Made by a program: the position numbers and the translations under genes. Positions 1 through 57,889 of a stretch of 57,889 nucleotides of DNA are shown here, piece by piece. The notes beneath the pieces are model-generated. The model had not been told where the DNA came from. It ran no database searches and worked only from the letters and a program-made list of their open reading frames with translations. The stretch's first letter is position 1, and every line of letters begins with the position of its first letter. Location: positions 1-57,889 of the IMG/VR virus record IMGVR_UViG_3300021131_000007; one strand, 5' to 3'. Origin of the DNA: a virus.

Positions 1-1
1 T

Positions 2-1555
2 GCTACAGTATCACAATCAAATTCAACAGGGTCAGCTACAAACTCACATGTTTCTTCTGTAACAGTAGATACATATGGTCGTGTAACTGGTGTAACAACT
101 TCACCAATTAATGTAGCAACATCTTCTCAACAAGGTGTGGCAACATTTAATACAGCATCGTTTGCTGTAACAAATGGAGATGTTACTATCAAGGCTGCTG
201 GAGTTTCTAACACTCAGCTTGCAAACTCAAGCGTAACTGTTGGTACAACAGCAATAGCACTTGGAGCTTCTTCAACCACACTTGCTGGACTTACATCTGT
301 AACTTCAACAGGGTTTACTGGTGCTTTTACAGGTAACGTAACTGGTAATGCTGATACTGCAACCAAGCTTGCAACAGCACGTAATATTAACGGTGTAGCA
401 TTTGATGGTTCTGCAGCAATTACTGTAAAAGCATCTACCACAAACGCCCTTACAATTGGAACGGGACTTTCAGGATCATCATTTGATGGTTCAGGTGCAG
501 TAACAATTGCTATAGATTCAACAGTAGCTACATTAACTGGAACACAGACTCTTACAAATAAAACTCTTACATCTCCAATAATTGGAACAATTGTTAATAC
601 AGGAACACTTACACTTCCAACATCAACAGATACACTTATTGGTAAGGCTACAACAGATACCCTTACAAACAAGACATTTGATACAGCTGGAACAGGTAAC
701 GTATTTAAGATTGCTGGAACTCAAATTTCAGCTAACACAGGTACAGGATCAAACGTTCTTGCTACCAGTCCATCTGTAACTGGTCTTTCAACAGATACTC
801 TTACAACAACTGGTAACGTAACAGTTGGTGGTAACTTGACAGTTAATGGTACAACAACCACAATTAACTCAACAACTCTTAATACAACAGAGCAGGTTCT
901 TGTTATCTCTAATGCAGCCACCCCAACAGATGTAACCGCAAACGGTGCGGGAATTACAATTAAGGGTACTACAGACAAGACAATCAAGTGGTACTCATCA
1001 ACAGGTGCTGTAACATTCTCTGAAAACGTAGATCTTGCTTCAGGTAAGACATACAAGATTAATGGAACAGATGTCCTAACATCAACAGCAGTTCTTGGTG
1101 TAACTGTAACAAATATTGCCACAATAACTGGATCTCAAACACTTACAAATAAGACTTTGACTACCCCAGTATTAAATGGTCCATCAGTTAACTCTGCTGG
1201 TATTACATTCTCAGATTCAACAGTACAAACAGTTGCTGGTGTACCATCTATAACATCAATAGATAATACAACTTTTGCAACAGGTACCGTAAGCCTTGCA
1301 ACTGGTCTTAAAGATTATATGGTTAAGGTTGGAGCAAGCGTAACCATAACATTACAACAGGATTCAGCAGCAACATATCCAGTAGGATCATCTATTGATT
1401 TCTATGCAAATGGAACTGGAGCAGCTTTTGCAGCAGGAACTGGAGTAACAATAATCAATACCCCAGGATTAAAGTTTAGAGCAGTTGGATCAGTTGCAAC
1501 TGCAATGAAGGTAGCAGCAAATACATGGTTGGTCTTCGGAGACCTTTCAGCGTAA
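2..1555 (+). CDS. Tail fibre / receptor-binding protein, 5' end missing
   Basis: The frame is open from the left edge, so the N-terminus lies outside the window; 517 residues remain. The protein is low-complexity and rich in Thr, Ala, Gly and Val. It has a VTVDTYGRVTG box near its visible start and three spaced TLTNKT boxes, a combination common in shafts of phage tail fibres. The last 90 residues or so are less repetitive and probably form the tip. No signal peptide or enzyme motif is visible. It ends 22 bases before a fibronectin-type tail gene. The tail-fibre call is from composition and boxes, not from a catalytic signature. A GTG at 137 could be taken as a start, but the frame continues upstream in the same style, so I treat the gene as truncated. 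Confidence 0.8.
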   Translation, partial: ATVSQSNSTGSATNSHVSSVTVDTYGRVTGVTTSPINVATSSQQGVATFNTASFAVTNGDVTIKAAGVSNTQLANSSVTVGTTAIALGASSTTLAGLTSVTSTGFTGAFTGNVTGNADTATKLATARNINGVAFDGSAAITVKASTTNALTIGTGLSGSSFDGSGAVTIAIDSTVATLTGTQTLTNKTLTSPIIGTIVNTGTLTLPTSTDTLIGKATTDTLTNKTFDTAGTGNVFKIAGTQISANTGTGSNVLATSPSVTGLSTDTLTTTGNVTVGGNLTVNGTTTTINSTTLNTTEQVLVISNAATPTDVTANGAGITIKGTTDKTIKWYSSTGAVTFSENVDLASGKTYKINGTDVLTSTAVLGVTVTNIATITGSQTLTNKTLTTPVLNGPSVNSAGITFSDSTVQTVAGVPSITSIDNTTFATGTVSLATGLKDYMVKVGASVTITLQQDSAATYPVGSSIDFYANGTGAAFAAGTGVTIINTPGLKFRAVGSVATAMKVAANTWLVFGDLSA

Positions 1556-1577
1556 TTAAAATAAGGAGAAAATATAA

Positions 1578-2420
1578 ATGTCAAAACAAGCAGGTAGATA
1601 CTCAGAATCGGCAAATGATTTCTTGCAACCACTAGCTGTAACTTCACTTACAGCAACAGATGTAGGAACAAACAGACCGTACTCAGCAACAGCAAATACA
1701 ACATCAGCAGCTTCTGCAGCGGGAACAGGTGGAGCAGTAAATCTTTCTTGGACATTGCCTGCAAATTCTCCAGCAGCGACTTCTTATACTATTACGAGTA
1801 CTCCTGCAACGTACACCGTTAGTACTGGTTCCTCTACTCCTTCTTATACATTTGAAGGACTTGCTTCTAATACTTCTTATACATTTACAGTAGTTGCAAC
1901 TAATGCAGTAGGTAGCTCAGATGCAACTACTTCTTCATCAGTAACTGTAACAACAGTTCCAAATGCTCCACAAAGTCCATCTGCTACAGCTCAAGTTTTA
2001 TATGATACTATTGATTGGACAGATGGACAAAACGGCGGTCAAGCAATAACCAGTTACACCATAACATCAAGTGCAAATGGTTCTCAAACTGGAATTACTT
2101 CACATCCTTATAATTTTACAGAATCTGCAGGGGCACAAGATTATTATGTTGTATATGCACTAAATGCTAATGGAACTTCAGCAGCATCAGCACAAACAGG
2201 AACAGTAACAACACAAGCCCCATTCTTTCCTCCATTCTTTCCACCAGGGTTCTTTTCTCCACCAGGGTTCTTTGCCCCTCCAGGGTTTTTTCACCCACCA
2301 GGGTTCTTTGCTCCTCCAGGGTTTTTTCACCCACCAGGGTTCTTTTCGCCACCAAGATTTGGTACATCTTCAATTAGATTTAAAGAAGATGTTGTCGAGA
2401 TTATAAATATTAGTATATAA
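1578..2420 (+). CDS. Fibronectin-III tail protein with PPGFF repeats and the first part of an S74-type C-terminus
   Basis: The 280-residue protein starts at ATG with an AAGGAG ribosome site at 1562-1567. Residues about 45-130 and 130-215 look like two fibronectin type III domains (SYTITSTPATY and SYTFEGLASNTSYTFTVVATNA patterns). Then come six tandem Pro-Pro-Gly-Phe-Phe-X units and the segment FGTSSIRFKEDVVEI. This segment resembles the start of the peptidase S74 intramolecular chaperone domain, in which a Ser and a Lys five residues later (here SSIRFK) act in self-cleavage. The frame stops at 2420, and the rest of the domain continues in another frame from 2431. The repeat has Pro in X-Pro-Gly context, the site type used by collagen prolyl 4-hydroxylases, and hydroxylase genes follow downstream. 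I infer a tail-tip or fibre role and a possible modification substrate. Confidence 0.75.
   Translation: MSKQAGRYSESANDFLQPLAVTSLTATDVGTNRPYSATANTTSAASAAGTGGAVNLSWTLPANSPAATSYTITSTPATYTVSTGSSTPSYTFEGLASNTSYTFTVVATNAVGSSDATTSSSVTVTTVPNAPQSPSATAQVLYDTIDWTDGQNGGQAITSYTITSSANGSQTGITSHPYNFTESAGAQDYYVVYALNANGTSAASAQTGTVTTQAPFFPPFFPPGFFSPPGFFAPPGFFHPPGFFAPPGFFHPPGFFSPPRFGTSSIRFKEDVVEIINISI
2241..2348 (+). repeat. Six tandem 18-bp units coding Pro-Pro-Gly-Phe-Phe-X
   Basis: Units begin CCACCAGGG or CCTCCAGGG and alternate in a 36-bp higher-order pattern (X = Ser, Ala, His, Ala, His, Ser). They lie in frame inside the fibronectin-type tail gene. Unit number is likely to vary between relatives by slippage or unequal recombination. 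The proline before each glycine is in the context preferred by collagen-type prolyl 4-hydroxylases. Confidence 0.95.
2349..2387 (+). repeat. Copy 1 of a 39-bp dispersed repeat coding the S74-type start motif
   Basis: This stretch directly follows the PPGFF repeat and matches 35128-35166 at 37 of 39 positions. Both copies encode PPRFGTSSIRFKE and both follow a proline-rich tandem repeat, in genes 33 kb apart. This indicates recent duplication, gene conversion or strong conservation of the element. Confidence 0.93.
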
Positions 2421-2443
2421 TATAATTTAAATGATAAATATTA
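2403..2443 (+). repeat. Near-tandem 31-bp duplication that splits the S74-type gene
   Basis: The ten bases ATAAATATTA occur at 2403-2412 and again at 2434-2443, offset by 31. Removing one 31-bp period would restore a single frame running from the SSIRFKE motif into INFKEVIKKLRPVTW. The inserted stretch carries the TAA stop (2418-2420), AT-rich TATAAT-like sequence and the ATG of the next frame. It looks like an insertion or slippage event, or a deliberate split. Confidence 0.75.
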
Positions 2444-2724
2444 ATTTTAAAGAAGTTATAAAAAAACTTCGTCCAGTGACATGGATTTATAAAAACGATG
2501 AATCTAGAAAAAGATATATTGGATACATAGCTGAAGAATTATTTGAAGAAGAAGCATTTAAATATGTTGTTTCTTTAGATGAGGACGGGATTCCAAATGG
2601 AATTAGCTATGAGTCATTATCTATATATGCTTTAGAAGGTTTAAAAACAGCATATGCTGAAATAGAAAATTTAAGTAATAGGATTTCTTATCTAGAATCC
2701 AAATTGGATGAAAAGAGCAATTAA
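2431..2724 (+). CDS. C-terminal part of an S74-type intramolecular chaperone, separate frame
   Basis: The 97 residues contain KKLRPVTWIYK, YIGYIAEEL and PNGISYESLSIYALEGLK, followed by a C-terminal heptad-like helix (IENLSNRISYLESKL). This order matches the body of peptidase S74 domains, which assist trimer folding of phage fibres and are then cleaved off. The upstream half, with the Ser/Lys motif, is at the end of the preceding gene in another frame. No convincing ribosome site precedes the ATG, so translation may rely on re-initiation after the stop 10 bases upstream, or the gene may be a frameshifted remnant. Its stop at 2722-2724 is in the same frame as the following glycosyltransferase. 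Confidence 0.7.
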   Translation: MININFKEVIKKLRPVTWIYKNDESRKRYIGYIAEELFEEEAFKYVVSLDEDGIPNGISYESLSIYALEGLKTAYAEIENLSNRISYLESKLDEKSN

Positions 2725-3690
2725 ATTAAAATATTAATTTCCGTATCAAATTATTGCGATCCAGAATACGAAATGACAATAAGGTCTTTATGGGATAACG
2801 CTGGAATGAAAGAAAATCTTATATTTTCTTTAGTTTCAGAAGATTTTAAAGAATATGATTTTTCTTATATTCCAAGTAATCAATTATATTACAAACATTT
2901 TCCCCTAACAGAACATAGTCTTGAATATAGGGGCGGGGTATGCTGGTCTAGAAATCTTGCGACACAAGTTCCAGTAGATTATGATTATTATGTACAATTT
3001 GATTCTCATACATTAGCAGTAAAAGACTGGGATATTATGGCTTTGTCAGCTTATGAAAATTTAAAACATGTTTGGGATAAAATTATTATTTCTGGACACC
3101 CAGCAGATTATGAATATCTTCCAGATGGAACTATTAATTTTTATCAATTCCCACTTACTCCAACCTATGTAGAAAATTTAGAAGGCCTTGTTCCTGGTTA
3201 TACTTTTCCAAAATATAATTCAGTTCCACTTAAAGAATATAAAGAGTCTGCTTGGATAACTGGTTGTTATATATTTGCTCCAAAAGCTTGGGTAGATGAA
3301 ATAGGTATAGAAAAGCAATGGTCATTTAACGTTGAAGAATTTATGATGACTATAAAAAGTTTTAATTTTGGATGGAAAGTTTTAAGCTATGGACAAAGAC
3401 ACGTATTCCATCATTCCTCACATACACTTCCAGATGGATCTATAACTAGAAATAGATTTAGACCATGGGCAGATAGCAGGGCTAATGCTTACTGGCAACA
3501 TGTTTATAGAGAAACTGATAAATTATCATACTTTATGTCAGAACCTATAGAAGGAATGACTTGGATGGGATTGTATAACTTTTTTGATGTTAATAAATTA
3601 GATAGAAAATATTTAGAATATATTCCTGATTACCATCAATATGGAAAATCAATAAAAAGACAAAATCTTGGGATGCCCCCAAGAAATTAA
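2725..3690 (+). CDS. GT60-like glycosyltransferase (Skp1 GlcNAc-transferase family)
   Basis: The protein carries the two hallmarks of the GlcNAc family (GT60), whose known member Gnt1 of Dictyostelium adds GlcNAc to hydroxyproline of Skp1. The first is an N-terminal strand ILISVSNYCDPEYEMTI; the second is YYVQFDSHTLAVKDWD, with the D-x-H metal motif about residue 93-95 from 2725. The only ATG in frame is at 2773, which would delete part of the first motif. Homology therefore argues for a start at or near the ATT codon at 2725, directly after the previous stop. An ATG at 2708 would reach this frame if one A were added in the A-run near 2729, so an indel or frameshift is an alternative. Placement between proline-repeat tail genes and prolyl-hydroxylase-like genes suggests hydroxyproline glycosylation of phage proteins. 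Family call is firm by motif; substrate is inferred. Confidence 0.8.
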   Translation: MKILISVSNYCDPEYEMTIRSLWDNAGMKENLIFSLVSEDFKEYDFSYIPSNQLYYKHFPLTEHSLEYRGGVCWSRNLATQVPVDYDYYVQFDSHTLAVKDWDIMALSAYENLKHVWDKIIISGHPADYEYLPDGTINFYQFPLTPTYVENLEGLVPGYTFPKYNSVPLKEYKESAWITGCYIFAPKAWVDEIGIEKQWSFNVEEFMMTIKSFNFGWKVLSYGQRHVFHHSSHTLPDGSITRNRFRPWADSRANAYWQHVYRETDKLSYFMSEPIEGMTWMGLYNFFDVNKLDRKYLEYIPDYHQYGKSIKRQNLGMPPRN

Positions 3691-3727
3691 ACATGATATA
3701 CTAACATACATAGTAGATAGGAAAACT

Positions 3728-4441
3728 ATGAACAACTATGACAGTTCATACCCATTACAACCCAACTGGTCAGCACAAGAACAGCTATTTAACGGAGTTT
3801 GGGTTTATAGAAATATATTCAAAAAAGATATAAATATTATAGATAGATTAAATCAAATTGGTCAGCAAGCAAATGTTGATAACGATTCTAGATATGAATG
3901 GACTTTTGGTTTTGTTGGATATGCAGATAAAAGACCAGAATATAGAGACTGTGAAGATATAAAAATTGGTCAAATAGATTATCCAAGAAATCAAACAGAA
4001 CAATATGTTGGCGATCTTTGGAAAGACTTAAGGTCAATACAAAATCCAGCAGTGCAAGATTATTGCAGCAGATATTCATTAAGAATGAATTATTGGGAAG
4101 TAATGAATTGTATTAAATACGGACCAGGACAACACTTTCAAGAACACGCTGATCATGGATTTTCTTATAGTGCTACAGTTTCTTTAGTTGGTTATCCTAA
4201 TGATGATTATACTGGAGGAGGACTATATTTTCCTAAATTAGGTTTAGATATAAAGCCTACAGCAGGAGATTTATATATATTTCCATCAACCTATCTATTT
4301 TCGCATGTAGCTAAACCAGTTGAATCTGGAACAAAATATTCTATAGTTACAATGCTAGATTACAATGATCATGCTCATAATCAAGAATTTATGCAAATGC
4401 GAGAAAAATGGGTTAGAAATGAACAGCATAAAAGCTTTTAA
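3728..4441 (+). CDS. 2OG-Fe(II) oxygenase, prolyl-4-hydroxylase type (paralogue 1)
   Basis: This is a 237-residue double-stranded beta-helix oxygenase that should couple oxidation of 2-oxoglutarate to hydroxylation of a substrate side chain. Visible residues are His140 and Asp142 (EHADH) and distal His193 (FSHVAK) for iron, with Lys203 placed to bind 2-oxoglutarate. The core NDDYTGGGLYF and IKPTAGDLYIFPS is typical of prolyl 4-hydroxylase-like members. The frame is open further upstream to an ATG at 3668 overlapping the glycosyltransferase. I prefer 3728, which has AGG seven bases upstream and a conserved beginning. It is the first of seven oxygenases in this cluster. Substrate is unknown; the neighbouring proline-rich tail proteins are candidates. 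Confidence 0.85.
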   Translation: MNNYDSSYPLQPNWSAQEQLFNGVWVYRNIFKKDINIIDRLNQIGQQANVDNDSRYEWTFGFVGYADKRPEYRDCEDIKIGQIDYPRNQTEQYVGDLWKDLRSIQNPAVQDYCSRYSLRMNYWEVMNCIKYGPGQHFQEHADHGFSYSATVSLVGYPNDDYTGGGLYFPKLGLDIKPTAGDLYIFPSTYLFSHVAKPVESGTKYSIVTMLDYNDHAHNQEFMQMREKWVRNEQHKSF

Positions 4442-5117
4442 AGTAAGAGGAGAAGGATACGGCATTCTTTCTCAACTTTCAGTTAAAAGAGACTGGATGG
4501 ATAATACTTGGGAAGCACATGCTTATAAATGTTTTCCAGTAAGTTTAACTAATCAATTAGGATGGGGAATTTCATTTCCTGAAGATATTACTTTTATCTG
4601 GGATGGCATTTCAGATTCTTCTCCAGATCATGTTAAGATTCTTAAAGGGGAAAAGTATGCTTATTCTGGACGGGCTAACGCTACAATAAGTTTTAATACA
4701 GGAATTAGGTTTGTTACAAATTCTGACATTTCATTACTGCAAATGCCAGTTCCAAACTACCCAAGAGATGGGGTTTCTCCTTTTACTACTTTAATAAGTA
4801 CATCTTTTTTTCAAGGAGAGATTCCAGTAGCTTGGCAAATAACTAAACCAAATGTTGAAATTACAGTAAAAGCCAATACTCCCATTATATCTATTTTGCC
4901 AATTAATTTAAGTGAATTACAAAATTCAGAAGTTGTTTTTGAAGATATTTTAACAATGAAACATTTTATAGAAAATCCAGAAGAGTACGGTAACCTTGTT
5001 TATGAAATTAATAGAACTGGAAAATGGACTAATTTTTATAGAGATGCCGTTGATCATAAAGGAAATAAACTTGGAGAGCATCAAGTAAAAACAATTAAAT
5101 TGCACGTTAAAGAGTAA
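4419..5117 (+). CDS. DUF6065-like protein
   Basis: The 232-residue protein overlaps the preceding oxygenase by 23 bases. It starts at ATG 4419 (MNSIKAFKVRGEG), because the earlier in-frame ATGs would add residues unlike the rest. The pattern WMDNTWEAHAYKCFPVSL, then NQLGWGI, a WDG motif, GIRFVTNSDISLLQMPVPN and a final TPIISILPI strand agrees with my memory of DUF6065, a family of unknown function. No HxD iron motif is seen, so it is not another canonical 2OG oxygenase. Its position between two oxygenases suggests a part in the same modification pathway, possibly as a sugar- or cofactor-related beta-sandwich protein, but that is speculation. Confidence 0.65.
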   Translation: MNSIKAFKVRGEGYGILSQLSVKRDWMDNTWEAHAYKCFPVSLTNQLGWGISFPEDITFIWDGISDSSPDHVKILKGEKYAYSGRANATISFNTGIRFVTNSDISLLQMPVPNYPRDGVSPFTTLISTSFFQGEIPVAWQITKPNVEITVKANTPIISILPINLSELQNSEVVFEDILTMKHFIENPEEYGNLVYEINRTGKWTNFYRDAVDHKGNKLGEHQVKTIKLHVKE

Positions 5118-5139
5118 ATCTTGTTTTTTTTTATAAATA

Positions 5140-5148
5140 TGGTAAAAT
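5140..5148 (+). promoter_or_regulatory. Putative extended -10 promoter (TGGTAAAAT)
   Basis: This element lies in a 59-base gap 28 bases before the next oxygenase start, just after a T-rich tract. It differs by one base from the TGGTATAAT element found at six other intergenic sites. No -35 is recognised. Confidence 0.45.
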
Positions 5149-5176
5149 TAATATATAGTCGAAAGTAGATAACCTA

Positions 5177-5911
5177 ATGGTTGAAAATAACTGGAATAAA
5201 AACGAAATACCGCAATCAATAACTCCTTCTGGATTTTTTGGCAATTCTTCTGATAATATTGTTGAATTAGAAAATTTTATAACAGAATACGAGCAAAATA
5301 AACTTATGACATTTGCATTAAATAATAAAATTTGGGACGAGACAGAAACACACGTAGATAAAGACGGACTAGTGTTATATGATGCCAATATTTGGAAAGA
5401 TAGAGTTTGTACATACAATTCTTTAATGGCTTCCGACCCATCAATCCTAGAATTAATTTATGATATGATTCGCAGATTAAAAATCGAAGTAGACAAATTT
5501 TTTAATGTAGATGTTAAAGAAACTGGACCAGCTATAGTTAGATGGCCTATAGGTTCAAGACAAGAACCACATGCAGATAAAGAATTTTGGGTGGGTGAAG
5601 AAATGGGAAGACCAAATGATTTTCCTTGGTATGATATAGCTGGATTGTTTTATTTTAATGATGATTACGAAGGAGGGGAACTATACTTTCCCCAACACGG
5701 TATAGAGTTTAAGCCAAAAGCAAGGGCAGCTTATTTTTTTCCAGGAGATAGATATTATGCTCATGGAGTAAGACCTATAAAATCTGGTAATAGATTTACA
5801 TCTCCATTTTTTTGGACAATTAAAAAACATACTGGAGAAAAACAACCTCCAGTAGGATATATTGGTGGATTTGAAAATCCAGAATATAAAAAACTATTTG
5901 AGGGTGAATAA
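5177..5911 (+). CDS. 2OG-Fe(II) oxygenase, prolyl-4-hydroxylase type (paralogue 2)
   Basis: The 244-residue protein has the iron triad His132-x-Asp134 (PHADKEF) and His196 (AHGVRP), with Arg206 in the 2-oxoglutarate position. FNDDYEGGELYFPQHG and KPKARAAYFFPGD form the jelly-roll core. The N-terminal 110 residues form the usual helical support. It is preceded by a short gap holding a promoter-like element, so a transcript may start here and run through the next oxygenases. The next ATG follows after one base. It is clearly related to, but strongly divergent from, its neighbours, which implies old duplication or separate acquisition. Substrate unknown. Confidence 0.87.
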   Translation: MVENNWNKNEIPQSITPSGFFGNSSDNIVELENFITEYEQNKLMTFALNNKIWDETETHVDKDGLVLYDANIWKDRVCTYNSLMASDPSILELIYDMIRRLKIEVDKFFNVDVKETGPAIVRWPIGSRQEPHADKEFWVGEEMGRPNDFPWYDIAGLFYFNDDYEGGELYFPQHGIEFKPKARAAYFFPGDRYYAHGVRPIKSGNRFTSPFFWTIKKHTGEKQPPVGYIGGFENPEYKKLFEGE

Positions 5912-5912
5912 G

Positions 5913-6764
5913 ATGAGTCAAATAAATTTAAGAACTGATATTAATAATCTGGATTGGATAGAGCTTTATCCTAATGTAATTGTTTATCAAAACATGTTAA
6001 ATAATCCAGAAGAAGCTTATAAAATTATGATGAATTCAGAGCAATCTGCTGAAGGAAAATATTTTTTTAAAAAATGGGATCTTTGGGCTAGTTTTGGAAC
6101 CTACACACAAGCAAAATTTGGAGAAGATCTAAATGATGCACAATTAGGTTCAGAGTTTGATCAAGAAAAAAATCTTTTTGATGAGATAGCGATAGCTTAT
6201 GATAAAGCTATTTCTCATTATTTTCAACATACTGGAATAGATATTCCAGAAAAAGCAAGATATAGTGGTCAATCTTGGTGTAAATATTTTAATAAAATTG
6301 ATACTTTAAAGAATAAAATGACAATGCAATATCACACAGATTATATTGTTTCTGAAAGAGATATGCCAGGTGAAAAGTTTCATACAACTTGTACTTTTTA
6401 TATAAATGATAATTACAATGGTGGGAATCTTGAGTTTTATATTAATGGTACTATAGTAAATCATAAACCAAAAGCTGGAGACCTTGTAATATTCCCATCA
6501 ACACAACCATATTTTCATGGAGTAAAAACCATTCCAGATGGTAATAAGTTTTTTATTAGAAACTTTGTAATGTCTGATTATGAAGGATCAAAAGAATGGT
6601 TAGATAATCAAAAAAAGTTTGGTGCCTATAGATGGGCAAAAAAAGAATTTGAAAGAATAGATTACGAAAATCCAAGAAATATGATGTATCTGCAAAATGG
6701 AAAAATTATTTCTTATGATGATCTCATGAAAATCAATGAAAAAGAAGGTCAAAATGAAGTATGA
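5913..6764 (+). CDS. 2OG-Fe(II) oxygenase (paralogue 3)
   Basis: This 283-residue member is longer than its neighbours because of an insert-rich N-terminus and a 60-residue C-terminal extension after the core. The triad is His141, Asp143 (YHTDY) and His202 (FHGVK), with Lys212 in the co-substrate position; INDNYNGGNLEFY and HKPKAGDLVIFPS are the core strands. I start it at ATG 5913, just after the previous stop, with GAGGG upstream; an earlier ATG at 5862 would overlap the previous gene. It overlaps the next gene by 11 bases. Role: probable hydroxylation of a protein or small-molecule substrate; not further defined. Confidence 0.85.
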   Translation: MSQINLRTDINNLDWIELYPNVIVYQNMLNNPEEAYKIMMNSEQSAEGKYFFKKWDLWASFGTYTQAKFGEDLNDAQLGSEFDQEKNLFDEIAIAYDKAISHYFQHTGIDIPEKARYSGQSWCKYFNKIDTLKNKMTMQYHTDYIVSERDMPGEKFHTTCTFYINDNYNGGNLEFYINGTIVNHKPKAGDLVIFPSTQPYFHGVKTIPDGNKFFIRNFVMSDYEGSKEWLDNQKKFGAYRWAKKEFERIDYENPRNMMYLQNGKIISYDDLMKINEKEGQNEV

Positions 6765-7506
6765 TGCAGTATCTGAAGACATTCATATTTATAAAAATTT
6801 TTTAACAGAAGATGAATCTAAAAAAACTTTAGATGTAATTTTAGAGTATGCTGAAAGATTTCCAGATTACTGGAAAGGGATTTCTTTTTATGAATCATAT
6901 TCAGCTGGGTACCCTGAAGTGGGAGACCCCATTTTTAAAAAATATAGCTTGCCAGATGATTGGTTTGAAATACTTATAGATAGATTTAAAGAAGCAGCCT
7001 CTATAGTTGCTGGAGTAGATAAAGACAAAATGTCAAGAATAAGTTTTCATGTACAAAGATGGCTTCCAGGGGCATATGCTCCATTGCATTCAGATAATTC
7101 GAGTAACGAAGGCGTTATGGGTGCATTTACTAGAAGTAGGTATGCTGGATTTATGTATTTAAATGATGATTTTGAAGGCGGTTTGTTAAAATTTCAAGCA
7201 GAGCATGGAAAAAATAATATAGAATTAAAACCAGAAGCAGGAATGTTTGCGATCTTTCATGGTGGACATAAAAATATGCATGAAGTTTCTATTGTTAAAC
7301 ATGGAACTAGATACACTTTAGGTTCATTTTGGGATGATAGAGAAGAATCAGATTACCCCCAAGAATTACGTGATGAATGGGCTAAAGAACTTGCTGAAGT
7401 TAGAGCTATGCAAAAAGAACAACAAAAAGATTGGCAAGAAGTAAGGAAAAAGGGTAAAAGACTTTCTCCTTATGGAGAAGAATATAAAGCTGAGGAAGTA
7501 GAATAA
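6754..7506 (+). CDS. 2OG-Fe(II) oxygenase (paralogue 4)
   Basis: The 250-residue protein has His112-x-Asp114 (LHSDN), distal His176 (MHEVS) and Arg186, plus LNDDFEGGLLKFQ and KPEAGMFAIFHGG. The motif set is complete, so it should be active. ATG 6754 is chosen because AAGG lies seven bases upstream; an alternative ATG at 6736 would add six Lys-rich residues. The C-terminal 60 residues are charged and helical (MQKEQQKDWQEVRKK) and may be a partner-binding tail. The stop overlaps the next start in TAATG, indicating translational coupling. Confidence 0.86.
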   Translation: MKYDAVSEDIHIYKNFLTEDESKKTLDVILEYAERFPDYWKGISFYESYSAGYPEVGDPIFKKYSLPDDWFEILIDRFKEAASIVAGVDKDKMSRISFHVQRWLPGAYAPLHSDNSSNEGVMGAFTRSRYAGFMYLNDDFEGGLLKFQAEHGKNNIELKPEAGMFAIFHGGHKNMHEVSIVKHGTRYTLGSFWDDREESDYPQELRDEWAKELAEVRAMQKEQQKDWQEVRKKGKRLSPYGEEYKAEEVE

Positions 7507-8174
7507 TGCAGTCATCTAATGCTAATATTATAAATGAAAAAAAACAATATATAATGTTTAATCTTATTATGTTACATCCAAATATTTGGTACTGGGAAAA
7601 TGTAATAAGTTCTCCAAAAGAATTAGTTGATTTTATCAATGAAGTGGATTCTGACAAAAGATCTTATGATGCAATATCTTCTTGGAGCCCATGGACCGCA
7701 AGCGATGACAAAAATCTTGTTTATGGATCCGTCAAAACAATTAACAATCAATATAATAAAATTAATACTGGAGACAATAGATTAGATCAAAAAACATTAT
7801 ATATAATAAATAGTTTAAAAATGGCTATTGAAATGTGCTCTGAAAGATATATTTTAGGACACAAATTAGATGTTAATAAATATAATTTAGATCAAAGAAT
7901 GCTTTCTATTAAAAGATGGAATGAGGGACAAAGCATGGGTCCTCATTTTGATGGGCAAGACGGACATTCTGATTTAGGTTTTTCTTTAGTAACTTACCTA
8001 AATGATGACTACGAAGGTGGAGAAATACATTTTAAAGATCATAACATTACAGTTAAACCAAAAGCTGGAAGTTTAATAATGTTCCCATCTCAGATGCCGT
8101 TTGTACATGAAGTATTACCAATAACAAAAGGTACCAGATATATGATGCCAACTTCTGTTTTAACCTTGCCGTAA
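7506..8174 (+). CDS. 2OG-Fe(II) oxygenase, prolyl-4-hydroxylase type (paralogue 5)
   Basis: This compact 222-residue member has His147, Asp149 (PHFDGQDGHSD), distal His201 (VHEV) and Arg211. TYLNDDYEGGEIHF and VKPKAGSLIMFPS are nearly consensus for the prolyl 4-hydroxylase group. The start is coupled to the previous stop (TAATG); a second ATG at 7554 (MFNLIML) would also leave the domain intact. The gene ends the second transcription block: the following 37-base gap holds a promoter-like element. Substrate unknown. Confidence 0.87.
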   Translation: MQSSNANIINEKKQYIMFNLIMLHPNIWYWENVISSPKELVDFINEVDSDKRSYDAISSWSPWTASDDKNLVYGSVKTINNQYNKINTGDNRLDQKTLYIINSLKMAIEMCSERYILGHKLDVNKYNLDQRMLSIKRWNEGQSMGPHFDGQDGHSDLGFSLVTYLNDDYEGGEIHFKDHNITVKPKAGSLIMFPSQMPFVHEVLPITKGTRYMMPTSVLTLP

Positions 8175-8178
8175 TTAA

Positions 8179-8187
8179 TGGTATAAT
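8179..8187 (+). promoter_or_regulatory. Extended -10 promoter (TGGTATAAT)
   Basis: An exact TGGTATAAT lies in the 37-base gap before the oxygenase at 8212. The expected transcript start leaves room for the GAGGAAAA ribosome site. No -35 hexamer is recognised. Confidence 0.6.
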
Positions 8188-8211
8188 CTATTTAGAATTG
8201 AGGAAAATATT

Positions 8212-9066
8212 ATGTTTTTTGATAGACCAGATTGTATAACTCTTTCTAGCTATATAGATGCTTATGGAACCCCTAGTGGAGTTTTTGTTTTAAAAAACGT
8301 AATTGATCCAGAATTAATTAATAAAATAGAACAAGATCTAAAATTAATAGAAGAAAAATCTTTAAAGAATACAAGTGGATTGATAAACTGGTATGTTGAT
8401 AAAACAGTTGATCCTTTTGTAGATACTATGTACATATGGGAAAAGATGAGTGAAATACTTTCCCCTACACATGTCCTACACCCACAAGCAGGTTTACTGA
8501 AAGTAAAACCAGGTGATGATGGTATGTTTATTCACGCAGACAGCCCAGGTAAAGGACAATGCCATCTTCTTTCACAAAGAGATACATGGTCAACATGTTG
8601 CCTTTTGGATTATGGGGTAGTTACATATTTAGGAGATTGGGAAGGTGGAGAGGTCTTTTATCCAAATATTAATCCAGATGGAACAATAAAAGATCATCTT
8701 AAAGACGGTCCAGAATGCTTAGAATATAAACCTGAAAGAGGAGACATTATTATTCATTCCGCATTTGATCCTTATTCACATGGAGTTAGAGAAGTAACAT
8801 CTGGAATTAGATATGCTTTTTCAAATTTTTCTCTTAAAGCAATTGATAATCCTGGAACATTTTATAATTATGGAACTTCAGAATATTTTGAACAAATAGG
8901 TAAAAACGTACAGGAAAAATCAGTAACTGATGAACAATTAAAAAATTGGCTACAGCCTTTAAAGATAAACCCGCAATTTACCGAAGAAGCAATATTAAAA
9001 ATGCAACAATCTGGACTTGAAGGTGAAGATCTAGCTAAAACATTCTTTGCAGACATGAAAGAATAA
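8212..9066 (+). CDS. 2OG-Fe(II) oxygenase (paralogue 6)
   Basis: The 284-residue protein has His108-x-Asp110 (FIHADSPG), distal His190 (YSHGVR) and Arg200. It differs from its neighbours by a longer loop between the iron residues (about 75 residues, with several Cys) and the core YLGDWEGGEVFYPN in place of NDDYEGG. Such long loops often shape substrate choice. A C-terminal helical region of about 75 residues follows. It has its own promoter-like element and ribosome site (GAGGAAA). The next gene begins four bases after its stop. Activity as a hydroxylase is expected from motifs; substrate unknown. Confidence 0.86.
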   Translation: MFFDRPDCITLSSYIDAYGTPSGVFVLKNVIDPELINKIEQDLKLIEEKSLKNTSGLINWYVDKTVDPFVDTMYIWEKMSEILSPTHVLHPQAGLLKVKPGDDGMFIHADSPGKGQCHLLSQRDTWSTCCLLDYGVVTYLGDWEGGEVFYPNINPDGTIKDHLKDGPECLEYKPERGDIIIHSAFDPYSHGVREVTSGIRYAFSNFSLKAIDNPGTFYNYGTSEYFEQIGKNVQEKSVTDEQLKNWLQPLKINPQFTEEAILKMQQSGLEGEDLAKTFFADMKE

Positions 9067-9070
9067 ACAA

Positions 9071-9670
9071 TTGAAATCAATAGAAGAAGTAGCAATTGGC
9101 ATATATAAAATAGATAATTTTATATCAAAAGATGCTTGTGTTTTTTTAAAAAAATATTTAAATCAAGATTTATATGAAAGTCCAAGATATAATATTTATG
9201 GATCTCTTGGGTCGGAATATCCAAAATATTTAGAAATGATAGGTAATTATAAAGAAGACCCTGATTATAATATTGCAATTGATTTGTTTAATTCTATAAT
9301 TTTGTCTTTTAGTAGTCCAGTTTCTTTTATGTTTAAAGAAGATCATATATTAAAACAAACTTACTATAGCGTCATGAAAAATGATAGCGAAAATGAAATT
9401 CATTTAGATAATTATTATTATGACGAATCTGGAGCCCTACAAATAAAAGATGGCTACTCACAAGATAAATCGGCAATGTTATATTTAACCGATGACTACG
9501 AAGGTGGAGAGTTATATTTTCCAAATCAAGATTTTTCAATTAAGCCAAAAGCAGGAACTATGATTTTCTTTGAAGGGGATCACAATAAACCTCATGGAGT
9601 AAAAAAAGTAATTTCTGGGGAAAGATGTAATATAATTACTTTTTTTGAACCTAGGAGTTTAAATGGATAA
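9071..9670 (+). CDS. 2OG-Fe(II) oxygenase, prolyl-4-hydroxylase type (paralogue 7)
   Basis: This is the smallest oxygenase of the cluster, 199 residues from a TTG at 9071. The iron ligands are His111-x-Asp113 (IHLDN) and His175 (PHGVKK), with Arg185 for 2-oxoglutarate; LTDDYEGGELYFPN and IKPKAGTMIFFEGD are consensus. No in-frame ATG would keep the conserved first strand, so the TTG start is favoured. It closes the cassette and overlaps the next small gene by eight bases. Confidence 0.86.
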   Translation: MKSIEEVAIGIYKIDNFISKDACVFLKKYLNQDLYESPRYNIYGSLGSEYPKYLEMIGNYKEDPDYNIAIDLFNSIILSFSSPVSFMFKEDHILKQTYYSVMKNDSENEIHLDNYYYDESGALQIKDGYSQDKSAMLYLTDDYEGGELYFPNQDFSIKPKAGTMIFFEGDHNKPHGVKKVISGERCNIITFFEPRSLNG

Positions 9671-9869
9671 TAAAACAAGAATACTTATTGACGGAAATGA
9701 AGTAGAAGAATTTGAGCAGGCTGTAGACTTAACCATACATACAAAATGTCCAGAAAAATGGTTGCTTATAGACCTAGAAACAGGACAGGAATATGTTGGT
9801 TCAGATAAGCCAAATTTATATGGAAAATGGAAAAGAATTAAAGATGCTATTAAAAAAGATAATCTGTAA
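9663..9869 (+). CDS. Small hypothetical protein
   Basis: The 68-residue product overlaps the last clustered oxygenase at its start and a tiny Cys-rich gene at its end. The segment KWLLIDLETGQEYVG and a WKRIKDAIKK tail suggest a small alpha/beta fold. I do not recognise a family. Position between the modification cassette and the portal operon gives no clear role. Confidence 0.65.
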   Translation: MDNKTRILIDGNEVEEFEQAVDLTIHTKCPEKWLLIDLETGQEYVGSDKPNLYGKWKRIKDAIKKDNL

Positions 9870-9972
9870 GGTTAAGGGACACACGCTTAAATTAGCGGGA
9901 TCTTGTCCATTTACCCAAAGAACATATGATTATTGTCAAAGATGTGACAAATTATTCCTTAAAGTGGAATAA
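9844..9972 (+). CDS. 42-residue Cys-rich (zinc-ribbon-like) protein
   Basis: A short frame from ATG 9844 overlaps the previous gene by 26 bases and fills an otherwise empty stretch. It encodes ICKVKGH, then SCPFTQRTY and YCQRCDKLF. The CK...GH and CxxC pairs suggest one zinc site. Similar tiny Cys-rich proteins are common in phages; function unknown. No strong ribosome site is visible, so translation probably depends on coupling. Confidence 0.6.
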   Translation: MLLKKIICKVKGHTLKLAGSCPFTQRTYDYCQRCDKLFLKVE

Positions 9973-10006
9973 CTCAGTACAAAATATTCGTATTAAATTA
10001 ATAGAA

Positions 10007-10015
10007 TGGTAAAAT
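10007..10015 (+). promoter_or_regulatory. Putative -10 element (TGGTAAAAT) very close to a start codon
   Basis: The element ends eight bases before ATG 10024. A transcript starting at the usual distance would begin within a base or two of the ATG, so the mRNA would be leaderless. It would drive the portal operon. Confidence 0.45.
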
Positions 10016-10023
10016 AAGTTATT

Positions 10024-10353
10024 ATGAGAGTAACTCCAGTTGAAGAAGTAAATTATGGCACCTATTTATGGGAAATGCCTAACGGTAGCCTTGTTGCTGA
10101 CGAAGAAGGTAATTATATGTGCATTTACGCCATCAAAGGAGATATTAATAAAATTAAAGAATTAAAAGACTTTGCAAAATCTCATGGAATTGAAGAAGGA
10201 AAGCCTATTTGGTTTTCTGGACACCGACCAGTCTCCCAAGAAGAATACGAAAATCAAAAGCAAAGAATGGAATGGGGTCTTGTTGCAGATGAATGGGATA
10301 TCCCAGCATTAAAAGAAGATCTACAACAAAAGAAAAAGATGGGAATCATATGA
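10024..10353 (+). CDS. Hypothetical protein preceding the portal
   Basis: The 109-residue protein contains KPIWFSGHRPVSQEEYE and a Glu/Lys-rich C-terminal helix. No catalytic motif is visible. Its stop overlaps the portal start in ATGA, so the two are translationally coupled and probably made together. There is no ribosome site, and a -10-like element sits just upstream, consistent with a leaderless start. Role unknown; a head-assembly accessory is possible. Confidence 0.65.
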   Translation: MRVTPVEEVNYGTYLWEMPNGSLVADEEGNYMCIYAIKGDINKIKELKDFAKSHGIEEGKPIWFSGHRPVSQEEYENQKQRMEWGLVADEWDIPALKEDLQQKKKMGII

Positions 10354-11927
10354 TAAACCATACAGCTGATGTAGCAGATGATGATTTTGAAAAAAGCACA
10401 ACTATCGAAATTGAAGGTGCTGCTTTAGGCACCTCCCCAAGACAATTACAAGAATCAGATTTTGATGACCCATTTTTAGGAAAAGCTGATGAATTATTAA
10501 AGCTTGAAGGTCTTAATCAAAATTTTAAAAGAAATGCATCACGTAAGTTACAAAAAGCTTATACGGGTTTAGATGATGCAAAGTCTAAAAAACTTGATCC
10601 ACTTGATTTAACTGGATACTCTTTATTTCAAATCGTACAACCCCCATACAATGTGATGTACCTTGCACAGCTATACGACTTATCCCCATACCATCATGCT
10701 GCCGTAGATTCTAAAGTCGCAAATGTAGTGGGATTGGGATATAAATTTGAAGAGAACCAAAAAACTTTGGATAAATTGGAAGATGTTTCTGAAGACGAAA
10801 CAAAACTAGAAAAAGTTCGTCGTAAAATATCTCGTGCAAAGGTAATGATGCGGGATAAGATCGAAAGTCTGAATTCAGATGATACTTTTGAAGAAATGAT
10901 GAAAAAGGTTTATAGGGATCTAGAAGTTACTGGAAATGGCTATCTTGAAGTAGGTAGAACATCTTCTGGAACAATTGGTTACATTGGTCATATACCAGCC
11001 ATTACAATGCGTATAAGACGCCATAGAGACGGTTTTGTACAAGTTGTATACAATCGCTATACCTATTTTAGAAACTTTGGCGATACGACCACACAGGACC
11101 AAATAGGTACAGATCCTCGTCCTAACGAAGTCATTCATTTTAAGAAGTATTCTCCAACAAATACTTATTATGGAATTCCAGATATTATGTCAGCTTCTAA
11201 AGCAGTTGCTGGAGATGAATTTGCAGCTCGTTATAACTTAGATTATTTTGAAAATAAAGCAGTTCCAAGATATATTATCGTATCAAAGGGTGCACGTCTA
11301 AATGCAGATTCCGAAAGAAAACTTTTGGAATTTTTTCAAATTGGTTTAAAGGGTCGTAATCACAGAACACTTTATATCCCTCTTCCATCTGATGGTGAAA
11401 ACTCACGTATTGATTTTGAAATGAAGCCAGTAGAGGCGGGAATTCAAGATTCATCCTTCCAAAATTACTCTGTAGAAAATAGAGACCGTATATTAATTGC
11501 ACATAGAACCCCATTATCTAAAATTGGACATGGAGTTCCTAGTCCATTAGATGATAAAATTTATAAAGAACAGGTTTCCAGACCTATGCAAGATGTTCTT
11601 GAAATGCAAGTTAATAAAATTGTTAAAGAATTTACAGACATGTTTAATTTTAGATTTGAAGAACTTACACTTACAGATGAGCTATCTCAAGCTCAAATTG
11701 ATCAAATTTATCTAACAACTCAGGTTGTAAAGCCTAATGAAGTGAGAATGCGTATGGGATTAAATCCTATTGATTCTGGAGAAGAAGTCTTTGATCCCGC
11801 AGCAAAAGCTGCTGAAATTCAGGCACAAACTATGCAGTCTAGAGCCAGAGATAAAACCAGAAATGCTGCCCCAGAAGAAGCAGTAAGTGGTCGGGCTCGA
11901 AAAGGGGAAGGTAGAAAAGTACAATAA
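10350..11927 (+). CDS. Portal protein (HK97/PBSX-type)
   Basis: At 525 residues this fits the portal family, which forms the dodecameric ring at the capsid vertex through which DNA passes. Recognisable portal features are YNVMYLAQLYDLSPYHHAAVD near residue 90, LEVTGNGYLEVGRT, PNEVIHFKKYSPTNTYYGIPD and the stem-crown region GARLNADSERKLLEFF. A Lys/Arg-rich C-terminal tail ends the protein. I start it at ATG 10350, overlapping the upstream stop; an earlier ATG at 10293 would lie deep in the preceding gene. It heads the order portal, protease, capsid, as in HK97-like phages. Confidence 0.9.
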   Translation: MINHTADVADDDFEKSTTIEIEGAALGTSPRQLQESDFDDPFLGKADELLKLEGLNQNFKRNASRKLQKAYTGLDDAKSKKLDPLDLTGYSLFQIVQPPYNVMYLAQLYDLSPYHHAAVDSKVANVVGLGYKFEENQKTLDKLEDVSEDETKLEKVRRKISRAKVMMRDKIESLNSDDTFEEMMKKVYRDLEVTGNGYLEVGRTSSGTIGYIGHIPAITMRIRRHRDGFVQVVYNRYTYFRNFGDTTTQDQIGTDPRPNEVIHFKKYSPTNTYYGIPDIMSASKAVAGDEFAARYNLDYFENKAVPRYIIVSKGARLNADSERKLLEFFQIGLKGRNHRTLYIPLPSDGENSRIDFEMKPVEAGIQDSSFQNYSVENRDRILIAHRTPLSKIGHGVPSPLDDKIYKEQVSRPMQDVLEMQVNKIVKEFTDMFNFRFEELTLTDELSQAQIDQIYLTTQVVKPNEVRMRMGLNPIDSGEEVFDPAAKAAEIQAQTMQSRARDKTRNAAPEEAVSGRARKGEGRKVQ

Positions 11928-11980
11928 TATACCACAAATATTTTGCGTTTGTGTGATATGTTGATATTATTTAACTTAGA

Positions 11981-13510
11981 ATGAACATTAAAAAAGTACA
12001 ATGGAATAATAGCGAATCAAGAATCAATTTGTCCTTTCCGATTGCGAAAGTAAACAAAGAGAAAAGAACTGTCGCTGGCTTTGCAACATTAGATAATATT
12101 GATCGTCATGGTGATATTGTAGCATCAGATGCATCAGAAAAGGCATTCCAAAGATTCCGTGGTAACTTACGTGAAATGCACCAACCAATTGCAATTGGCA
12201 AGGTGCTTTCTTTTTCTCCAGAAGATTATTATGATAAAGAATCTGGAAAAACATATAAAGGTATTTATGTAAATGCTTATGTATCAAAAGGTGCACAAGA
12301 TACATGGGAAAAAGTTTTAGATGGCACACTAACAGGATTTTCAATTGGCGGAAACATTGTTCAATCTTCAATGGAGCCAGGAGATAAAGAAGACCGTCGT
12401 GTAATTAAAGAATATGAATTAATGGAACTTTCTCTTGTTGATACTCCTGCAAATCCATTAGCAAATATTTTTTCTATTCAAAAAAATGCAGATGGTACAA
12501 CAATTATTAAAGGTATGGCAGCAGATACATCTGTTGAAAATGTTTTTTGGTGCAAAACAGATAAGATTGCATCATCTACTTCAGAAGTTTCTAAAGATTG
12601 TGTTATTTGTGGAGTAGGTATGGAAAGTGTTGGATGGATTGAAAGTTCAGAAACAGAAAAAGGTTTAGCAATTAGTAAAATTGTTGATTCTTATCTTAAG
12701 AAAGATGATGCTCCAGGCCCAGATCACTCAGCAACAACACAAGACGGAGATGCTGGAACAATTGATTCCAAAGCAACAATTAATTTATATCCTGATCAAA
12801 ATAAAGCTAAGAAAAAGCTAAGAGAAAAAATAAAGAAGTCTGAATCTGGAAACGATTCAGAATATGCTAACGAAGGAGGTAATAAAATGGCAGACGAAAC
12901 AAATAACGATGCAGTTGCAGATGCAATTGAACAAATCGTTGAAGCAGCAGAAGAAGCTATTGATGCAATTGTAGATTCAGCAAACGGATCACAAGATCAA
13001 GATGCTCCAGCTGCAGATGCAGCTCCAGCAGCAGATGCTCCAGTTGCACAAGACGCTCCAGCAGCAGATGCACCAGCAGATGCAGCTCCAGCAATCCCAG
13101 CAGCTCCAGCAGAAGAAAGCGTAGAGAAGTCCGTCACTAACGCAGAAGCAACAAATCCTTTTGCAAAAATGTTGACTGAAATGCGTGACCTTTTCGGTGA
13201 TGCATTGACAAAGAATTCTGCAGACGTAGATGTGAAAATACAAAAGTCGGTAGAAACAGTAGAAGCAGCTCGTGCACAATACGAGAATGCAGTTTCTGAA
13301 ATTAAGAAGGAACTTACTGATCTAACGAATAACATCGCTGATTTCTTCAAGAGATTTGAAGAACTAGAAAAGCGTTTTTCATCATATGAAAACGATACTG
13401 CAGTACAGAAGTCCATTGGTGACGTAGACAGCTCATCAAGGGATACCAAGCTCCAAAAGAATTTGGAGTTTAATTGGCAAGGATCCTTCCTCGGAATCCA
13501 AAGCTTATAA
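11981..13510 (+). CDS. Prohead maturation protease fused to scaffold domain
   Basis: The 509-residue protein has an N-terminal HK97-type prohead protease (residues 1-170). RTVAGFATLDNIDRHGDIV, His67 (REMHQP), Ser121 (LTGFSIGG) and LMELSLVDTPANP place the catalytic His and Ser. A CxxC pair near residue 207 follows. Then comes an Ala/Pro/Asp-rich linker (about 335-380) and a coiled-coil C-terminus, as expected of a scaffold or delta domain. A strong ribosome site inside the gene creates a nested scaffold. The protease should cut scaffold and capsid during maturation. Confidence 0.88.
   Translation: MNIKKVQWNNSESRINLSFPIAKVNKEKRTVAGFATLDNIDRHGDIVASDASEKAFQRFRGNLREMHQPIAIGKVLSFSPEDYYDKESGKTYKGIYVNAYVSKGAQDTWEKVLDGTLTGFSIGGNIVQSSMEPGDKEDRRVIKEYELMELSLVDTPANPLANIFSIQKNADGTTIIKGMAADTSVENVFWCKTDKIASSTSEVSKDCVICGVGMESVGWIESSETEKGLAISKIVDSYLKKDDAPGPDHSATTQDGDAGTIDSKATINLYPDQNKAKKKLREKIKKSESGNDSEYANEGGNKMADETNNDAVADAIEQIVEAAEEAIDAIVDSANGSQDQDAPAADAAPAADAPVAQDAPAADAPADAAPAIPAAPAEESVEKSVTNAEATNPFAKMLTEMRDLFGDALTKNSADVDVKIQKSVETVEAARAQYENAVSEIKKELTDLTNNIADFFKRFEELEKRFSSYENDTAVQKSIGDVDSSSRDTKLQKNLEFNWQGSFLGIQSL
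12873..12880 (+). promoter_or_regulatory. Internal ribosome-binding site AAGGAGGT
   Basis: A full-consensus Shine-Dalgarno sequence lies inside the protease gene, six bases before an in-frame ATG at 12887. It is stronger than the sites of most real starts in the window, so it is unlikely to be accidental. Confidence 0.8.
12887..13510 (+). CDS. Nested scaffold protein (internal start of the protease gene)
   Basis: Translation from ATG 12887 (residue 303 of the longer protein) gives a 207-residue product: an acidic helical N-terminus (MADETNNDAVADAIEQIVEA), the Ala/Pro-rich linker and the coiled coil (ADFFKRFEELEKRFSSYEN). This mirrors lambda, where the scaffold Nu3 is made from an internal start in protease gene C. 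Free scaffold would be made in excess over the protease-fused form. The evidence is the perfect AAGGAGGT at six-base spacing and the domain boundary; the product itself is inferred. Confidence 0.75.
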   Translation: MADETNNDAVADAIEQIVEAAEEAIDAIVDSANGSQDQDAPAADAAPAADAPVAQDAPAADAPADAAPAIPAAPAEESVEKSVTNAEATNPFAKMLTEMRDLFGDALTKNSADVDVKIQKSVETVEAARAQYENAVSEIKKELTDLTNNIADFFKRFEELEKRFSSYENDTAVQKSIGDVDSSSRDTKLQKNLEFNWQGSFLGIQSL

Positions 13511-13544
13511 AAATCGAAAAAAATAAAGGTGGTGAAATAAATAA

Positions 13545-14699
13545 ATGAGCAATGAACTATTACAAAAAGTAATTGATACAACAAATCTTGGAACATCAGG
13601 TTCAGATCTATCAGGTGATGGCCGTACCCATTCAGGTACTGGTCTTCTATACCCAGATCAAGCTAACCGTTTCCTAGATTACATGTGGGATGCAACAATT
13701 TTGGCAAAGGCAGCACGTACTATCCGTATGCGTTCCAACACAACTGAAATTGATCGTGTCTCAGTAGGACAACGTCTAATGACTGTTGCAGCAGAAGAGA
13801 ATCCTCGTGATTATGTTAACGCAAATAACGACCAATTCACAAACGCAGCAGCAACATTCTCTAAGATCTCTTTGACAACTCGCAAGCTTCGTCTTGATTG
13901 GGAACTTTCAGCAGAAGCACTAGAGGATAACATCGAAGGTCCAGATCTAGAAGATCATATTGCACGTCTGATGGCAACACAGGCTGGTAATGATATCGAA
14001 GATACTCTTATCAACGCTACAGGAAGCGGAAGTGGACTTATGTCTGCATTCGTCGGTTTCCGTGCTAATGCTATCGCAAATGCACACGTCGTAGATGGAA
14101 ACGCACAAGGTCTAGACAAGGCTGTATTCAACAAGGCAATTAAGACAATGCCTCGTAAGTACAAGCAACGTCGTAATCAACTTCGTTTCTTCACAGGATC
14201 AAACCTAGTACAAGATTATCTATATAATCTTACAGCTAATGCTGGTTCTGTAAATCCATGGGATATCGCTTCTGGCGTTATTCGTGGAGATGTGGTTGCA
14301 AATGATGGCGGACCTGGTTCAACCACTCCGTTCGCATTTGGTATCCCAGTAATTAACGTACCTCTTATGGATGAAACTCGTGATTCCACAGGTAAGTCAT
14401 ACGGTGATTCAGGTTATGATGCTTCAGGAGGTTTGTTCGGTGATCTTCACTTGACATTCCCACAGAACTTCATCGTTGGTATCAAGCGTGATGTTGTTGT
14501 CTATCGTCTCTTCCAACCAAAGAAAGACACAATTGAATATACACTATTCATTCGTGTAGGTTGTGCATTTGAGAACTATGACGCACATGTTATCGTTAAG
14601 AATGTTAAGGTTTCAGGTACTGACTTCGGTACTCTTGGATCTGTAACACACGGTTCACTAGTATCTAACGCAGATACTCGTACACGTGGTACATTCTAA
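13545..14699 (+). CDS. Major capsid protein (HK97 fold)
   Basis: The 384-residue protein follows the protease-scaffold gene and precedes a strong terminator. It has an N-terminal arm, LRLDWELSAEALEDNIEG and a FTGSNLVQDYLYNLTA segment fitting a spine helix and P-domain, and IIRVGC-like strands near the end (YTLFIRVGCAFENYDAHV). Codon use is richer in C-ending codons (ATC, CGT, GGT) than in neighbours, as expected for high expression. The leader AAGGTGGTGAAATAA (13526-13540) is repeated before the tail-tube gene. Function: forms the icosahedral shell. Confidence 0.9.
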   Translation: MSNELLQKVIDTTNLGTSGSDLSGDGRTHSGTGLLYPDQANRFLDYMWDATILAKAARTIRMRSNTTEIDRVSVGQRLMTVAAEENPRDYVNANNDQFTNAAATFSKISLTTRKLRLDWELSAEALEDNIEGPDLEDHIARLMATQAGNDIEDTLINATGSGSGLMSAFVGFRANAIANAHVVDGNAQGLDKAVFNKAIKTMPRKYKQRRNQLRFFTGSNLVQDYLYNLTANAGSVNPWDIASGVIRGDVVANDGGPGSTTPFAFGIPVINVPLMDETRDSTGKSYGDSGYDASGGLFGDLHLTFPQNFIVGIKRDVVVYRLFQPKKDTIEYTLFIRVGCAFENYDAHVIVKNVKVSGTDFGTLGSVTHGSLVSNADTRTRGTF

Positions 14700-14720
14700 T
14701 ATAACCTTTTAAGGTGCAAA

Positions 14721-14751
14721 TAAGCGGGGGATGTTAATCATCTCCCGCTTA
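14721..14751 (+). terminator. Strong hairpin terminator after the capsid gene
   Basis: A 13-bp stem (one G-T wobble), 14721-14733 with 14739-14751, closes a five-base loop and is followed by TATATTT. It should end most capsid transcripts. A promoter element begins 11 bases later. Confidence 0.85.
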
Positions 14752-14762
14752 TATATTTAAAA

Positions 14763-14771
14763 TGGTATAAT
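14763..14771 (+). promoter_or_regulatory. Extended -10 promoter (TGGTATAAT)
   Basis: The exact element lies between the capsid terminator and the gene at 14798, restarting transcription for the connector block. No -35 is recognised. Confidence 0.62.
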
Positions 14772-14797
14772 AGGTATTGACATGAAAGGAATAATAA

Positions 14798-15193
14798 ATG
14801 TCATTTGACACACTAAAAACTACTGAATTAAAAAAAGTTGCTGAAACATTCGGTATTGATTTACCAGAAAAGAATACAAAGCAAGCACTGATACTAGCCC
14901 TACAAGAAGAGGGTATTACATATGATATGTATGCTAAGTTTAGCGGTGCAGAACAAGTAGAAGTTAAAGATACAGATTTAGACAAGCCAGCTAAAAAGGT
15001 AAAGCTAGATAAAGCAAATACTGTTTTAGTAAGAATGGATAGATTGAATCCATCATATAGTACACATGGATACACATTCACACAAGATCATCCATTTATT
15101 GCTATGTCTGAAGATGAAGCACAAAGAATTTTTGATACAGAAATAGGATTCCGTCCAGCCACTCCAAGAGAGGCACAGGATTTCTATAATTAA
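14798..15193 (+). CDS. Small head protein with SAP/HeH-like N-terminus
   Basis: The 131-residue protein begins TLKTTELKKVAETFGIDLP with a following KQALILALQEEG, a helix-extension-helix pattern like SAP/HeH nucleic-acid-binding modules often found behind phage capsid genes. The rest (VLVRMDRLNPSYSTHGYTF, HPFIAMSEDEAQRIFD) is a small alpha/beta domain. A ribosome site GAAAGGA precedes the start. Likely role: head-associated or connector-linked protein. The exact family is not certain. Confidence 0.7.
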   Translation: MSFDTLKTTELKKVAETFGIDLPEKNTKQALILALQEEGITYDMYAKFSGAEQVEVKDTDLDKPAKKVKLDKANTVLVRMDRLNPSYSTHGYTFTQDHPFIAMSEDEAQRIFDTEIGFRPATPREAQDFYN

Positions 15194-15209
15194 TTAGGGG
15201 GTAAGTCAG

Positions 15210-16151
15210 TTGCATCAAATAGTTAGAGGTACAACAGAACTTGCAGAGTTCGAGATATATGTAAATGGGCAACTGGCCAACGCAGATGGTGATGTTGTTG
15301 TCTCAGTTACAGATGCTAACTATGGAACCGTAGTAGGAACTGGCGGGACTGCAACAAATGACCCTGCACTAGGTAAATATACATTTGACCTAGATTCATC
15401 TTATACAACACTTAATAGAGTACTGAGGTTGCAATGGGATTATACTGTAAATGGAAAAACAGTATCATCTGAAGATTTTTATGAAGTCTTCACTCCATAC
15501 GCCTCAGTTTCTTCTATAATGGATTATTATAATTTTGGCACAAGGGCACAAGATCTTGATTACAAGAGCGAGCAAGAAATTATTATGGCAGAACGTGTAG
15601 CCCGTTATCAAATTGAAGCATATGCTGGGCAATCATTTGGAAGATACTGGGGAGACCAAGAAGTATTCGGATATGATTCAGATGCAATAGAATTAACTCA
15701 GCGTATGGTCAATGTAGAAAAATTATATGAAGATGGTATTCTTGTTATTGATTATACACAAGATCCAGTCTATAATTCTTTTGGATATGACGTAGAACTA
15801 TCAACAACAAACAAAGCATTGCGAATTGTAAAAAATGCTCAAGATGTTATTTATGAAGGTCAATTTGATCCTACAATTCTTTATTATGGACGATTTAGAC
15901 AATATGCTAGATATAAAGTTTATGGAGAGCTAGGGTGGACTTATGTACCACAAGACGTTAAACATTGTGCAGTTAGATTAGCTGGAAATTTACTTTCCCG
16001 TGACGCCCAATGGCGTGAAAGATATTTGAAAAAAGTTGACCTTTCTGAAATTTCATTTGAATTAGCAGACGGAGCATTCAATGGAACTGGCGATGTAATC
16101 GTAGATTCAATTCTTGATAATTACAGAAATACAGGGATTGTGATAATCTAA
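15210..16151 (+). CDS. Head-tail connector protein with beta-sandwich N-terminus
   Basis: The 313-residue product starts at TTG 15210 behind an AGGGGG ribosome site. Residues 1-100 look like an immunoglobulin-like beta-sandwich. The remainder is a helical adaptor segment (SEQEIIMAERVARYQIEAYAG, later CAVRLAGNLLSRDAQWRERYLKKV) like connector proteins that bind below the portal. It is coupled to the next gene by TAATG. Assignment rests on position, size and helical pattern. Confidence 0.65.
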   Translation: MHQIVRGTTELAEFEIYVNGQLANADGDVVVSVTDANYGTVVGTGGTATNDPALGKYTFDLDSSYTTLNRVLRLQWDYTVNGKTVSSEDFYEVFTPYASVSSIMDYYNFGTRAQDLDYKSEQEIIMAERVARYQIEAYAGQSFGRYWGDQEVFGYDSDAIELTQRMVNVEKLYEDGILVIDYTQDPVYNSFGYDVELSTTNKALRIVKNAQDVIYEGQFDPTILYYGRFRQYARYKVYGELGWTYVPQDVKHCAVRLAGNLLSRDAQWRERYLKKVDLSEISFELADGAFNGTGDVIVDSILDNYRNTGIVII

Positions 16152-16600
16152 TGTTAGATTCGTATATTAGTAGTGTTATGAATATGACTGCTGATGTACT
16201 GATTCAGCAAAATGAGCAATCAGAGTCAAGCGGTACTATAACCAGAGAATGGGTTTATGATCGTACAATTAGATGCAAAATAGAACCTTTAAAGTCATCT
16301 GGTGGCGGAAATCGTTATGATAATAAAAAATTTGATATTGGTAAGCACAATGAATATGACGAAAAGCTACAATTAAAAATGAAATGTTTAGTCCCATTTT
16401 CAAAGCGTTGGAGAATCACTGCAATTAGATCTAGTGATCAAAAGCAGGTTTATACTGAAGTTGATAGATACGATAATCCAGATACTATTTTTGATGTCAC
16501 TGCATCCCACGCAATATTAGATCCATTTGGCAAAGTATCATATTACGAAGTAACGCTGCAAAGGGTACATGTTCAAAATGATAACAATACAACCAAGTAA
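16151..16600 (+). CDS. Head-closure / stopper-like protein
   Basis: A 149-residue beta-rich protein between the adaptor and tail-completion genes; position and length fit the head-closure (stopper) protein that seals the portal channel. Features include TADVLIQQNEQSESSG and RWRITAIRSSDQKQVYTEV, a strand-turn-strand pattern of that fold. No enzyme motif is seen. The gene overlaps its downstream neighbour by 32 bases. Confidence 0.55.
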   Translation: MLDSYISSVMNMTADVLIQQNEQSESSGTITREWVYDRTIRCKIEPLKSSGGGNRYDNKKFDIGKHNEYDEKLQLKMKCLVPFSKRWRITAIRSSDQKQVYTEVDRYDNPDTIFDVTASHAILDPFGKVSYYEVTLQRVHVQNDNNTTK

Positions 16601-17303
16601 AGCAGATATATTAAATATAGAGTCTAAACTAAATGTAAAAATTGACGGGGTAAAAGAATTATCTAGTCCATTAGTACTATCAGAATTAGCCAATGCTATA
16701 TTTACAATAACTGCAAATGCTTTTGTAAAAGCTATGAATATAGAAGCAAAAGGAAATCCTAAAAAATATCATCATATTTATGAATGGAATAAAGTAGGGC
16801 TTTCATCTGGCAGATTATTTTTTTTGTATAAAGAATCTACTAATAATGGTTTATTAGTTATTAAACCTGGTTTTACCAAATCTAAAACCAAGGTTCCAGT
16901 TGCACCAGAGCTTTTAATGCCAGGCAAAACAGGTAAAGTTGTAGCATCTAAATATATTTTTAGAGATAAAGCTTTTATTATGGAATCTGGCAAACCTATT
17001 ATTTATCGTGCATCTAAAAATTTACCTATTCCAGATAATGGCAAAATTAGATTTGTGGCTGCAGGAACTGTAATCAAAAACTATAATCCTGGAGGAAAAC
17101 AAGTAAAAGGATCGTTTGAAAAGTTTTATAGTTTATGGTTCGCAACAAAGGCAGCCTCAATTATTAATGCGTCTGGAATTACCACGGCTATAGATGCTGA
17201 ATTGGCTAAAGTTTTAGAACAGAATAATGCGGGGCCTGCTGAGGTAAGAACTGCTATAATTAATCTATTAAAACAATATTCTAGGGGAGCAGAAGTTATA
17301 TGA
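16569..17303 (+). CDS. Tail-completion / neck protein (HK97 gp10-like position)
   Basis: The 244-residue protein occupies the slot of neck or tail-completion proteins. It is basic, with helices around residues 25-60 and a beta-rich middle (GRLFFLYKESTNNGLLVIKPGF). Two ATGs, 16569 and 16578, are possible; the AAGGG ribosome site is rather near the first and far from the second, so the start is uncertain. It overlaps the next gene in ATGA. No specific family is recognised. Confidence 0.55.
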   Translation: MFKMITIQPSKADILNIESKLNVKIDGVKELSSPLVLSELANAIFTITANAFVKAMNIEAKGNPKKYHHIYEWNKVGLSSGRLFFLYKESTNNGLLVIKPGFTKSKTKVPVAPELLMPGKTGKVVASKYIFRDKAFIMESGKPIIYRASKNLPIPDNGKIRFVAAGTVIKNYNPGGKQVKGSFEKFYSLWFATKAASIINASGITTAIDAELAKVLEQNNAGPAEVRTAIINLLKQYSRGAEVI

Positions 17304-17806
17304 CAGACTATAAATTAACAGCTTCATCTGAAATAAGAAAGTATCTTTGGGATAATATTAAAGATGCAGAAATTCTTGATGAAAATGATTATTATGCTGA
17401 TGGGTTTGCATCTGCCTTAACCCCTATAATTCCAACGCAGCAAGTTCCAGAATTCAATAATCTTCTTCCAGGAAGAACTTATTTAATTTATGATTTTGAA
17501 GTAAAAACAGTGCCAGTACAATGGTGGATGACAGAAGAATCTATGACCATAACTGTTATTTCTCAAAATTATGAAGTAATCAATCAAATTAACAATTTGA
17601 TGCATGATTTATTTAGAAGATATGATCAGAGTGCTTCAGATTTAAATGCCTATCTTGATGGCGATACAGATTTCATATATCATCACATAATGATAGATTC
17701 AATCATGTCCCCCGAGCCATTTAGCACTGAAGGTGACTACCAGATGGCTAGTACGACCTTTACCTACAACTATTCTCGCAAATTAGACGGGAACGGAAGG
17801 TTCTAA
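17300..17806 (+). CDS. Tail terminator-like protein
   Basis: The 168-residue protein directly precedes the tail-tube gene. The pattern of an N-terminal helix, then LLPGRTYLIYDFEVKTVPVQWW, EESMTITVISQNYEVINQINNLMHDLFRRYD and a final strand is typical of tail terminators that cap the tube. An 87-base gap follows; it holds a GTATTATAG promoter-like stretch and the tail-tube ribosome site. Assignment is by position and secondary-structure pattern. Confidence 0.6.
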   Translation: MTDYKLTASSEIRKYLWDNIKDAEILDENDYYADGFASALTPIIPTQQVPEFNNLLPGRTYLIYDFEVKTVPVQWWMTEESMTITVISQNYEVINQINNLMHDLFRRYDQSASDLNAYLDGDTDFIYHHIMIDSIMSPEPFSTEGDYQMASTTFTYNYSRKLDGNGRF

Positions 17807-17893
17807 ATTCGTATTATAGTCCCAATATGTTATTATTGTGTTACGAGGAAGATTTTGTCAAATTTTAAAAACAATAAGGTGGTGAAATAAAAA

Positions 17894-18622
17894 ATGGCAG
17901 CAAATGTAAAAAACGTACTTGTAGGTGCAGCACAAATTTTCGTGTCAACAAAAACCAACTCTGATCGCCCAGTAACCGTTCCAGGTGCTGGTGATCTAGC
18001 ATGGGGAACACAAAAGGCAGCAGGATACCTAGATGCAAGCTCTAAGTGGCGTGATGTTGGTTACACCAACACAGGACTTGAAGTTTCATATGAACCAGGT
18101 TATGGTGAAGTTATGGTTGATCAACTTCTAGATGCAGCACGTTTGTTCAAGCAAACAATTAAGGTAATGCTTAAGACTGAACTAACAGAAGGTACACTAG
18201 AAAATATCAATCTTGTTTTCGGACAATCAGATCCAATTCTTACTTATAGCGGTTCAACAGGAACCAGCGATACAACATTTACAGCAGCATCAGATACAAA
18301 CGCAGCAGCAGTAAATGCTAAGCTAAATCTATCAGGTGGTGCTCTAGGAGATGCTCCAGTAGAGCGTTCTATCGTTGCAGTGGGTAATGCCCCAGCAAAC
18401 CTTGGAACAGAAGCTACTCCAGTAGATGCTTCTACAGTAACAAAGAAAGAGCGTATCTATATCGCACGTCGTGTGGTACAGGTTGAAGTTACATCTCATG
18501 GTTTGAAGCGTGATTCTGCAACTGTATTCCCAGTTCAGTTCCGTTGCTTACCTGATGACAACGATGCTTATGATGGTGCAGAATACGGTGTAATTATTGA
18601 CCGTGTTTACAGCACTCTCTAA
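17894..18622 (+). CDS. Major tail (tube) protein
   Basis: The 242-residue protein has a beta-rich N-terminus (NVLVGAAQIFVS), GYTNTGLEVSYEPGYGEV, QTIKVMLKTELTEGTLENI and a closing FRCLPDDNDAYDGAEYG strand pair, as in siphovirus tail-tube proteins. It stacks to form the tail tube. Codon use resembles the capsid gene, and the two share the 15-base leader AAGGTGGTGAAATAA (here 17876-17890), which suggests both are strongly translated. A hairpin terminator follows. Confidence 0.85.
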   Translation: MAANVKNVLVGAAQIFVSTKTNSDRPVTVPGAGDLAWGTQKAAGYLDASSKWRDVGYTNTGLEVSYEPGYGEVMVDQLLDAARLFKQTIKVMLKTELTEGTLENINLVFGQSDPILTYSGSTGTSDTTFTAASDTNAAAVNAKLNLSGGALGDAPVERSIVAVGNAPANLGTEATPVDASTVTKKERIYIARRVVQVEVTSHGLKRDSATVFPVQFRCLPDDNDAYDGAEYGVIIDRVYSTL

Positions 18623-18652
18623 TACAACTAAATAGTTTAATATAATAAGGTT

Positions 18653-18672
18653 TCTGCCCCGAAAGGGGCGGG
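18653..18672 (+). terminator. Hairpin terminator after the tail-tube gene
   Basis: GCCCC (18656-18660) pairs with GGGGC (18665-18669) around a GAAA tetraloop, with further T-A pairing outside. A T-rich tract (GTTTTTTATA) follows about ten bases later. It separates the tail-tube transcript from the chaperone and tape-measure block. Confidence 0.75.
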
Positions 18673-18697
18673 AACTTTATGTTTTTTATATTAAAAT

Positions 18698-18706
18698 TGG
18701 TATAAT
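18698..18706 (+). promoter_or_regulatory. Extended -10 promoter (TGGTATAAT)
   Basis: The exact element sits between the tail-tube terminator and the chaperone gene, 27 bases before its ATG, with AAGGAG in between. Confidence 0.62.
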
Positions 18707-18733
18707 CATACATAGATAACTAAAGGAGAATAA

Positions 18734-19075
18734 ATGCCAACAACAGTATATGAAACGCTTGAAATTAAGCTTTCTAACGGCAACACTATCAGTGTCAAAC
18801 CATTAACAATTACAAATTTAAAAAAGTTCCTAGCAATCGTCAACAAGCTAAATGATGAATCGGTAAAAACCGAAGAAGATGCTATGGAAATCTTTATTCA
18901 AGCTGGCATGGTTTGCATGCAACAATTTTCGCCAGATCTTGCAACAGACAAAGAGTTATTTGAAAACACAATTGAAATTCCAACATTAATGAAAATTCTG
19001 GAAGTTGCAGGCGGTCTCAAACTTAACAATGACGACCCAAACTTCCCAGGGGCGAATCTAGCTGGGAATCTCTAG
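18734..19075 (+). CDS. Tail assembly chaperone, short form (gpG-like)
   Basis: The 113-residue helical protein lies between the tail tube and tape measure genes, the fixed position of tail assembly chaperones. It has a beta N-terminus (ETLEIKLSNGNTISVKPLT) and helices, and ends at TAG 19073-19075. An AAGGAG ribosome site precedes it. The short form binds the tape measure protein during tail assembly. A slippery heptamer near its end allows a minority of ribosomes to extend it. Confidence 0.82.
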   Translation: MPTTVYETLEIKLSNGNTISVKPLTITNLKKFLAIVNKLNDESVKTEEDAMEIFIQAGMVCMQQFSPDLATDKELFENTIEIPTLMKILEVAGGLKLNNDDPNFPGANLAGNL

Positions 19076-19350
19076 ATCTCGCCTCTTTAGAGTCCGAAGC
19101 TTTTCTTCTAGGTCAATGGAAGAATTACGAAGAACTTGAATCTTCGTTATCTATTGAAGAGTTGTTATTGACATTGGATGCTATCCGTAAAAAAGATGCA
19201 GCAGACAAAAAGTTTTTAGCAGCACTTCAAGGAGTTGATCTAGATGAAAATTCAGAAGAAGATGAAGATATAACCAGTATCAAGGGTTTCAGAGCACAGC
19301 AAGAAGGCTTTGGAATTGGCTTAGGTCTAGGTTATGTAGTGGAGGAATAA
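18734..19350 (+). CDS. Tail assembly chaperone, -1 frameshifted long form (gpGT-like)
   Basis: A -1 shift at C CCA AAC (19036-19042) moves ribosomes into a frame that is open from 19033 to the stop at 19348-19350. This adds about 102 residues to the first 103 and gives a product near 205 residues. The added part is acidic and helical (LDLASLESEAFLLGQW, AIRKKDAADKKFLAALQG) and ends GIGLGLGYVVEE just before the tape measure start. The second frame lacks its own ribosome site; the first in-frame start-like codon, TTG at 19162, is internal. This is the standard GT arrangement of long-tailed phages. Confidence 0.82.
19036..19042 (+). other. -1 ribosomal frameshift site CCCAAAC
   Basis: The heptamer has the X XXY YYZ form in the zero frame (C CCA AAC) and lies 33 bases before the zero-frame stop. 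The second frame opens just upstream of it, so a shift here gives the chaperone fusion. Confidence 0.82.
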
Positions 19351-22300
19351 TTGAATAATATTCAATTAAATATTGTTGCGAATGCTCAGTTCCAACAAGT
19401 CTATGCAGAAGTAGCTAAATTAAAAGAAGCGATGCTATCGCTTCAAAAAGCTTCTGTTGGTGGACCCTTTACTCCTCAAAACGTAGCAAGTATAAGACAA
19501 GCACAAACAGCTTTTGACAATGCTATTCTATCAACTAGAGCATTTAATATTGAATCTGTTGCGATGTCCAGCAATGTTGAGAAGTTTGGAAAATCTTTAG
19601 CTTCGGGACAATTAAGTTTAAATCAATATTATAAAATTTGGCGGGATAATGCAAAAGGCACTTCTGCAGAATTAGATGCATTAGCTACATCACAAGCTAG
19701 ATTAAATAGATCTATAGCAATTGCAGATCCTCTTCGTCCAGGATATGCTAAGTTAGTAACAGATATAAATGGTGTAGTTACAGCAGAAGAAAAAGCTACA
19801 TTTTATCAACAAGCATTAAACACAGCATTACAGCAAGGATCTACCAAATTAATTGATTTTGGTAAGAACATGCAATGGGCAGGACGACAAATGACTGTAG
19901 GTCTTACAGTTCCTATGGCTCTATTCGCAACGGGAGCAGCAAAAGCTTACCTAAGTTTTGACCAACAAATGACTAGTATGTTAAAGGTATACGGATCACA
20001 TGCTACAGTTCAATCACAACAAACTTTAGATACAATTAGAAAGCAAGTAACTCAGTTAGCTTCTGATATTGCTCATACTTTAGGTATAGCTATGACAGAT
20101 ACAGTTACTATTGCTAAAACATTTTCATCTATTGGTCTTGAAGGCCAAAATCTTATAGATACTACAAAAGCTACAGCAACATTGATGAAGCTTGGTGATT
20201 TAGCTGCTACAGATGCTGCTAATTCTATGGTATCTTTGCAAAATGTATTTAAGCTTCAATCAAATCAAATGCAAGATGCAGTTAACTTCTTAAATGCTGC
20301 AAAGCACTCGACATCTACAACTATGCAAGATATCATTGATGCTATTCCTAGAGTCGGTCCTATTTTGCAACAAATGGGTGGAACTTATAAAGACTTCGTA
20401 ACTCTTCTTGTAGGTATGAAAGAATCTGGTATCCCTGCAGCACAAGCAGCTAACGCTATTAAATCTATGTTTGCATCCATTGAAAATCCAACTACTAAAG
20501 CAGTAAAACTTTTTGATTCTTTGGGAATTAGTCTTAAAGGAATAGTTACAAATGATCAAAACAACCCACTAAAAATGGTTCAAGATTTACAGGTAGCATT
20601 AGACAATCTTCCATCATTAACTAGACAACAAGCTATTGAAAATTTATTTGGTAAATTTCAATTTGCTCGTGTAGAAGCTTTGTTAGGAAACTTAGGAAAA
20701 ACTGGATCACAAACTCAAAAAGTTCTTGAACTTTATGGACAATCTAATGCACAGTTAGCAGCAGTTGCTAACCAGGAAATAAACATAGCAAGTAATCAAA
20801 CCCCAGCAGCTCAATTTGCAAAAATGAAGGCAAGCTTGCAAGCAGATCTGATTCCACTTGGACAAACATTTTTAACTGTAGCAACTAAAATAGGTAATGT
20901 TATTGATAGAATTGCAAAAGGCTTTAACAGTATTGGTATATTTGGAAAAGCTTTTCTTGCTATTTTTGCGGGAGCTGCCATATTAGGTCCAATAGTTATG
21001 CTTGTTGGTTTATTTAGTAACTTAGCAGGACAGGTATTTAAAGGCTTAAATTATATAAGAATGTTTAAGCAAGGCATGGATGCTGCTGGACCATCACAAA
21101 ATAAATTTGTTGAAGGTATTCACGCAATGCGAAACTTCTATCAAGATCTTGATAAGAGTACAATTGCTGCTCGTAATCAGATGGACCTTATGCCAGAAGC
21201 CATTACAAGTAACGCACAAGCATTTGATATTTTAAGTAAAGCAATTAGTGATTTAACACTCCAATTTCAAGCATTGACTGTTGCACAAGCAGAAGCAATG
21301 GGAATGCCACTACCTACAACTGTTAATAGACCATTCAATATACCATTTCAAGCCCCAGGATTTGCAACTGGAGGATGGGTTCCAGGAAACCCTTCCAAGG
21401 GAGACGTATACCCAGCAATGCTTACTGGCGGGGAAGCAGTAATTCCAGCAGCACAAGCACAAAAATATCATACAGTTGTCAATTCAATGATTAAAGGTAA
21501 TCTTCCAGGATACATGTCTGGATACTTACCAGCAAGAACACATGCAGCTTTGCCATTTGAACAAAATTCTTCACAGTTTACATCTGGAATAAATATGGCA
21601 GGTTTGGAATCTTTATTCTCTGAATTTCCTAATTTTGTAAAAGTTGTTTCAAATTTAGTTGTAGAATTGCCACAAAAATTAAATGTTGCTTTAATACAAG
21701 GAAAAGCAACTATTGAAGATTTTTCAAAAGCTTGGGCTGCAAGGTCTGGAAAATTTAATTTAGCTGCAGGTTTGGGTGGAGCAAATGTAGAAGATCCAAA
21801 AATTCAAGCAGCTTTAGCAAAACTAGAAGAAGAAATCGGAGCAAGAACAATTGCCATGTCTGATGGCACAGTTTCTGATGAACTTTTAGCAAAAACTACT
21901 AACGATGTAATTTCTAAATACAAAAATTTAAGCACTGCAGAAGGACAAGCAGCCAGAGCTTTATATGAAGCTAGTCAACAAATAGGTCAAGTAAGAATAC
22001 AGTTTTCAACAGAAGCCCTGAGGGCAGGATTACAATCTGGCAAATTTACAACTGTAGGAAATAGCGTTTTATATCAAAATCAAGAAATAGCAAGACTAAA
22101 AGGAAAAACTAAAACTGGATTACCAACATTTAGACCCGCCAGTGCATTTAATCCTTCTGGAAATTATTCTAGAATAGCTCTACAAGGACAAGAATTATCA
22201 TCAGAAACTGCTTCACTTGCAGAACAACAGCTTATGGCAGAAGCAAGAAAAGTTCCACTATCTGCATTAACGGCTATGAAACAGGAAGCAGGAATTGCAA

Positions 22301-24444
22301 GCCCTGCACAAGAATTTAATGTACAAGTAGGACAACCAGTTACTCAAGGTGTTGCAGCAGGTATGGTTGAAGCAATTCCAGAAGTTCAAAATGCTGGAAG
22401 AACAGTAACAACAACAATTGTAGATGATTTAGCTGCATCAACGGATAAGATTAAAACAACTTCACAAGCAATGTGGGTTCCAGCCCAAGAGGACGCAGCA
22501 ATAGCAGGACAAAAAACTGGAGATAGTTTTATTGGCGGAGTAGAAGAAACAATGGGTAGCCCTGCTACACAATCAAGAATGTCTAGGGTTTTGGGTAAGT
22601 TTACCAATATGGGATTCATGGGTAAATCAACAATTGGTATGGGAGCCATGATGGGTGGATCTATGCTTGGATCCGCAGTAGGAGGTTCAGCTGGTTCTGC
22701 TTTAAGTGGAGCTTCAACATTTGGTTCTATGGCATTAATGATGGGTGCTTCAGGAGGTTTATCAGCAGGTTTAGCAGCACTTGGAGCTGCTATTCCATTA
22801 ATTACAAATGCTTTTAAAACAGCAGCAACAGATATGCGTGTTCAAGCAAATGAATTAAAAGGTTCTTTTTCATTAAGCACTTCAGCAGCTAATTATTTTG
22901 GAGTTAAATTTACTCCATTAGCACAATATGATTTTGCTGGAATTGCTGATGGTTTAGGAAAACATGTAGCTTCAATTAAAGCAAATAAAGCAGCAGTAGA
23001 TCAACTAACACAGGCATATTTATCTGCCTCAGATCAAATGACAAAAGATTATTTGGCTGGATTGAAGAAAGAATCTCCTTCAGGTTTACAAGCAAAAATA
23101 TCAGACAAGTATGCTTCAAATATTGCATCTGGGATGTCCCCACAACAAGCATTGCAAGATGTTACTTCTATCATGAATGCTGTTAATGTTAGTAGTATCA
23201 ATCAGATTGGTATTAGATCTAAACTAGATCAAAAACTAACATCTGGACAGGCTTTAGCTCAAATATTAAATACTGCTGTATCAGTTAAGCCAAAACAAAG
23301 TATTGGTGGTAAAGCGGGAGCCCCTACAGCACAACACAATGCAGCAGAAGCAGCTAAAGAAGCAGCTGATAATGTAAATACAATTTTAATAAATATGGCT
23401 GGAGTTAACTCAAAAACTTTTGGAGAACTTTATACTAGTTTAGACGAAACATCTAAAAAATTAATTAATACAGATAAATCTTATAAAAATTTTACAGACA
23501 GCGTTGCTGGAGGAAGTAAAGATGTAATTCAATTTGCATCAGATTTTAGAAATGCTAAAGGTACAACTGAACAGTTTAGTGCAGCAATAAGATTATACAA
23601 TGCTCATATTTTTACTTCAGGTCAAATGTTAGATATGCTTAAGGGCAAAACTAAACAAACCTTTGATCAAGCTTTTATGTCAAGTTTGTCAAAATTAACA
23701 GCTTACGAAACAGCAGCTTCTGGTGGAGGTGGCGGTGGTGGCGGTGGTGGAGGTGGTGGCGGAGTAACTACTACAGATTATTCTAAACAATATAGCCCGT
23801 TAATTAAACATTTGACAGATGTACGCAAGCTTATTCAGGCACAGGCGGATGCTCAAAAGAAGTATAACGATCAATTAAAGGCTACTCAAGATTATCAACA
23901 AAAGCAATTAGATTACTTTAATCAAATGAAAAACGCTTATACATCAGGTAACTTCTTAGGTGCTGCACAAATGCAGAGTAGTGCTCAAGCAGCTCAAGCA
24001 GATTTTGCTGCAACTGTACAGCAACAAAAACAATCTGATGCTATTGCTAATCTAGATAACATTTTGTCTTCAGTACAAGAAGCAAGCACTGGTGGAACTT
24101 CATTTGCTTCTTGGGCAAAAGCAAACCCAGGAATTGCAAGATTTGCTACTTCTAAATATGATAGTTCACTTCTTGGTGGAATGACAGCATCTAATTATTC
24201 TAATAAAACTGGTGGTATAATTTCACAAGCAAATGCAGCACAATCAGCTGCTTCTGCAGCAGCAAGTGGCGGAACATTTCAAAATCTTGTAGTAAACATA
24301 AGTGCAGATAACTCTGTAATACCAGAACAATTTGCACAGACTTTGGCAGCACAAATTCAAGCAGGGGTTCAAAAAGCTTATGCAAAATCAAATACTACAA
24401 ATAGCATAACTGCTAAAACAAAGAACCCGAAAGTAGGTAAGTAA
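19351..24444 (+). CDS. Tape measure protein
   Basis: At 1697 residues it is by far the largest gene, directly after the chaperones. It begins at TTG 19351 behind GGAGGAATAA. The N-terminal half has the TP901-type core (FGKNMQWAGRQMTVGLTVP, FDQQMTSMLKVYGS) and long helices. A hydrophobic segment (FLAIFAGAAILGPIVMLVGL) lies near residue 540, and further Gly/Ala-rich hydrophobic stretches lie near 1095-1150. A run of 15 Gly near residue 1460 is a flexible linker, followed by a coiled coil. By the usual 1.5 angstrom per residue rule the tail would be about 250 nm. It sets tail length and helps DNA entry. Confidence 0.92.
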   Translation: MNNIQLNIVANAQFQQVYAEVAKLKEAMLSLQKASVGGPFTPQNVASIRQAQTAFDNAILSTRAFNIESVAMSSNVEKFGKSLASGQLSLNQYYKIWRDNAKGTSAELDALATSQARLNRSIAIADPLRPGYAKLVTDINGVVTAEEKATFYQQALNTALQQGSTKLIDFGKNMQWAGRQMTVGLTVPMALFATGAAKAYLSFDQQMTSMLKVYGSHATVQSQQTLDTIRKQVTQLASDIAHTLGIAMTDTVTIAKTFSSIGLEGQNLIDTTKATATLMKLGDLAATDAANSMVSLQNVFKLQSNQMQDAVNFLNAAKHSTSTTMQDIIDAIPRVGPILQQMGGTYKDFVTLLVGMKESGIPAAQAANAIKSMFASIENPTTKAVKLFDSLGISLKGIVTNDQNNPLKMVQDLQVALDNLPSLTRQQAIENLFGKFQFARVEALLGNLGKTGSQTQKVLELYGQSNAQLAAVANQEINIASNQTPAAQFAKMKASLQADLIPLGQTFLTVATKIGNVIDRIAKGFNSIGIFGKAFLAIFAGAAILGPIVMLVGLFSNLAGQVFKGLNYIRMFKQGMDAAGPSQNKFVEGIHAMRNFYQDLDKSTIAARNQMDLMPEAITSNAQAFDILSKAISDLTLQFQALTVAQAEAMGMPLPTTVNRPFNIPFQAPGFATGGWVPGNPSKGDVYPAMLTGGEAVIPAAQAQKYHTVVNSMIKGNLPGYMSGYLPARTHAALPFEQNSSQFTSGINMAGLESLFSEFPNFVKVVSNLVVELPQKLNVALIQGKATIEDFSKAWAARSGKFNLAAGLGGANVEDPKIQAALAKLEEEIGARTIAMSDGTVSDELLAKTTNDVISKYKNLSTAEGQAARALYEASQQIGQVRIQFSTEALRAGLQSGKFTTVGNSVLYQNQEIARLKGKTKTGLPTFRPASAFNPSGNYSRIALQGQELSSETASLAEQQLMAEARKVPLSALTAMKQEAGIASPAQEFNVQVGQPVTQGVAAGMVEAIPEVQNAGRTVTTTIVDDLAASTDKIKTTSQAMWVPAQEDAAIAGQKTGDSFIGGVEETMGSPATQSRMSRVLGKFTNMGFMGKSTIGMGAMMGGSMLGSAVGGSAGSALSGASTFGSMALMMGASGGLSAGLAALGAAIPLITNAFKTAATDMRVQANELKGSFSLSTSAANYFGVKFTPLAQYDFAGIADGLGKHVASIKANKAAVDQLTQAYLSASDQMTKDYLAGLKKESPSGLQAKISDKYASNIASGMSPQQALQDVTSIMNAVNVSSINQIGIRSKLDQKLTSGQALAQILNTAVSVKPKQSIGGKAGAPTAQHNAAEAAKEAADNVNTILINMAGVNSKTFGELYTSLDETSKKLINTDKSYKNFTDSVAGGSKDVIQFASDFRNAKGTTEQFSAAIRLYNAHIFTSGQMLDMLKGKTKQTFDQAFMSSLSKLTAYETAASGGGGGGGGGGGGGGVTTTDYSKQYSPLIKHLTDVRKLIQAQADAQKKYNDQLKATQDYQQKQLDYFNQMKNAYTSGNFLGAAQMQSSAQAAQADFAATVQQQKQSDAIANLDNILSSVQEASTGGTSFASWAKANPGIARFATSKYDSSLLGGMTASNYSNKTGGIISQANAAQSAASAAASGGTFQNLVVNISADNSVIPEQFAQTLAAQIQAGVQKAYAKSNTTNSITAKTKNPKVGK

Positions 24445-24917
24445 TGAGTTATAGCATTAATGCAGGTATTAGTTTATCCTTAGATGGAAATACTTGGTAT
24501 ACCCTTACCGATCATAATAGAAAAGAAATAGACGTTACTCCCGCCCTGATTGAGCAAGCTCAAAGAATGGCTAATGGTAAGATGAGAAAATATGTTATTG
24601 CTTCAAAGAAAACAATAACTACTTCTTGGGTTGACATCCCATCAAAAACTACTAGCACAGTTGATCAAGGATATTCATCTGCATGGCTTGAGGCATTTTA
24701 TAATGCTAACGTATTTGTTCCAGTATATGTAAAATTTACACATTCTAGAGAAACAAAACCTACTACAGGATCTGCTCCAGACGATTCAACATTTGCTACA
24801 GCAAGAATAAATTCAGAAATAATTCAATGCTTTATTACTAAATTTACGTTAAAGACTAAACACCGTAATATCAACTTTGACTATGTTGATATGGATATAG
24901 AATTTACGGAGATTTAA
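24444..24917 (+). CDS. Minor tail / distal tail-like protein
   Basis: The 157-residue beta-rich protein is coupled to the tape measure stop and to the next start. INAGISLSLDGNTWYTLTDHNRKEI and YVIASKKTITTSWVDIPSK suggest a tube-like jelly fold as in distal tail proteins. It sits where the first tail-tip protein is expected, before a very large hub protein. No other signature is visible. Confidence 0.6.
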   Translation: MSYSINAGISLSLDGNTWYTLTDHNRKEIDVTPALIEQAQRMANGKMRKYVIASKKTITTSWVDIPSKTTSTVDQGYSSAWLEAFYNANVFVPVYVKFTHSRETKPTTGSAPDDSTFATARINSEIIQCFITKFTLKTKHRNINFDYVDMDIEFTEI

Positions 24918-27900
24918 TGCTTAACAATGTAGACAGTTCTGTTTTTTTAAATTCAAGTGAAATTAATTTACTTCCAGTTGTTTCTGCAGAATGGAATCAA
25001 AATTTATTTAATCCTCCATATATAACTGTTGCAGGACTTGGGGTAAAAGAAACTGTAACTGCTGGAGCTTCATACACATCAGTAACTGACAGCAATAAGC
25101 ACCCAAACTTTACTACAAATAGCTTTGCACTATCTTCAAATACGGGATCGGTTTCATATTCAGTAACCCCTACATCTACTTCTGCAGCTTATAAAATTGT
25201 ATTTTATGCTAAATCAAGTATCTATACCCCTATAATGCTTAATGCATATGCTAAGGGTACACAGACACAATACGGGTCAACATCAGCTGAAATAAATAGT
25301 TATGGCTGGACTAAAGTAGAAGTTATGATGGGCGGGTCTGGAAATGATGACCCCATATCAAGTATCAATTTTAATATAGTCTGTAATACATTTACTAATT
25401 ATCCAGGAGACGCTACAATTTATTTTACCGTCCCAGAAGTATATGCCAATCAATATTTTAATTATCAATACAATTCTATCTGGCCAACAGATGCTCCATT
25501 TTCTTATTTTAGACCAGGAGAATCATATGTTGGAACTGGAAACTCTAATATATCATTACCTAGTAATTTTAGGCAAGTAACTTCTGGAGCAACAAATGGT
25601 TTTTCTGGAACTTGGTATGCCCCAGTTAGTTCAGTATTGGAAAACCCACAGTATCTATTTGTAACGCAATATAACCCATTTATTAAAAATATTTTACCTA
25701 CAGATATTGCTACTTATAAATATTTTGTATCAGATGCTATTTCAACACCAGCAATTTCTGCACTTTATCCATCAGCAATAAGTACAAATAAATTAGTTTT
25801 AAAATTTAATACTTCAGTGGCTGTACCTAATATTTCTGTTTATCTAAATGGATCTGGCAATACTGCTATATATTCTGGAGCTATCCCATCAAATGGAGTT
25901 TTGATTCTGTATTATAATGGGTCTGGGTGGGGAACAACGCAATGGTCTTTAATGCCTTCCTTTAATTCATCTGGACAACTAAGTCTATATACAACTGTTA
26001 GTGAAATCACAGTAAAGCATAATAGCGATCCAGTACTTAATTCTAACTTCCCTACAAAAGCAGATAATATTCAATATACTGAAGACTATAAAAGAATGCA
26101 CCTTATTGAAGTTTCCCCTAGACTTGAAGTTGATTTAAGTGATTATGTACAAGATATAACTATAACAAAACAATTAGACAGTAAAAGTACTATAGTTCCA
26201 CTATCAACAATTAATACGGACGATGCTGCAATAAACTTGAGCGGTATTCCAATTTTTACTGGAACTGATCCAATACCTTTATTCTCAAATCAGAGTAATT
26301 CAAACTCTTCAATCTTAGCTAATATGCTGAGAAAGAATATAAAGTTTTATGTAAACTGGCATTTGCTTTCGTATACCGATTCTTCAAATACATACAATTC
26401 TTCAGGTTCATATATTCCAGCAGGAGTATTTTATTCAGACAATTGGGAAGAACAAGATATAGATACCATTAAAGTACAATGCTTTGATATTATCAGATAT
26501 CTGCAAACCTTGCCTGTTCCCGATTACGTATCAAATTATAAAACTGTTTTTGATATTATTTCTACTTTATTAGATAGGGCGGGATTTACAGATTACGACA
26601 TAGACTCTCTTTATAAGATAACTAATGATCCATCTTCGCCTATGGACATGTCTTATTTCTTTGTAAATTCTCAAGATACAACTATTGCAGCAGCATTAAC
26701 AGATTTATTTTTAGCTTATCAAATTGGTGCCTATATTGATGAATATGGAGTTATGAAGTTTTTAAGCTTAGCTAATATTTTAAATCCAGCAAGCAGTTCA
26801 GTTTCTTTAACTGATTCTCAAATATATCAAGGCGGTTATTCTGTATCTAATATAGGTAAAGTTGGTAAAATATCTTTAAGATATCAAGAACCTAAAATAA
26901 AACAAACATTAGCATTACAAAATGCCACCGACCCAACTCAAAAGACTTCCCCTTCTTTTATATATACTACATCAACAGCACAGCCTTGGATTAGTCAGAC
27001 TACAGATGCAGTAGGTTTTAACTATTTAAATCAAAATATGGGTGAATCTGATAATAGTTTTGCTTATAATGTAAATGATTTATTAGACATTTTTCATACA
27101 TTTAATTTAAACACAAATGGTTATGCTGTAATAGAAGATGAAATCGTTTCATTTAATTATAAAGAATATACTATTGCATCAGGATCTAATACTAAAACTG
27201 TATCAGTAAAAAGTGATATAGAGTTAGCTTCAGAAGTAGATCGTTTTGTAAAAGGAAATGTAGCTCCACAATTAACTCTTTCTGACGGAGATTCAAATTC
27301 CACAGTATCAAATGTTACTATTACCCCAACTGGAAATATTACAAATGTTCAAAGAGGTTTATTTGGCACTGTTCCTTCCGCTCATAATATTATTACTAGT
27401 CTAACAAGCAAATCCTTATCTCAAGCAACAGCAGCAACGGATTACACAGTAACGGCGGGAGGATCAAATGCTTCAGTATCATTGTTTAAGCCATATACAG
27501 CTGTATCCTCAGATCAGTCTAATCCAGGAATAAATGTAATTAATTGCAGTGTTCCAGCTACTGAAAAACTATTAGTATACCCAACTACTCAAAGAGATGT
27601 AGGATATCATACCTATTCTACAAAATTTAATCTTGCTGATGATAATAAATTATCAGCTGCTGGAATATTTTTTAATGCTACCAGTACAGATTCTTTAGAC
27701 CAAGCATTTTTTGTAGAATTTATAAGAAATTATTTAGGAACAAAAACTACAATAACTGGAACCGATCCAGACACAGGGGCAGACATAACTACAACCACTC
27801 CCACATATCAATATTTAATAGCAATTTATAAATGGAATGAAGGAAATGGCGAAGATGTAATTGCCTGGACTGATATTACTGGCATGACAGGAAATATTGT

Positions 27901-29089
27901 AAATAATTTTGAAAAGGTTTTAGTTAAAAAAACTACATCAGATTCTTATTCTTATGAGCCAGGAACAGATGCTGTTTTTCAATTAAAAGTAGTTAACTAT
28001 GCTTCTGATGGTTCTGATGGAGAAGATGTAGGTCAAGTTATAGATGTATTCTTAAATAACGCCAAGATTGTTGGATGGCAAGTACTAGATCAATCTACAA
28101 ATCAATGGAAACAAACTTCTTCCAATTTAAAAACGGGAGTTCCAAAGCTACCAACCTTAGATCAAGCCCCATCTACTAATAGTGTTTTTGGATCATATAT
28201 GTCAACTCAACCAGTTGTGATACCTATATCTATAAATGGAGAACTAGGTCTTGCATCTATTGTTTATAACGAGGGTAATGCAATTAACTCTACTGTAACA
28301 GTAGGATCTTTTAGAGAACTATATGCAACAGAAGCAATCTTGCAAGATAGAAGCAATAATTATTGGTATCAGACACAACAATTCTTAAATGGAATGATTC
28401 AAAATCAAAATATATTTAATTTGAAGAAAAGCTATATAATGCAAACTCAACCAACGATTACTGGTATAAATGTATATGATGTTCAGTACCAAACCCCAGC
28501 AGCTACAAATGTTGATATTTTGCCAGTACAATATTATCAGTTATATTTTCCGACAGGTGCTCCCGCCGATAATCAATATAGACAAGAAATTGTAGTTGAT
28601 GAATATGCATTAGCCTATTCCACACCATTAAATACAGGTTTTAGAGCAAAGTTTGCTATAGCAAACAATTCTCCTTATTTAGTTTGGATACATAAAGACC
28701 CAGATCAATTAAATACTACTAGTACTCACCTAGTATTATGGACCCATGAAATTGTGGCCCAGTCAGACCCTTCAATTATTGAAAGGGTTTTAAATATAAA
28801 TAACGTTACAGAAGTAGCTCAGGTAGATTCTCCATGGATCCAATCCTCATATGCTGCTAATAAAATGATAGGACTAATTGCTAATGCCATAGAAGGCTTC
28901 TCTAAAGACACCACAATCAAAATTTTTGGTAATCCTTTAATTCAGCTTGGCGACATCATTTCAGTTACATATAAATTGACGGGAATCAACCAAAGACTAT
29001 TTGTAGTACAGTCTGTAAAACATACTTTTAAAAATGGTCTTGAAACAGATTTGGTTATAAATGCTGTGGGTAATGGAACCCAATATTAA
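24917..29089 (+). CDS. Large minor tail / baseplate hub protein
   Basis: The 1390-residue protein follows the distal-tail-like gene. The first 380 residues are beta-sandwich-like and may bind carbohydrate. RLEVDLSDYVQDITITKQLDSKS begins a hub-like region around residue 400, containing SDNWEEQDIDTIKVQCFDIIRYL. Near the C-terminus, IFGNPLIQLGDIISVTYKLTGINQRLFVV resembles the end of phage hub (gp27/Tal-like) domains. Middle inserts look like further sugar-binding modules (YHTYSTKFNLADDNKLSAAG). It probably forms the tail-tip hub and contacts the host surface. Confidence 0.72.
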   Translation: MLNNVDSSVFLNSSEINLLPVVSAEWNQNLFNPPYITVAGLGVKETVTAGASYTSVTDSNKHPNFTTNSFALSSNTGSVSYSVTPTSTSAAYKIVFYAKSSIYTPIMLNAYAKGTQTQYGSTSAEINSYGWTKVEVMMGGSGNDDPISSINFNIVCNTFTNYPGDATIYFTVPEVYANQYFNYQYNSIWPTDAPFSYFRPGESYVGTGNSNISLPSNFRQVTSGATNGFSGTWYAPVSSVLENPQYLFVTQYNPFIKNILPTDIATYKYFVSDAISTPAISALYPSAISTNKLVLKFNTSVAVPNISVYLNGSGNTAIYSGAIPSNGVLILYYNGSGWGTTQWSLMPSFNSSGQLSLYTTVSEITVKHNSDPVLNSNFPTKADNIQYTEDYKRMHLIEVSPRLEVDLSDYVQDITITKQLDSKSTIVPLSTINTDDAAINLSGIPIFTGTDPIPLFSNQSNSNSSILANMLRKNIKFYVNWHLLSYTDSSNTYNSSGSYIPAGVFYSDNWEEQDIDTIKVQCFDIIRYLQTLPVPDYVSNYKTVFDIISTLLDRAGFTDYDIDSLYKITNDPSSPMDMSYFFVNSQDTTIAAALTDLFLAYQIGAYIDEYGVMKFLSLANILNPASSSVSLTDSQIYQGGYSVSNIGKVGKISLRYQEPKIKQTLALQNATDPTQKTSPSFIYTTSTAQPWISQTTDAVGFNYLNQNMGESDNSFAYNVNDLLDIFHTFNLNTNGYAVIEDEIVSFNYKEYTIASGSNTKTVSVKSDIELASEVDRFVKGNVAPQLTLSDGDSNSTVSNVTITPTGNITNVQRGLFGTVPSAHNIITSLTSKSLSQATAATDYTVTAGGSNASVSLFKPYTAVSSDQSNPGINVINCSVPATEKLLVYPTTQRDVGYHTYSTKFNLADDNKLSAAGIFFNATSTDSLDQAFFVEFIRNYLGTKTTITGTDPDTGADITTTTPTYQYLIAIYKWNEGNGEDVIAWTDITGMTGNIVNNFEKVLVKKTTSDSYSYEPGTDAVFQLKVVNYASDGSDGEDVGQVIDVFLNNAKIVGWQVLDQSTNQWKQTSSNLKTGVPKLPTLDQAPSTNSVFGSYMSTQPVVIPISINGELGLASIVYNEGNAINSTVTVGSFRELYATEAILQDRSNNYWYQTQQFLNGMIQNQNIFNLKKSYIMQTQPTITGINVYDVQYQTPAATNVDILPVQYYQLYFPTGAPADNQYRQEIVVDEYALAYSTPLNTGFRAKFAIANNSPYLVWIHKDPDQLNTTSTHLVLWTHEIVAQSDPSIIERVLNINNVTEVAQVDSPWIQSSYAANKMIGLIANAIEGFSKDTTIKIFGNPLIQLGDIISVTYKLTGINQRLFVVQSVKHTFKNGLETDLVINAVGNGTQY

Positions 29090-29106
29090 GCTAAAATAAT
29101 CAAAAA

Positions 29107-29115
29107 TGGTATAAT
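29107..29115 (+). promoter_or_regulatory. Extended -10 promoter (TGGTATAAT)
   Basis: The exact element lies in the 47-base gap after the hub gene, 21 bases before ATG 29137, with an AGGGGG ribosome site between. Confidence 0.6.
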
Positions 29116-29136
29116 TTAAGGAAAGCAGGGGGAATA

Positions 29137-29649
29137 ATGGGATACGTAAAAATTTCTGATCCAAACATAATTGATCTAAATGCCATCCACAACATCATCA
29201 ATGTGGTAAATCAGCATAGTGATACTTTGAATACTTTGACCAATAATTTTGGTGCAAGTAACAATTCAAGTTTAAACTTTAATGCAAATAGCTTAGAAAA
29301 TCTATTTGATTCTGGAACACAGATGATAATTTATGGTAGAACTATGTTTGATAGCAGCCTAACATCGTCAACATCAACTTCTCCAGCGGGTAAAATTTAT
29401 CATAAAAATGTTACTTTTGCTGACAGTAATAATGGAATCCCAGCCTTTAACGTAGGAGCCCCGATTATATTTTTAACAATTCATACAGCAAATAGCTCTA
29501 CAATTGCTTATGATTATGCAGATGCTAGAGCAAATGTTTATAGCCCTACAGCTTCTTCTTTCAATATTAGATTGTTTTTACAAGAATCAATTACTTCTGG
29601 TAAACCAATATTTGTAAACTGGATTGCTATTGGTCCAAAAAATAAATAA
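29137..29649 (+). CDS. Minor tail protein
   Basis: The 170-residue protein has an N-terminal helix (LNAIHNIINVVNQHSDTLNTL) and a beta-rich C-terminal half (APIIFLTIHTANSST, FNIRLFLQESIT, FVNWIAIGP). Helix plus beta tip suggests a small trimeric tail-tip or fibre protein. It begins a new transcript behind its own promoter element and lies among large tail genes. No family is recognised. Confidence 0.6.
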   Translation: MGYVKISDPNIIDLNAIHNIINVVNQHSDTLNTLTNNFGASNNSSLNFNANSLENLFDSGTQMIIYGRTMFDSSLTSSTSTSPAGKIYHKNVTFADSNNGIPAFNVGAPIIFLTIHTANSSTIAYDYADARANVYSPTASSFNIRLFLQESITSGKPIFVNWIAIGPKNK

Positions 29650-29668
29650 GTAGGGCGGTTATCTAATA

Positions 29669-32600
29669 ATGCAAGATAAAAAGATAGAATACCAGTCTGG
29701 AGCAACCGTTGCTCAGAGAGCCCCTATCTATATAGATGTAAATAGAGATCCAAGAGCAAGAAATCAATCTTACTTAAATTTATATGCAAGTCGTGTTGGA
29801 GCACAAGTAGTTGCTGTTGATGTAATTAACGGAACAGTAATAGCATCATCAAATGTAGATATTTTAAACAGTGCAACTGGTTCTGGAGTTGGCGGGGTTT
29901 CAAATACAATATCTGCAAGCTTACCAATACCAACTCCTGGAGTACCACCATTACCAGTAACTAACTTAGTTGCAACTTGGGATGATCAAGATAATTTAGT
30001 TCTTAATTTTACTTGGAATCCTTCCGATCCATCAAACCAATATGCTTATAAATTTGTTATTGAAGTAAGAGATTCAACTACAAATAAATATTATGTTTTA
30101 AATGCAGGTTACGGATATACAGCACAATCATTTATTACTCCTAGTAGTAGTTCTCAGACTATAACAATTTCTTATTCAGATTTATCATCAGTCATAGAAT
30201 TAATATCAAATATCAATCAAGTTGGGGTTGCTTCAGCAGACTATGCACAAACGGGAGATTATGTATTTGCAGATGTTCCCGCTTTAGTTTCTCATCTTCC
30301 ACAACCAACTATTTCTTTATCTAAGGGAACTGATTACTATGTAGTTTCTGTAACTAATCTTTCTAGTGCTTTAGCTAAAAGTAATTTTTATGGAATTATA
30401 GTAGAAGAAAATGTAACTACTGAAACATTAAAATCCAACGTAAGCTTAACAAACGGCTGGGTTCAAGCATCTGCATTGACAACAACCAGTCCAATAACAA
30501 TTTATGCTCCAGATGACGCTCATCGTTGGGTAAGAGTAAAATTTGTAGGTAAATCTGGAATGCCTTCTGTATATTCAGATATTGCAGATATTACACCAGA
30601 TGCATTTATTCCAGTTAATACGAATCCCCCTACACAATTTGCATCAGCAAGTATTGCTTGGTCATCGAATGACATAGTAGTAACATTTGCACAGCCAGCA
30701 TCAAATGCGGGTACAACAGTAAAAGTAAAAATGGTTCCGTATATAAATGGAAGCGAAAGTAATTCGTTATATGCTTTCTATTATCATGTTATTGTTGGTT
30801 CCGAAACTAGTTTTAATATAACTTCTGGAGATTTGTATAATCAATTTGGAGCATATTACTCTACATACAAAGCTTACATAACATCAGTATCTAACCAAGG
30901 AATTGAAACAACAGACGCTGTAATTATTGCGGGACCAGCGACTAGAACAACTTCTTTATCTACAGTAACCCCTACAGCATCAGTAACTAATACAACAGAT
31001 GGATATGTTGTTCAGTTTGATCTAGGATCATCTGGGGCAAATTTTGGAGAAGTTTATCAATTTTACATATCTCCAACTTTTACATCAATTGACTTACCAG
31101 ATTATATGGATGCAACATATTCATCCAGTGGAACAAATACTATAGTTGTAAGCTCCATAACTCTTGAAAATGGAGACTATTCCTTACCAAGTGGACATAC
31201 AGTAAATGAATTTATTGGAACAGGAATAACTGGAAACGGTATTCAACCAAATACTTATGTTACAAATATATCTGGGACTGGTCCATATACATTGACTTTG
31301 AGTCAAAATATAGATTCTATAAATTATGGAACTCCTTCTGGAAATTATCATATGCAATCTCTTGTTTATTCTGGTAAAGGGCCAGCAAATATATTTTCAA
31401 CATATTATAATGATATGTATGTTACAGTTTTTTATTATGATAATTATGATAACAGATCTCAATCTTCAAATATAAAAACAGTTCATCCAATTAATCCTGC
31501 AGAATCTTTAATAACAAATGCAGTTCAGGTAGGGGGAACTGCTGGAGCTATTTATGTAGGATCATCAGCTTCTACAGGAGCAAGAATTCTTTTAGGTGTA
31601 GATAGCTACTATAATTCAAATAATTCACATTCAGGAATTTTTGCTTATGATGGGTCAGCAACAACTGGATCTTCTCCAACAACATCAATAATATCAAATG
31701 CAAGTAATGGTGGATTTACTTTTTCTACAATAAATGCAAAGATTGCAGATTGGACTATTTCTTCTGATAAGATTCAAAATACTTTAGATACTGTATCTAA
31801 TTATGTTGGAATGTCTGGTACTGGAACTTATTCATTTTGGGCAGGTTCAGCCACAAGCGGGGGAGATTCAAGTGCTAAATTTTCCGTAACCCCAGCAGGT
31901 AAAGTATCAGCAAGAGATATAACTATTTATGGTAGTGGAAATAATTCAGATACTTTAATTAGTGCTGGATCATATTTTAGTGTAAAGGGTGACGGATCAA
32001 TAACCGCAAGCAATGCTTCAATAAGCGGAGCCTTAACAGTAAGTCAACAATCATATTTTAATGCAGATGTTAATATTTCTTCTGGATCTTATTTAAATTC
32101 TGTAGGTACGGGAACGGTAAGAATTGGAGCACAAGGATTATTAGCTTTAGATACTTCTTCTGCAGCAACCACAAAAATTTATTCAAGCCCAATAACAGTT
32201 AATGGAACTTCTGGAATTAGTTTGTGGAGTAAGAGAGCTTTATTTGGATCAAATGAAAGTTCTGGATGGTTAATTTCTGATGGAGTAATTCAATCTGATT
32301 ATATAACTATGGATTCATCTAATCATTATATAAAAATTGTATCGCAAACTTCTAACTCTACAAATGGGATACAACTGAGTGCTGGTGCAGATAGTGATTA
32401 TGCTATTAAAGCTGGAAATTTATCTGGCACTCCAGATTTTTGGGTAAAGCATGACGGTAGTTTAAAAGCATCAAATGCTACTATCACAGGAACAGTATCT
32501 TCTTCTATAGTTAGAGGTGGTAAAAATAGTGTAGATGATGGAAACTCTGGTTATTATCTTGATGCTAGTGGTTCTGCTGCATTGATATCTTATAATACAA

Positions 32601-33013
32601 GTTCTTTAGGTGGAGATAGGTATTATAGTAGTCAGATCTGGGGAATAAAAATTGGTCAAAGTTCTGCAGGAACAAGAATATCAGGTATTCCAATCCAAGG
32701 AGATGCTGATTTAAATAACTGGACAAACGGAGCAACAATTTATCCAGCAAATGGAGAACCTTATTTTCTATCAGATGGAAGTACAGTTCGTTATGGAACT
32801 GGTTCTGTTTCAGTAACCGCTACTGGACATTATAAAAATGCGGGATCTGGAAGTACTGGTTTAGGAGATAAACCAAGACAAAGAATGATTATTGAAGATC
32901 CAGTTACTGGAGAATTGCAATTAGGTATGGCAGTTTATTATAGAAACGCTGGTTCATCTGGAACAGCACCAACCAATTCTGGTTATGTAGGAGATTTGTG
33001 GGTTGATTACTAA
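29669..33013 (+). CDS. Large tail fibre / minor tail protein
   Basis: At 1114 residues it is a modular beta-rich protein. Residues 90-420 contain fibronectin-like domains (NLVATWDDQDNLVLNFTWNP, ASIAWSSNDIVVTFAQP). The second half has fibre-shaft repeats of the kind 'KFSVTPAGKVSARDITIYG' and 'FSVKGDGSITASNASISGA', seen in long side-fibre and tip proteins. It overlaps the next gene by one base. It is likely part of the host-recognition apparatus. No chaperone domain of its own is visible. Confidence 0.72.
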   Translation: MQDKKIEYQSGATVAQRAPIYIDVNRDPRARNQSYLNLYASRVGAQVVAVDVINGTVIASSNVDILNSATGSGVGGVSNTISASLPIPTPGVPPLPVTNLVATWDDQDNLVLNFTWNPSDPSNQYAYKFVIEVRDSTTNKYYVLNAGYGYTAQSFITPSSSSQTITISYSDLSSVIELISNINQVGVASADYAQTGDYVFADVPALVSHLPQPTISLSKGTDYYVVSVTNLSSALAKSNFYGIIVEENVTTETLKSNVSLTNGWVQASALTTTSPITIYAPDDAHRWVRVKFVGKSGMPSVYSDIADITPDAFIPVNTNPPTQFASASIAWSSNDIVVTFAQPASNAGTTVKVKMVPYINGSESNSLYAFYYHVIVGSETSFNITSGDLYNQFGAYYSTYKAYITSVSNQGIETTDAVIIAGPATRTTSLSTVTPTASVTNTTDGYVVQFDLGSSGANFGEVYQFYISPTFTSIDLPDYMDATYSSSGTNTIVVSSITLENGDYSLPSGHTVNEFIGTGITGNGIQPNTYVTNISGTGPYTLTLSQNIDSINYGTPSGNYHMQSLVYSGKGPANIFSTYYNDMYVTVFYYDNYDNRSQSSNIKTVHPINPAESLITNAVQVGGTAGAIYVGSSASTGARILLGVDSYYNSNNSHSGIFAYDGSATTGSSPTTSIISNASNGGFTFSTINAKIADWTISSDKIQNTLDTVSNYVGMSGTGTYSFWAGSATSGGDSSAKFSVTPAGKVSARDITIYGSGNNSDTLISAGSYFSVKGDGSITASNASISGALTVSQQSYFNADVNISSGSYLNSVGTGTVRIGAQGLLALDTSSAATTKIYSSPITVNGTSGISLWSKRALFGSNESSGWLISDGVIQSDYITMDSSNHYIKIVSQTSNSTNGIQLSAGADSDYAIKAGNLSGTPDFWVKHDGSLKASNATITGTVSSSIVRGGKNSVDDGNSGYYLDASGSAALISYNTSSLGGDRYYSSQIWGIKIGQSSAGTRISGIPIQGDADLNNWTNGATIYPANGEPYFLSDGSTVRYGTGSVSVTATGHYKNAGSGSTGLGDKPRQRMIIEDPVTGELQLGMAVYYRNAGSSGTAPTNSGYVGDLWVDY

Positions 33014-35205
33014 TGGGTTTTTGGGTAAAAAAAGATCAATCAACTTGGGCTCCTGTTAAAAAAGTTTGGGTAAAAACAACATCTGGATCTGGAGCATGGA
33101 CTTCAGCTAAAAAAATATGGGTTAAAGTTATAGGTGGATGGAATTTGTTTTGGCCATCAAATGGGCCATATGCAACAACTCCCCCATCAATAACTCAATA
33201 TACAAATGGTACTGGTAAATATACAAATGAAATAATTTATGGAAGCAATACTTATGGACAAAAAGGTGTATGGGTAGCAAATAGTAGTACATCATCAATT
33301 TCAAGTTATGCTTATAATATTTATACTTCGGATTCCCCTACTCCTGGCGGAACAGAAACATTACAAGAAGGCCCTACAACATTTAGTGGAACCTATCATA
33401 CTATAGATAATACTTTGTATGATGGAAAATATTTAATTTTTGAAGTAGTAGCAACAAGAACAGACGGCACATCAGGAACAGATAGCAGTGATACTGGAAA
33501 TTCTATAAGACCTTTTGTTCATAGAAGTATCCCAGTAATATCCACATATTCTTTAAGTCAAGGTACAGGAGCTTATTTAAATACAATTACTTATACATCT
33601 CAATGGGATTATAGTCAAAGCGATTTGCCAGATTACACTAGGGCAACAGTCGAATTATATAGAAATAGCTCAAGTTCAACTTCTGGCGGGACTCTTGTTG
33701 CAACGGGAACAAGTACAGATAATGGATATACTTATACATCTTCAGTTTCATATGATATGTACACGGATGCAGTTAATAATGATGGTAAATATTTTTATGT
33801 AGTAGAAAAACAATACAATTCTGGAACTGATTTTTCAGGATCTGGTCCAGTAATAAATACTATAAGTCGGGGACCATTTTCAGTAACAATGCCACCTGAT
33901 GCATTTAGCTACAGTATTGCAGATACAACTGCAAGCGTTTATTGGGGAGATCCAGGAGCAACGGTTGCTCAAAGCGGTAATTACGTAGCAGTTAACTGGA
34001 ATGATACTGCATATCCAAGAACTGGTTATTTAGTTTCTGTATCAGGTCCAGTCAATAATGGGCCAGATGATGTGGGAATAACATCTTTCAAGACATATCC
34101 ATTAACTTCCTCTGGATATGAATATGCAACAATAACTGCATACAATTCTAATACTTATTGTACAATTACATGTACTCCAGGAAACAATACATCTAGTTAT
34201 TTATATTCTTATACTCCTGATGGATTTACTCGTGTAACAGCAACCACATCATCTAATACTTATAAATTTTCTGTATCCCCAGGATCAACAGCAACTGTAT
34301 ATTATGTTATGGCTTATTCTGGTGCAAATCAAACAGGACTATCAACGCAAGGAACAGGAGTAGTATCATCAGCTACGCCTACTGCAAAATATGCAAGTAG
34401 TGGTCAAGCAGGTCCTATATATATGCAACAATATGTAGGAGCATCTATATCTTCAGCTTACATAACTCCTTCCAGCGTTACCTTAGATACTCAAAATGGA
34501 AATGGAACTTTTTATTGCATTGTTTCTGCATCTGGATATCCATCTCCATCTATTTATTATAGTTGGCAATTTTTTAGCGGAGGATGGAATGATTTAGGAG
34601 TAACCACATCGTACTTTACACCTTCTTATTCAGGTTATCCTTTTAGATGTGTTGTCACAGCACTTAATGCATACGGCTCTCAAACAGTAGATACTGGATC
34701 AGTAACTGCTTCTTGGAATCCTCCTAGACAGTTAACTGGCCCATCCATATCTGGTAGTGGAGTTGCTGGCACATATATTTCTTTTTCTGGAGGAACTTAT
34801 GCAAATGGTTCATCTTCAAATGATTTAGCAGAAAGTATTAACCCTGCAAGCTTTTCATCGAGTTCACCAAGTGCAGCATCAACTAGTCCTTATAGAGTAA
34901 CAACATCAGATGCATCATCTCCAGCTTGGTATTTTGCATCAAGAGATTCTGTATTTGGAAATAATGGAAGTAATTATACATATTTTTCTGGATCTATCAT
35001 GGCAACTCTTCCTCCACCTACTTTTAATCCAGCACCACCTAATTTTTCACCAGCACCACCTAATTTTCCACCAGCACCACCTAATTTTCCACCAACTCCA
35101 CCTAATTTTCCTCCTACCTTTTTTGGTCCACCAAGATTTGGTACATCTTCTATTAGGTTTAAAGAATCTATAATTAAAATTAATAATATTCATGAGGTAA
35201 TGTGA
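33013..35205 (+). CDS. Proline-rich tail protein with Ig/FN-like domains and a short S74-type tail
   Basis: The 730-residue protein begins with three WVK-type repeats (FWVKKDQ, VWVKTTSG, IWVKVIGG), followed by several fibronectin- or Ig-like domains. Near the end are four 7-residue APPNFPP units, then PPRFGTSSIRFKESIIKI and only about eight more residues. The last motif matches the S74-type start in the tail gene at 1578, but here the chaperone body is missing altogether. The shared pattern of proline repeat plus FGTSSIRFKE suggests a common function: self-cleavage site, docking tag or modification signal. The proline repeat is a candidate substrate of the phage's prolyl-hydroxylase-like enzymes. 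Confidence 0.75.
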   Translation: MGFWVKKDQSTWAPVKKVWVKTTSGSGAWTSAKKIWVKVIGGWNLFWPSNGPYATTPPSITQYTNGTGKYTNEIIYGSNTYGQKGVWVANSSTSSISSYAYNIYTSDSPTPGGTETLQEGPTTFSGTYHTIDNTLYDGKYLIFEVVATRTDGTSGTDSSDTGNSIRPFVHRSIPVISTYSLSQGTGAYLNTITYTSQWDYSQSDLPDYTRATVELYRNSSSSTSGGTLVATGTSTDNGYTYTSSVSYDMYTDAVNNDGKYFYVVEKQYNSGTDFSGSGPVINTISRGPFSVTMPPDAFSYSIADTTASVYWGDPGATVAQSGNYVAVNWNDTAYPRTGYLVSVSGPVNNGPDDVGITSFKTYPLTSSGYEYATITAYNSNTYCTITCTPGNNTSSYLYSYTPDGFTRVTATTSSNTYKFSVSPGSTATVYYVMAYSGANQTGLSTQGTGVVSSATPTAKYASSGQAGPIYMQQYVGASISSAYITPSSVTLDTQNGNGTFYCIVSASGYPSPSIYYSWQFFSGGWNDLGVTTSYFTPSYSGYPFRCVVTALNAYGSQTVDTGSVTASWNPPRQLTGPSISGSGVAGTYISFSGGTYANGSSSNDLAESINPASFSSSSPSAASTSPYRVTTSDASSPAWYFASRDSVFGNNGSNYTYFSGSIMATLPPPTFNPAPPNFSPAPPNFPPAPPNFPPTPPNFPPTFFGPPRFGTSSIRFKESIIKINNIHEVM
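35032..35115 (+). repeat. Four tandem 21-bp units coding Ala-Pro-Pro-Asn-Phe-Pro-Pro
   Basis: Units two and three are identical; unit one has Ser for the sixth residue and unit four starts with Thr. They lie just before the second copy of the S74-type motif, as the PPGFF repeat does in the gene at 1578. The unit sequence differs from PPGFF, so the two repeats were built separately in the same place. Confidence 0.94.
35128..35166 (+). repeat. Copy 2 of the 39-bp dispersed repeat coding the S74-type start motif
   Basis: It matches 2349-2387 at 37 of 39 positions and encodes the same PPRFGTSSIRFKE. Similarity ends abruptly on both sides, which fits conversion or strong selection on the motif. 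Confidence 0.93.
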
Positions 35206-35423
35206 TGAGTTCTGTATTTTTAAGTTTAGAGGAAAAGCTTACAATATTAAATAATCATCTAAGTTGGTTAACTAATGGAGAAGAAAGATTTAATTTAATT
35301 CTTTTAAATTATCCAGAATGGAAAGATTCACAGGAAGTAAAAGACATTTTTGAAGATATTGAAAAAAGAAAAGATTTAATAAATAAAGAAATAGAAAGCG
35401 TAACCCTACAAAATGAAAAATAA
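35205..35423 (+). CDS. Small helical protein after the proline-rich tail gene
   Basis: The 72-residue product starts at ATG 35205, one base into the previous stop, with GAGG seven bases upstream; a GTG at 35202 is the alternative. It is helical and charged (LSLEEKLTILNNHLSWL, DIFEDIEKRKDLINKEIE). It sits where the chaperone body would follow the S74-type motif, but its sequence does not resemble that body. It may be a tail accessory or a replacement trimerising helix. Confidence 0.6.
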   Translation: MSSVFLSLEEKLTILNNHLSWLTNGEERFNLILLNYPEWKDSQEVKDIFEDIEKRKDLINKEIESVTLQNEK

Positions 35424-35471
35424 GCTTAAAATAACACATTTTACCCTTAAACCCATATTTAATTGTATTTG

Positions 35472-35480
35472 TGATATAAT
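35472..35480 (+). promoter_or_regulatory. Putative -10 element (TGATATAAT)
   Basis: Located in a 66-base gap, ending nine bases before ATG 35490. At the usual distance the transcript would be almost leaderless. Confidence 0.42.
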
Positions 35481-35489
35481 TAAGGAATC

Positions 35490-35729
35490 ATGACAACACT
35501 ACCAGCTGAAGATAGAAAAACTATCGTAGAACAACATCTTAAAAATGTTCTTTTATCTGAATATAACATTAATTTAAGCTTGCTTGAATCTAATGCTATG
35601 ACCAACAAGCCTGAAGACAATATTACTGCTTTGAACGCACAATTAGCAGATATTGCCCTACAAAAGACTGCACTGCAAACAGAATTAGATTCTATAAATG
35701 CAGAAATTGCAGCAGAACAATCTAAATAA
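35490..35729 (+). CDS. Small coiled-coil protein
   Basis: The 79-residue product ends in a heptad-like stretch (LNAQLADIALQKTALQTELDSI) and probably forms a coiled coil. It is followed six bases later by a similar short coiled-coil gene, and the two may have arisen by duplication (both have ...ALQ-x-x-I/L-A and E-L-D-x-I segments). Function unknown; lies between the tail genes and the phosphoesterase. Confidence 0.6.
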   Translation: MTTLPAEDRKTIVEQHLKNVLLSEYNINLSLLESNAMTNKPEDNITALNAQLADIALQKTALQTELDSINAEIAAEQSK

Positions 35730-35735
35730 ATATAA

Positions 35736-35921
35736 ATGGAAAATAATCAAAAAGCAGAATTAATAATTACTGCCTTACAACAACGCATTGCAGAACTTGA
35801 ATTAGATAAAGCAATTTTAAGGGCGGAACTAACTGTATTGGCTAATTCGCAAGAAGATAAACAAATAGCTATACAACAATATAATGAAGAATTATCAGCA
35901 AAACTTGCTAATGGTAATTGA
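35736..35921 (+). CDS. Small coiled-coil protein
   Basis: The 61-residue product is almost entirely one helix (ALQQRIAELELDKAILRAEL, then a Gln-rich tail). It resembles the preceding coiled-coil gene and may pair with it. There is no clear ribosome site; the start lies six bases after the previous stop. Function unknown. Confidence 0.55.
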   Translation: MENNQKAELIITALQQRIAELELDKAILRAELTVLANSQEDKQIAIQQYNEELSAKLANGN

Positions 35922-35969
35922 CATATAAAACAATCTACTACATAATATAGCAATAACTGAAAGGTATTA

Positions 35970-36782
35970 ATGACAAGCGATCTCAAATGGATGATTTCGT
36001 CCGACCAGCAATTCCCTTATCAAGATGATAAGGCTATAGCACTATGGTTTAAAGTAATGGAATGGTTTAAACCAGATGTTGTTGATTATGCTGGAGATAC
36101 GGATGATCAGGCTTGCTATAGCAAGTATACCGATTCTCGTCCCACAGAATTTTTAAAAATGCATAAAGATGAAAATGGAAATGAAATTATTCCCCTTATT
36201 CAACACGAAGCAAAAGATGCTAGAGATTTTTATGCAAAGACAAGAGATGTAGCTGGTAAAGATGCACAATTGTTTTCCGCTCTTGGCAATCACGATGTAA
36301 GAATTTTTGATTACATGGAAAAGAAACTTCCAGATTACATGCAAGATGTAACTCCAGAATCTTTATGGAATTTAGATTCTTTGGGGTATGAGTACATCTA
36401 TTATAACGATTTGCCAAAGTTACGCTTTGGTGATCTTCACATTCATCATGGCGTCGCTCTGTCTCAAAACGCTGGTGAATCTGTACGCAAGGACGTGGAA
36501 AATTTCGGAGTATCTATGATCCGAGGACATTCACATCGTGCTGGTACGTTTTTTCAAACATACGAGTTAAGAAACGGTGGAATGGGCGAGATACTAAGAG
36601 GTTACGAACTTGGGCACATGTGTGATGAAAAAGGACCTGGTATGAAATATACCAATGTCCATAATTGGCAAAAGGCGTTTGCAATAGCACATATTGAAAA
36701 TGGGAATTATCCTCATGTTCAAATTATTGAAATTACGCCTGACTACTCTTGCTATGTAGATGGCAAGAAATTTACACTATAA
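35970..36782 (+). CDS. Calcineurin-like metallophosphoesterase
   Basis: The 270-residue enzyme shows the metallophosphoesterase blocks in order: SDQQFPYQD near residue 11, DYAGDTDD near 40, ALGNHD near 105, IHHGVA near 155 and RGHSHR near 190. The usual D-x-H of block one is D-x-Q, a variant I have seen in phage members. Such enzymes cleave phosphodiesters or phosphomonoesters with two metal ions; the phage substrate is unknown. It lies just upstream of the putative holin gene, with AAGG before its start. Confidence 0.85.
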   Translation: MTSDLKWMISSDQQFPYQDDKAIALWFKVMEWFKPDVVDYAGDTDDQACYSKYTDSRPTEFLKMHKDENGNEIIPLIQHEAKDARDFYAKTRDVAGKDAQLFSALGNHDVRIFDYMEKKLPDYMQDVTPESLWNLDSLGYEYIYYNDLPKLRFGDLHIHHGVALSQNAGESVRKDVENFGVSMIRGHSHRAGTFFQTYELRNGGMGEILRGYELGHMCDEKGPGMKYTNVHNWQKAFAIAHIENGNYPHVQIIEITPDYSCYVDGKKFTL

Positions 36783-36795
36783 GGAGCAAAAAAAT

Positions 36796-37071
36796 ATGAA
36801 GATTAATCAAGCATTGATTGAATCTTATGCACGTAACCTACTTGGTCAGGTTATTGCTGCAGCAACAATCGTTTCATCAACAAGCCACATTTCAATCATC
36901 AGTTTTGGTGGTAAGCAATGGGCACTTGTTGCAAATTCATTATGGGCATCACTAGTCCCAGTTATCTTGCGATTTGTTAACAAGAAGGACCCAGCGTTCG
37001 GTCTTGTAGCAGAGCAAGCTACAACTGCTGTCACAAATAAGATTGATACAGTAGCTGGTGAAACTAAGTAA
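36796..37071 (+). CDS. Putative holin
   Basis: The 91-residue protein starts at ATG 36796 behind AAGGAG; an earlier ATG at 36760 would overlap the phosphoesterase. Two hydrophobic segments are seen, about residues 14-35 (LLGQVIAAATIVSSTSHISI) and 42-60 (ALVANSLWASLVPVILRF), followed by NKKDPAFG, a combination I associate with holins of actinobacterial phages. A holin would form the membrane lesions that release the lysin. The lysin itself is 18 kb away (55041), next to another small membrane protein. Confidence 0.6.
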   Translation: MKINQALIESYARNLLGQVIAAATIVSSTSHISIISFGGKQWALVANSLWASLVPVILRFVNKKDPAFGLVAEQATTAVTNKIDTVAGETK

Positions 37072-37078
37072 CTAAATA

Positions 37079-37267
37079 ATGATGACCTGCAAAAAATGCA
37101 ACGGCAGGGTATTTATAGATCGTGTTTTTTCGCAAAAAACTAGAATTGAACTTTATTGTTTAATGTGTGGAAAAAGATGGTTTATTAAAAAACACGGGAA
37201 TGCGTTCGGGGAATGGCTAGACAAACTAGAAAGAAAGCACAACGCCGATTATTGTATTTCTACCTAA
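37079..37267 (+). CDS. Zinc-ribbon small protein
   Basis: The 62-residue product has CKKC near the start and CLMCGKRW in the middle, a two-knuckle zinc ribbon. It may bind nucleic acid or act as a small regulator. It follows the holin by seven bases, has ATG at both 37079 and 37082, and overlaps the next gene by 55 bases. No specific family assigned. Confidence 0.65.
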   Translation: MMTCKKCNGRVFIDRVFSQKTRIELYCLMCGKRWFIKKHGNAFGEWLDKLERKHNADYCIST

Positions 37268-37728
37268 ACGATACTTTACATAGAGCTTTACATGTAAATC
37301 GTGCGGATGATACAATAATAGCATTCAATTTTGTTGAGGGTAAGCGTGTGGCTTATAACTACACAGATGTGCAGAAAAATAAAAAACACGCTTATTCTAT
37401 TTCAGAAGTTGCAAAATTAATAAATAGACACGTAGACACAATTAAAAGGCACTTAAGGTCGAAAGATATAAGAAAGCCTCAACAGGCATATGCACTTGAC
37501 GATAAAGATAAGTTGGGTAGATATTATTTTACTGATGAGGACATTAAAGAAATTAGAGAATTTTTTAAGACAGTACATATAGGTAGGCCAAGAAAAGATG
37601 GCAAAGTTACAGCAAGCAACATTCCAAGCAGAACAGAATTGGAAGCTATGTTAAGAAATGAAACAGTATTATATGTTAAAGATAAAGACGGGGACTTTGT
37701 CCCAGTTTGGAAGGCACCAGAATGGTAG
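37213..37728 (+). CDS. Helix-turn-helix DNA-binding protein
   Basis: The 171-residue protein has a basic N-terminus (ARQTRKKAQRR) and a clear helix-turn-helix (YSISEVAKLINRHVDTIKRHL) of the MerR/excisionase type near residues 75-100, then FTDEDIKEIREFF. It is the only recognisable medium-sized regulator candidate in the window and lies at the beginning of the replication block. It may control early or middle genes. I see no dimerisation domain, and no repressor-integrase pair exists, so it need not be a lysogeny switch. Confidence 0.7.
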   Translation: MARQTRKKAQRRLLYFYLNDTLHRALHVNRADDTIIAFNFVEGKRVAYNYTDVQKNKKHAYSISEVAKLINRHVDTIKRHLRSKDIRKPQQAYALDDKDKLGRYYFTDEDIKEIREFFKTVHIGRPRKDGKVTASNIPSRTELEAMLRNETVLYVKDKDGDFVPVWKAPEW

Positions 37729-37970
37729 ATAATAAACTGAGTAAAGAAGCTAAGCATACATTAAATGTTGCACTGAAAGTATTAGAACATGCCATGGATT
37801 TGGCTGTCGAAAAAGAAGAGTTAGAAGCAATGATTGCTATTTCTGATAGATTAATGATTCTTTACCAACATTTATCAGACAAGAATCCAAAGAAATTTAA
37901 AACAGGATTTTCGCTAAGTTCAGCACAAACTAAAACAGAACCAGAGGAAAACGAAGATGAATCAGACTAA
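37722..37970 (+). CDS. Small hypothetical protein
   Basis: The 82-residue product starts at ATG 37722, overlapping the previous stop by seven bases, with GGAAGG upstream; an ATG five codons earlier is less well placed. It is helical (KEAKHTLNVALKVLEHAMDLAVEKEELEA) with an acidic tail. Function unknown; lies in the tightly coupled early block before the helicase. Confidence 0.6.
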   Translation: MVDNKLSKEAKHTLNVALKVLEHAMDLAVEKEELEAMIAISDRLMILYQHLSDKNPKKFKTGFSLSSAQTKTEPEENEDESD

Positions 37971-38163
37971 TGTAAAGGTTGAATTACATTTTACAAGAAA
38001 TCTTGGTAATTTTGAAAGTGTTAAAATAGGTTTAGGAATTGAAGATTGGGTGCGGGAAGGAGAAAATACTACAACCGCTACTGATCGTATATATAAGTTT
38101 GTAGAAGAAAAACTTATAGAAAAAGTAAAAGAAATAGAATCTGAGATTAAAGGAAAGAAGTAA
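37957..38163 (+). CDS. Small hypothetical protein
   Basis: The 68-residue product has strands KVELHFTRNLGNFESVKIGLG and a C-terminal helix rich in Lys and Glu (IYKFVEEKLIEKVKEIESEI). The alternating pattern suggests a small alpha/beta fold. It overlaps both neighbours by a few bases, so it is part of one coupled operon. Related short proteins with a GIEDWVREGE-type loop occur in phages near replication genes; function unknown. Confidence 0.6.
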   Translation: MNQTNVKVELHFTRNLGNFESVKIGLGIEDWVREGENTTTATDRIYKFVEEKLIEKVKEIESEIKGKK

Positions 38164-38495
38164 TGGCTAAAGAAGATGCAAAGCAAGCTTATGCTTTAGT
38201 ATCTTTGTATATTGCTTTATATAAGAGCAAGTATAACAAGCAGCCAATTGTTAATCGTTATAGAGAAAAATGGGCTATGCAGGATGTTATAGATACTGTT
38301 GGCTTTGATCGTTCTAAAGAATTATTAGAGTATTATTTTAAATGTAACAAAATAGGCCATCCGTTAAATTGGTTTTTATATAATTTTGACAGATTAGATG
38401 ATGTACTAGTTAGATCTCAAGAAGACATAGAACGCAGAAAAGAATTACGTGAACAAACTAAACATTTGGTAGAACAGGAACTTAATGAACACTGA
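38163..38495 (+). CDS. Hypothetical protein, possible helicase accessory
   Basis: The 110-residue protein is helical (AYALVSLYIALYKSKYNKQP, WAMQDVIDTVGFDRSKELLEYYF) and ends in a charged helix. It overlaps the helicase start by 11 bases. A small helical protein coupled to a DnaB-type helicase is often a loader or adaptor, but no Walker motif or known loader domain is seen. I list that role only as a possibility from context. Confidence 0.6.
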   Translation: MAKEDAKQAYALVSLYIALYKSKYNKQPIVNRYREKWAMQDVIDTVGFDRSKELLEYYFKCNKIGHPLNWFLYNFDRLDDVLVRSQEDIERRKELREQTKHLVEQELNEH

Positions 38496-39714
38496 AGCAG
38501 CACTGCTATCCGCAATATGCAAAAATAAAGATATCGCCACAGTTCTTACTGATAATGTTGATGAAATCTTTGTTTCCCACCGAGATGTATGGGAAGGGCT
38601 AAAATCTTATTATCTAAAGTTTAGAGCCGTGCCAGATGTAACTGTACTTCAAGAAAAATTTACCGATTTTGAACCAGAGGCAATTAAGGCTGAAACTGGA
38701 TATTACTTAGATAATTTAAAAAATGAATTTTTAACTTCTAGAATCAAAGATATTCTTATTCGTAATGGATCTAGTTTAAAAAATAATTCTGCTAAAAGAG
38801 TTTTGCTTGACATGCAAACTGAACTATATGGGTTAGCCAGAATGACTGGAGAAGTTCGAGATGTTGATTTAACTGATTTTAAACTAGCAGAAGATCATTT
38901 TGAAGCAGTAAAACAACGTTCCGTTGCAATGGGCGGAAGTCCAGGAATCAAGACAGGGTTCAAAGCCATAGACACTGCATACCCTACAGGAATGGCTCCA
39001 GGACACCTTATAGTGATGATTGGTTGGCCAGGTAGGGGTAAGACATGGTTTTCATCTTATCTAGCCTGTAAAGCTTGGGAACAGGGTTTTAAGCCTATGA
39101 TTATCTCGCTTGAGATGTCCCCAGAAAATATGCGTGATCGTATTTATACAATGATGGGATCGGGACTTTTCAAAGCTTCAGACTTTTCAAAGGGTATGGT
39201 TAATACAGATGATTTTCACAACTGGGCTACAGATAAATTTAAAGATAAGCAACAATTTATTTTGATTTCAAACGAAGGTCAAGGACAAGTAACCCCAAAT
39301 ACTGTACAGGCAAAGATTGACCAGTATAAACCAGACTTAGTTATTTTAGATTATCATCAATTGTTTAATGATTCATCTGGAGCAAAATCTGAAATTGAAA
39401 GAAATAGAAATATTTCTCGTGACTTTAAATTATTGGCAATGAGAAATAATATTCCAGTAATTGATATTACTGCTGCAACTATGGATGATGTATCAGATCA
39501 AGATTCACCACCAATGATGTCACAAGTAGCTTGGTCTAAGGCAATTGAATATGATGCTGATATGGCAATTGCAGTTCATAAAAACCCACAAAGCAATATA
39601 ATGGAAATTGTAAGTCGTAAAAATCGTCATGGAACCGACTTTGCTTTCTATTTAGATTGGGATTTAAATAGAGGAATTATGCAGGAAATCTACGAAATGG
39701 ACATTCAGCAGTAA
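38485..39714 (+). CDS. Replicative DNA helicase, DnaB-like
   Basis: The 409-residue protein has an N-terminal helical domain and a RecA-like motor. Walker A is GWPGRGKTW (residues 180-188), the glutamate of motif 1a is in SLEMS (about 210) and Walker B is LVILDYHQL (about 285-293). A basic motif SRKNRHG sits near the end. It should form a hexamer that unwinds DNA at the phage fork, working with the primase and polymerase downstream. The N-terminal domain is short compared with bacterial DnaB, as is usual in phages. Confidence 0.9.
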   Translation: MNTEAALLSAICKNKDIATVLTDNVDEIFVSHRDVWEGLKSYYLKFRAVPDVTVLQEKFTDFEPEAIKAETGYYLDNLKNEFLTSRIKDILIRNGSSLKNNSAKRVLLDMQTELYGLARMTGEVRDVDLTDFKLAEDHFEAVKQRSVAMGGSPGIKTGFKAIDTAYPTGMAPGHLIVMIGWPGRGKTWFSSYLACKAWEQGFKPMIISLEMSPENMRDRIYTMMGSGLFKASDFSKGMVNTDDFHNWATDKFKDKQQFILISNEGQGQVTPNTVQAKIDQYKPDLVILDYHQLFNDSSGAKSEIERNRNISRDFKLLAMRNNIPVIDITAATMDDVSDQDSPPMMSQVAWSKAIEYDADMAIAVHKNPQSNIMEIVSRKNRHGTDFAFYLDWDLNRGIMQEIYEMDIQQ

Positions 39715-39738
39715 ATACTATGTAATATACTAGTCTTT

Positions 39739-39747
39739 TAGTATAAT
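39739..39747 (+). promoter_or_regulatory. Putative -10 element (TAGTATAAT)
   Basis: It lies in the 39-base gap after the helicase and ends six bases before ATG 39754, so the transcript would be leaderless or start inside the gene. No ribosome site is visible before that ATG, which favours a leaderless start. Confidence 0.42.
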
Positions 39748-39753
39748 TAAACC

Positions 39754-40101
39754 ATGTTAAAAAGAAACATAAAAAGCTTTTTAATATCTGGTGTTATTAA
39801 AGACGATGCGGGTATTGGAAAGTCAAGAACAATGTATGAGAAGATACTTTTAGACGATATGCGTTCTAGAGGGTATGTCCCAATTCTTGATCTTGAATCT
39901 CAATTTTCAATTAAATATAATGAAAATAAAGATAGTTATAGTTTCTTTTTAGAAATGTTTGGAGTTTATGTTGGAAAAAAGAAAGCTAAAGAAATTGAAG
40001 GCTTTTCTGGACAACAATTCTACAAGAGGGCTACTATGGAAATAATGAGTCCTCCTCCAGATTTTCTTATCAATTATCCTACAAAACCTATAGACAAGTA
40101 A
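39754..40101 (+). CDS. Hypothetical protein between helicase and primase
   Basis: The 115-residue product contains DDAGIGKSRTMYEKILLDDMRS, which looks at first like a P-loop, but spacing and following residues do not make a Walker motif. The rest (LDLESQFSIKYNENKDSYSF) is an alpha/beta mix. It has no ribosome site but a -10-like element close to its start. Function unknown; genes in this slot are usually replication-linked. Confidence 0.6.
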   Translation: MLKRNIKSFLISGVIKDDAGIGKSRTMYEKILLDDMRSRGYVPILDLESQFSIKYNENKDSYSFFLEMFGVYVGKKKAKEIEGFSGQQFYKRATMEIMSPPPDFLINYPTKPIDK

Positions 40102-40125
40102 TATATTAGCTGATAGAATTATCAA

Positions 40126-41082
40126 ATGCTTATGGAAAAATATACATCTTCAGAAGTTCGTGAAGTTCTTGAAGGCATTGGTGTTAAGATTCAACATCAA
40201 TCACAAACAAATTATTTTTGTTATTGCCCCTTCCATAATAACACACACACCCCATCTTTTACAGTAAGTAAAACAACTGGTCAATATTTATGCTATAACC
40301 CTTCTTGTGATGCCAGAGGCGGACTAGAGTATCTAATATCTCAAATAGGAAATTTAGGTCATTTTGAAGCAGCAAGATTTATTAGACAGTTACATAAGAA
40401 TCGCCCAGATACTTTTGACAAAGATTTAGAAGAACTATTTGATGAAAAGCCAGATTTTGTAGCTTTTCCACAAGAAACTATTGATTTGTTACATGCGGGA
40501 ATAAATGAAAGATCAAGGAGTTATTTTCATGTTCGGAATATTAATGATGATTCTATTGATTACTTTAGCTTGGGATATTCACAAAAACAAGATATGGTAA
40601 CTGTTCCTCTGCATAGTCCAGATGGATTGCCAGTAGGAATCATTGGAAGATCAATAGAAGGAAAACAATTTAAAAATAGTGATAATCTGCCTAGAAGCTT
40701 AACAATGTTTAATCTTCATAGAGCAAAGAAATTAAGTTCTACGATTATAGTTTGCGAATCATCGTTCGATGCCATCAGAATCCACCAATCTGGATACCCT
40801 AATGTTATCGCAACACTAGGTGGCGGGATCTCAAAACAAAATATACAAAACTTAAATAGGTATTCTTCATCTATAGTTATCGCCACAGATACAGATGAAG
40901 CGGGTAAAAAATTAGGTATGGAGATATCTGGTAAGCTCTCAAATAAGAATATAACTTGGGCTTCATTTGATGATGGTGTTAGATATCCAAATGGAGCAAA
41001 AGATGTGGGAGATCTCACAGATCAAGAGATTAAGCAATGTATAAAAAATGCCGTAAGTCATTTTGAATATATTTCTTGGTGA
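40126..41082 (+). CDS. DNA primase, DnaG-like
   Basis: The 318-residue protein has an N-terminal CHC2-type zinc finger (CYCPFH at 32-37, CYNPSC at 56-61) and a TOPRIM domain. IIVCESSFDAIRI near 207-219 carries the catalytic Glu, and VIATDTDEAGKKLG near 252-265 carries the D-x-D. It should make RNA primers for lagging-strand synthesis. It is shorter than bacterial DnaG because the C-terminal helicase-binding domain is lacking. A second ATG two codons in is an equally possible start. Confidence 0.9.
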   Translation: MLMEKYTSSEVREVLEGIGVKIQHQSQTNYFCYCPFHNNTHTPSFTVSKTTGQYLCYNPSCDARGGLEYLISQIGNLGHFEAARFIRQLHKNRPDTFDKDLEELFDEKPDFVAFPQETIDLLHAGINERSRSYFHVRNINDDSIDYFSLGYSQKQDMVTVPLHSPDGLPVGIIGRSIEGKQFKNSDNLPRSLTMFNLHRAKKLSSTIIVCESSFDAIRIHQSGYPNVIATLGGGISKQNIQNLNRYSSSIVIATDTDEAGKKLGMEISGKLSNKNITWASFDDGVRYPNGAKDVGDLTDQEIKQCIKNAVSHFEYISW

Positions 41083-41088
41083 TATAAT
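41080..41088 (+). promoter_or_regulatory. Putative -10 element (TGATATAAT)
   Basis: The element overlaps the primase stop codon and precedes the SSB-like gene by 43 bases. A small GGGC/GCCC hairpin (41098-41113) and a GGAG ribosome site lie between. It probably starts the transcript for SSB and polymerase. Confidence 0.5.
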
Positions 41089-41131
41089 AGTAATACAGGG
41101 CATCATATAGCCCCAAAACATAGGAGATATA

Positions 41132-41803
41132 ATGGGAATAGTAACAGGCTTAGCAGCCATTAACAAAGCAACAGAACCAACACATACAACCAACGATAGT
41201 CAAAAAGGTCGTTGGCTACAACTTAAAGATGGACAATCAGTAAAGATTCGTTTTCTACAGGAAATTGATCCAGACTCACCAAATTATAATAAAGATGCTG
41301 GAACAGGCATTGTTGGTGTAGAACACACAAACCCAAGTGACTATAAGCGTAAAGCAGTTTGTACCTTTGAAGATGAAGGACAATGCTTTGGTTGTGAACA
41401 ACATCGCCGTGACCCTAAGAGCGGTTGGAGAGCACGTCCACGTTTTTATGTTAACGTATTGGTTGACGATGGCACAGAAGAACCTTATGTAGCTATCCTT
41501 TCGCAGGGTACAGGTCCAAAGTCAGCAACTCCTGAAATTGCACAATATGCGGGAGAAACAGGAAGTATTACAAATCTTGTTTGGAAGTTGAAGCGTACTG
41601 GAGAAAAAACAGATACAAATTATTCAATCATTCCACTGCCAACTGCAGAAGTAAAGCCTATTGATTTTACTAAGTATGAATTGTTTGATCTTTCAAAGAC
41701 AGCAGTTCGTACAGTTGCATACGCAGATCAAGAAAACTTTTATTTTGGGGTAACAACAGAAACCTCAGATAACGCAGCCACTTCATCATCTGTTGAGTGG
41801 TAA
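41132..41803 (+). CDS. Single-stranded DNA-binding protein-like
   Basis: The 223-residue protein lies between primase and polymerase, with its own promoter and GGAG site, as expected for an abundant SSB. The beta-rich segment GRWLQLKDGQSVKIRFLQEI, then CTFEDEGQCFGCEQHRRDP, which can hold zinc (three Cys and one His), and YVNVLVDDGTEEPYVAILSQG resemble gp32-like zinc-containing SSBs of phages. The end is Ser/Glu-rich. Assignment rests on position and this zinc-inserted OB-like pattern. Confidence 0.72.
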   Translation: MGIVTGLAAINKATEPTHTTNDSQKGRWLQLKDGQSVKIRFLQEIDPDSPNYNKDAGTGIVGVEHTNPSDYKRKAVCTFEDEGQCFGCEQHRRDPKSGWRARPRFYVNVLVDDGTEEPYVAILSQGTGPKSATPEIAQYAGETGSITNLVWKLKRTGEKTDTNYSIIPLPTAEVKPIDFTKYELFDLSKTAVRTVAYADQENFYFGVTTETSDNAATSSSVEW

Positions 41804-41822
41804 TTAGTTAAACGGAGTATTG

Positions 41823-44800
41823 GTGAATTTCACACATTTACATGTGCACTCGCACTATTCGCTTATGGATGGACTTTGTTCTCCTGAAGAGCTTTTGACT
41901 GCTGCAAAAAATGCGGGACAAACAGCAATGGCTATTACAGATCATGGAACATTATCATCTCATAGAGAAATGCAGGTTGCAGCTAAAAAGCTGGGAATGA
42001 AGCCAATACTCGGTTTAGAAGCATATATATCCGCTACAGATAGATTTGACAAGCGTGATATTAAAAATCGTGATGACAATACTCAGATATTTAATCATAT
42101 AACTTTGCTTGCTAAAAATAATGAAGGTTTAAAGAACCTTCAAAAATTATCTGAGATTGCTTGGACTGAAGGATATTACCGCAAGCCCCGTATTGATTTT
42201 GAAGTTCTTGATGAATATGGAAACGGTCTTATTGTTTTATCTGGATGTATGAATGGACTTATTGCTAAGGCTATTCAGCGTAATGATATGAATAAAGCTT
42301 TTGAATATGCTCGTTGGTTTCAAAATAGATTTAAAGATGATTTTTATCTAGAAGTCCAATCGCATAATGATAAAGAAGTAAATGACGGACAAGCAAAAAT
42401 ATCTGCTGAATTAGGCATTAAGTTGGTTGCTACTGGTGATTGCCATTATGCAACAAAAGATCAAAAGGCTTTGGAAGAAGCTTTGCTTATTTTATCAACT
42501 AAGCCCGATCAAGCAGAAGGCACAAACTATGAATCTGGTAAAAAGTATAAAGATATTTTTGAAAGATTTAATCATTTATATCCAGATCGCCCAATATCAT
42601 TTCAAGATATAAATGTATATATACAACCACTTGAAGAAATTAAAAAAGATTTTGGTTCAGAGTGGACTGAAGATATTTATGATAACTCGTTAGAGATATC
42701 AAATAAGGTTGAAGAGTACGAGTTTCATGAAAACTTAAAGTTACTTCCTAAACCTAAAAAAGATGCACATAATCAATTAATAGAAATGTGTAATGAAACT
42801 TTAAAGGAAAAAGGTTTAGATAATGAAGAGTACAAAGAAAGACTCAAAGAAGAGCTTACTGTCATTAAAGATAAAGACTTCAGTAGTTATTTTCTTGTTG
42901 TTAGCGACATGGTTCGCTGGGCAAAAGATAACGAAATCTTGGTTGGACCAGGAAGAGGATCCGCAGCAGGATCTTTAGTCTGTTATTTGCTAGGAATCAC
43001 AGAGGTTGATCCAATTAAATTTGACCTTTTGTTTTTTAGATTTATTAACCCAGAGCGTAATGATTTTCCAGATATTGATACAGACTTTATGGATCGCCGT
43101 CGTGGAGAAGTAAAAGAATTTTTAAGAAAAAAGTTTAAAAATGTAGCATCAATATCTACCTATCAATATTTTAAAGATAAAGGTGTAGTTAGAGATGCAG
43201 CAAGAGTTTTTGATGTGCCACTTGGAGAAGTAAACAAAGCACTTAAAGGAGTAGAAACATTTGAAGAATTTGAATCTAATAAAAATGTTGATTGGTTTAA
43301 GCAAAAATATCCTGAAGTTCTTAAGTTTGCTTCTGATTTACGTGGTCGCATTCGTTCCGTTGGTATTCACGCTGCAGGTGTCGTTGTTGCTAAAGATGCT
43401 ATCTCAAATTATGCCCCAATTGAAAGTAGAAGCGATTCTAGTGATGACGTTAGTGGTAGAGTTCCTGTTGTTGCTTACGATATGGACCAAGCTGCTGAAA
43501 TAGGATTGATTAAGTTTGATGTACTTGGACTTAAAACTTTATCTGTAATTCAAGACACTATAAAATCTATTAAAGACAGACATAAAATTGATATTGATTT
43601 GCATTCTTTACCGCTTGATGATAAAGCAGTTTTTCAAGATCTATCTAATGGATACACAAAAGGAGTGTTTCAAGCAGAAGCAACTCCTTATACAAATCTT
43701 TTGATTAAGATGGGTGTTGATACGTTTGAAGATATGGTAGCTTCTAATGCTTTAGTTCGTCCAGGTGCTATGAATACAGTAGGAGCAGAATATCTTGCAC
43801 GTAAACGTGGGGATAAAATGGTTCAATATGTTCACCCTGTAATGCAACCTTTCCTAGAAAGAACTTATGGAGTAGTTATATATCAAGAACAGGTTATGCA
43901 AGCTTGCGTTTATTTAGGCGGGATGTCATGGTCTGAAGCTGATAAAGTAAGAAAGATTATTGGTAAAAAGAAAGATGCTAAGGAGTTTGATGTTTTCAAA
44001 GACAAATTCGTTGAAGGTGCCAAGAGGTACATATCTAAAGAAGATGCTGAGCATTTATGGCATGATTTTGAAGCACACGCTGGTTATTCGTTTAATCGTT
44101 CCCACGCTGTGGCTTATTCAATGCTTAGTTATTGGACTGCTTGGCTTAAGCATTACTACACAACTGAATTTGTATTTGCTCTTCTTAAAAATGAAGGCAA
44201 CAAAGATACCAGAACAGAATACCTTTTGGAGGCCAAGCGACTTGGAATTAAGGTTCTCTTACCCCATGTCAACGAATCGGAATTAGATTTTAGCATTCAA
44301 GGAACATCTATTAGATTTGGTTTGTCCAACGTTAAGTATATATCTGAAACAATAGGAAAAAAGATTTTAAATGCTAGACCATTTAAATCTTATGCACATC
44401 TTTTAGAAGTTGCTGGAGAAAAGAAATCTGGAATTAATTCAAGAGCAATTGCTTCATTAAATCTTATTGGTGGAGCAACATTCGATGACAATCCAAGAAC
44501 TGGAAAAGAATCAGAAAACTATTATGAATATTTAAATATACCTAAGTTTGATACTCGTGGCATAACGGCATTTATTAAATCTCAAGTAACACCACTTGAA
44601 GATTTCTTAGAAGAAGGCACTTTTGTAGTGTGTGCAATGGTTAAATCAATTAAAAAGGGCAAAGGCTGGTCTAGAGTAGAATTGGTTGATGATACTGGAT
44701 CTATTGGTATTTTTCATAGTGAAAATACACAAATTGAGACGGGAAATATGTATTTCTTCTTAGTAGGCGACAATAGAATTCATAGATATGTTACAATAGC

Positions 44801-45089
44801 AGAAGTAGTGGAAAAGAAAGATGATCCGTTTATTAATTATCTACATAGTCAAGATCTTCAAATACCTGAAGGTAAAAAGTATATTGTTGACTTTACCCAC
44901 TATCAAACCAAACAAAAGAAAATGATGGCTCACGTCATATATTGTGATGAGCAAAAAGAGATGTATCGTGTAATAGCTTTTCCAAAGATGTACACGACAG
45001 CATTAGGAAAGATGAAAGCTGGATCTTTCTGTTCCCCCGTTATCGGAAAATTAGATGACGGAACAACATTCGTAAAGGAGATAGCATGA
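41823..45089 (+). CDS. DNA polymerase III alpha subunit (DnaE-like)
   Basis: The 1088-residue C-family polymerase starts best at GTG 41823 (GGAG five bases upstream); TTG 41820 is the alternative. The N-terminal PHP domain is intact: HLHVHSHYSLMDG, AITDHGTL, LEAYIS, HITLLAKN, LSGCMNG and GDCHYA. The palm has GPGRGSAAGS near 375 and PDIDTDFMDRR near 420 with catalytic Asp residues. A C-terminal OB-like region follows (VCAMVKSIKKGKGWSRVEL). No separate proofreading exonuclease is recognised, so the intact PHP may edit. It is the phage replicase. Confidence 0.93.
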   Translation: MNFTHLHVHSHYSLMDGLCSPEELLTAAKNAGQTAMAITDHGTLSSHREMQVAAKKLGMKPILGLEAYISATDRFDKRDIKNRDDNTQIFNHITLLAKNNEGLKNLQKLSEIAWTEGYYRKPRIDFEVLDEYGNGLIVLSGCMNGLIAKAIQRNDMNKAFEYARWFQNRFKDDFYLEVQSHNDKEVNDGQAKISAELGIKLVATGDCHYATKDQKALEEALLILSTKPDQAEGTNYESGKKYKDIFERFNHLYPDRPISFQDINVYIQPLEEIKKDFGSEWTEDIYDNSLEISNKVEEYEFHENLKLLPKPKKDAHNQLIEMCNETLKEKGLDNEEYKERLKEELTVIKDKDFSSYFLVVSDMVRWAKDNEILVGPGRGSAAGSLVCYLLGITEVDPIKFDLLFFRFINPERNDFPDIDTDFMDRRRGEVKEFLRKKFKNVASISTYQYFKDKGVVRDAARVFDVPLGEVNKALKGVETFEEFESNKNVDWFKQKYPEVLKFASDLRGRIRSVGIHAAGVVVAKDAISNYAPIESRSDSSDDVSGRVPVVAYDMDQAAEIGLIKFDVLGLKTLSVIQDTIKSIKDRHKIDIDLHSLPLDDKAVFQDLSNGYTKGVFQAEATPYTNLLIKMGVDTFEDMVASNALVRPGAMNTVGAEYLARKRGDKMVQYVHPVMQPFLERTYGVVIYQEQVMQACVYLGGMSWSEADKVRKIIGKKKDAKEFDVFKDKFVEGAKRYISKEDAEHLWHDFEAHAGYSFNRSHAVAYSMLSYWTAWLKHYYTTEFVFALLKNEGNKDTRTEYLLEAKRLGIKVLLPHVNESELDFSIQGTSIRFGLSNVKYISETIGKKILNARPFKSYAHLLEVAGEKKSGINSRAIASLNLIGGATFDDNPRTGKESENYYEYLNIPKFDTRGITAFIKSQVTPLEDFLEEGTFVVCAMVKSIKKGKGWSRVELVDDTGSIGIFHSENTQIETGNMYFFLVGDNRIHRYVTIAEVVEKKDDPFINYLHSQDLQIPEGKKYIVDFTHYQTKQKKMMAHVIYCDEQKEMYRVIAFPKMYTTALGKMKAGSFCSPVIGKLDDGTTFVKEIA

Positions 45090-45334
45090 CCGAAGAAACA
45101 ACACAAACAGAAAGCACACAAGAACAAAATCCAGGAGTAAATATTAGCGTAGAGCAAATTCTAGCTGCTATTATTCAAACAGTAGGAACTACTACGGTTT
45201 CTCTTGAAAATCTTGTTGCAAACTACAGCATGAAATCAATTGCTGTAAATCAAAACGAAGATAAGTCTGTAGTATTTTCACTAGTTGATGCTCCAGAACC
45301 AACAGAAGTACCTACAACAGAACAAGCAGAATAA
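45086..45334 (+). CDS. Small acidic hypothetical protein
   Basis: The 82-residue product is coupled to the polymerase stop (ATGA) and ends four bases before recA. The ends are Glu/Thr-rich and disordered (EETTQTESTQEQ, APEPTEVPTTEQ), with a short ordered middle (VNISVEQILAAIIQTVGTTTV). It may bind a replication partner or mimic DNA by charge. No family is recognised. Confidence 0.6.
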   Translation: MTEETTQTESTQEQNPGVNISVEQILAAIIQTVGTTTVSLENLVANYSMKSIAVNQNEDKSVVFSLVDAPEPTEVPTTEQAE

Positions 45335-45337
45335 TTT

Positions 45338-46336
45338 ATGACATTAGTAGCAGAAGAAATATTAGCACGTCTGGATCCAAAAACTAGACAACGCATCCAA
45401 CTTGCTACAGATGTCAGTGCTGAAAGGCAAAAGACTCCGAGTATTGGATTAAATATAGCTCTAAAGGGTGGTCTAGGATATGGTAGGCAAATCCTTGTTT
45501 GGGGTAACAAGTCTGCAGGAAAGTCATCATTTTGTTTACAGATGATTGGAATGGCACAGAAAGAAGGAAAAACTTGTGCTTGGATTGATTCTGAACATTC
45601 TTATGATGCAAAGTGGGCTGAAAGTTTAGGAGTGGATTCAACTTCCCTTATCTACTCCTCAGCAAAAACTATCAATGATATGGTAGATGTTGCAACACAA
45701 TTAATGGAAGCGGGAATAGATATTATTGTTGTGGATTCTATATCAGCATTACTCCCAGCAATTTATTTTGAAAAAGATAGCACTGAATTAAAAAAGTTGG
45801 AAGATACAAAACAAATTGGTGCCGAGGCAAAGGATATGACACATGCAGTCAAAATGCTTAATTACTCTAACAAAAATACGTTACTCGTTCTTATTTCTCA
45901 ACAGAGAAATCAATTTGGTTCTATGCATGCGTCGCATATCCCAACAGGGGGCATGGCAGTTAAGTTTTTCTCCAGCACTGTTATTAAGCTTTGGTCTTCG
46001 GAAGCCGAAGCAAATGCTATTAAATCTGGAATCAAAGTTGGTGATAAGATACTTGAACAAAAAGTTGGACGGCCCGTTAATTGGATCATTGACTACAATA
46101 AACTTGGACCAATGGGACAAAGCGGTCAGTACGATTTTTACTACCAAGGAGATCAAGTTGGAATTGATTCCGTTGGAGAAATATTAGACGCTGCAGAAAT
46201 GATGGGAGTCATTCAAAAAGGCGGGGCTTGGTACACAATCAATGAAGAGCGTTTTCAAGGTAGAAGTAAAGCCTTAGATTATCTCAGAGATAATCCTGAT
46301 GTGGTAAAATTATTACAAGAGAAGATATATGAATAA
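45338..46336 (+). CDS. recA: RecA-like recombinase
   Basis: The 332-residue protein has Walker A GNKSAGKSS at 56-64, CAWIDSEHSYDAKWAESLGV after it, Walker B IIVVDSISALLP near 128-139 and the L2-type LISQQRNQFGSMH with PTGGMAVKFFSS. These are in the order of bacterial RecA, which forms filaments on single-stranded DNA for strand exchange. It is slightly shorter than cellular RecA and lacks the long acidic C-terminus. It lies behind the polymerase, so it probably serves replication-linked repair. A TGGTAAAAT at 46302-46310 within its end may start the next transcript. Confidence 0.9.
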   Translation: MTLVAEEILARLDPKTRQRIQLATDVSAERQKTPSIGLNIALKGGLGYGRQILVWGNKSAGKSSFCLQMIGMAQKEGKTCAWIDSEHSYDAKWAESLGVDSTSLIYSSAKTINDMVDVATQLMEAGIDIIVVDSISALLPAIYFEKDSTELKKLEDTKQIGAEAKDMTHAVKMLNYSNKNTLLVLISQQRNQFGSMHASHIPTGGMAVKFFSSTVIKLWSSEAEANAIKSGIKVGDKILEQKVGRPVNWIIDYNKLGPMGQSGQYDFYYQGDQVGIDSVGEILDAAEMMGVIQKGGAWYTINEERFQGRSKALDYLRDNPDVVKLLQEKIYE

Positions 46337-47285
46337 AATAAAAATAATGGATCAGGTAACAGTTTATCAGGATGTTTTTTCTGATTCTGATTTAAATATG
46401 TTATTGGATGAAATAAATAAATCAGAAATTGAAGATGATAAAAAATATGATCCATCCGAAATTGATCCAGATAATTCTGCTTATTTAAACGAACACGGAC
46501 CCCAACCTCAGGATAAAAATGACGGGAGTTTAATTTACACATGGACTCCTTGGTATACTTATGGTAAAAGAAGTATTTGGAATCATCCATCAGATTTTAA
46601 TCAAGAAAATAAACAACATGTTGGATTCAATTTATTAAAAAATAGTGTTTTGAAAACACATTGTGATTATGTAAATGAATGGGCTAAAGATGGTAAATGG
46701 ACATATGATATACAGGATTGGAACATCGGAGAGACCGAAGAAGATCCTATGGTTATGTCAACTTTGGAAATTCTTAAGCATAAAAAAAATAATGATGAAA
46801 AGTATACCATTCCAGTGCACACAGATTGGCATAATCAAAGGGTAGATGAACCTGGACCAAAACAAATTCTTACCTACACTATTTATTTAAATGATGATTA
46901 TGATGGGGGAGAAATAGATTTTATTGATGAAACAAATTCAAAGCTTATAGTCTATAAACCTAAGCGTGGTGATATAACTGTATTTCCTTCTGGAAGACCA
47001 TATTGGCACGGAGCACGTGCAGTCACATCAGACAAAAGTAAAATATTTATTAGAACTTTTGCTTTATATAGATATCCAGTTACAGAAAAATGGATTAACG
47101 GTTTAATGGTTTACGGACCAACTGAATTTTTAAGAAAAGAAAATGAAAGATTAAAATCAATAGTAGATTCTGGTATAGCAGGTAGACAAGCGGTTCCAAG
47201 AGGCGGAGGCTCAGATCCAGCTAATCCAAATCCAACAATTTATTATGATGAAGAAATTTATATAGATGGTAGGATTATTAATTGA
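46329..47285 (+). CDS. 2OG-Fe(II) oxygenase (paralogue 8, outside the cluster)
   Basis: The 318-residue member has the full triad His164, Asp166 (PVHTDWH), His227 (WHGARA) and a Lys about ten residues later. YLNDDYDGGEIDF and YKPKRGDITVFPSG form the core. It is larger than most of the cluster members, with an acidic N-terminal region and a C-terminal tail ending in a Gly/Pro-rich stretch. It overlaps recA by eight bases and lies 37 kb from the other seven, next to small genes. It may act on a different target, such as a replication protein or nucleotide, or share the tail substrate. Confidence 0.86.
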   Translation: MNKIKIMDQVTVYQDVFSDSDLNMLLDEINKSEIEDDKKYDPSEIDPDNSAYLNEHGPQPQDKNDGSLIYTWTPWYTYGKRSIWNHPSDFNQENKQHVGFNLLKNSVLKTHCDYVNEWAKDGKWTYDIQDWNIGETEEDPMVMSTLEILKHKKNNDEKYTIPVHTDWHNQRVDEPGPKQILTYTIYLNDDYDGGEIDFIDETNSKLIVYKPKRGDITVFPSGRPYWHGARAVTSDKSKIFIRTFALYRYPVTEKWINGLMVYGPTEFLRKENERLKSIVDSGIAGRQAVPRGGGSDPANPNPTIYYDEEIYIDGRIIN

Positions 47286-47620
47286 AAAAAAATTACTCCC
47301 AAGAAGAGTTAGAAACTATTTTAAAAAATCTTAGAGCTACTTCAGTCTTTGTAGCTTTATTAAAACATAATGGAAAAATGTCATTGCCTGCTAAAATGTT
47401 TGAAGAACTATTAAATGAACAAGTTTGGCCTAATGATTTTATTTACAATAATGGTAGTTCAATGTGCATTACTTATGACAGAGAATCTGATGAGTTTGGC
47501 TTTGAGTTAATGTATGAAGATGAAGGTTATAGGCCAGAAAATTCAGTAGCGTTTCAATGCACTAGAGGAAATCTAGAAGTTGGGCACATAGATTACAATG
47601 ATCCGAGATATAAAAAATAA
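47282..47620 (+). CDS. Hypothetical protein
   Basis: The 112-residue product starts at TTG 47282, overlapping the oxygenase stop. The sequence shows helices (YSQEELETILKNLRATSVFV) and then KMSLPAKMFEELLNEQVWPN and FGFELMYEDEGYRPENSVAF. It looks like a small soluble alpha/beta protein. I do not recognise a family. Tight coupling to the eighth oxygenase suggests a shared transcript but does not show function. Confidence 0.6.
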   Translation: MKKNYSQEELETILKNLRATSVFVALLKHNGKMSLPAKMFEELLNEQVWPNDFIYNNGSSMCITYDRESDEFGFELMYEDEGYRPENSVAFQCTRGNLEVGHIDYNDPRYKK

Positions 47621-47622
47621 CC

Positions 47623-47799
47623 ATGGGAAGCTTTAGCGAATTTATCAATAAAGATCAGCCAGGATGTGAAAAAATTTACGGCACATATGGATGTAAGTAC
47701 TGTGATGAAGATTTAGATTTTGCTTGGTGGGATTTAAACAAAGCAACATTTTTTTGGATTTGTTCAAAAGGACACAGATCAGAACATAAGTTAGGATAA
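47623..47799 (+). CDS. 58-residue zinc-ribbon-like protein
   Basis: ATG 47623 opens a frame that fills the gap between two longer genes. It encodes GTYGCKYCDEDL and FFWICSKGHRSEHK, giving Cys-x2-Cys and Cys-x3-His pairs for one zinc site. Start and stop lie within two or three bases of the neighbouring genes, so it belongs to the operon. Function unknown, possibly nucleic-acid binding. Confidence 0.65.
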   Translation: MGSFSEFINKDQPGCEKIYGTYGCKYCDEDLDFAWWDLNKATFFWICSKGHRSEHKLG

Positions 47800-47800
47800 A

Positions 47801-48109
47801 ATGTCAGAACGTGGAGAAATAAAACGTGACGGTGCAAAAGGGCAAAAAAACTCTGGGCGTGGGGATTATCAAAAAGGCGATGCCCAATGGCACGATTTTG
47901 TAGTTGATTATAAAGAATATTCTAAAAGTATTTCAATATCAAAAGCAATCTGGGCAAAAATATGTACAGATACATTTAAAGTAAACAGAGATAAGTATCC
48001 AGTTTTAAAATTAATTTTAGGTGAGAATAGTCAAAAAACTAGACTTGCGGTAATTGAATGGGAGCTGTTCGAACAAATGGTAGAGTGTTGGGAGAATCAA
48101 AATGGTTGA
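47801..48109 (+). CDS. PD-(D/E)XK-like nuclease or resolvase, tentative
   Basis: The 102-residue protein has NSGRGDYQKGDAQWHDFVVDYKEYSKSIS split over residues 17-45. GDA followed by VDYKEY resembles the D...(D/E)xK active site of small phage nucleases that bind branched DNA, and WAKICTDTFK and VLKLILGE fit the following helix and strand. It lies among recombination genes. The motif is short, so the call is tentative; DNA repair or branch resolution is the likely area. Confidence 0.5.
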   Translation: MSERGEIKRDGAKGQKNSGRGDYQKGDAQWHDFVVDYKEYSKSISISKAIWAKICTDTFKVNRDKYPVLKLILGENSQKTRLAVIEWELFEQMVECWENQNG

Positions 48110-48434
48110 AAATGAAAAAACTTCTTTAGAGATGATTAGTTCTGTTACAGAATTTAATGATATGTCTGAGTTTATGAATGATAAAGATTTAGATCAAGCT
48201 TTAGAGCTTATGATTAAATTGATAGCAAAGCCAGATGTTCCTCCTAGTGCAGCTCCATCTTTAATAGTAAAATTGCAGGCAATTAGTGCCAAGCTTGCAA
48301 TGCAAGCAAGGTACTACACCACTTTTGAAAAAGGTGGGGAAAATTCAAAAAAGAAGAATACATACTATACAGCAGCAGAAGCCATAGATAAGCTTGTAGA
48401 TGCATTAAAGTATTCTGCAAGATATGGAGTTTAA
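48102..48434 (+). CDS. Hypothetical helical protein
   Basis: The 110-residue product is helical and overlaps its upstream neighbour by eight bases. KDLDQALELMIKLIAKPDVPPSAAP and LIVKLQAISAKLAMQARYYTTFE suggest a helical bundle, perhaps a small DNA-binding or structural partner of the adjacent nuclease. The end (TYYTAAEAIDKLVDALKYS) is another helix. No known family. Confidence 0.6.
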   Translation: MVENEKTSLEMISSVTEFNDMSEFMNDKDLDQALELMIKLIAKPDVPPSAAPSLIVKLQAISAKLAMQARYYTTFEKGGENSKKKNTYYTAAEAIDKLVDALKYSARYGV

Positions 48435-49214
48435 TTGACTGTTACAACACTTAAAATAAAAAAGAAGCCAGGGGGCTTTGACAAAGAAAAGTTTCTCCAA
48501 GAATACTTTGATTCATTTGAGTCAAAATCTGGTTTTACAGAAAAGAAAACATTCTCTCCAAGCACACTTGGTTATGGCCACGGTAATTGTGCTAGGTATT
48601 GGTTTATAGCGTTTAATGGGGCGGAATTTGAAGATACTGCTAAACCATTAGCTAAAGCTGCTATGGAAAATGGAACATTTACTCACGATAGACTCCAGGC
48701 AAGATTTAGCAAAATGAATAAATCATATAAGGTTATTGCCCATGAAGTAGATACTACCTTTCAAGATCCACCAATCCATGGATTTATGGATACAGTAATT
48801 CAAGATATAGAAAATGATTTAACTATTGCTATTGAAATAAAGTCTGCAAAAGATGAACAATGGGTAGTTAAAAATTCTAGTTTAGAGCCATCAGATAATC
48901 ATAGGATTCAATTGCTTTCCTATATGAAGATCTGGGGCTATAAATATGGAGCATTTTTTTATGAAGATAAAAATGATCAAACTCCACTTATGATTGTTAT
49001 TGAAATGGACGAAGATAATACTAAATTAATTGATTATGTATTTGAATGGCTTCGTGGTGTTTATGATCTTTATTTGGCTGAAACCTTGCCAAATAGAGCC
49101 TTTACAAAATCTACGTGGGCTTGTAAGGGATGTCCAGTTAAAAATGTTTGTTGGAAAGATATGAAAACGGAAGAGGGCGAAGTTGAATATCCAGCCATGG
49201 TGACTAAACTATGA
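48435..49214 (+). CDS. Cas4/RecB-like PD-(D/E)XK exonuclease with iron-sulfur Cys
   Basis: The 259-residue enzyme starts at TTG 48435, directly after the previous stop. The nuclease core is Asp119 (HGFMD), Glu134-x-Lys136 (AIEIKSA) and Gln159 in the following helix. Cys52 (GHGNCARY) together with Cys230, Cys233 and Cys239 (CKGCPVKNVC) matches the four-Cys iron-sulfur cluster of Cas4 and AddB nucleases. Phage Cas4-like proteins usually work in recombination or end processing. There is no CRISPR array here, so a DNA-repair role beside RecA is the better reading. Confidence 0.82.
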   Translation: MTVTTLKIKKKPGGFDKEKFLQEYFDSFESKSGFTEKKTFSPSTLGYGHGNCARYWFIAFNGAEFEDTAKPLAKAAMENGTFTHDRLQARFSKMNKSYKVIAHEVDTTFQDPPIHGFMDTVIQDIENDLTIAIEIKSAKDEQWVVKNSSLEPSDNHRIQLLSYMKIWGYKYGAFFYEDKNDQTPLMIVIEMDEDNTKLIDYVFEWLRGVYDLYLAETLPNRAFTKSTWACKGCPVKNVCWKDMKTEEGEVEYPAMVTKL

Positions 49215-49921
49215 AAAAAGCAATAGGCTTTACTGCATTTGACAGAGTTGAATATCTTAATAAAGCTCTTGCTTCTTGGTCCGATGTAAGAAATTTAAGA
49301 GATTATGATTTTTATTTTTTTATAGAACCTTCAAATCGTTATAATGAAATAGTACAAATAATTAAAAATTTTCAAAATAATACAAATATTAAAACAACTA
49401 TTATTTCTAATCCTGAAAAATTAGGATGTGCTACAAATACTTGGTCTGTATTTGAATTTTTATTTAAACTATATGATTTTGTTATTTTGGCAGAGGATGA
49501 TGTTGTTGTATCAAAAGATGTATTAGAATATTTTAATTTTGTTGAAGAAAAGTATCGCAATGATGAAGAAATAGCAATTGTATCTGCAAACACTAAATGG
49601 GATACAAAAGACCCTATTAAATTAATTAGAGAGCAAGGATTTAATGGTTTAATCTGGGGAACTTGGAAAAAATATTGGACAAAATATTTTGAACATAATT
49701 GGGAAAAAGAACCATTTCCAGGGGCCGAGCATTCAGGTTGGGACTGGCATTTAAATATTAACATGCTTCCATTTAATAAGCTTAAAAATATTAATCCAAT
49801 GGTATCAAGATCAAACCATATTGGTTTAATTGGAGAACACTGTACTCCAGAACTTTTTGATTTAACAATATCTCCGTCTTTTAATTTAGACAATCAATGG
49901 GATATGCTGGAGGAAGTATGA
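49211..49921 (+). CDS. Glycosyltransferase, GT-A fold (GT13-like)
   Basis: The 236-residue protein starts AIGFTAFDRVEYLNKALASW, a nucleotide-sugar strand-helix, and has FVILAEDDVVVS near residues 90-100, the E-D-D metal motif. A late acidic motif is in GWDWHLN (Asp178), followed by SRSNHIGLIGEHC. This layout is close to GT13 (N-acetylglucosaminyltransferase I and relatives). It is a second glycosyltransferase beside the GT60-like enzyme and could extend or diversify a glycan on phage proteins, or modify DNA. Its location among replication genes leaves both open. Confidence 0.7.
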   Translation: MKKAIGFTAFDRVEYLNKALASWSDVRNLRDYDFYFFIEPSNRYNEIVQIIKNFQNNTNIKTTIISNPEKLGCATNTWSVFEFLFKLYDFVILAEDDVVVSKDVLEYFNFVEEKYRNDEEIAIVSANTKWDTKDPIKLIREQGFNGLIWGTWKKYWTKYFEHNWEKEPFPGAEHSGWDWHLNINMLPFNKLKNINPMVSRSNHIGLIGEHCTPELFDLTISPSFNLDNQWDMLEEV

Positions 49922-50199
49922 TTTGTTCTAACAAAGGATGTGCTAATAAGTTTGAGCCTAAAACGCATAATCAAAAATATTGCTCAGATGAATGTTGTAA
50001 GGTAGCAACTAATTTAAAAATAAAAGAAAAATATTATTATAAGAAAGCACGGGCAGCGGGTAAAGAATTTATTTGTGCCACCAGAGGTTGCAAGCAAGTA
50101 TTAAGTAGATTTAGTACAGATAAAATTTGTGAAGGCTGCAAGATGAAAGAAAGAGCAAAAGAAAAACAAGAGATCTTGGACATGCTTAATGGCAAATAA
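49918..50199 (+). CDS. Zinc-finger-like small protein
   Basis: ATG 49918 is preferred because GGAGG lies just upstream and the first residues, MICSNKGCANKF, carry Cys ligands; an in-frame ATG at 49897 is also present. The 93-residue product has CxxxxC, KYCSDECC, ICATRGC and ICEGC, enough for two zinc sites. The middle is basic (KIKEKYYYKKARAAGK). A nucleic-acid-binding role is likely; exact function unknown. Confidence 0.62.
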   Translation: MICSNKGCANKFEPKTHNQKYCSDECCKVATNLKIKEKYYYKKARAAGKEFICATRGCKQVLSRFSTDKICEGCKMKERAKEKQEILDMLNGK

Positions 50200-50728
50200 A
50201 ATATTGGGAATAGATGCTAGTACCAATAGCATTGCCTTTTGTTTAATTCACGATAAAACCCCAATCAAGTGGGGAGAAGTAACTTTTCAGGGTTCCAGTG
50301 TTTATGAAAGAATTCTTGATGCCAAACGCAAAGTTCACGCAATACGTGAACGTTTAGATTATGATACAATATGTATAGAGGCAGCAGTTTCAGTAAAGTC
50401 CGTAGCAACTGGACTTAAGATGGCCTATATGTTTGGAACAATTATGGGAGAACTTATGTATGACGATACAAAAGTTATTGAAGTTCACCCGCTTAGTTGG
50501 CAAGGGTATATAAAAAATCCTAATTTTAAAAAAGCTGAAAAAGATGCTGTCAAGTCTGAATTTCCAGGAAAATCAGAATCTTGGTATAAAAATAAAGTTA
50601 GAGAACTTAGAAAACAAAAAACAATTGATTTTGTTAAAACTTTAGGTATCGAAACTGATAATGATAACGTTGCAGATTCGGTGGGAATAGCATGGTGGGC
50701 AGCTAATGAGCAAAGCAGATCTTTATAA
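50189..50728 (+). CDS. RuvC-like Holliday junction resolvase
   Basis: The 179-residue protein has an RNase H-like fold pattern: Asp9 (LGIDASTNSIAF), Glu64 (ICIEAAVS) and a final Asp near 163 (NVADSVGIAWW). These are the carboxylates of RuvC-type nucleases that cut branched DNA, needed to clear replication intermediates before packaging. The terminase lies downstream in the same coupled run. The insertion around residues 105-145 is basic and probably contacts DNA. Confidence 0.8.
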   Translation: MANKILGIDASTNSIAFCLIHDKTPIKWGEVTFQGSSVYERILDAKRKVHAIRERLDYDTICIEAAVSVKSVATGLKMAYMFGTIMGELMYDDTKVIEVHPLSWQGYIKNPNFKKAEKDAVKSEFPGKSESWYKNKVRELRKQKTIDFVKTLGIETDNDNVADSVGIAWWAANEQSRSL

Positions 50729-50861
50729 ATCAAAAGCTTGGCTATATAAAAGATATGTAGTCGAAAGAAAAAATATTATTGAAATAGCAAAAGAGGCGGG
50801 ATGCAGTCATATGACCATCCAAAGATATTTAGAGAAATACGGAATGGTTAAGGGGAAATAA
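50706..50861 (+). CDS. 51-residue helix-turn-helix protein
   Basis: A short frame from ATG 50706 overlaps the resolvase end by 23 bases. It encodes a basic N-terminal helix (SKADLYKSKAWLYKRYVVER) and IIEIAKEAGCSHMTIQRYLEKYG, a helix-turn-helix typical of transposase-like and small regulator modules. It may bind DNA near the terminase genes or act as a small regulator. It ends at the start codon of the next zinc-ribbon gene. Confidence 0.68.
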   Translation: MSKADLYKSKAWLYKRYVVERKNIIEIAKEAGCSHMTIQRYLEKYGMVKGK

Positions 50862-51040
50862 TGCCAATCTACGAATATGTATGTATAGAGTGTGATACTT
50901 CTACAGAGGTTACAAGAAGTTTTAACGATCAAGAAAAAATTCCTCCATGTCAAAATTGTGGTTACAGTATGGTTAGATCATACAATGCTCCAGGAATCCA
51001 ATTTAAAGGTTCTGGATTTTACAAGACGGATAACCGATGA
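50861..51040 (+). CDS. FmdB-like zinc-ribbon protein
   Basis: The 59-residue product matches the FmdB-type ribbon: MPIYEYVCIECDTSTEV, then PPCQNCGYSMVRSY and PGIQFKGSGFYKTD. Four Cys bind zinc. Bacterial and phage members of this family are of uncertain function and often called putative regulators. It begins on the last base of the previous stop and overlaps the small terminase gene by four bases (ATGA). Confidence 0.82.
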   Translation: MPIYEYVCIECDTSTEVTRSFNDQEKIPPCQNCGYSMVRSYNAPGIQFKGSGFYKTDNR

Positions 51041-51558
51041 ACGAAATAGAAGTAGCAAGTCAATTTGATCAAATGAATAAAGTTGTTGAGGAAATGCTTA
51101 AGGGCAATAACCCAACACAAATAGCAAGACAACTTGGATTGCAAAGAGTAGAGGTTGTTAATCATATTGAAACTTGGAGATCGCTTATGCAAGGTGATCA
51201 CGGAGTAAAAGAAAGAGCTTCAGAAGCATTAGCAGCAGCAGATCAACATTATAATATGATTATTAAAGAAGCCTGGGATACAGTTAATCAAGCAAATGAT
51301 CAAGATGCTCTAAATGTAAAAGCACAAGCATTAAAGCTAATTGCTGATGTTGAACAAAAGCGTATTGACATGTTGCAAAAAGCTGGCGTTATAGAAAAAA
51401 ATGATATGGCTGATGCTATATTAGAAACAGAACGCAAGCAAGAAGTTTTAGTTGGAATATTAAGAGATGTATCTTCATCTTGTCCTAATTGTAAACAAGA
51501 GGTAGCTAGAAGACTAGCACAAGTAACAAATACTGTAGAGGTAATATCAGTTGACTGA
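51037..51558 (+). CDS. Terminase small subunit-like protein
   Basis: The 173-residue protein directly precedes the large terminase and overlaps it by eight bases. An N-terminal helix-turn-helix (NPTQIARQLGLQRVEVVNHI, about residues 25-45) would recognise the packaging site. The remaining helices (AADQHYNMIIKEAWDTVNQ, VKAQALKLIADVEQKRIDML) would form the oligomeric ring. Two Cys near the end (CPNC) are unusual and may bind metal. Function by position and domain pattern: DNA recognition for packaging. Confidence 0.78.
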   Translation: MNEIEVASQFDQMNKVVEEMLKGNNPTQIARQLGLQRVEVVNHIETWRSLMQGDHGVKERASEALAAADQHYNMIIKEAWDTVNQANDQDALNVKAQALKLIADVEQKRIDMLQKAGVIEKNDMADAILETERKQEVLVGILRDVSSSCPNCKQEVARRLAQVTNTVEVISVD

Positions 51559-53389
51559 TTTTAGCGATTTTTTAGGTGCACTTGAAGAAGATGCATTTGA
51601 AGAAACTCCTGTAGAAATTGAAGAATTTGTAACTTCAAAAGATTATTTAGGGCTTCCGCCTTTATCTGAATATCAGTATCAGATGATTAAAGCCTCTACC
51701 CAAATATATAAAAAAGAAACATTAATTAAGTTATTTGGTGAAGAAGAAGGTGGAAAAAGATGGAATCAAACTTGTAATGAAGTTATTTTTCAATTAGGTA
51801 AAGGATCTGGAAAAGACTATACCTCTACTATTGCTTGTTCATATGTAGTTTATTTATTGTTATGCTTAAAAGATCCTGCTAGATACTATGGAAAGCCTCC
51901 AGGAGATAGCATTGATATTATTAACGTTGCTATTAACGCCATCCAGGCACAACAAGTTTTCTTTAAAGGTTTTACAAATAGAATTACTAGATGTAGATGG
52001 TTTGATGGAAAATATCAACAAAAGGTAAGTAGTTTTATTTTTGATAAGGGAATTACAGTACACTCGGGTCACTCTCAAAGAGAATCTTGGGAAGGTTACA
52101 ACCTTTTATTTGCTGTACTTGATGAAATTTCAGGATTTGATTTGGATTCAACCAGCGGAAATGAACAAGCAAAAACTGCCTCATCTATCTATAAAATGTT
52201 TCGTGGTTCTGTAGATTCTCGTTTTCCATTGTTTGGCAAAGTTTTGCTTCTTTCTTTCCCACGTTTTAAAAACGATTATATCCAACAAAGATACAATGAA
52301 GTTGTGGCGGAGAGAGAAGTTGTTATTCGCAAACATACGTTTAAAGTAGATGAAGATCTTCCAGATGGAACTGAGGGTAATGAATTTCATATTGAATGGG
52401 ATGAAGATCATATTCTTAGCTATAATGTACCAAGAGTTTTTGCTTTAAAGCGACCAACTTGGGAAATTAACCCAACAATTAAAATTGAAGATCTTGCTAT
52501 GAATTTTTATTCAGATCCTATTGATGCTCTTTCTAGATTTGCCTGCATGCCTCCAGATGCAGTAGATGCTCTTTTCCATTCCCGTGAAAAAGTTGAAGCA
52601 GCATTTAGTAATTTAAATATTGCATTAGATGAAACTAATTCATTTAAAGATTGGTTTCAGCCAGATCCAGAAAAAGCATATTATATTCACGTTGACTTAG
52701 CTCAAAAACATGACCATTGTGCAGTAACTATGGCTCACGTAGATAGATGGGTTACTATGAAAATGGCGGGAGCCTACACAGATGCCCAACCTTATGTAAT
52801 AGTTGATGCTATTAGATACTGGACTCCTACAAAAGAAAAATCAGTTGATTTTACAGAAGTTAAAAATTATATAATTAGTTTAAAACAACGTGGATTTAAT
52901 ATCAAGCGTGTAACATTTGACCGTTGGAATTCATTTGACATGATGGAACAATTAAAATCTTATGGAATGAATTGTGAAGTTTTATCTGTTGCCAAAAAGC
53001 ATTATGAGGATATGCTTTTATGCGTTATGGAAGAAAGATTAAATGGTCCTAAAATTAATCTAATTATTGATGAATTACTTGAGCTTAGAATTGTTAAAAA
53101 AGATAAGGTAGATCACCCTAGAAAAGGTTCAAAAGACCTTGCAGATGCTACTTGCGGGGCAATTTATAATGCGATATCATTAACTCCTAAAGGTGATGGA
53201 GAAATCCATGTTTATAGTTATAATGCTTTTGATGAAGAAGTAGAGCGTGATACAGACGTCAGAGGCAATCAAATAATTAGGGCGGAAAAGAAAAAAGAAA
53301 TTCCAGGAAATGTAAGAGATTATCTTGGTATAGATTCTGATGACGATATGCCTGCGGATGGATTTGTAGATAATTTTAGGATACTTTAA
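51551..53389 (+). CDS. Terminase large subunit
   Basis: The 612-residue motor starts at TTG 51551. The ATPase has Walker A GKGSGKD (83-89) and Walker B LLFAVLDEIS (Asp191, Glu192). The nuclease domain has YIHVDLAQKHDH near 380 and KDLADATCGA near 532, with the acidic residues of RNase H-like terminase nucleases. It packages DNA into the prohead and cuts the concatemer. Unlike the common TerL-portal order, the portal is 15 kb further on (reading around the ends if circular), with lysis, fibre and modification genes in between. Confidence 0.92.
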   Translation: MTDFSDFLGALEEDAFEETPVEIEEFVTSKDYLGLPPLSEYQYQMIKASTQIYKKETLIKLFGEEEGGKRWNQTCNEVIFQLGKGSGKDYTSTIACSYVVYLLLCLKDPARYYGKPPGDSIDIINVAINAIQAQQVFFKGFTNRITRCRWFDGKYQQKVSSFIFDKGITVHSGHSQRESWEGYNLLFAVLDEISGFDLDSTSGNEQAKTASSIYKMFRGSVDSRFPLFGKVLLLSFPRFKNDYIQQRYNEVVAEREVVIRKHTFKVDEDLPDGTEGNEFHIEWDEDHILSYNVPRVFALKRPTWEINPTIKIEDLAMNFYSDPIDALSRFACMPPDAVDALFHSREKVEAAFSNLNIALDETNSFKDWFQPDPEKAYYIHVDLAQKHDHCAVTMAHVDRWVTMKMAGAYTDAQPYVIVDAIRYWTPTKEKSVDFTEVKNYIISLKQRGFNIKRVTFDRWNSFDMMEQLKSYGMNCEVLSVAKKHYEDMLLCVMEERLNGPKINLIIDELLELRIVKKDKVDHPRKGSKDLADATCGAIYNAISLTPKGDGEIHVYSYNAFDEEVERDTDVRGNQIIRAEKKKEIPGNVRDYLGIDSDDDMPADGFVDNFRIL

Positions 53390-53391
53390 TT

Positions 53392-53631
53392 ATGAAGTTA
53401 CTCAAGAGTAAAAAACCTGATATAGATTACGAACAGCTATATCATGATTCCCAGCAAAAATTAAGCTGGTACATTGATGCACTTGAGCAAAAACAAATAC
53501 AATGTGATACAATTGAACAAGTTGTTTCTAGTTTGAAGCAAGAAAATGCCCAACTTAAAAAAGAGTTGGAAGCCCTAAAGCAGGGACTTATAGATTTACC
53601 TAAACTATTGGGTAAAAACCTAGGAAAATAA
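53392..53631 (+). CDS. Small coiled-coil protein
   Basis: The 79-residue protein has a heptad-rich helix (IDALEQKQIQCDTIEQVV, then SSLKQENAQLKKELEALKQG) and a basic C-terminus (LPKLLGKNLGK). It begins three bases after the terminase stop. It may be a structural or oligomerising accessory; no family recognised. Confidence 0.62.
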   Translation: MKLLKSKKPDIDYEQLYHDSQQKLSWYIDALEQKQIQCDTIEQVVSSLKQENAQLKKELEALKQGLIDLPKLLGKNLGK

Positions 53632-53652
53632 ACCAAATAAGAAAAGGAAAAT

Positions 53653-54702
53653 ATGAAAACAAATAAAAAGATTACCATTGCTATCGCTGCAGCCCTAGCA
53701 TTCACAGGTATCTCAACATCAGCACATGCTGCTCCACTATCAGTAACAGTAGCAGGCTCAGCAAATGCAACAACTTCTGCAGCACCAGCAACGATTGCAG
53801 TTCCTGCATCTAACGTAATTGATTCAGGTCACTCTATTGCTCTTGCAGCAACAGCAGATACGAACACTGTAGTAACATTTACTGCATCTGGTTCTGTAAA
53901 GCTTGTTTCAGCACTTAATACAACACCAGCACCAGTTAATACTGCTTCTGGTGTAACATCTGCTTCTGTAACCTCACAAGGTTCAGCAGTAACAGAATAT
54001 GCTTATACAACAAGCACATCAGTTGGTTCTGTAACTATTACAAATGGTGCATATTCAACTATCGTATACATTCAAGGTACAGCAGGAGCAGCATCTAATG
54101 TTTCTGTTTCTGTTCCAGCTTCAGCAGCAATTAACACTGCCCCAACAATTTCTGTTTCAGCAACAGACGTTTTTGGCAACGCAGTTGGTGGAGAAACCGT
54201 ATCAGTAACCGTAATTGGAGGAACATTCTCTGATCTTACTGTAACTAAGTCCCTAGTTACATCAACAGCAGCAAATGTGCTTGCTGATAATACTTTGACT
54301 TTGGGTTCAAAGTCTGCAACTTTGGCTGCAGTTTCTGCAGGTACAGTAACAGTAGTTGCTACTGATACATCAATCGGTTCAGCAGTAACAGGATTGCCTG
54401 CACCAGTTAAATCAATTGCAGCATCATTTTCTGTATCAGATCTAAATGCTTCAATTTCAGCATTGCAATCACAAATTGCAAGTTTGAGCAACACAGTTGC
54501 AGTCCTACAATCTCAACTAGCAACTGAAAAAGCAGCACATGCTGCAGACTCAGCAACAGCAACAACTGCACTTGCAAATGCAAAGGCTACATCAGATGCA
54601 GCAGCAGCAACTGCAGCAGCAGCATATAAGGCAGAGTATAACGCTCTTGCTACAAAGTGGAACAAGGCTCATCCAAAAGCTAAGGTTGCACTAAAGAAGT
54701 AA
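53653..54702 (+). CDS. Secreted beta-sandwich and coiled-coil protein
   Basis: The 349-residue protein has a clear signal peptide: KTNKK, a hydrophobic core ITIAIAAALAFTGIS and a cleavage site STSAHA|AP. The body is Ser/Thr/Ala-rich with two Ig-like beta domains (SNVIDSGHSIALAATADT, TIVYIQGTAG and NAVGGETVSVTVIGG). Then comes a coiled coil (LNASISALQSQIASLSNTVAVL) and an Ala-rich end (ATAAAAYKAEYNALATKW). It follows AAGGAAAA and is closed by a strong terminator. A secreted protein made by a phage could coat the cell surface, block superinfection or modify lysis. Composition is host-like, so a host origin is possible. Confidence 0.68.
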   Translation: MKTNKKITIAIAAALAFTGISTSAHAAPLSVTVAGSANATTSAAPATIAVPASNVIDSGHSIALAATADTNTVVTFTASGSVKLVSALNTTPAPVNTASGVTSASVTSQGSAVTEYAYTTSTSVGSVTITNGAYSTIVYIQGTAGAASNVSVSVPASAAINTAPTISVSATDVFGNAVGGETVSVTVIGGTFSDLTVTKSLVTSTAANVLADNTLTLGSKSATLAAVSAGTVTVVATDTSIGSAVTGLPAPVKSIAASFSVSDLNASISALQSQIASLSNTVAVLQSQLATEKAAHAADSATATTALANAKATSDAAAATAAAAYKAEYNALATKWNKAHPKAKVALKK

Positions 54703-54718
54703 ATTAATACAATTAGGG

Positions 54719-54742
54719 AGGGCGGGATACTAATTCCGCCCT
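54719..54742 (+). terminator. Strong hairpin terminator with T-tract
   Basis: GGGCGG (54720-54725) pairs with CCGCCC (54736-54741), extended by A-T at the outside, and runs into TTTTT. It lies four bases before the next promoter element, so one transcript ends and another begins at almost the same point. Confidence 0.88.
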
Positions 54743-54745
54743 TTT

Positions 54746-54754
54746 TGGTATAAT
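54746..54754 (+). promoter_or_regulatory. Extended -10 promoter (TGGTATAAT)
   Basis: The exact element directly follows the terminator T-tract and ends nine bases before ATG 54764. It should drive the small membrane protein and CHAP lysin, probably with little or no leader. Confidence 0.62.
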
Positions 54755-54763
54755 GGAGACAAG

Positions 54764-55039
54764 ATGAATACACAAATATGGTCATGGGCATTATCTACAA
54801 TAGGTGTTATAGGCATATATCTTACTGGTAGAAAAAACTGGCGGGGATATGCAGTAGGCATTTGTACAGAATGTGCTTGGGTAGCATATAGCATGCAGAC
54901 AAAACAATGGGGTTTTATTTTTGGATCAACAATTTATATTTCTGTATATTTGTTTAATATTAATAAATGGATTACAGAAGCTAAATCGTTCAAGAATAAA
55001 GTTCATCTAAATATATTTCATACAAGGAAGGTAAAATAA
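54764..55039 (+). CDS. Small membrane protein, possible holin
   Basis: The 91-residue protein has three hydrophobic segments: about 4-22 (IWSWALSTIGVIGIYLTG), 28-45 (YAVGICTECAWVAYSM) and 48-66 (WGFIFGSTIYISVYLFNI). The tail is basic (KSFKNKVHLNIFHTRKVK). Size, topology and position directly before the lysin fit a holin or holin-like lysis protein. The W-rich repeat also recalls half of a PnuC-like transporter, so a transporter fragment remains an alternative. A second holin-like gene is at 36796. Confidence 0.62.
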   Translation: MNTQIWSWALSTIGVIGIYLTGRKNWRGYAVGICTECAWVAYSMQTKQWGFIFGSTIYISVYLFNINKWITEAKSFKNKVHLNIFHTRKVK

Positions 55040-55040
55040 T

Positions 55041-55589
55041 ATGACAGCAAAAGCAGTACCAGCGGTAGGGGCAAATAAGCCAGGATCAGCAGCACGTTTT
55101 CTTGAGGTAGCAATGTCTCAAGTTGGTGTAGTAGAAGGTCCAAAAGATAATGAAACAGATTACGGCAAGTTCACAGGTCATGACGGACAAGCATGGTGTG
55201 GTTCTTTCATGATGTGGTGTGCAAAGCAAGCAGGAGTAACAATTCCAAATGTTGTTTATACTCCAGCAGGAGCAGATGCATTTAAAAAAGCTGGAACATG
55301 GACAGATGCTGATAAAGCAGATCCAAAACCAGGAGATTTAATTTTCTTTCATTTCTCAGCAGCAGCAAAGCCAACAGATTTAATTCAACACGTAGGTGTT
55401 GTTCTAAAGAATAACGGTGATGGAACAATCACAACTGTAGAAGGAAATACATCACCAGATCATAAGCCATCTGGAAGTCCTGATAATGGTGGAGAAGTTG
55501 CATCAAATATTCGTGGATATAAAGTTGGAAATAAAGCTGGAAAATGGGCAACTGTTGTTGGTTTCGGAAGACCAGCATACACTGCATAA
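55041..55589 (+). CDS. CHAP-domain endolysin
   Basis: The 182-residue enzyme has a CHAP amidase/endopeptidase domain: Cys53 (GQAWCGSFMMWC), His117 (IQHVGVV) and an acidic residue near 135 (TTVEGNTS). GDLIFF near residue 98 is the usual strand before the His. It has no signal peptide, so release would depend on a holin. It follows AAGGAAGG. There is no separate cell-wall-binding domain, as in many compact lysins. Function: cleavage of peptidoglycan at the end of infection. Confidence 0.9.
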   Translation: MTAKAVPAVGANKPGSAARFLEVAMSQVGVVEGPKDNETDYGKFTGHDGQAWCGSFMMWCAKQAGVTIPNVVYTPAGADAFKKAGTWTDADKADPKPGDLIFFHFSAAAKPTDLIQHVGVVLKNNGDGTITTVEGNTSPDHKPSGSPDNGGEVASNIRGYKVGNKAGKWATVVGFGRPAYTA

Positions 55590-55609
55590 AACTAATTAAG
55601 TAATCATTC

Positions 55610-55618
55610 TGGTATAAT
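55610..55618 (+). promoter_or_regulatory. Extended -10 promoter (TGGTATAAT)
   Basis: The exact element lies in the 64-base gap after the lysin. The expected transcript start near 55625 falls within a downstream hairpin, followed by GGAGG and a TTG start at 55654. Confidence 0.6.
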
Positions 55619-55621
55619 GGG

Positions 55622-55659
55622 CATGTAGACACATTCTACATGGAGGTCAATAATTGACC
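55622..55659 (+). promoter_or_regulatory. Two hairpins over the ribosome site and start codon
   Basis: CATGTAGA (55622-55629) pairs perfectly with TCTACATG (55635-55642). GGTCAA (55645-55650) pairs with TTGACC (55654-55659), a perfect stem that contains part of the GGAGG ribosome site and the TTG start. The pair could limit or regulate translation of the surface protein, although a transcript starting near 55625 would keep only part of the first stem. Confidence 0.6.
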
Positions 55660-57840
55660 AGAAAGATTAAATTTATAATAGCAACTCTGTTTACCACAGG
55701 GTTGCTATTTCTTTTCCCGTCCAATAAAGCACATGCTGATGATACGGCGGTAGTTGATACAACTAGCCAACCAGTATTAGACCCATCAGTAAGTATAGAA
55801 AATAACAGCACTATAACAATTAACAGTGTACAAAATAAAATAGATTCAGCCACATCCACACTTCAATCTACAGCCCAAATAGATTCCGCAGCAATAATAA
55901 ATTCTATACAAACAAATGTCCCTAATGCAGACACTCAAACAGCAGTTCAAATAGCAACAACGCAAGATCCAATTTCAACAGCAGTTCAAGATGCTACTTT
56001 AAAAATACAAATAGCAAATCAGGCTATAGATTCTGCCACATCTGCTATTAAAATTGTTAACTCTAATCAATTAGTTGTAGATTCTCAAACAGTAATAGTT
56101 TCTAATATTCAATTGCAAATAGATAGTGCTACCGCAAATGTAGATAGTACTACAACCACATTACAATCAGCACAAAATACATTATCGTCTGCTCCTTTAT
56201 CAACAATTAATGTAACGGCTTCTGGAGTTATTGCAACAGTTTATCGTGCTCAAAATGGAGCATCACCATCGTTAAATAATTTAGGTAATCCCGTAGAAAC
56301 TTTAGTAGTACCATCAATATCGTATAACTGGGGTAGTGGACAAATTCTTAACTCTGGTTTATCTGATCACGTTATAGTTGTTTTTAACGGACAAATAACA
56401 GTACCAAACACTACAGATATTTATTATGCTGTTTATTCAGATGACGGTTCAAAATTGTATATAAATGGACAATTGATTATAAACAACTGGAGAGATCAAG
56501 GTTTAACGTGGAGTCCTTACAGTCAACATTTTACAGTTACCCCAGGACAAACTCAAGATATTACTCTTTACTATTATGAAAATGGTGGCGGAGCGGGAGT
56601 TACAATGGGATGGGGATACAATAATATTTGGACATCTCCTACTTCAGTTAATTATAGCCATGTAACATCTACAACTTCAGCTCCAAATCCAGCTTTAGTT
56701 CAAGCAGTAACAGATGCTCAGAAAGCTTTAAATGATGCTCAAAATAATTTAAATACCACACAACAACAATTGTCTGAAGCAATAAATAATTTAGCAACAG
56801 CACAAAATAATCTTCAAATATCTTTACAAACTGCTAACGCTCTTGCGGATACTGCAACAGTAGCAGTTCAAACAGCAGTAACTGCTATGGATAATTCAGT
56901 GCAAGTTACAAATGATTACTATGCACAAATTGCAGCAGCAAAAGCAGCAACAGATGCCCTTGCTGCACAACAAGCAGCAGATAGACAAGCAGCACTAAAA
57001 GCAGCAGCGGATGCTGCTGCAGCCAAAGCCCAAGCAGATGCATTAGCAGCCCAACAGGCTGCAGATAAAGCAGCAGCAGATAAAGCAGCAGCGGATGCTG
57101 CTGCAGCTAAAGCACAGGCAGATGCCAAAGCAGCACAAGATGCTGCTGATGCTAAAGCCAAACAAGATGCTGCAGATGCTGCAGCAAAAGCTGCACAAGA
57201 CGCTGCAAATGCTAAAGCAGAAGCAGATGCAAAATTAACTGCACAACAAGCAGCAGATCAAGCTGCAAAAGATGCACAAGCAAAAGCAACAGCAGATAAA
57301 GCAGCAGCGGACGCTGCAAAAGCTCAAGCAGATAAAGTTTTGCAAGACGCAATTGGAGTAAAACCAAATAATCCAGATCAACTTTCAGATACAGTAGTTA
57401 AAGAAGCTCCTGCCGAATTACTAGTTCCACATATTCAAGTAGATCTAAAAGGAGTAGAGAATGGTGGCATTCAATTCTTTGGTACTAAGAGTGCACCTCA
57501 AGTTGTTGGAGAAGATGGTAATCTTACACCACCAGCCCCACCTCCAGGATCTGGTTTACCAATACCTGCAGATGCAATCACTACTGCTGATACATTTATC
57601 GGACAACCAGGTGGTGCTAGTTTCAATGCTCCAGATGTTGCTGTCCCTGTTGTTTTAACACCAGTGACTGGTGCACTTGCTGCAGTACCTGGAGTACAAG
57701 CAATTAATCAAACATTTGTTGCAATGGCAAACATTGGAAACGATATGTCACCTGTAACAAGAAAGAAAGCTAAAAAAATCTTAGTAACTACAGTTGTCGT
57801 AGGACAAATAGTAGCACTTAGAAGGAGGTTCGGCAAATGA
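55654..57840 (+). CDS. Secreted PA14-domain surface protein with Ala-rich stalk
   Basis: The 728-residue protein starts at TTG 55654. It has a signal peptide (RKIKFIIATLFTTGLLFLF, ending AHA|DD), a helical region with repeated QIDSA-like units to about 180, and a PA14 domain near 190-350 (YYAVYSDDGSKLYINGQL, IINNWRDQG), a fold that often binds sugars. Then comes a long Ala/Lys/Asp-rich coiled stalk (420-560). A Pro-rich segment (LTPPAPPPGSGLP) precedes the end, which has a short hydrophobic stretch (ILVTTVVVGQIVAL) and RRRFGK, like a membrane anchor. A surface-displayed or fibre-like role is inferred. The Pro-rich part could also be a hydroxylation target. Confidence 0.7.
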   Translation: MTRKIKFIIATLFTTGLLFLFPSNKAHADDTAVVDTTSQPVLDPSVSIENNSTITINSVQNKIDSATSTLQSTAQIDSAAIINSIQTNVPNADTQTAVQIATTQDPISTAVQDATLKIQIANQAIDSATSAIKIVNSNQLVVDSQTVIVSNIQLQIDSATANVDSTTTTLQSAQNTLSSAPLSTINVTASGVIATVYRAQNGASPSLNNLGNPVETLVVPSISYNWGSGQILNSGLSDHVIVVFNGQITVPNTTDIYYAVYSDDGSKLYINGQLIINNWRDQGLTWSPYSQHFTVTPGQTQDITLYYYENGGGAGVTMGWGYNNIWTSPTSVNYSHVTSTTSAPNPALVQAVTDAQKALNDAQNNLNTTQQQLSEAINNLATAQNNLQISLQTANALADTATVAVQTAVTAMDNSVQVTNDYYAQIAAAKAATDALAAQQAADRQAALKAAADAAAAKAQADALAAQQAADKAAADKAAADAAAAKAQADAKAAQDAADAKAKQDAADAAAKAAQDAANAKAEADAKLTAQQAADQAAKDAQAKATADKAAADAAKAQADKVLQDAIGVKPNNPDQLSDTVVKEAPAELLVPHIQVDLKGVENGGIQFFGTKSAPQVVGEDGNLTPPAPPPGSGLPIPADAITTADTFIGQPGGASFNAPDVAVPVVLTPVTGALAAVPGVQAINQTFVAMANIGNDMSPVTRKKAKKILVTTVVVGQIVALRRRFGK

Positions 57841-57889
57841 AATTAATTAAAGGTTTATTGTCAGACCTAGCCAATCAGATTTGGACTTT
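57837..57889 (+). CDS. Start of a truncated gene at the right edge, possibly the tail fibre
   Basis: ATG 57837 overlaps the previous stop (ATGA) and has a full AAGGAGG ribosome site nine bases upstream. Seventeen codons are visible (MKLIKGLLSDLANQIWT) before the edge. If the window ends are joined, this frame continues without a stop into the truncated fibre gene at position 2. That would make it the fibre's N-terminus; the join is not proven. Confidence 0.6.
   Translation, partial: MKLIKGLLSDLANQIWT

Follow-up and report, generated by a model that had tools for sequence, protein, structure and literature searches.

The window, that is, the whole 57,889-nucleotide stretch of IMG/VR virus record IMGVR_UViG_3300021131_000007 that we analyzed, carries a plus-strand gene for a tail protein (1578–2420) that combines an fn3 domain (PF00041, 4.4e-10), P-F repeats and an S74-type C-terminal stub and matches PHROG 31, central tail fiber J (7e-6). 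An earlier note on this DNA had described X-Pro-Gly repeats in this protein. These were read directly from the sequence at 2220–2360 (plus strand) as the PPFF/PPGFF region PFFPPFFPPGFFSPPGFFAPPGFFHPPGFFAPPGFFHPPGFFSPPRFG, in which each PPG is an X-Pro-Gly unit and whose pattern is common to at least 120 viral loci. Judged by its gene neighborhood, the protein is the likely substrate of the cassette enzymes described below.

The repeats are followed by the N-terminal stub of an S74 chaperone (GTSSIRFKEDVVEIINISI, 2361–2417, plus strand). The remainder of the domain is encoded separately in another frame (2431–2724, plus strand; PF13884, 24.7 bits with a cut-off of 22 bits, profile positions 15–51 matched), in an ORF that the earlier reading had overlooked. 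The S74 domain is, therefore, not present in cis at the fibre C-terminus but divided between stub and ORF. Because the arrangement recurs in locus L414, we rejected the idea that a frameshift or an error in assembly had caused the split. A second proline-rich tail protein (33013–35205, plus strand), identified by sequence reading, has PPxF repeats at 35011–35139 and an identical S74 stub; both proteins end in PPRFGTSSIRFKE, in agreement with the common C-terminal motif noted earlier. No chaperone ORF lies behind this second protein, and its homologue in record G041 bears PPGFF repeats. A role of the shared ending as a modification motif was rejected, as it is the beginning of an S74-type chaperone domain.

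Enzymes encoded behind the tail protein

Seven P4H-type 2OG-Fe(II) oxygenases with intact HxD...H residues had been claimed for this region, and all seven were recovered on the plus strand: ox1 (3728–4441; PF13640, 7.5e-11; HAD...H...K), ox2 (5177–5911; 3.2e-6; HAD...H...R), ox3 (5913–6764; 6.6e-9; HTD...H...K), ox4 (6736–7506; 3.3e-9; HSD...H...R), ox5 (7506–8174; 1.6e-13; HFD...H...R), ox6 (8212–9066; HAD...H...R) and ox7 (9071–9670; 1e-11; HLD...H...R). Six of them pass the curated PF13640 cut-off; ox6 falls below it but matches PHROG 61 (4e-5). The ORFs of ox1 and ox3 open at TTG codons (3668 and 5862), with better starts at ATG 3728 and ATG 5913, respectively. Orthologues of ox2 behind PPGFF proteins reach up to 84% identity, and those of ox6 in L014, L111 and L052 are ~60% identical. 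An eighth oxygenase, ox8 (46329–47285, plus strand; PF13640, 1.5e-12, also above the cut-off), had been overlooked; it lies outside the cassette and probably has a different role, scattered oxygenases that do not adjoin a repeat being usual in related records. The iron triad of HxD and distal H, together with the basic 2OG-binding R or K, is intact in all eight window oxygenases.

A profile built from 30 oxygenases and compared with solved structures found BaP4H as best match (2.6e-18; 3itq and 5hv0, about 3e-18), also matched P3H1, CrP4H, PHD2 and LH3, and extended to the procollagen lysyl hydroxylase/glycosyltransferase entry 6ax6 (2e-4). Entries at E ≤ 0.01 comprised protein Pro/Lys hydroxylases and PKHD enzymes and no TET/JBP or AlkB member. 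By this profile comparison, the closest solved relatives of the cassette oxygenases are prolyl hydroxylases.

Between the S74 ORF and ox1 lies a gene for a GT60-type protein glycosyltransferase (2725–3690, plus strand). The earlier assignment as a GT60/Skp1-GlcNAc-transferase-like enzyme was borne out by a PF11397 profile search (42.1 bits versus a cut-off of 21). The start codon is probably ATT 2725 and not ATG 2773, because the frame is open upstream to the stop codon at 2722–2724 and the first strand, KILISVSNY, is needed for the homology. The protein keeps a DxH-type metal motif (VQFDSH), and its AF2 model indicates a GT-A fold resembling polypeptide GalNAc-transferases (Foldseek, 8.6e-10), with GalNAc-T2 closest. 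In its nearest relatives, L014 and L080, the Asp of DSH is lost. As a single-protein query, the window enzyme matched no viral relative and no phage isolate. A GT25-like gene at 49211–49921 had also escaped the earlier reading.

The previously overlooked partner of the oxygenases is a DUF6065 protein (4365–5117, plus strand; PF19541, 4.5e-28), a conserved cassette member that is confined to cassettes in six long records. Its AF2 model (pLDDT 89) has a dUTPase-like beta-clip fold (Foldseek against dUTPases, 1.3e-4; VIA Z 11.2 over 122 residues, rmsd 5.3), and the VIA matches are exclusively dUTPases, a resemblance that leaves room for other functions. The other DUF6065 subfamily has retained GIIDxD, which resembles dUTPase catalytic motif 3 with its Asp; at this place the window protein has LISTS and so lacks the motif. 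A search with a subset alignment found oxygenases in 77/77 DUF6065 loci and P-F repeats in 62/77; the full DUF6065 and GT60 alignments were too diverse to yield search patterns.

The beta-clip model would fit DNA hypermodification, in which the oxygenases would oxidize a base, the GT60 enzyme would add a sugar and DUF6065 would handle nucleotides. DNA-hypermodifying phage glycosyltransferases are known, as cited in a passage of PMC12619734. We nevertheless consider such a pathway highly improbable, given the protein-hydroxylase matches of the oxygenase profile, the proximity of the GT60 model to polypeptide transferases, the LISTS substitution in DUF6065 and the position of the oxygenase genes in a tail module, immediately after the repeat protein.

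Repeat–oxygenase linkage across viral contigs

In a blind search of IMG/VR, PPGFF repeats occurred at no fewer than 120 loci. They are no chance pattern, as 257 Gb of prokaryotic genomes gave five matches, all chance-like; with only such matches in prokaryotes, no host was identified. The cassette was not found in any cultured phage of the collection searched. Among the matches listed, P4H-like oxygenases were present in 99 of 120 PPGFF loci and in 57 of 64 after dereplication, and within 6 kb of the repeats 317 oxygenases lay downstream versus 2 upstream. In 94 of 179 cases, the repeat protein was directly followed by an oxygenase gene on its own strand, with a median gap of 69 bp, and the usual order was repeat protein–ox1–DUF6065–ox2–ox3–ox4–ox5. 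The sequences themselves show which genes are present, that active-site residues are intact, that the order is conserved and that the linkage is specific and directional.

Oxygenase density was 3.29 per 10 kb at PPGFF loci versus 0.026 at control tail loci (Fisher, 1.5e-23). Only one of 47 unrelated tail loci contained oxygenases, by which a general excess in tail regions was rejected; a general link of P4H-type oxygenases to any collagen-like repeat was likewise rejected, with oxygenases at 4 of 68 collagen-like GPP loci. Relatives chosen by portal, and hence ascertained independently, gave a concordant picture: all five records with at least six oxygenases bear P-F repeats, and none of the 16 repeat-free records holds more than three.

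These patterns bear on two other explanations. The oxygenases might serve host metabolism by consuming 2-oxoglutarate and shifting nitrogen signaling, as proposed in print for cyanophages, whose 2OG-FeII oxygenases are assigned to nitrogen metabolism in the available text of PMC3037559 (repeated in PMC4164917). Such a role would not explain why the six diverged paralogues keep a fixed order, why they lie only downstream of a single repeat type or why they are absent beside other tail proteins, and we regard it as very unlikely here. Alternatively, a mobile tail module could carry both the repeat protein and the array of oxygenases although neither acts on the other. Many loci do come from related phages (G003, G004, G016 and G041 share the portal and terminase of the window). 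However, the association persists in the dereplicated clusters among the matches listed, and extends to the unrelated phages G043 and G015 and to phages whose portal, capsid and terminase show no recognizable similarity and whose genes are arranged differently; catalytic residues are kept in 414 of 447 oxygenase hits, truncated ones included. Linkage by descent alone, therefore, appears unlikely.

The variable slot before ox1

In the window, L014 and L092, GT60 sits between the repeat protein and ox1, in the slot of a modification enzyme. Elsewhere, a sulfotransferase (30 cases) and an Asp/Asn hydroxylase (27) occupy the slot, or it is empty. GT60 was found in only two of the 120 PPGFF loci among the matches listed, plus the window. 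GT60 loci themselves, gathered by DNA pattern, contained oxygenases in 11 of 119 and P-F repeats in none of 119 among the matches listed. The GT60 step is optional in the cassette, and hydroxylase and GT60 are not obligatorily paired as in a Skp1-type system. Of the pathway put forward in the earlier note, the hydroxylase–repeat linkage thus stood on genome context and the GT60 pairing did not; a strict Dictyostelium-like succession of P4H and GT60 fails as a rule. Likewise, the three elements whose co-occurrence the note had proposed to survey separate into oxygenases that accompany P-F repeats and a GT60 gene that mostly occurs apart.

A tentative alternative, which we consider possible but not probable, is that the oxygenases alone act on the P-F repeats and GT60 modifies another protein, for instance at Ser/Thr of a different tail protein or of a protein on the host surface. 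Besides the scarcity of oxygenases and P-F repeats at GT60 loci, Pro/Thr-rich ORFs occur in 32 of the 119 GT60 loci and directly upstream of GT60 in 14 (P = 3.5e-6 versus other ORFs), among the matches listed, and known GT60 members include a Trypanosoma polypeptide GlcNAc-transferase next to the Skp1 hydroxyproline enzyme (PMC6939170). The placement of GT60 before ox1 in three loci argues against it. The target of the window enzyme could be hydroxyproline or the Ser of SPPGFF units.

A putative tail-tip modification cassette and known systems

We consider it probable that 2220–9670 is a tail-protein modification cassette in which the oxygenases hydroxylate the repeats and a capping enzyme is optional. 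Genome context and the closest solved relatives strongly support hydroxylation of proline repeats as the predicted oxygenase activity, a reading that draws on the conserved order, the downstream-only position, two negative controls, the recurrence in unrelated lineages and the solved relatives. As GT60 is rare at PPGFF loci and the slot is variable, hydroxylation is likely the core and glycosylation or sulfation a variable capping. Reaction, substrate, step order and benefit are inferred from the genes.

In the proposed mechanism, the S74 module would leave the PP(G)FF repeats at or near the mature C-terminus of a fibre-like tail protein, as would a Hint-like domain or a plain stop codon in other phages. 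Six or seven diverged prolyl-hydroxylase-type oxygenases would then hydroxylate repeat residues using O2, Fe(II) and 2-oxoglutarate, with Pro in X-Pro-Gly and Pro-Pro as the most probable target. Each oxygenase would be specific for one site or one repeat protein, and DUF6065 would be a putative obligate helper. The slot between repeat protein and ox1 could house the capping enzyme; in the window, GT60 would probably add HexNAc to hydroxylated or Ser-containing repeats, and in other phages a sulfotransferase and an Asp/Asn beta-hydroxylase would take this part. The resulting tail tip would bear chemical decorations that alter adhesion, stability or recognition. Somewhat more tentatively, we lean toward a dedicated assembly line, widespread in uncultured phages, in which several site-specific enzymes would hydroxylate a proline-aromatic tail tip before a sugar or sulfate cap is added.

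Points that count against the cassette are the rarity of GT60 at PPGFF loci, the loss of the DSH Asp in L014 and L080, the scattered oxygenases of relatives and the nucleotide-enzyme fold of DUF6065, which has no explanation in it.

Phage 2OG oxygenases are very common and usually read as metabolic genes. We know of no earlier hydroxyproline-type modification of a phage virion, and a literature search that covered few subscription journals and preprints revealed no paper on prolyl hydroxylation in phage tails and no described phage tail-repeat hydroxylase cassette. If correct, the proposal would provide the first such modification known to us, and a large class of 2OG oxygenases in phages would be assigned to virion maturation instead of metabolism. 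PHROG 61 is among the most frequent phage groups with human structural hits (Phold paper, PMC12774648), and the specific association with a single type of tail repeat, in fixed order and on one side, provides a concrete candidate substrate for at least one large oxygenase group. The cassette offers a handle on chemical variation of phage tail tips, and its enzymes may form a natural modular set for modifying proline repeats.

Among known systems, the BaP4H type shares the active site of the cassette oxygenases as their best solved relative. The bacterial prolyl 4-hydroxylase of this type is a single cellular gene and, unlike the cassette enzymes, has no known tail-protein linkage. Cyanophages encode several oxygenases of the same superfamily per genome, and the available text of PMC3037559 describes no proline-repeat link. 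Mycobacteriophage virion proteins bear glycans that affect recognition (Freeman 2023, cited in PMC12619734), comparable to those predicted from genes here; they are located on capsid and tail tube subunit C-termini rather than on proline repeats, and the citing passage describes no hydroxylation step. Mimivirus L230, a collagen lysyl hydroxylase/glycosyltransferase, and related enzymes (PMC5802723 and PMC9546862) provide a virus-encoded precedent for hydroxylation followed by glycosylation of repeat proteins, as proposed from genes for the cassette; they act on collagen lysine in a eukaryotic virus, whereas the cassette would use separate, multiple prolyl-type enzymes on non-collagen repeats. 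In the Skp1 pathway of Dictyostelium and Toxoplasma, GT60 (Gnt1) adds GlcNAc to hydroxyproline (PMC6939170), and its P4H-type oxygenase and GT60 transferase belong to the same two families as in the window. Skp1, however, involves one hydroxylase and one proline, whereas the window has six or seven oxygenases and a virion-type protein with tandem repeats, with GT60 as an optional component of the phage cassette and a putative acceptor.

Gene content of the window

Because its portal protein is ~50–54% identical to those of Streptomyces phages, Coruscant and Muntaha among them, the window, an IMG/VR record of 57,889 bases, is assigned to a tailed phage; the host is probably an actinobacterium, and relatives nearer than the Streptomyces phages are uncultured. 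All elements named in the earlier note were recovered: a tail protein (1578-2420) with an fn3 domain and PPGFF repeat units separated by S, A or H, a glycosyltransferase (2725-3690) belonging to PF11397 (family GT60) at twice the cut-off score, and seven prolyl 4-hydroxylase (P4H)-type oxygenases (ox1 to ox7) with HxD, distal H and basic 2OG residue intact in all seven. Additional features comprised an S74 chaperone encoded by its own ORF (2431-2724), a gene for DUF6065 lying between ox1 and ox2, one more oxygenase, the eighth (46329-47285), and a GT25-like gene (49211-49921; PF01755, 24.3 bits, just over the cut-off). The GT25 family takes in collagen galactosyltransferases; the GT25-like gene has no link to the cassette. 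The apparent start of the GT60 gene is ATT at 2725, directly after the chaperone-ORF stop, and no ATG, GTG or TTG matches the homologous N-terminus.

The C-terminal motif that the earlier note described as common to the two tail proteins, PPRFGTSSIRFKE, is present in both and represents the start of an S74 domain. This domain is divided into a fibre stub (2361-2417) and the separate chaperone ORF, with an identical division in locus L414. The second tail protein (33013-35205) ends in an S74 stub (35140-35202) without a chaperone ORF behind it, and a single chaperone may serve both proteins in trans. Behind the repeats, different loci have a Hint-like domain (intein and Hint matches, both weak, in L085), an S74 module or no more than 30 further residues before the protein ends. 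If the Hint-like and S74 modules self-cleave, the repeats would form the tip of the mature protein.

Linkage of oxygenases to the repeats

The cassette genes, their order and their specific link to proline-phenylalanine (P-F) repeat tail proteins recur in other phages, for which the earlier note had proposed a survey. IMG/VR was searched for DNA able to encode PPGFFxPPGFF, oxygenases playing no part in the search. Among the matches listed, 99 of 120 PPGFF loci contained P4H-like oxygenases, which numbered 362 altogether; after dereplication, oxygenases accompanied the repeat genes in 57 of 64 clusters, several of the remainder being short fragments. Two control sets, their comparability limited by origin from other phages and environments, yielded one oxygenase in 47 loci (392 kb) for GTLTNKTL, another common tail motif, and, for collagen-like GPP repeats in frame, oxygenases at 4 of 68 loci. 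Within 6 kb of the repeat gene, 317 oxygenases lay downstream versus 2 upstream (PPGFF loci listed), with a median gap of 69 bp where the adjacent gene was a same-strand oxygenase.

When the oxygenases were each matched to their best homologue in the window, most loci showed the array order 1-2-3-4-5 or 1-1-2-3-4-5, or one that was shorter or slightly permuted; they carry one to three copies of DUF6065, usually located between ox1 and ox2. Across six long records, DUF6065 was confined to the cassette and other oxygenases were scattered. A search starting from DUF6065 retrieved oxygenases at 77/77 loci and P-F repeats at 62/77. As a third, independent way of choosing records, the portal protein yielded 22 long ones, six with P-F repeats. 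Five of these six hold between 6 and 16 oxygenases; the other one, G047, begins ~2.3 kb ahead of the portal and so lacks the cassette position. Among the 16 records without the repeats, no record holds more than three oxygenases. Several repeat-positive records carry the repeat at two distant sites, like the window.

The association extends beyond a single lineage: G043 and G015, whose portal, capsid, tape measure and terminase bear no recognisable likeness to those of the window, encode PP-x-FF repeat proteins, oxygenases and DUF6065. The arrangement differs in G015 and comparable loci, where the first oxygenase points towards the repeat gene; in G043 the repeat matching the stricter pattern lies ~11 kb from the oxygenases. 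A different repeat, PPVYYNPPVYYN, with Tyr replacing Phe, occurs at L073:170-970, also with oxygenases and DUF6065 behind it.

Predicted activities and the glycosyltransferase

A profile built from 30 cassette oxygenases matched, among solved structures, mainly protein hydroxylases: Bacillus-type P4H (2.6e-18), prolyl 3-hydroxylase 1, algal-type P4H, PHD2 and the collagen lysyl hydroxylase LH3. Collagen P4H targets Pro preceding Gly, a site that PPG within PPGFF would offer; in the repeats, PP is followed by G far more often than by any other residue, in a sample partly selected for PPGFF. Judged from genome context and solved relatives, hydroxylation of the tail repeats by the cassette oxygenases is the best explanation and a fairly probable one. 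The AlphaFold model of DUF6065 (pLDDT 89) adopts a dUTPase-like beta-clip; the window protein is probably not an active dUTPase, because it lacks the Asp kept in the other DUF6065 subfamily.

P4H and GT60, coupled in the earlier note, do not form a standing pair. Among 156 repeat genes preceding the core (loci listed, window not included), the core followed directly in 105, and the intervening slot otherwise most often held a sulfotransferase (30) and an Asp/Asn beta-hydroxylase (27); in this sample GT60 occupied it, as it does in the window, only at L092 and L014. A sulfotransferase (PF03567) accompanied by an Asp/Asn beta-hydroxylase (PF05118) separates the repeat gene from ox1 at L116:3800-5072 and ~30 loci like it, which suggests sulfation as a putative alternative capping. 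Close GT60 relatives at L014:2385-3392 and L080:4212-5201 have CGH where DSH is expected and are possibly inactive or altered transferases.

A search for GT60 genes found P-F repeats at 0, oxygenases at 11 and Pro/Thr-rich ORFs at 32 of the 119 loci listed, a Pro/Thr-rich ORF being the direct upstream neighbour in 14/107 (p 3.5e-6; loci listed). At L298, L349, L347, L326, L316 and L333, all from other phages, a GT60-type gene sits 50-160 bp behind the gene for a Thr-Pro-rich protein; phage proteins at such loci may undergo a mucin-like glycosylation that involves no oxygenase. The window enzyme's AlphaFold model (pLDDT 83) is nearest to polypeptide GalNAc-transferases, some of whose structures include a mucin peptide. 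Among published GT60 enzymes, the acceptors are Skp1 hydroxyproline and, for a Trypanosoma cruzi member, a polypeptide (PMC6939170). Based on slot counts, Pro/Thr-rich neighbours and these acceptors, phage GT60 seems, in at least some cases, to be a transferase that acts on tail repeats, and the Skp1-like combination with a hydroxylase looks rare among phage GT60 enzymes. That GT60 in the window phage acts on something other than the P-F repeats is rather unlikely; such a role would be compatible with repeat hydroxylation, and the two estimates are not exclusive. Glycosylation of the repeats by GT60 is plausible for the window phage. In the literature searched, we found no multi-enzyme system of this type described for the tail repeats of phages; hydroxylation followed by glycosylation is itself a known kind of system, as in Dictyostelium Skp1.
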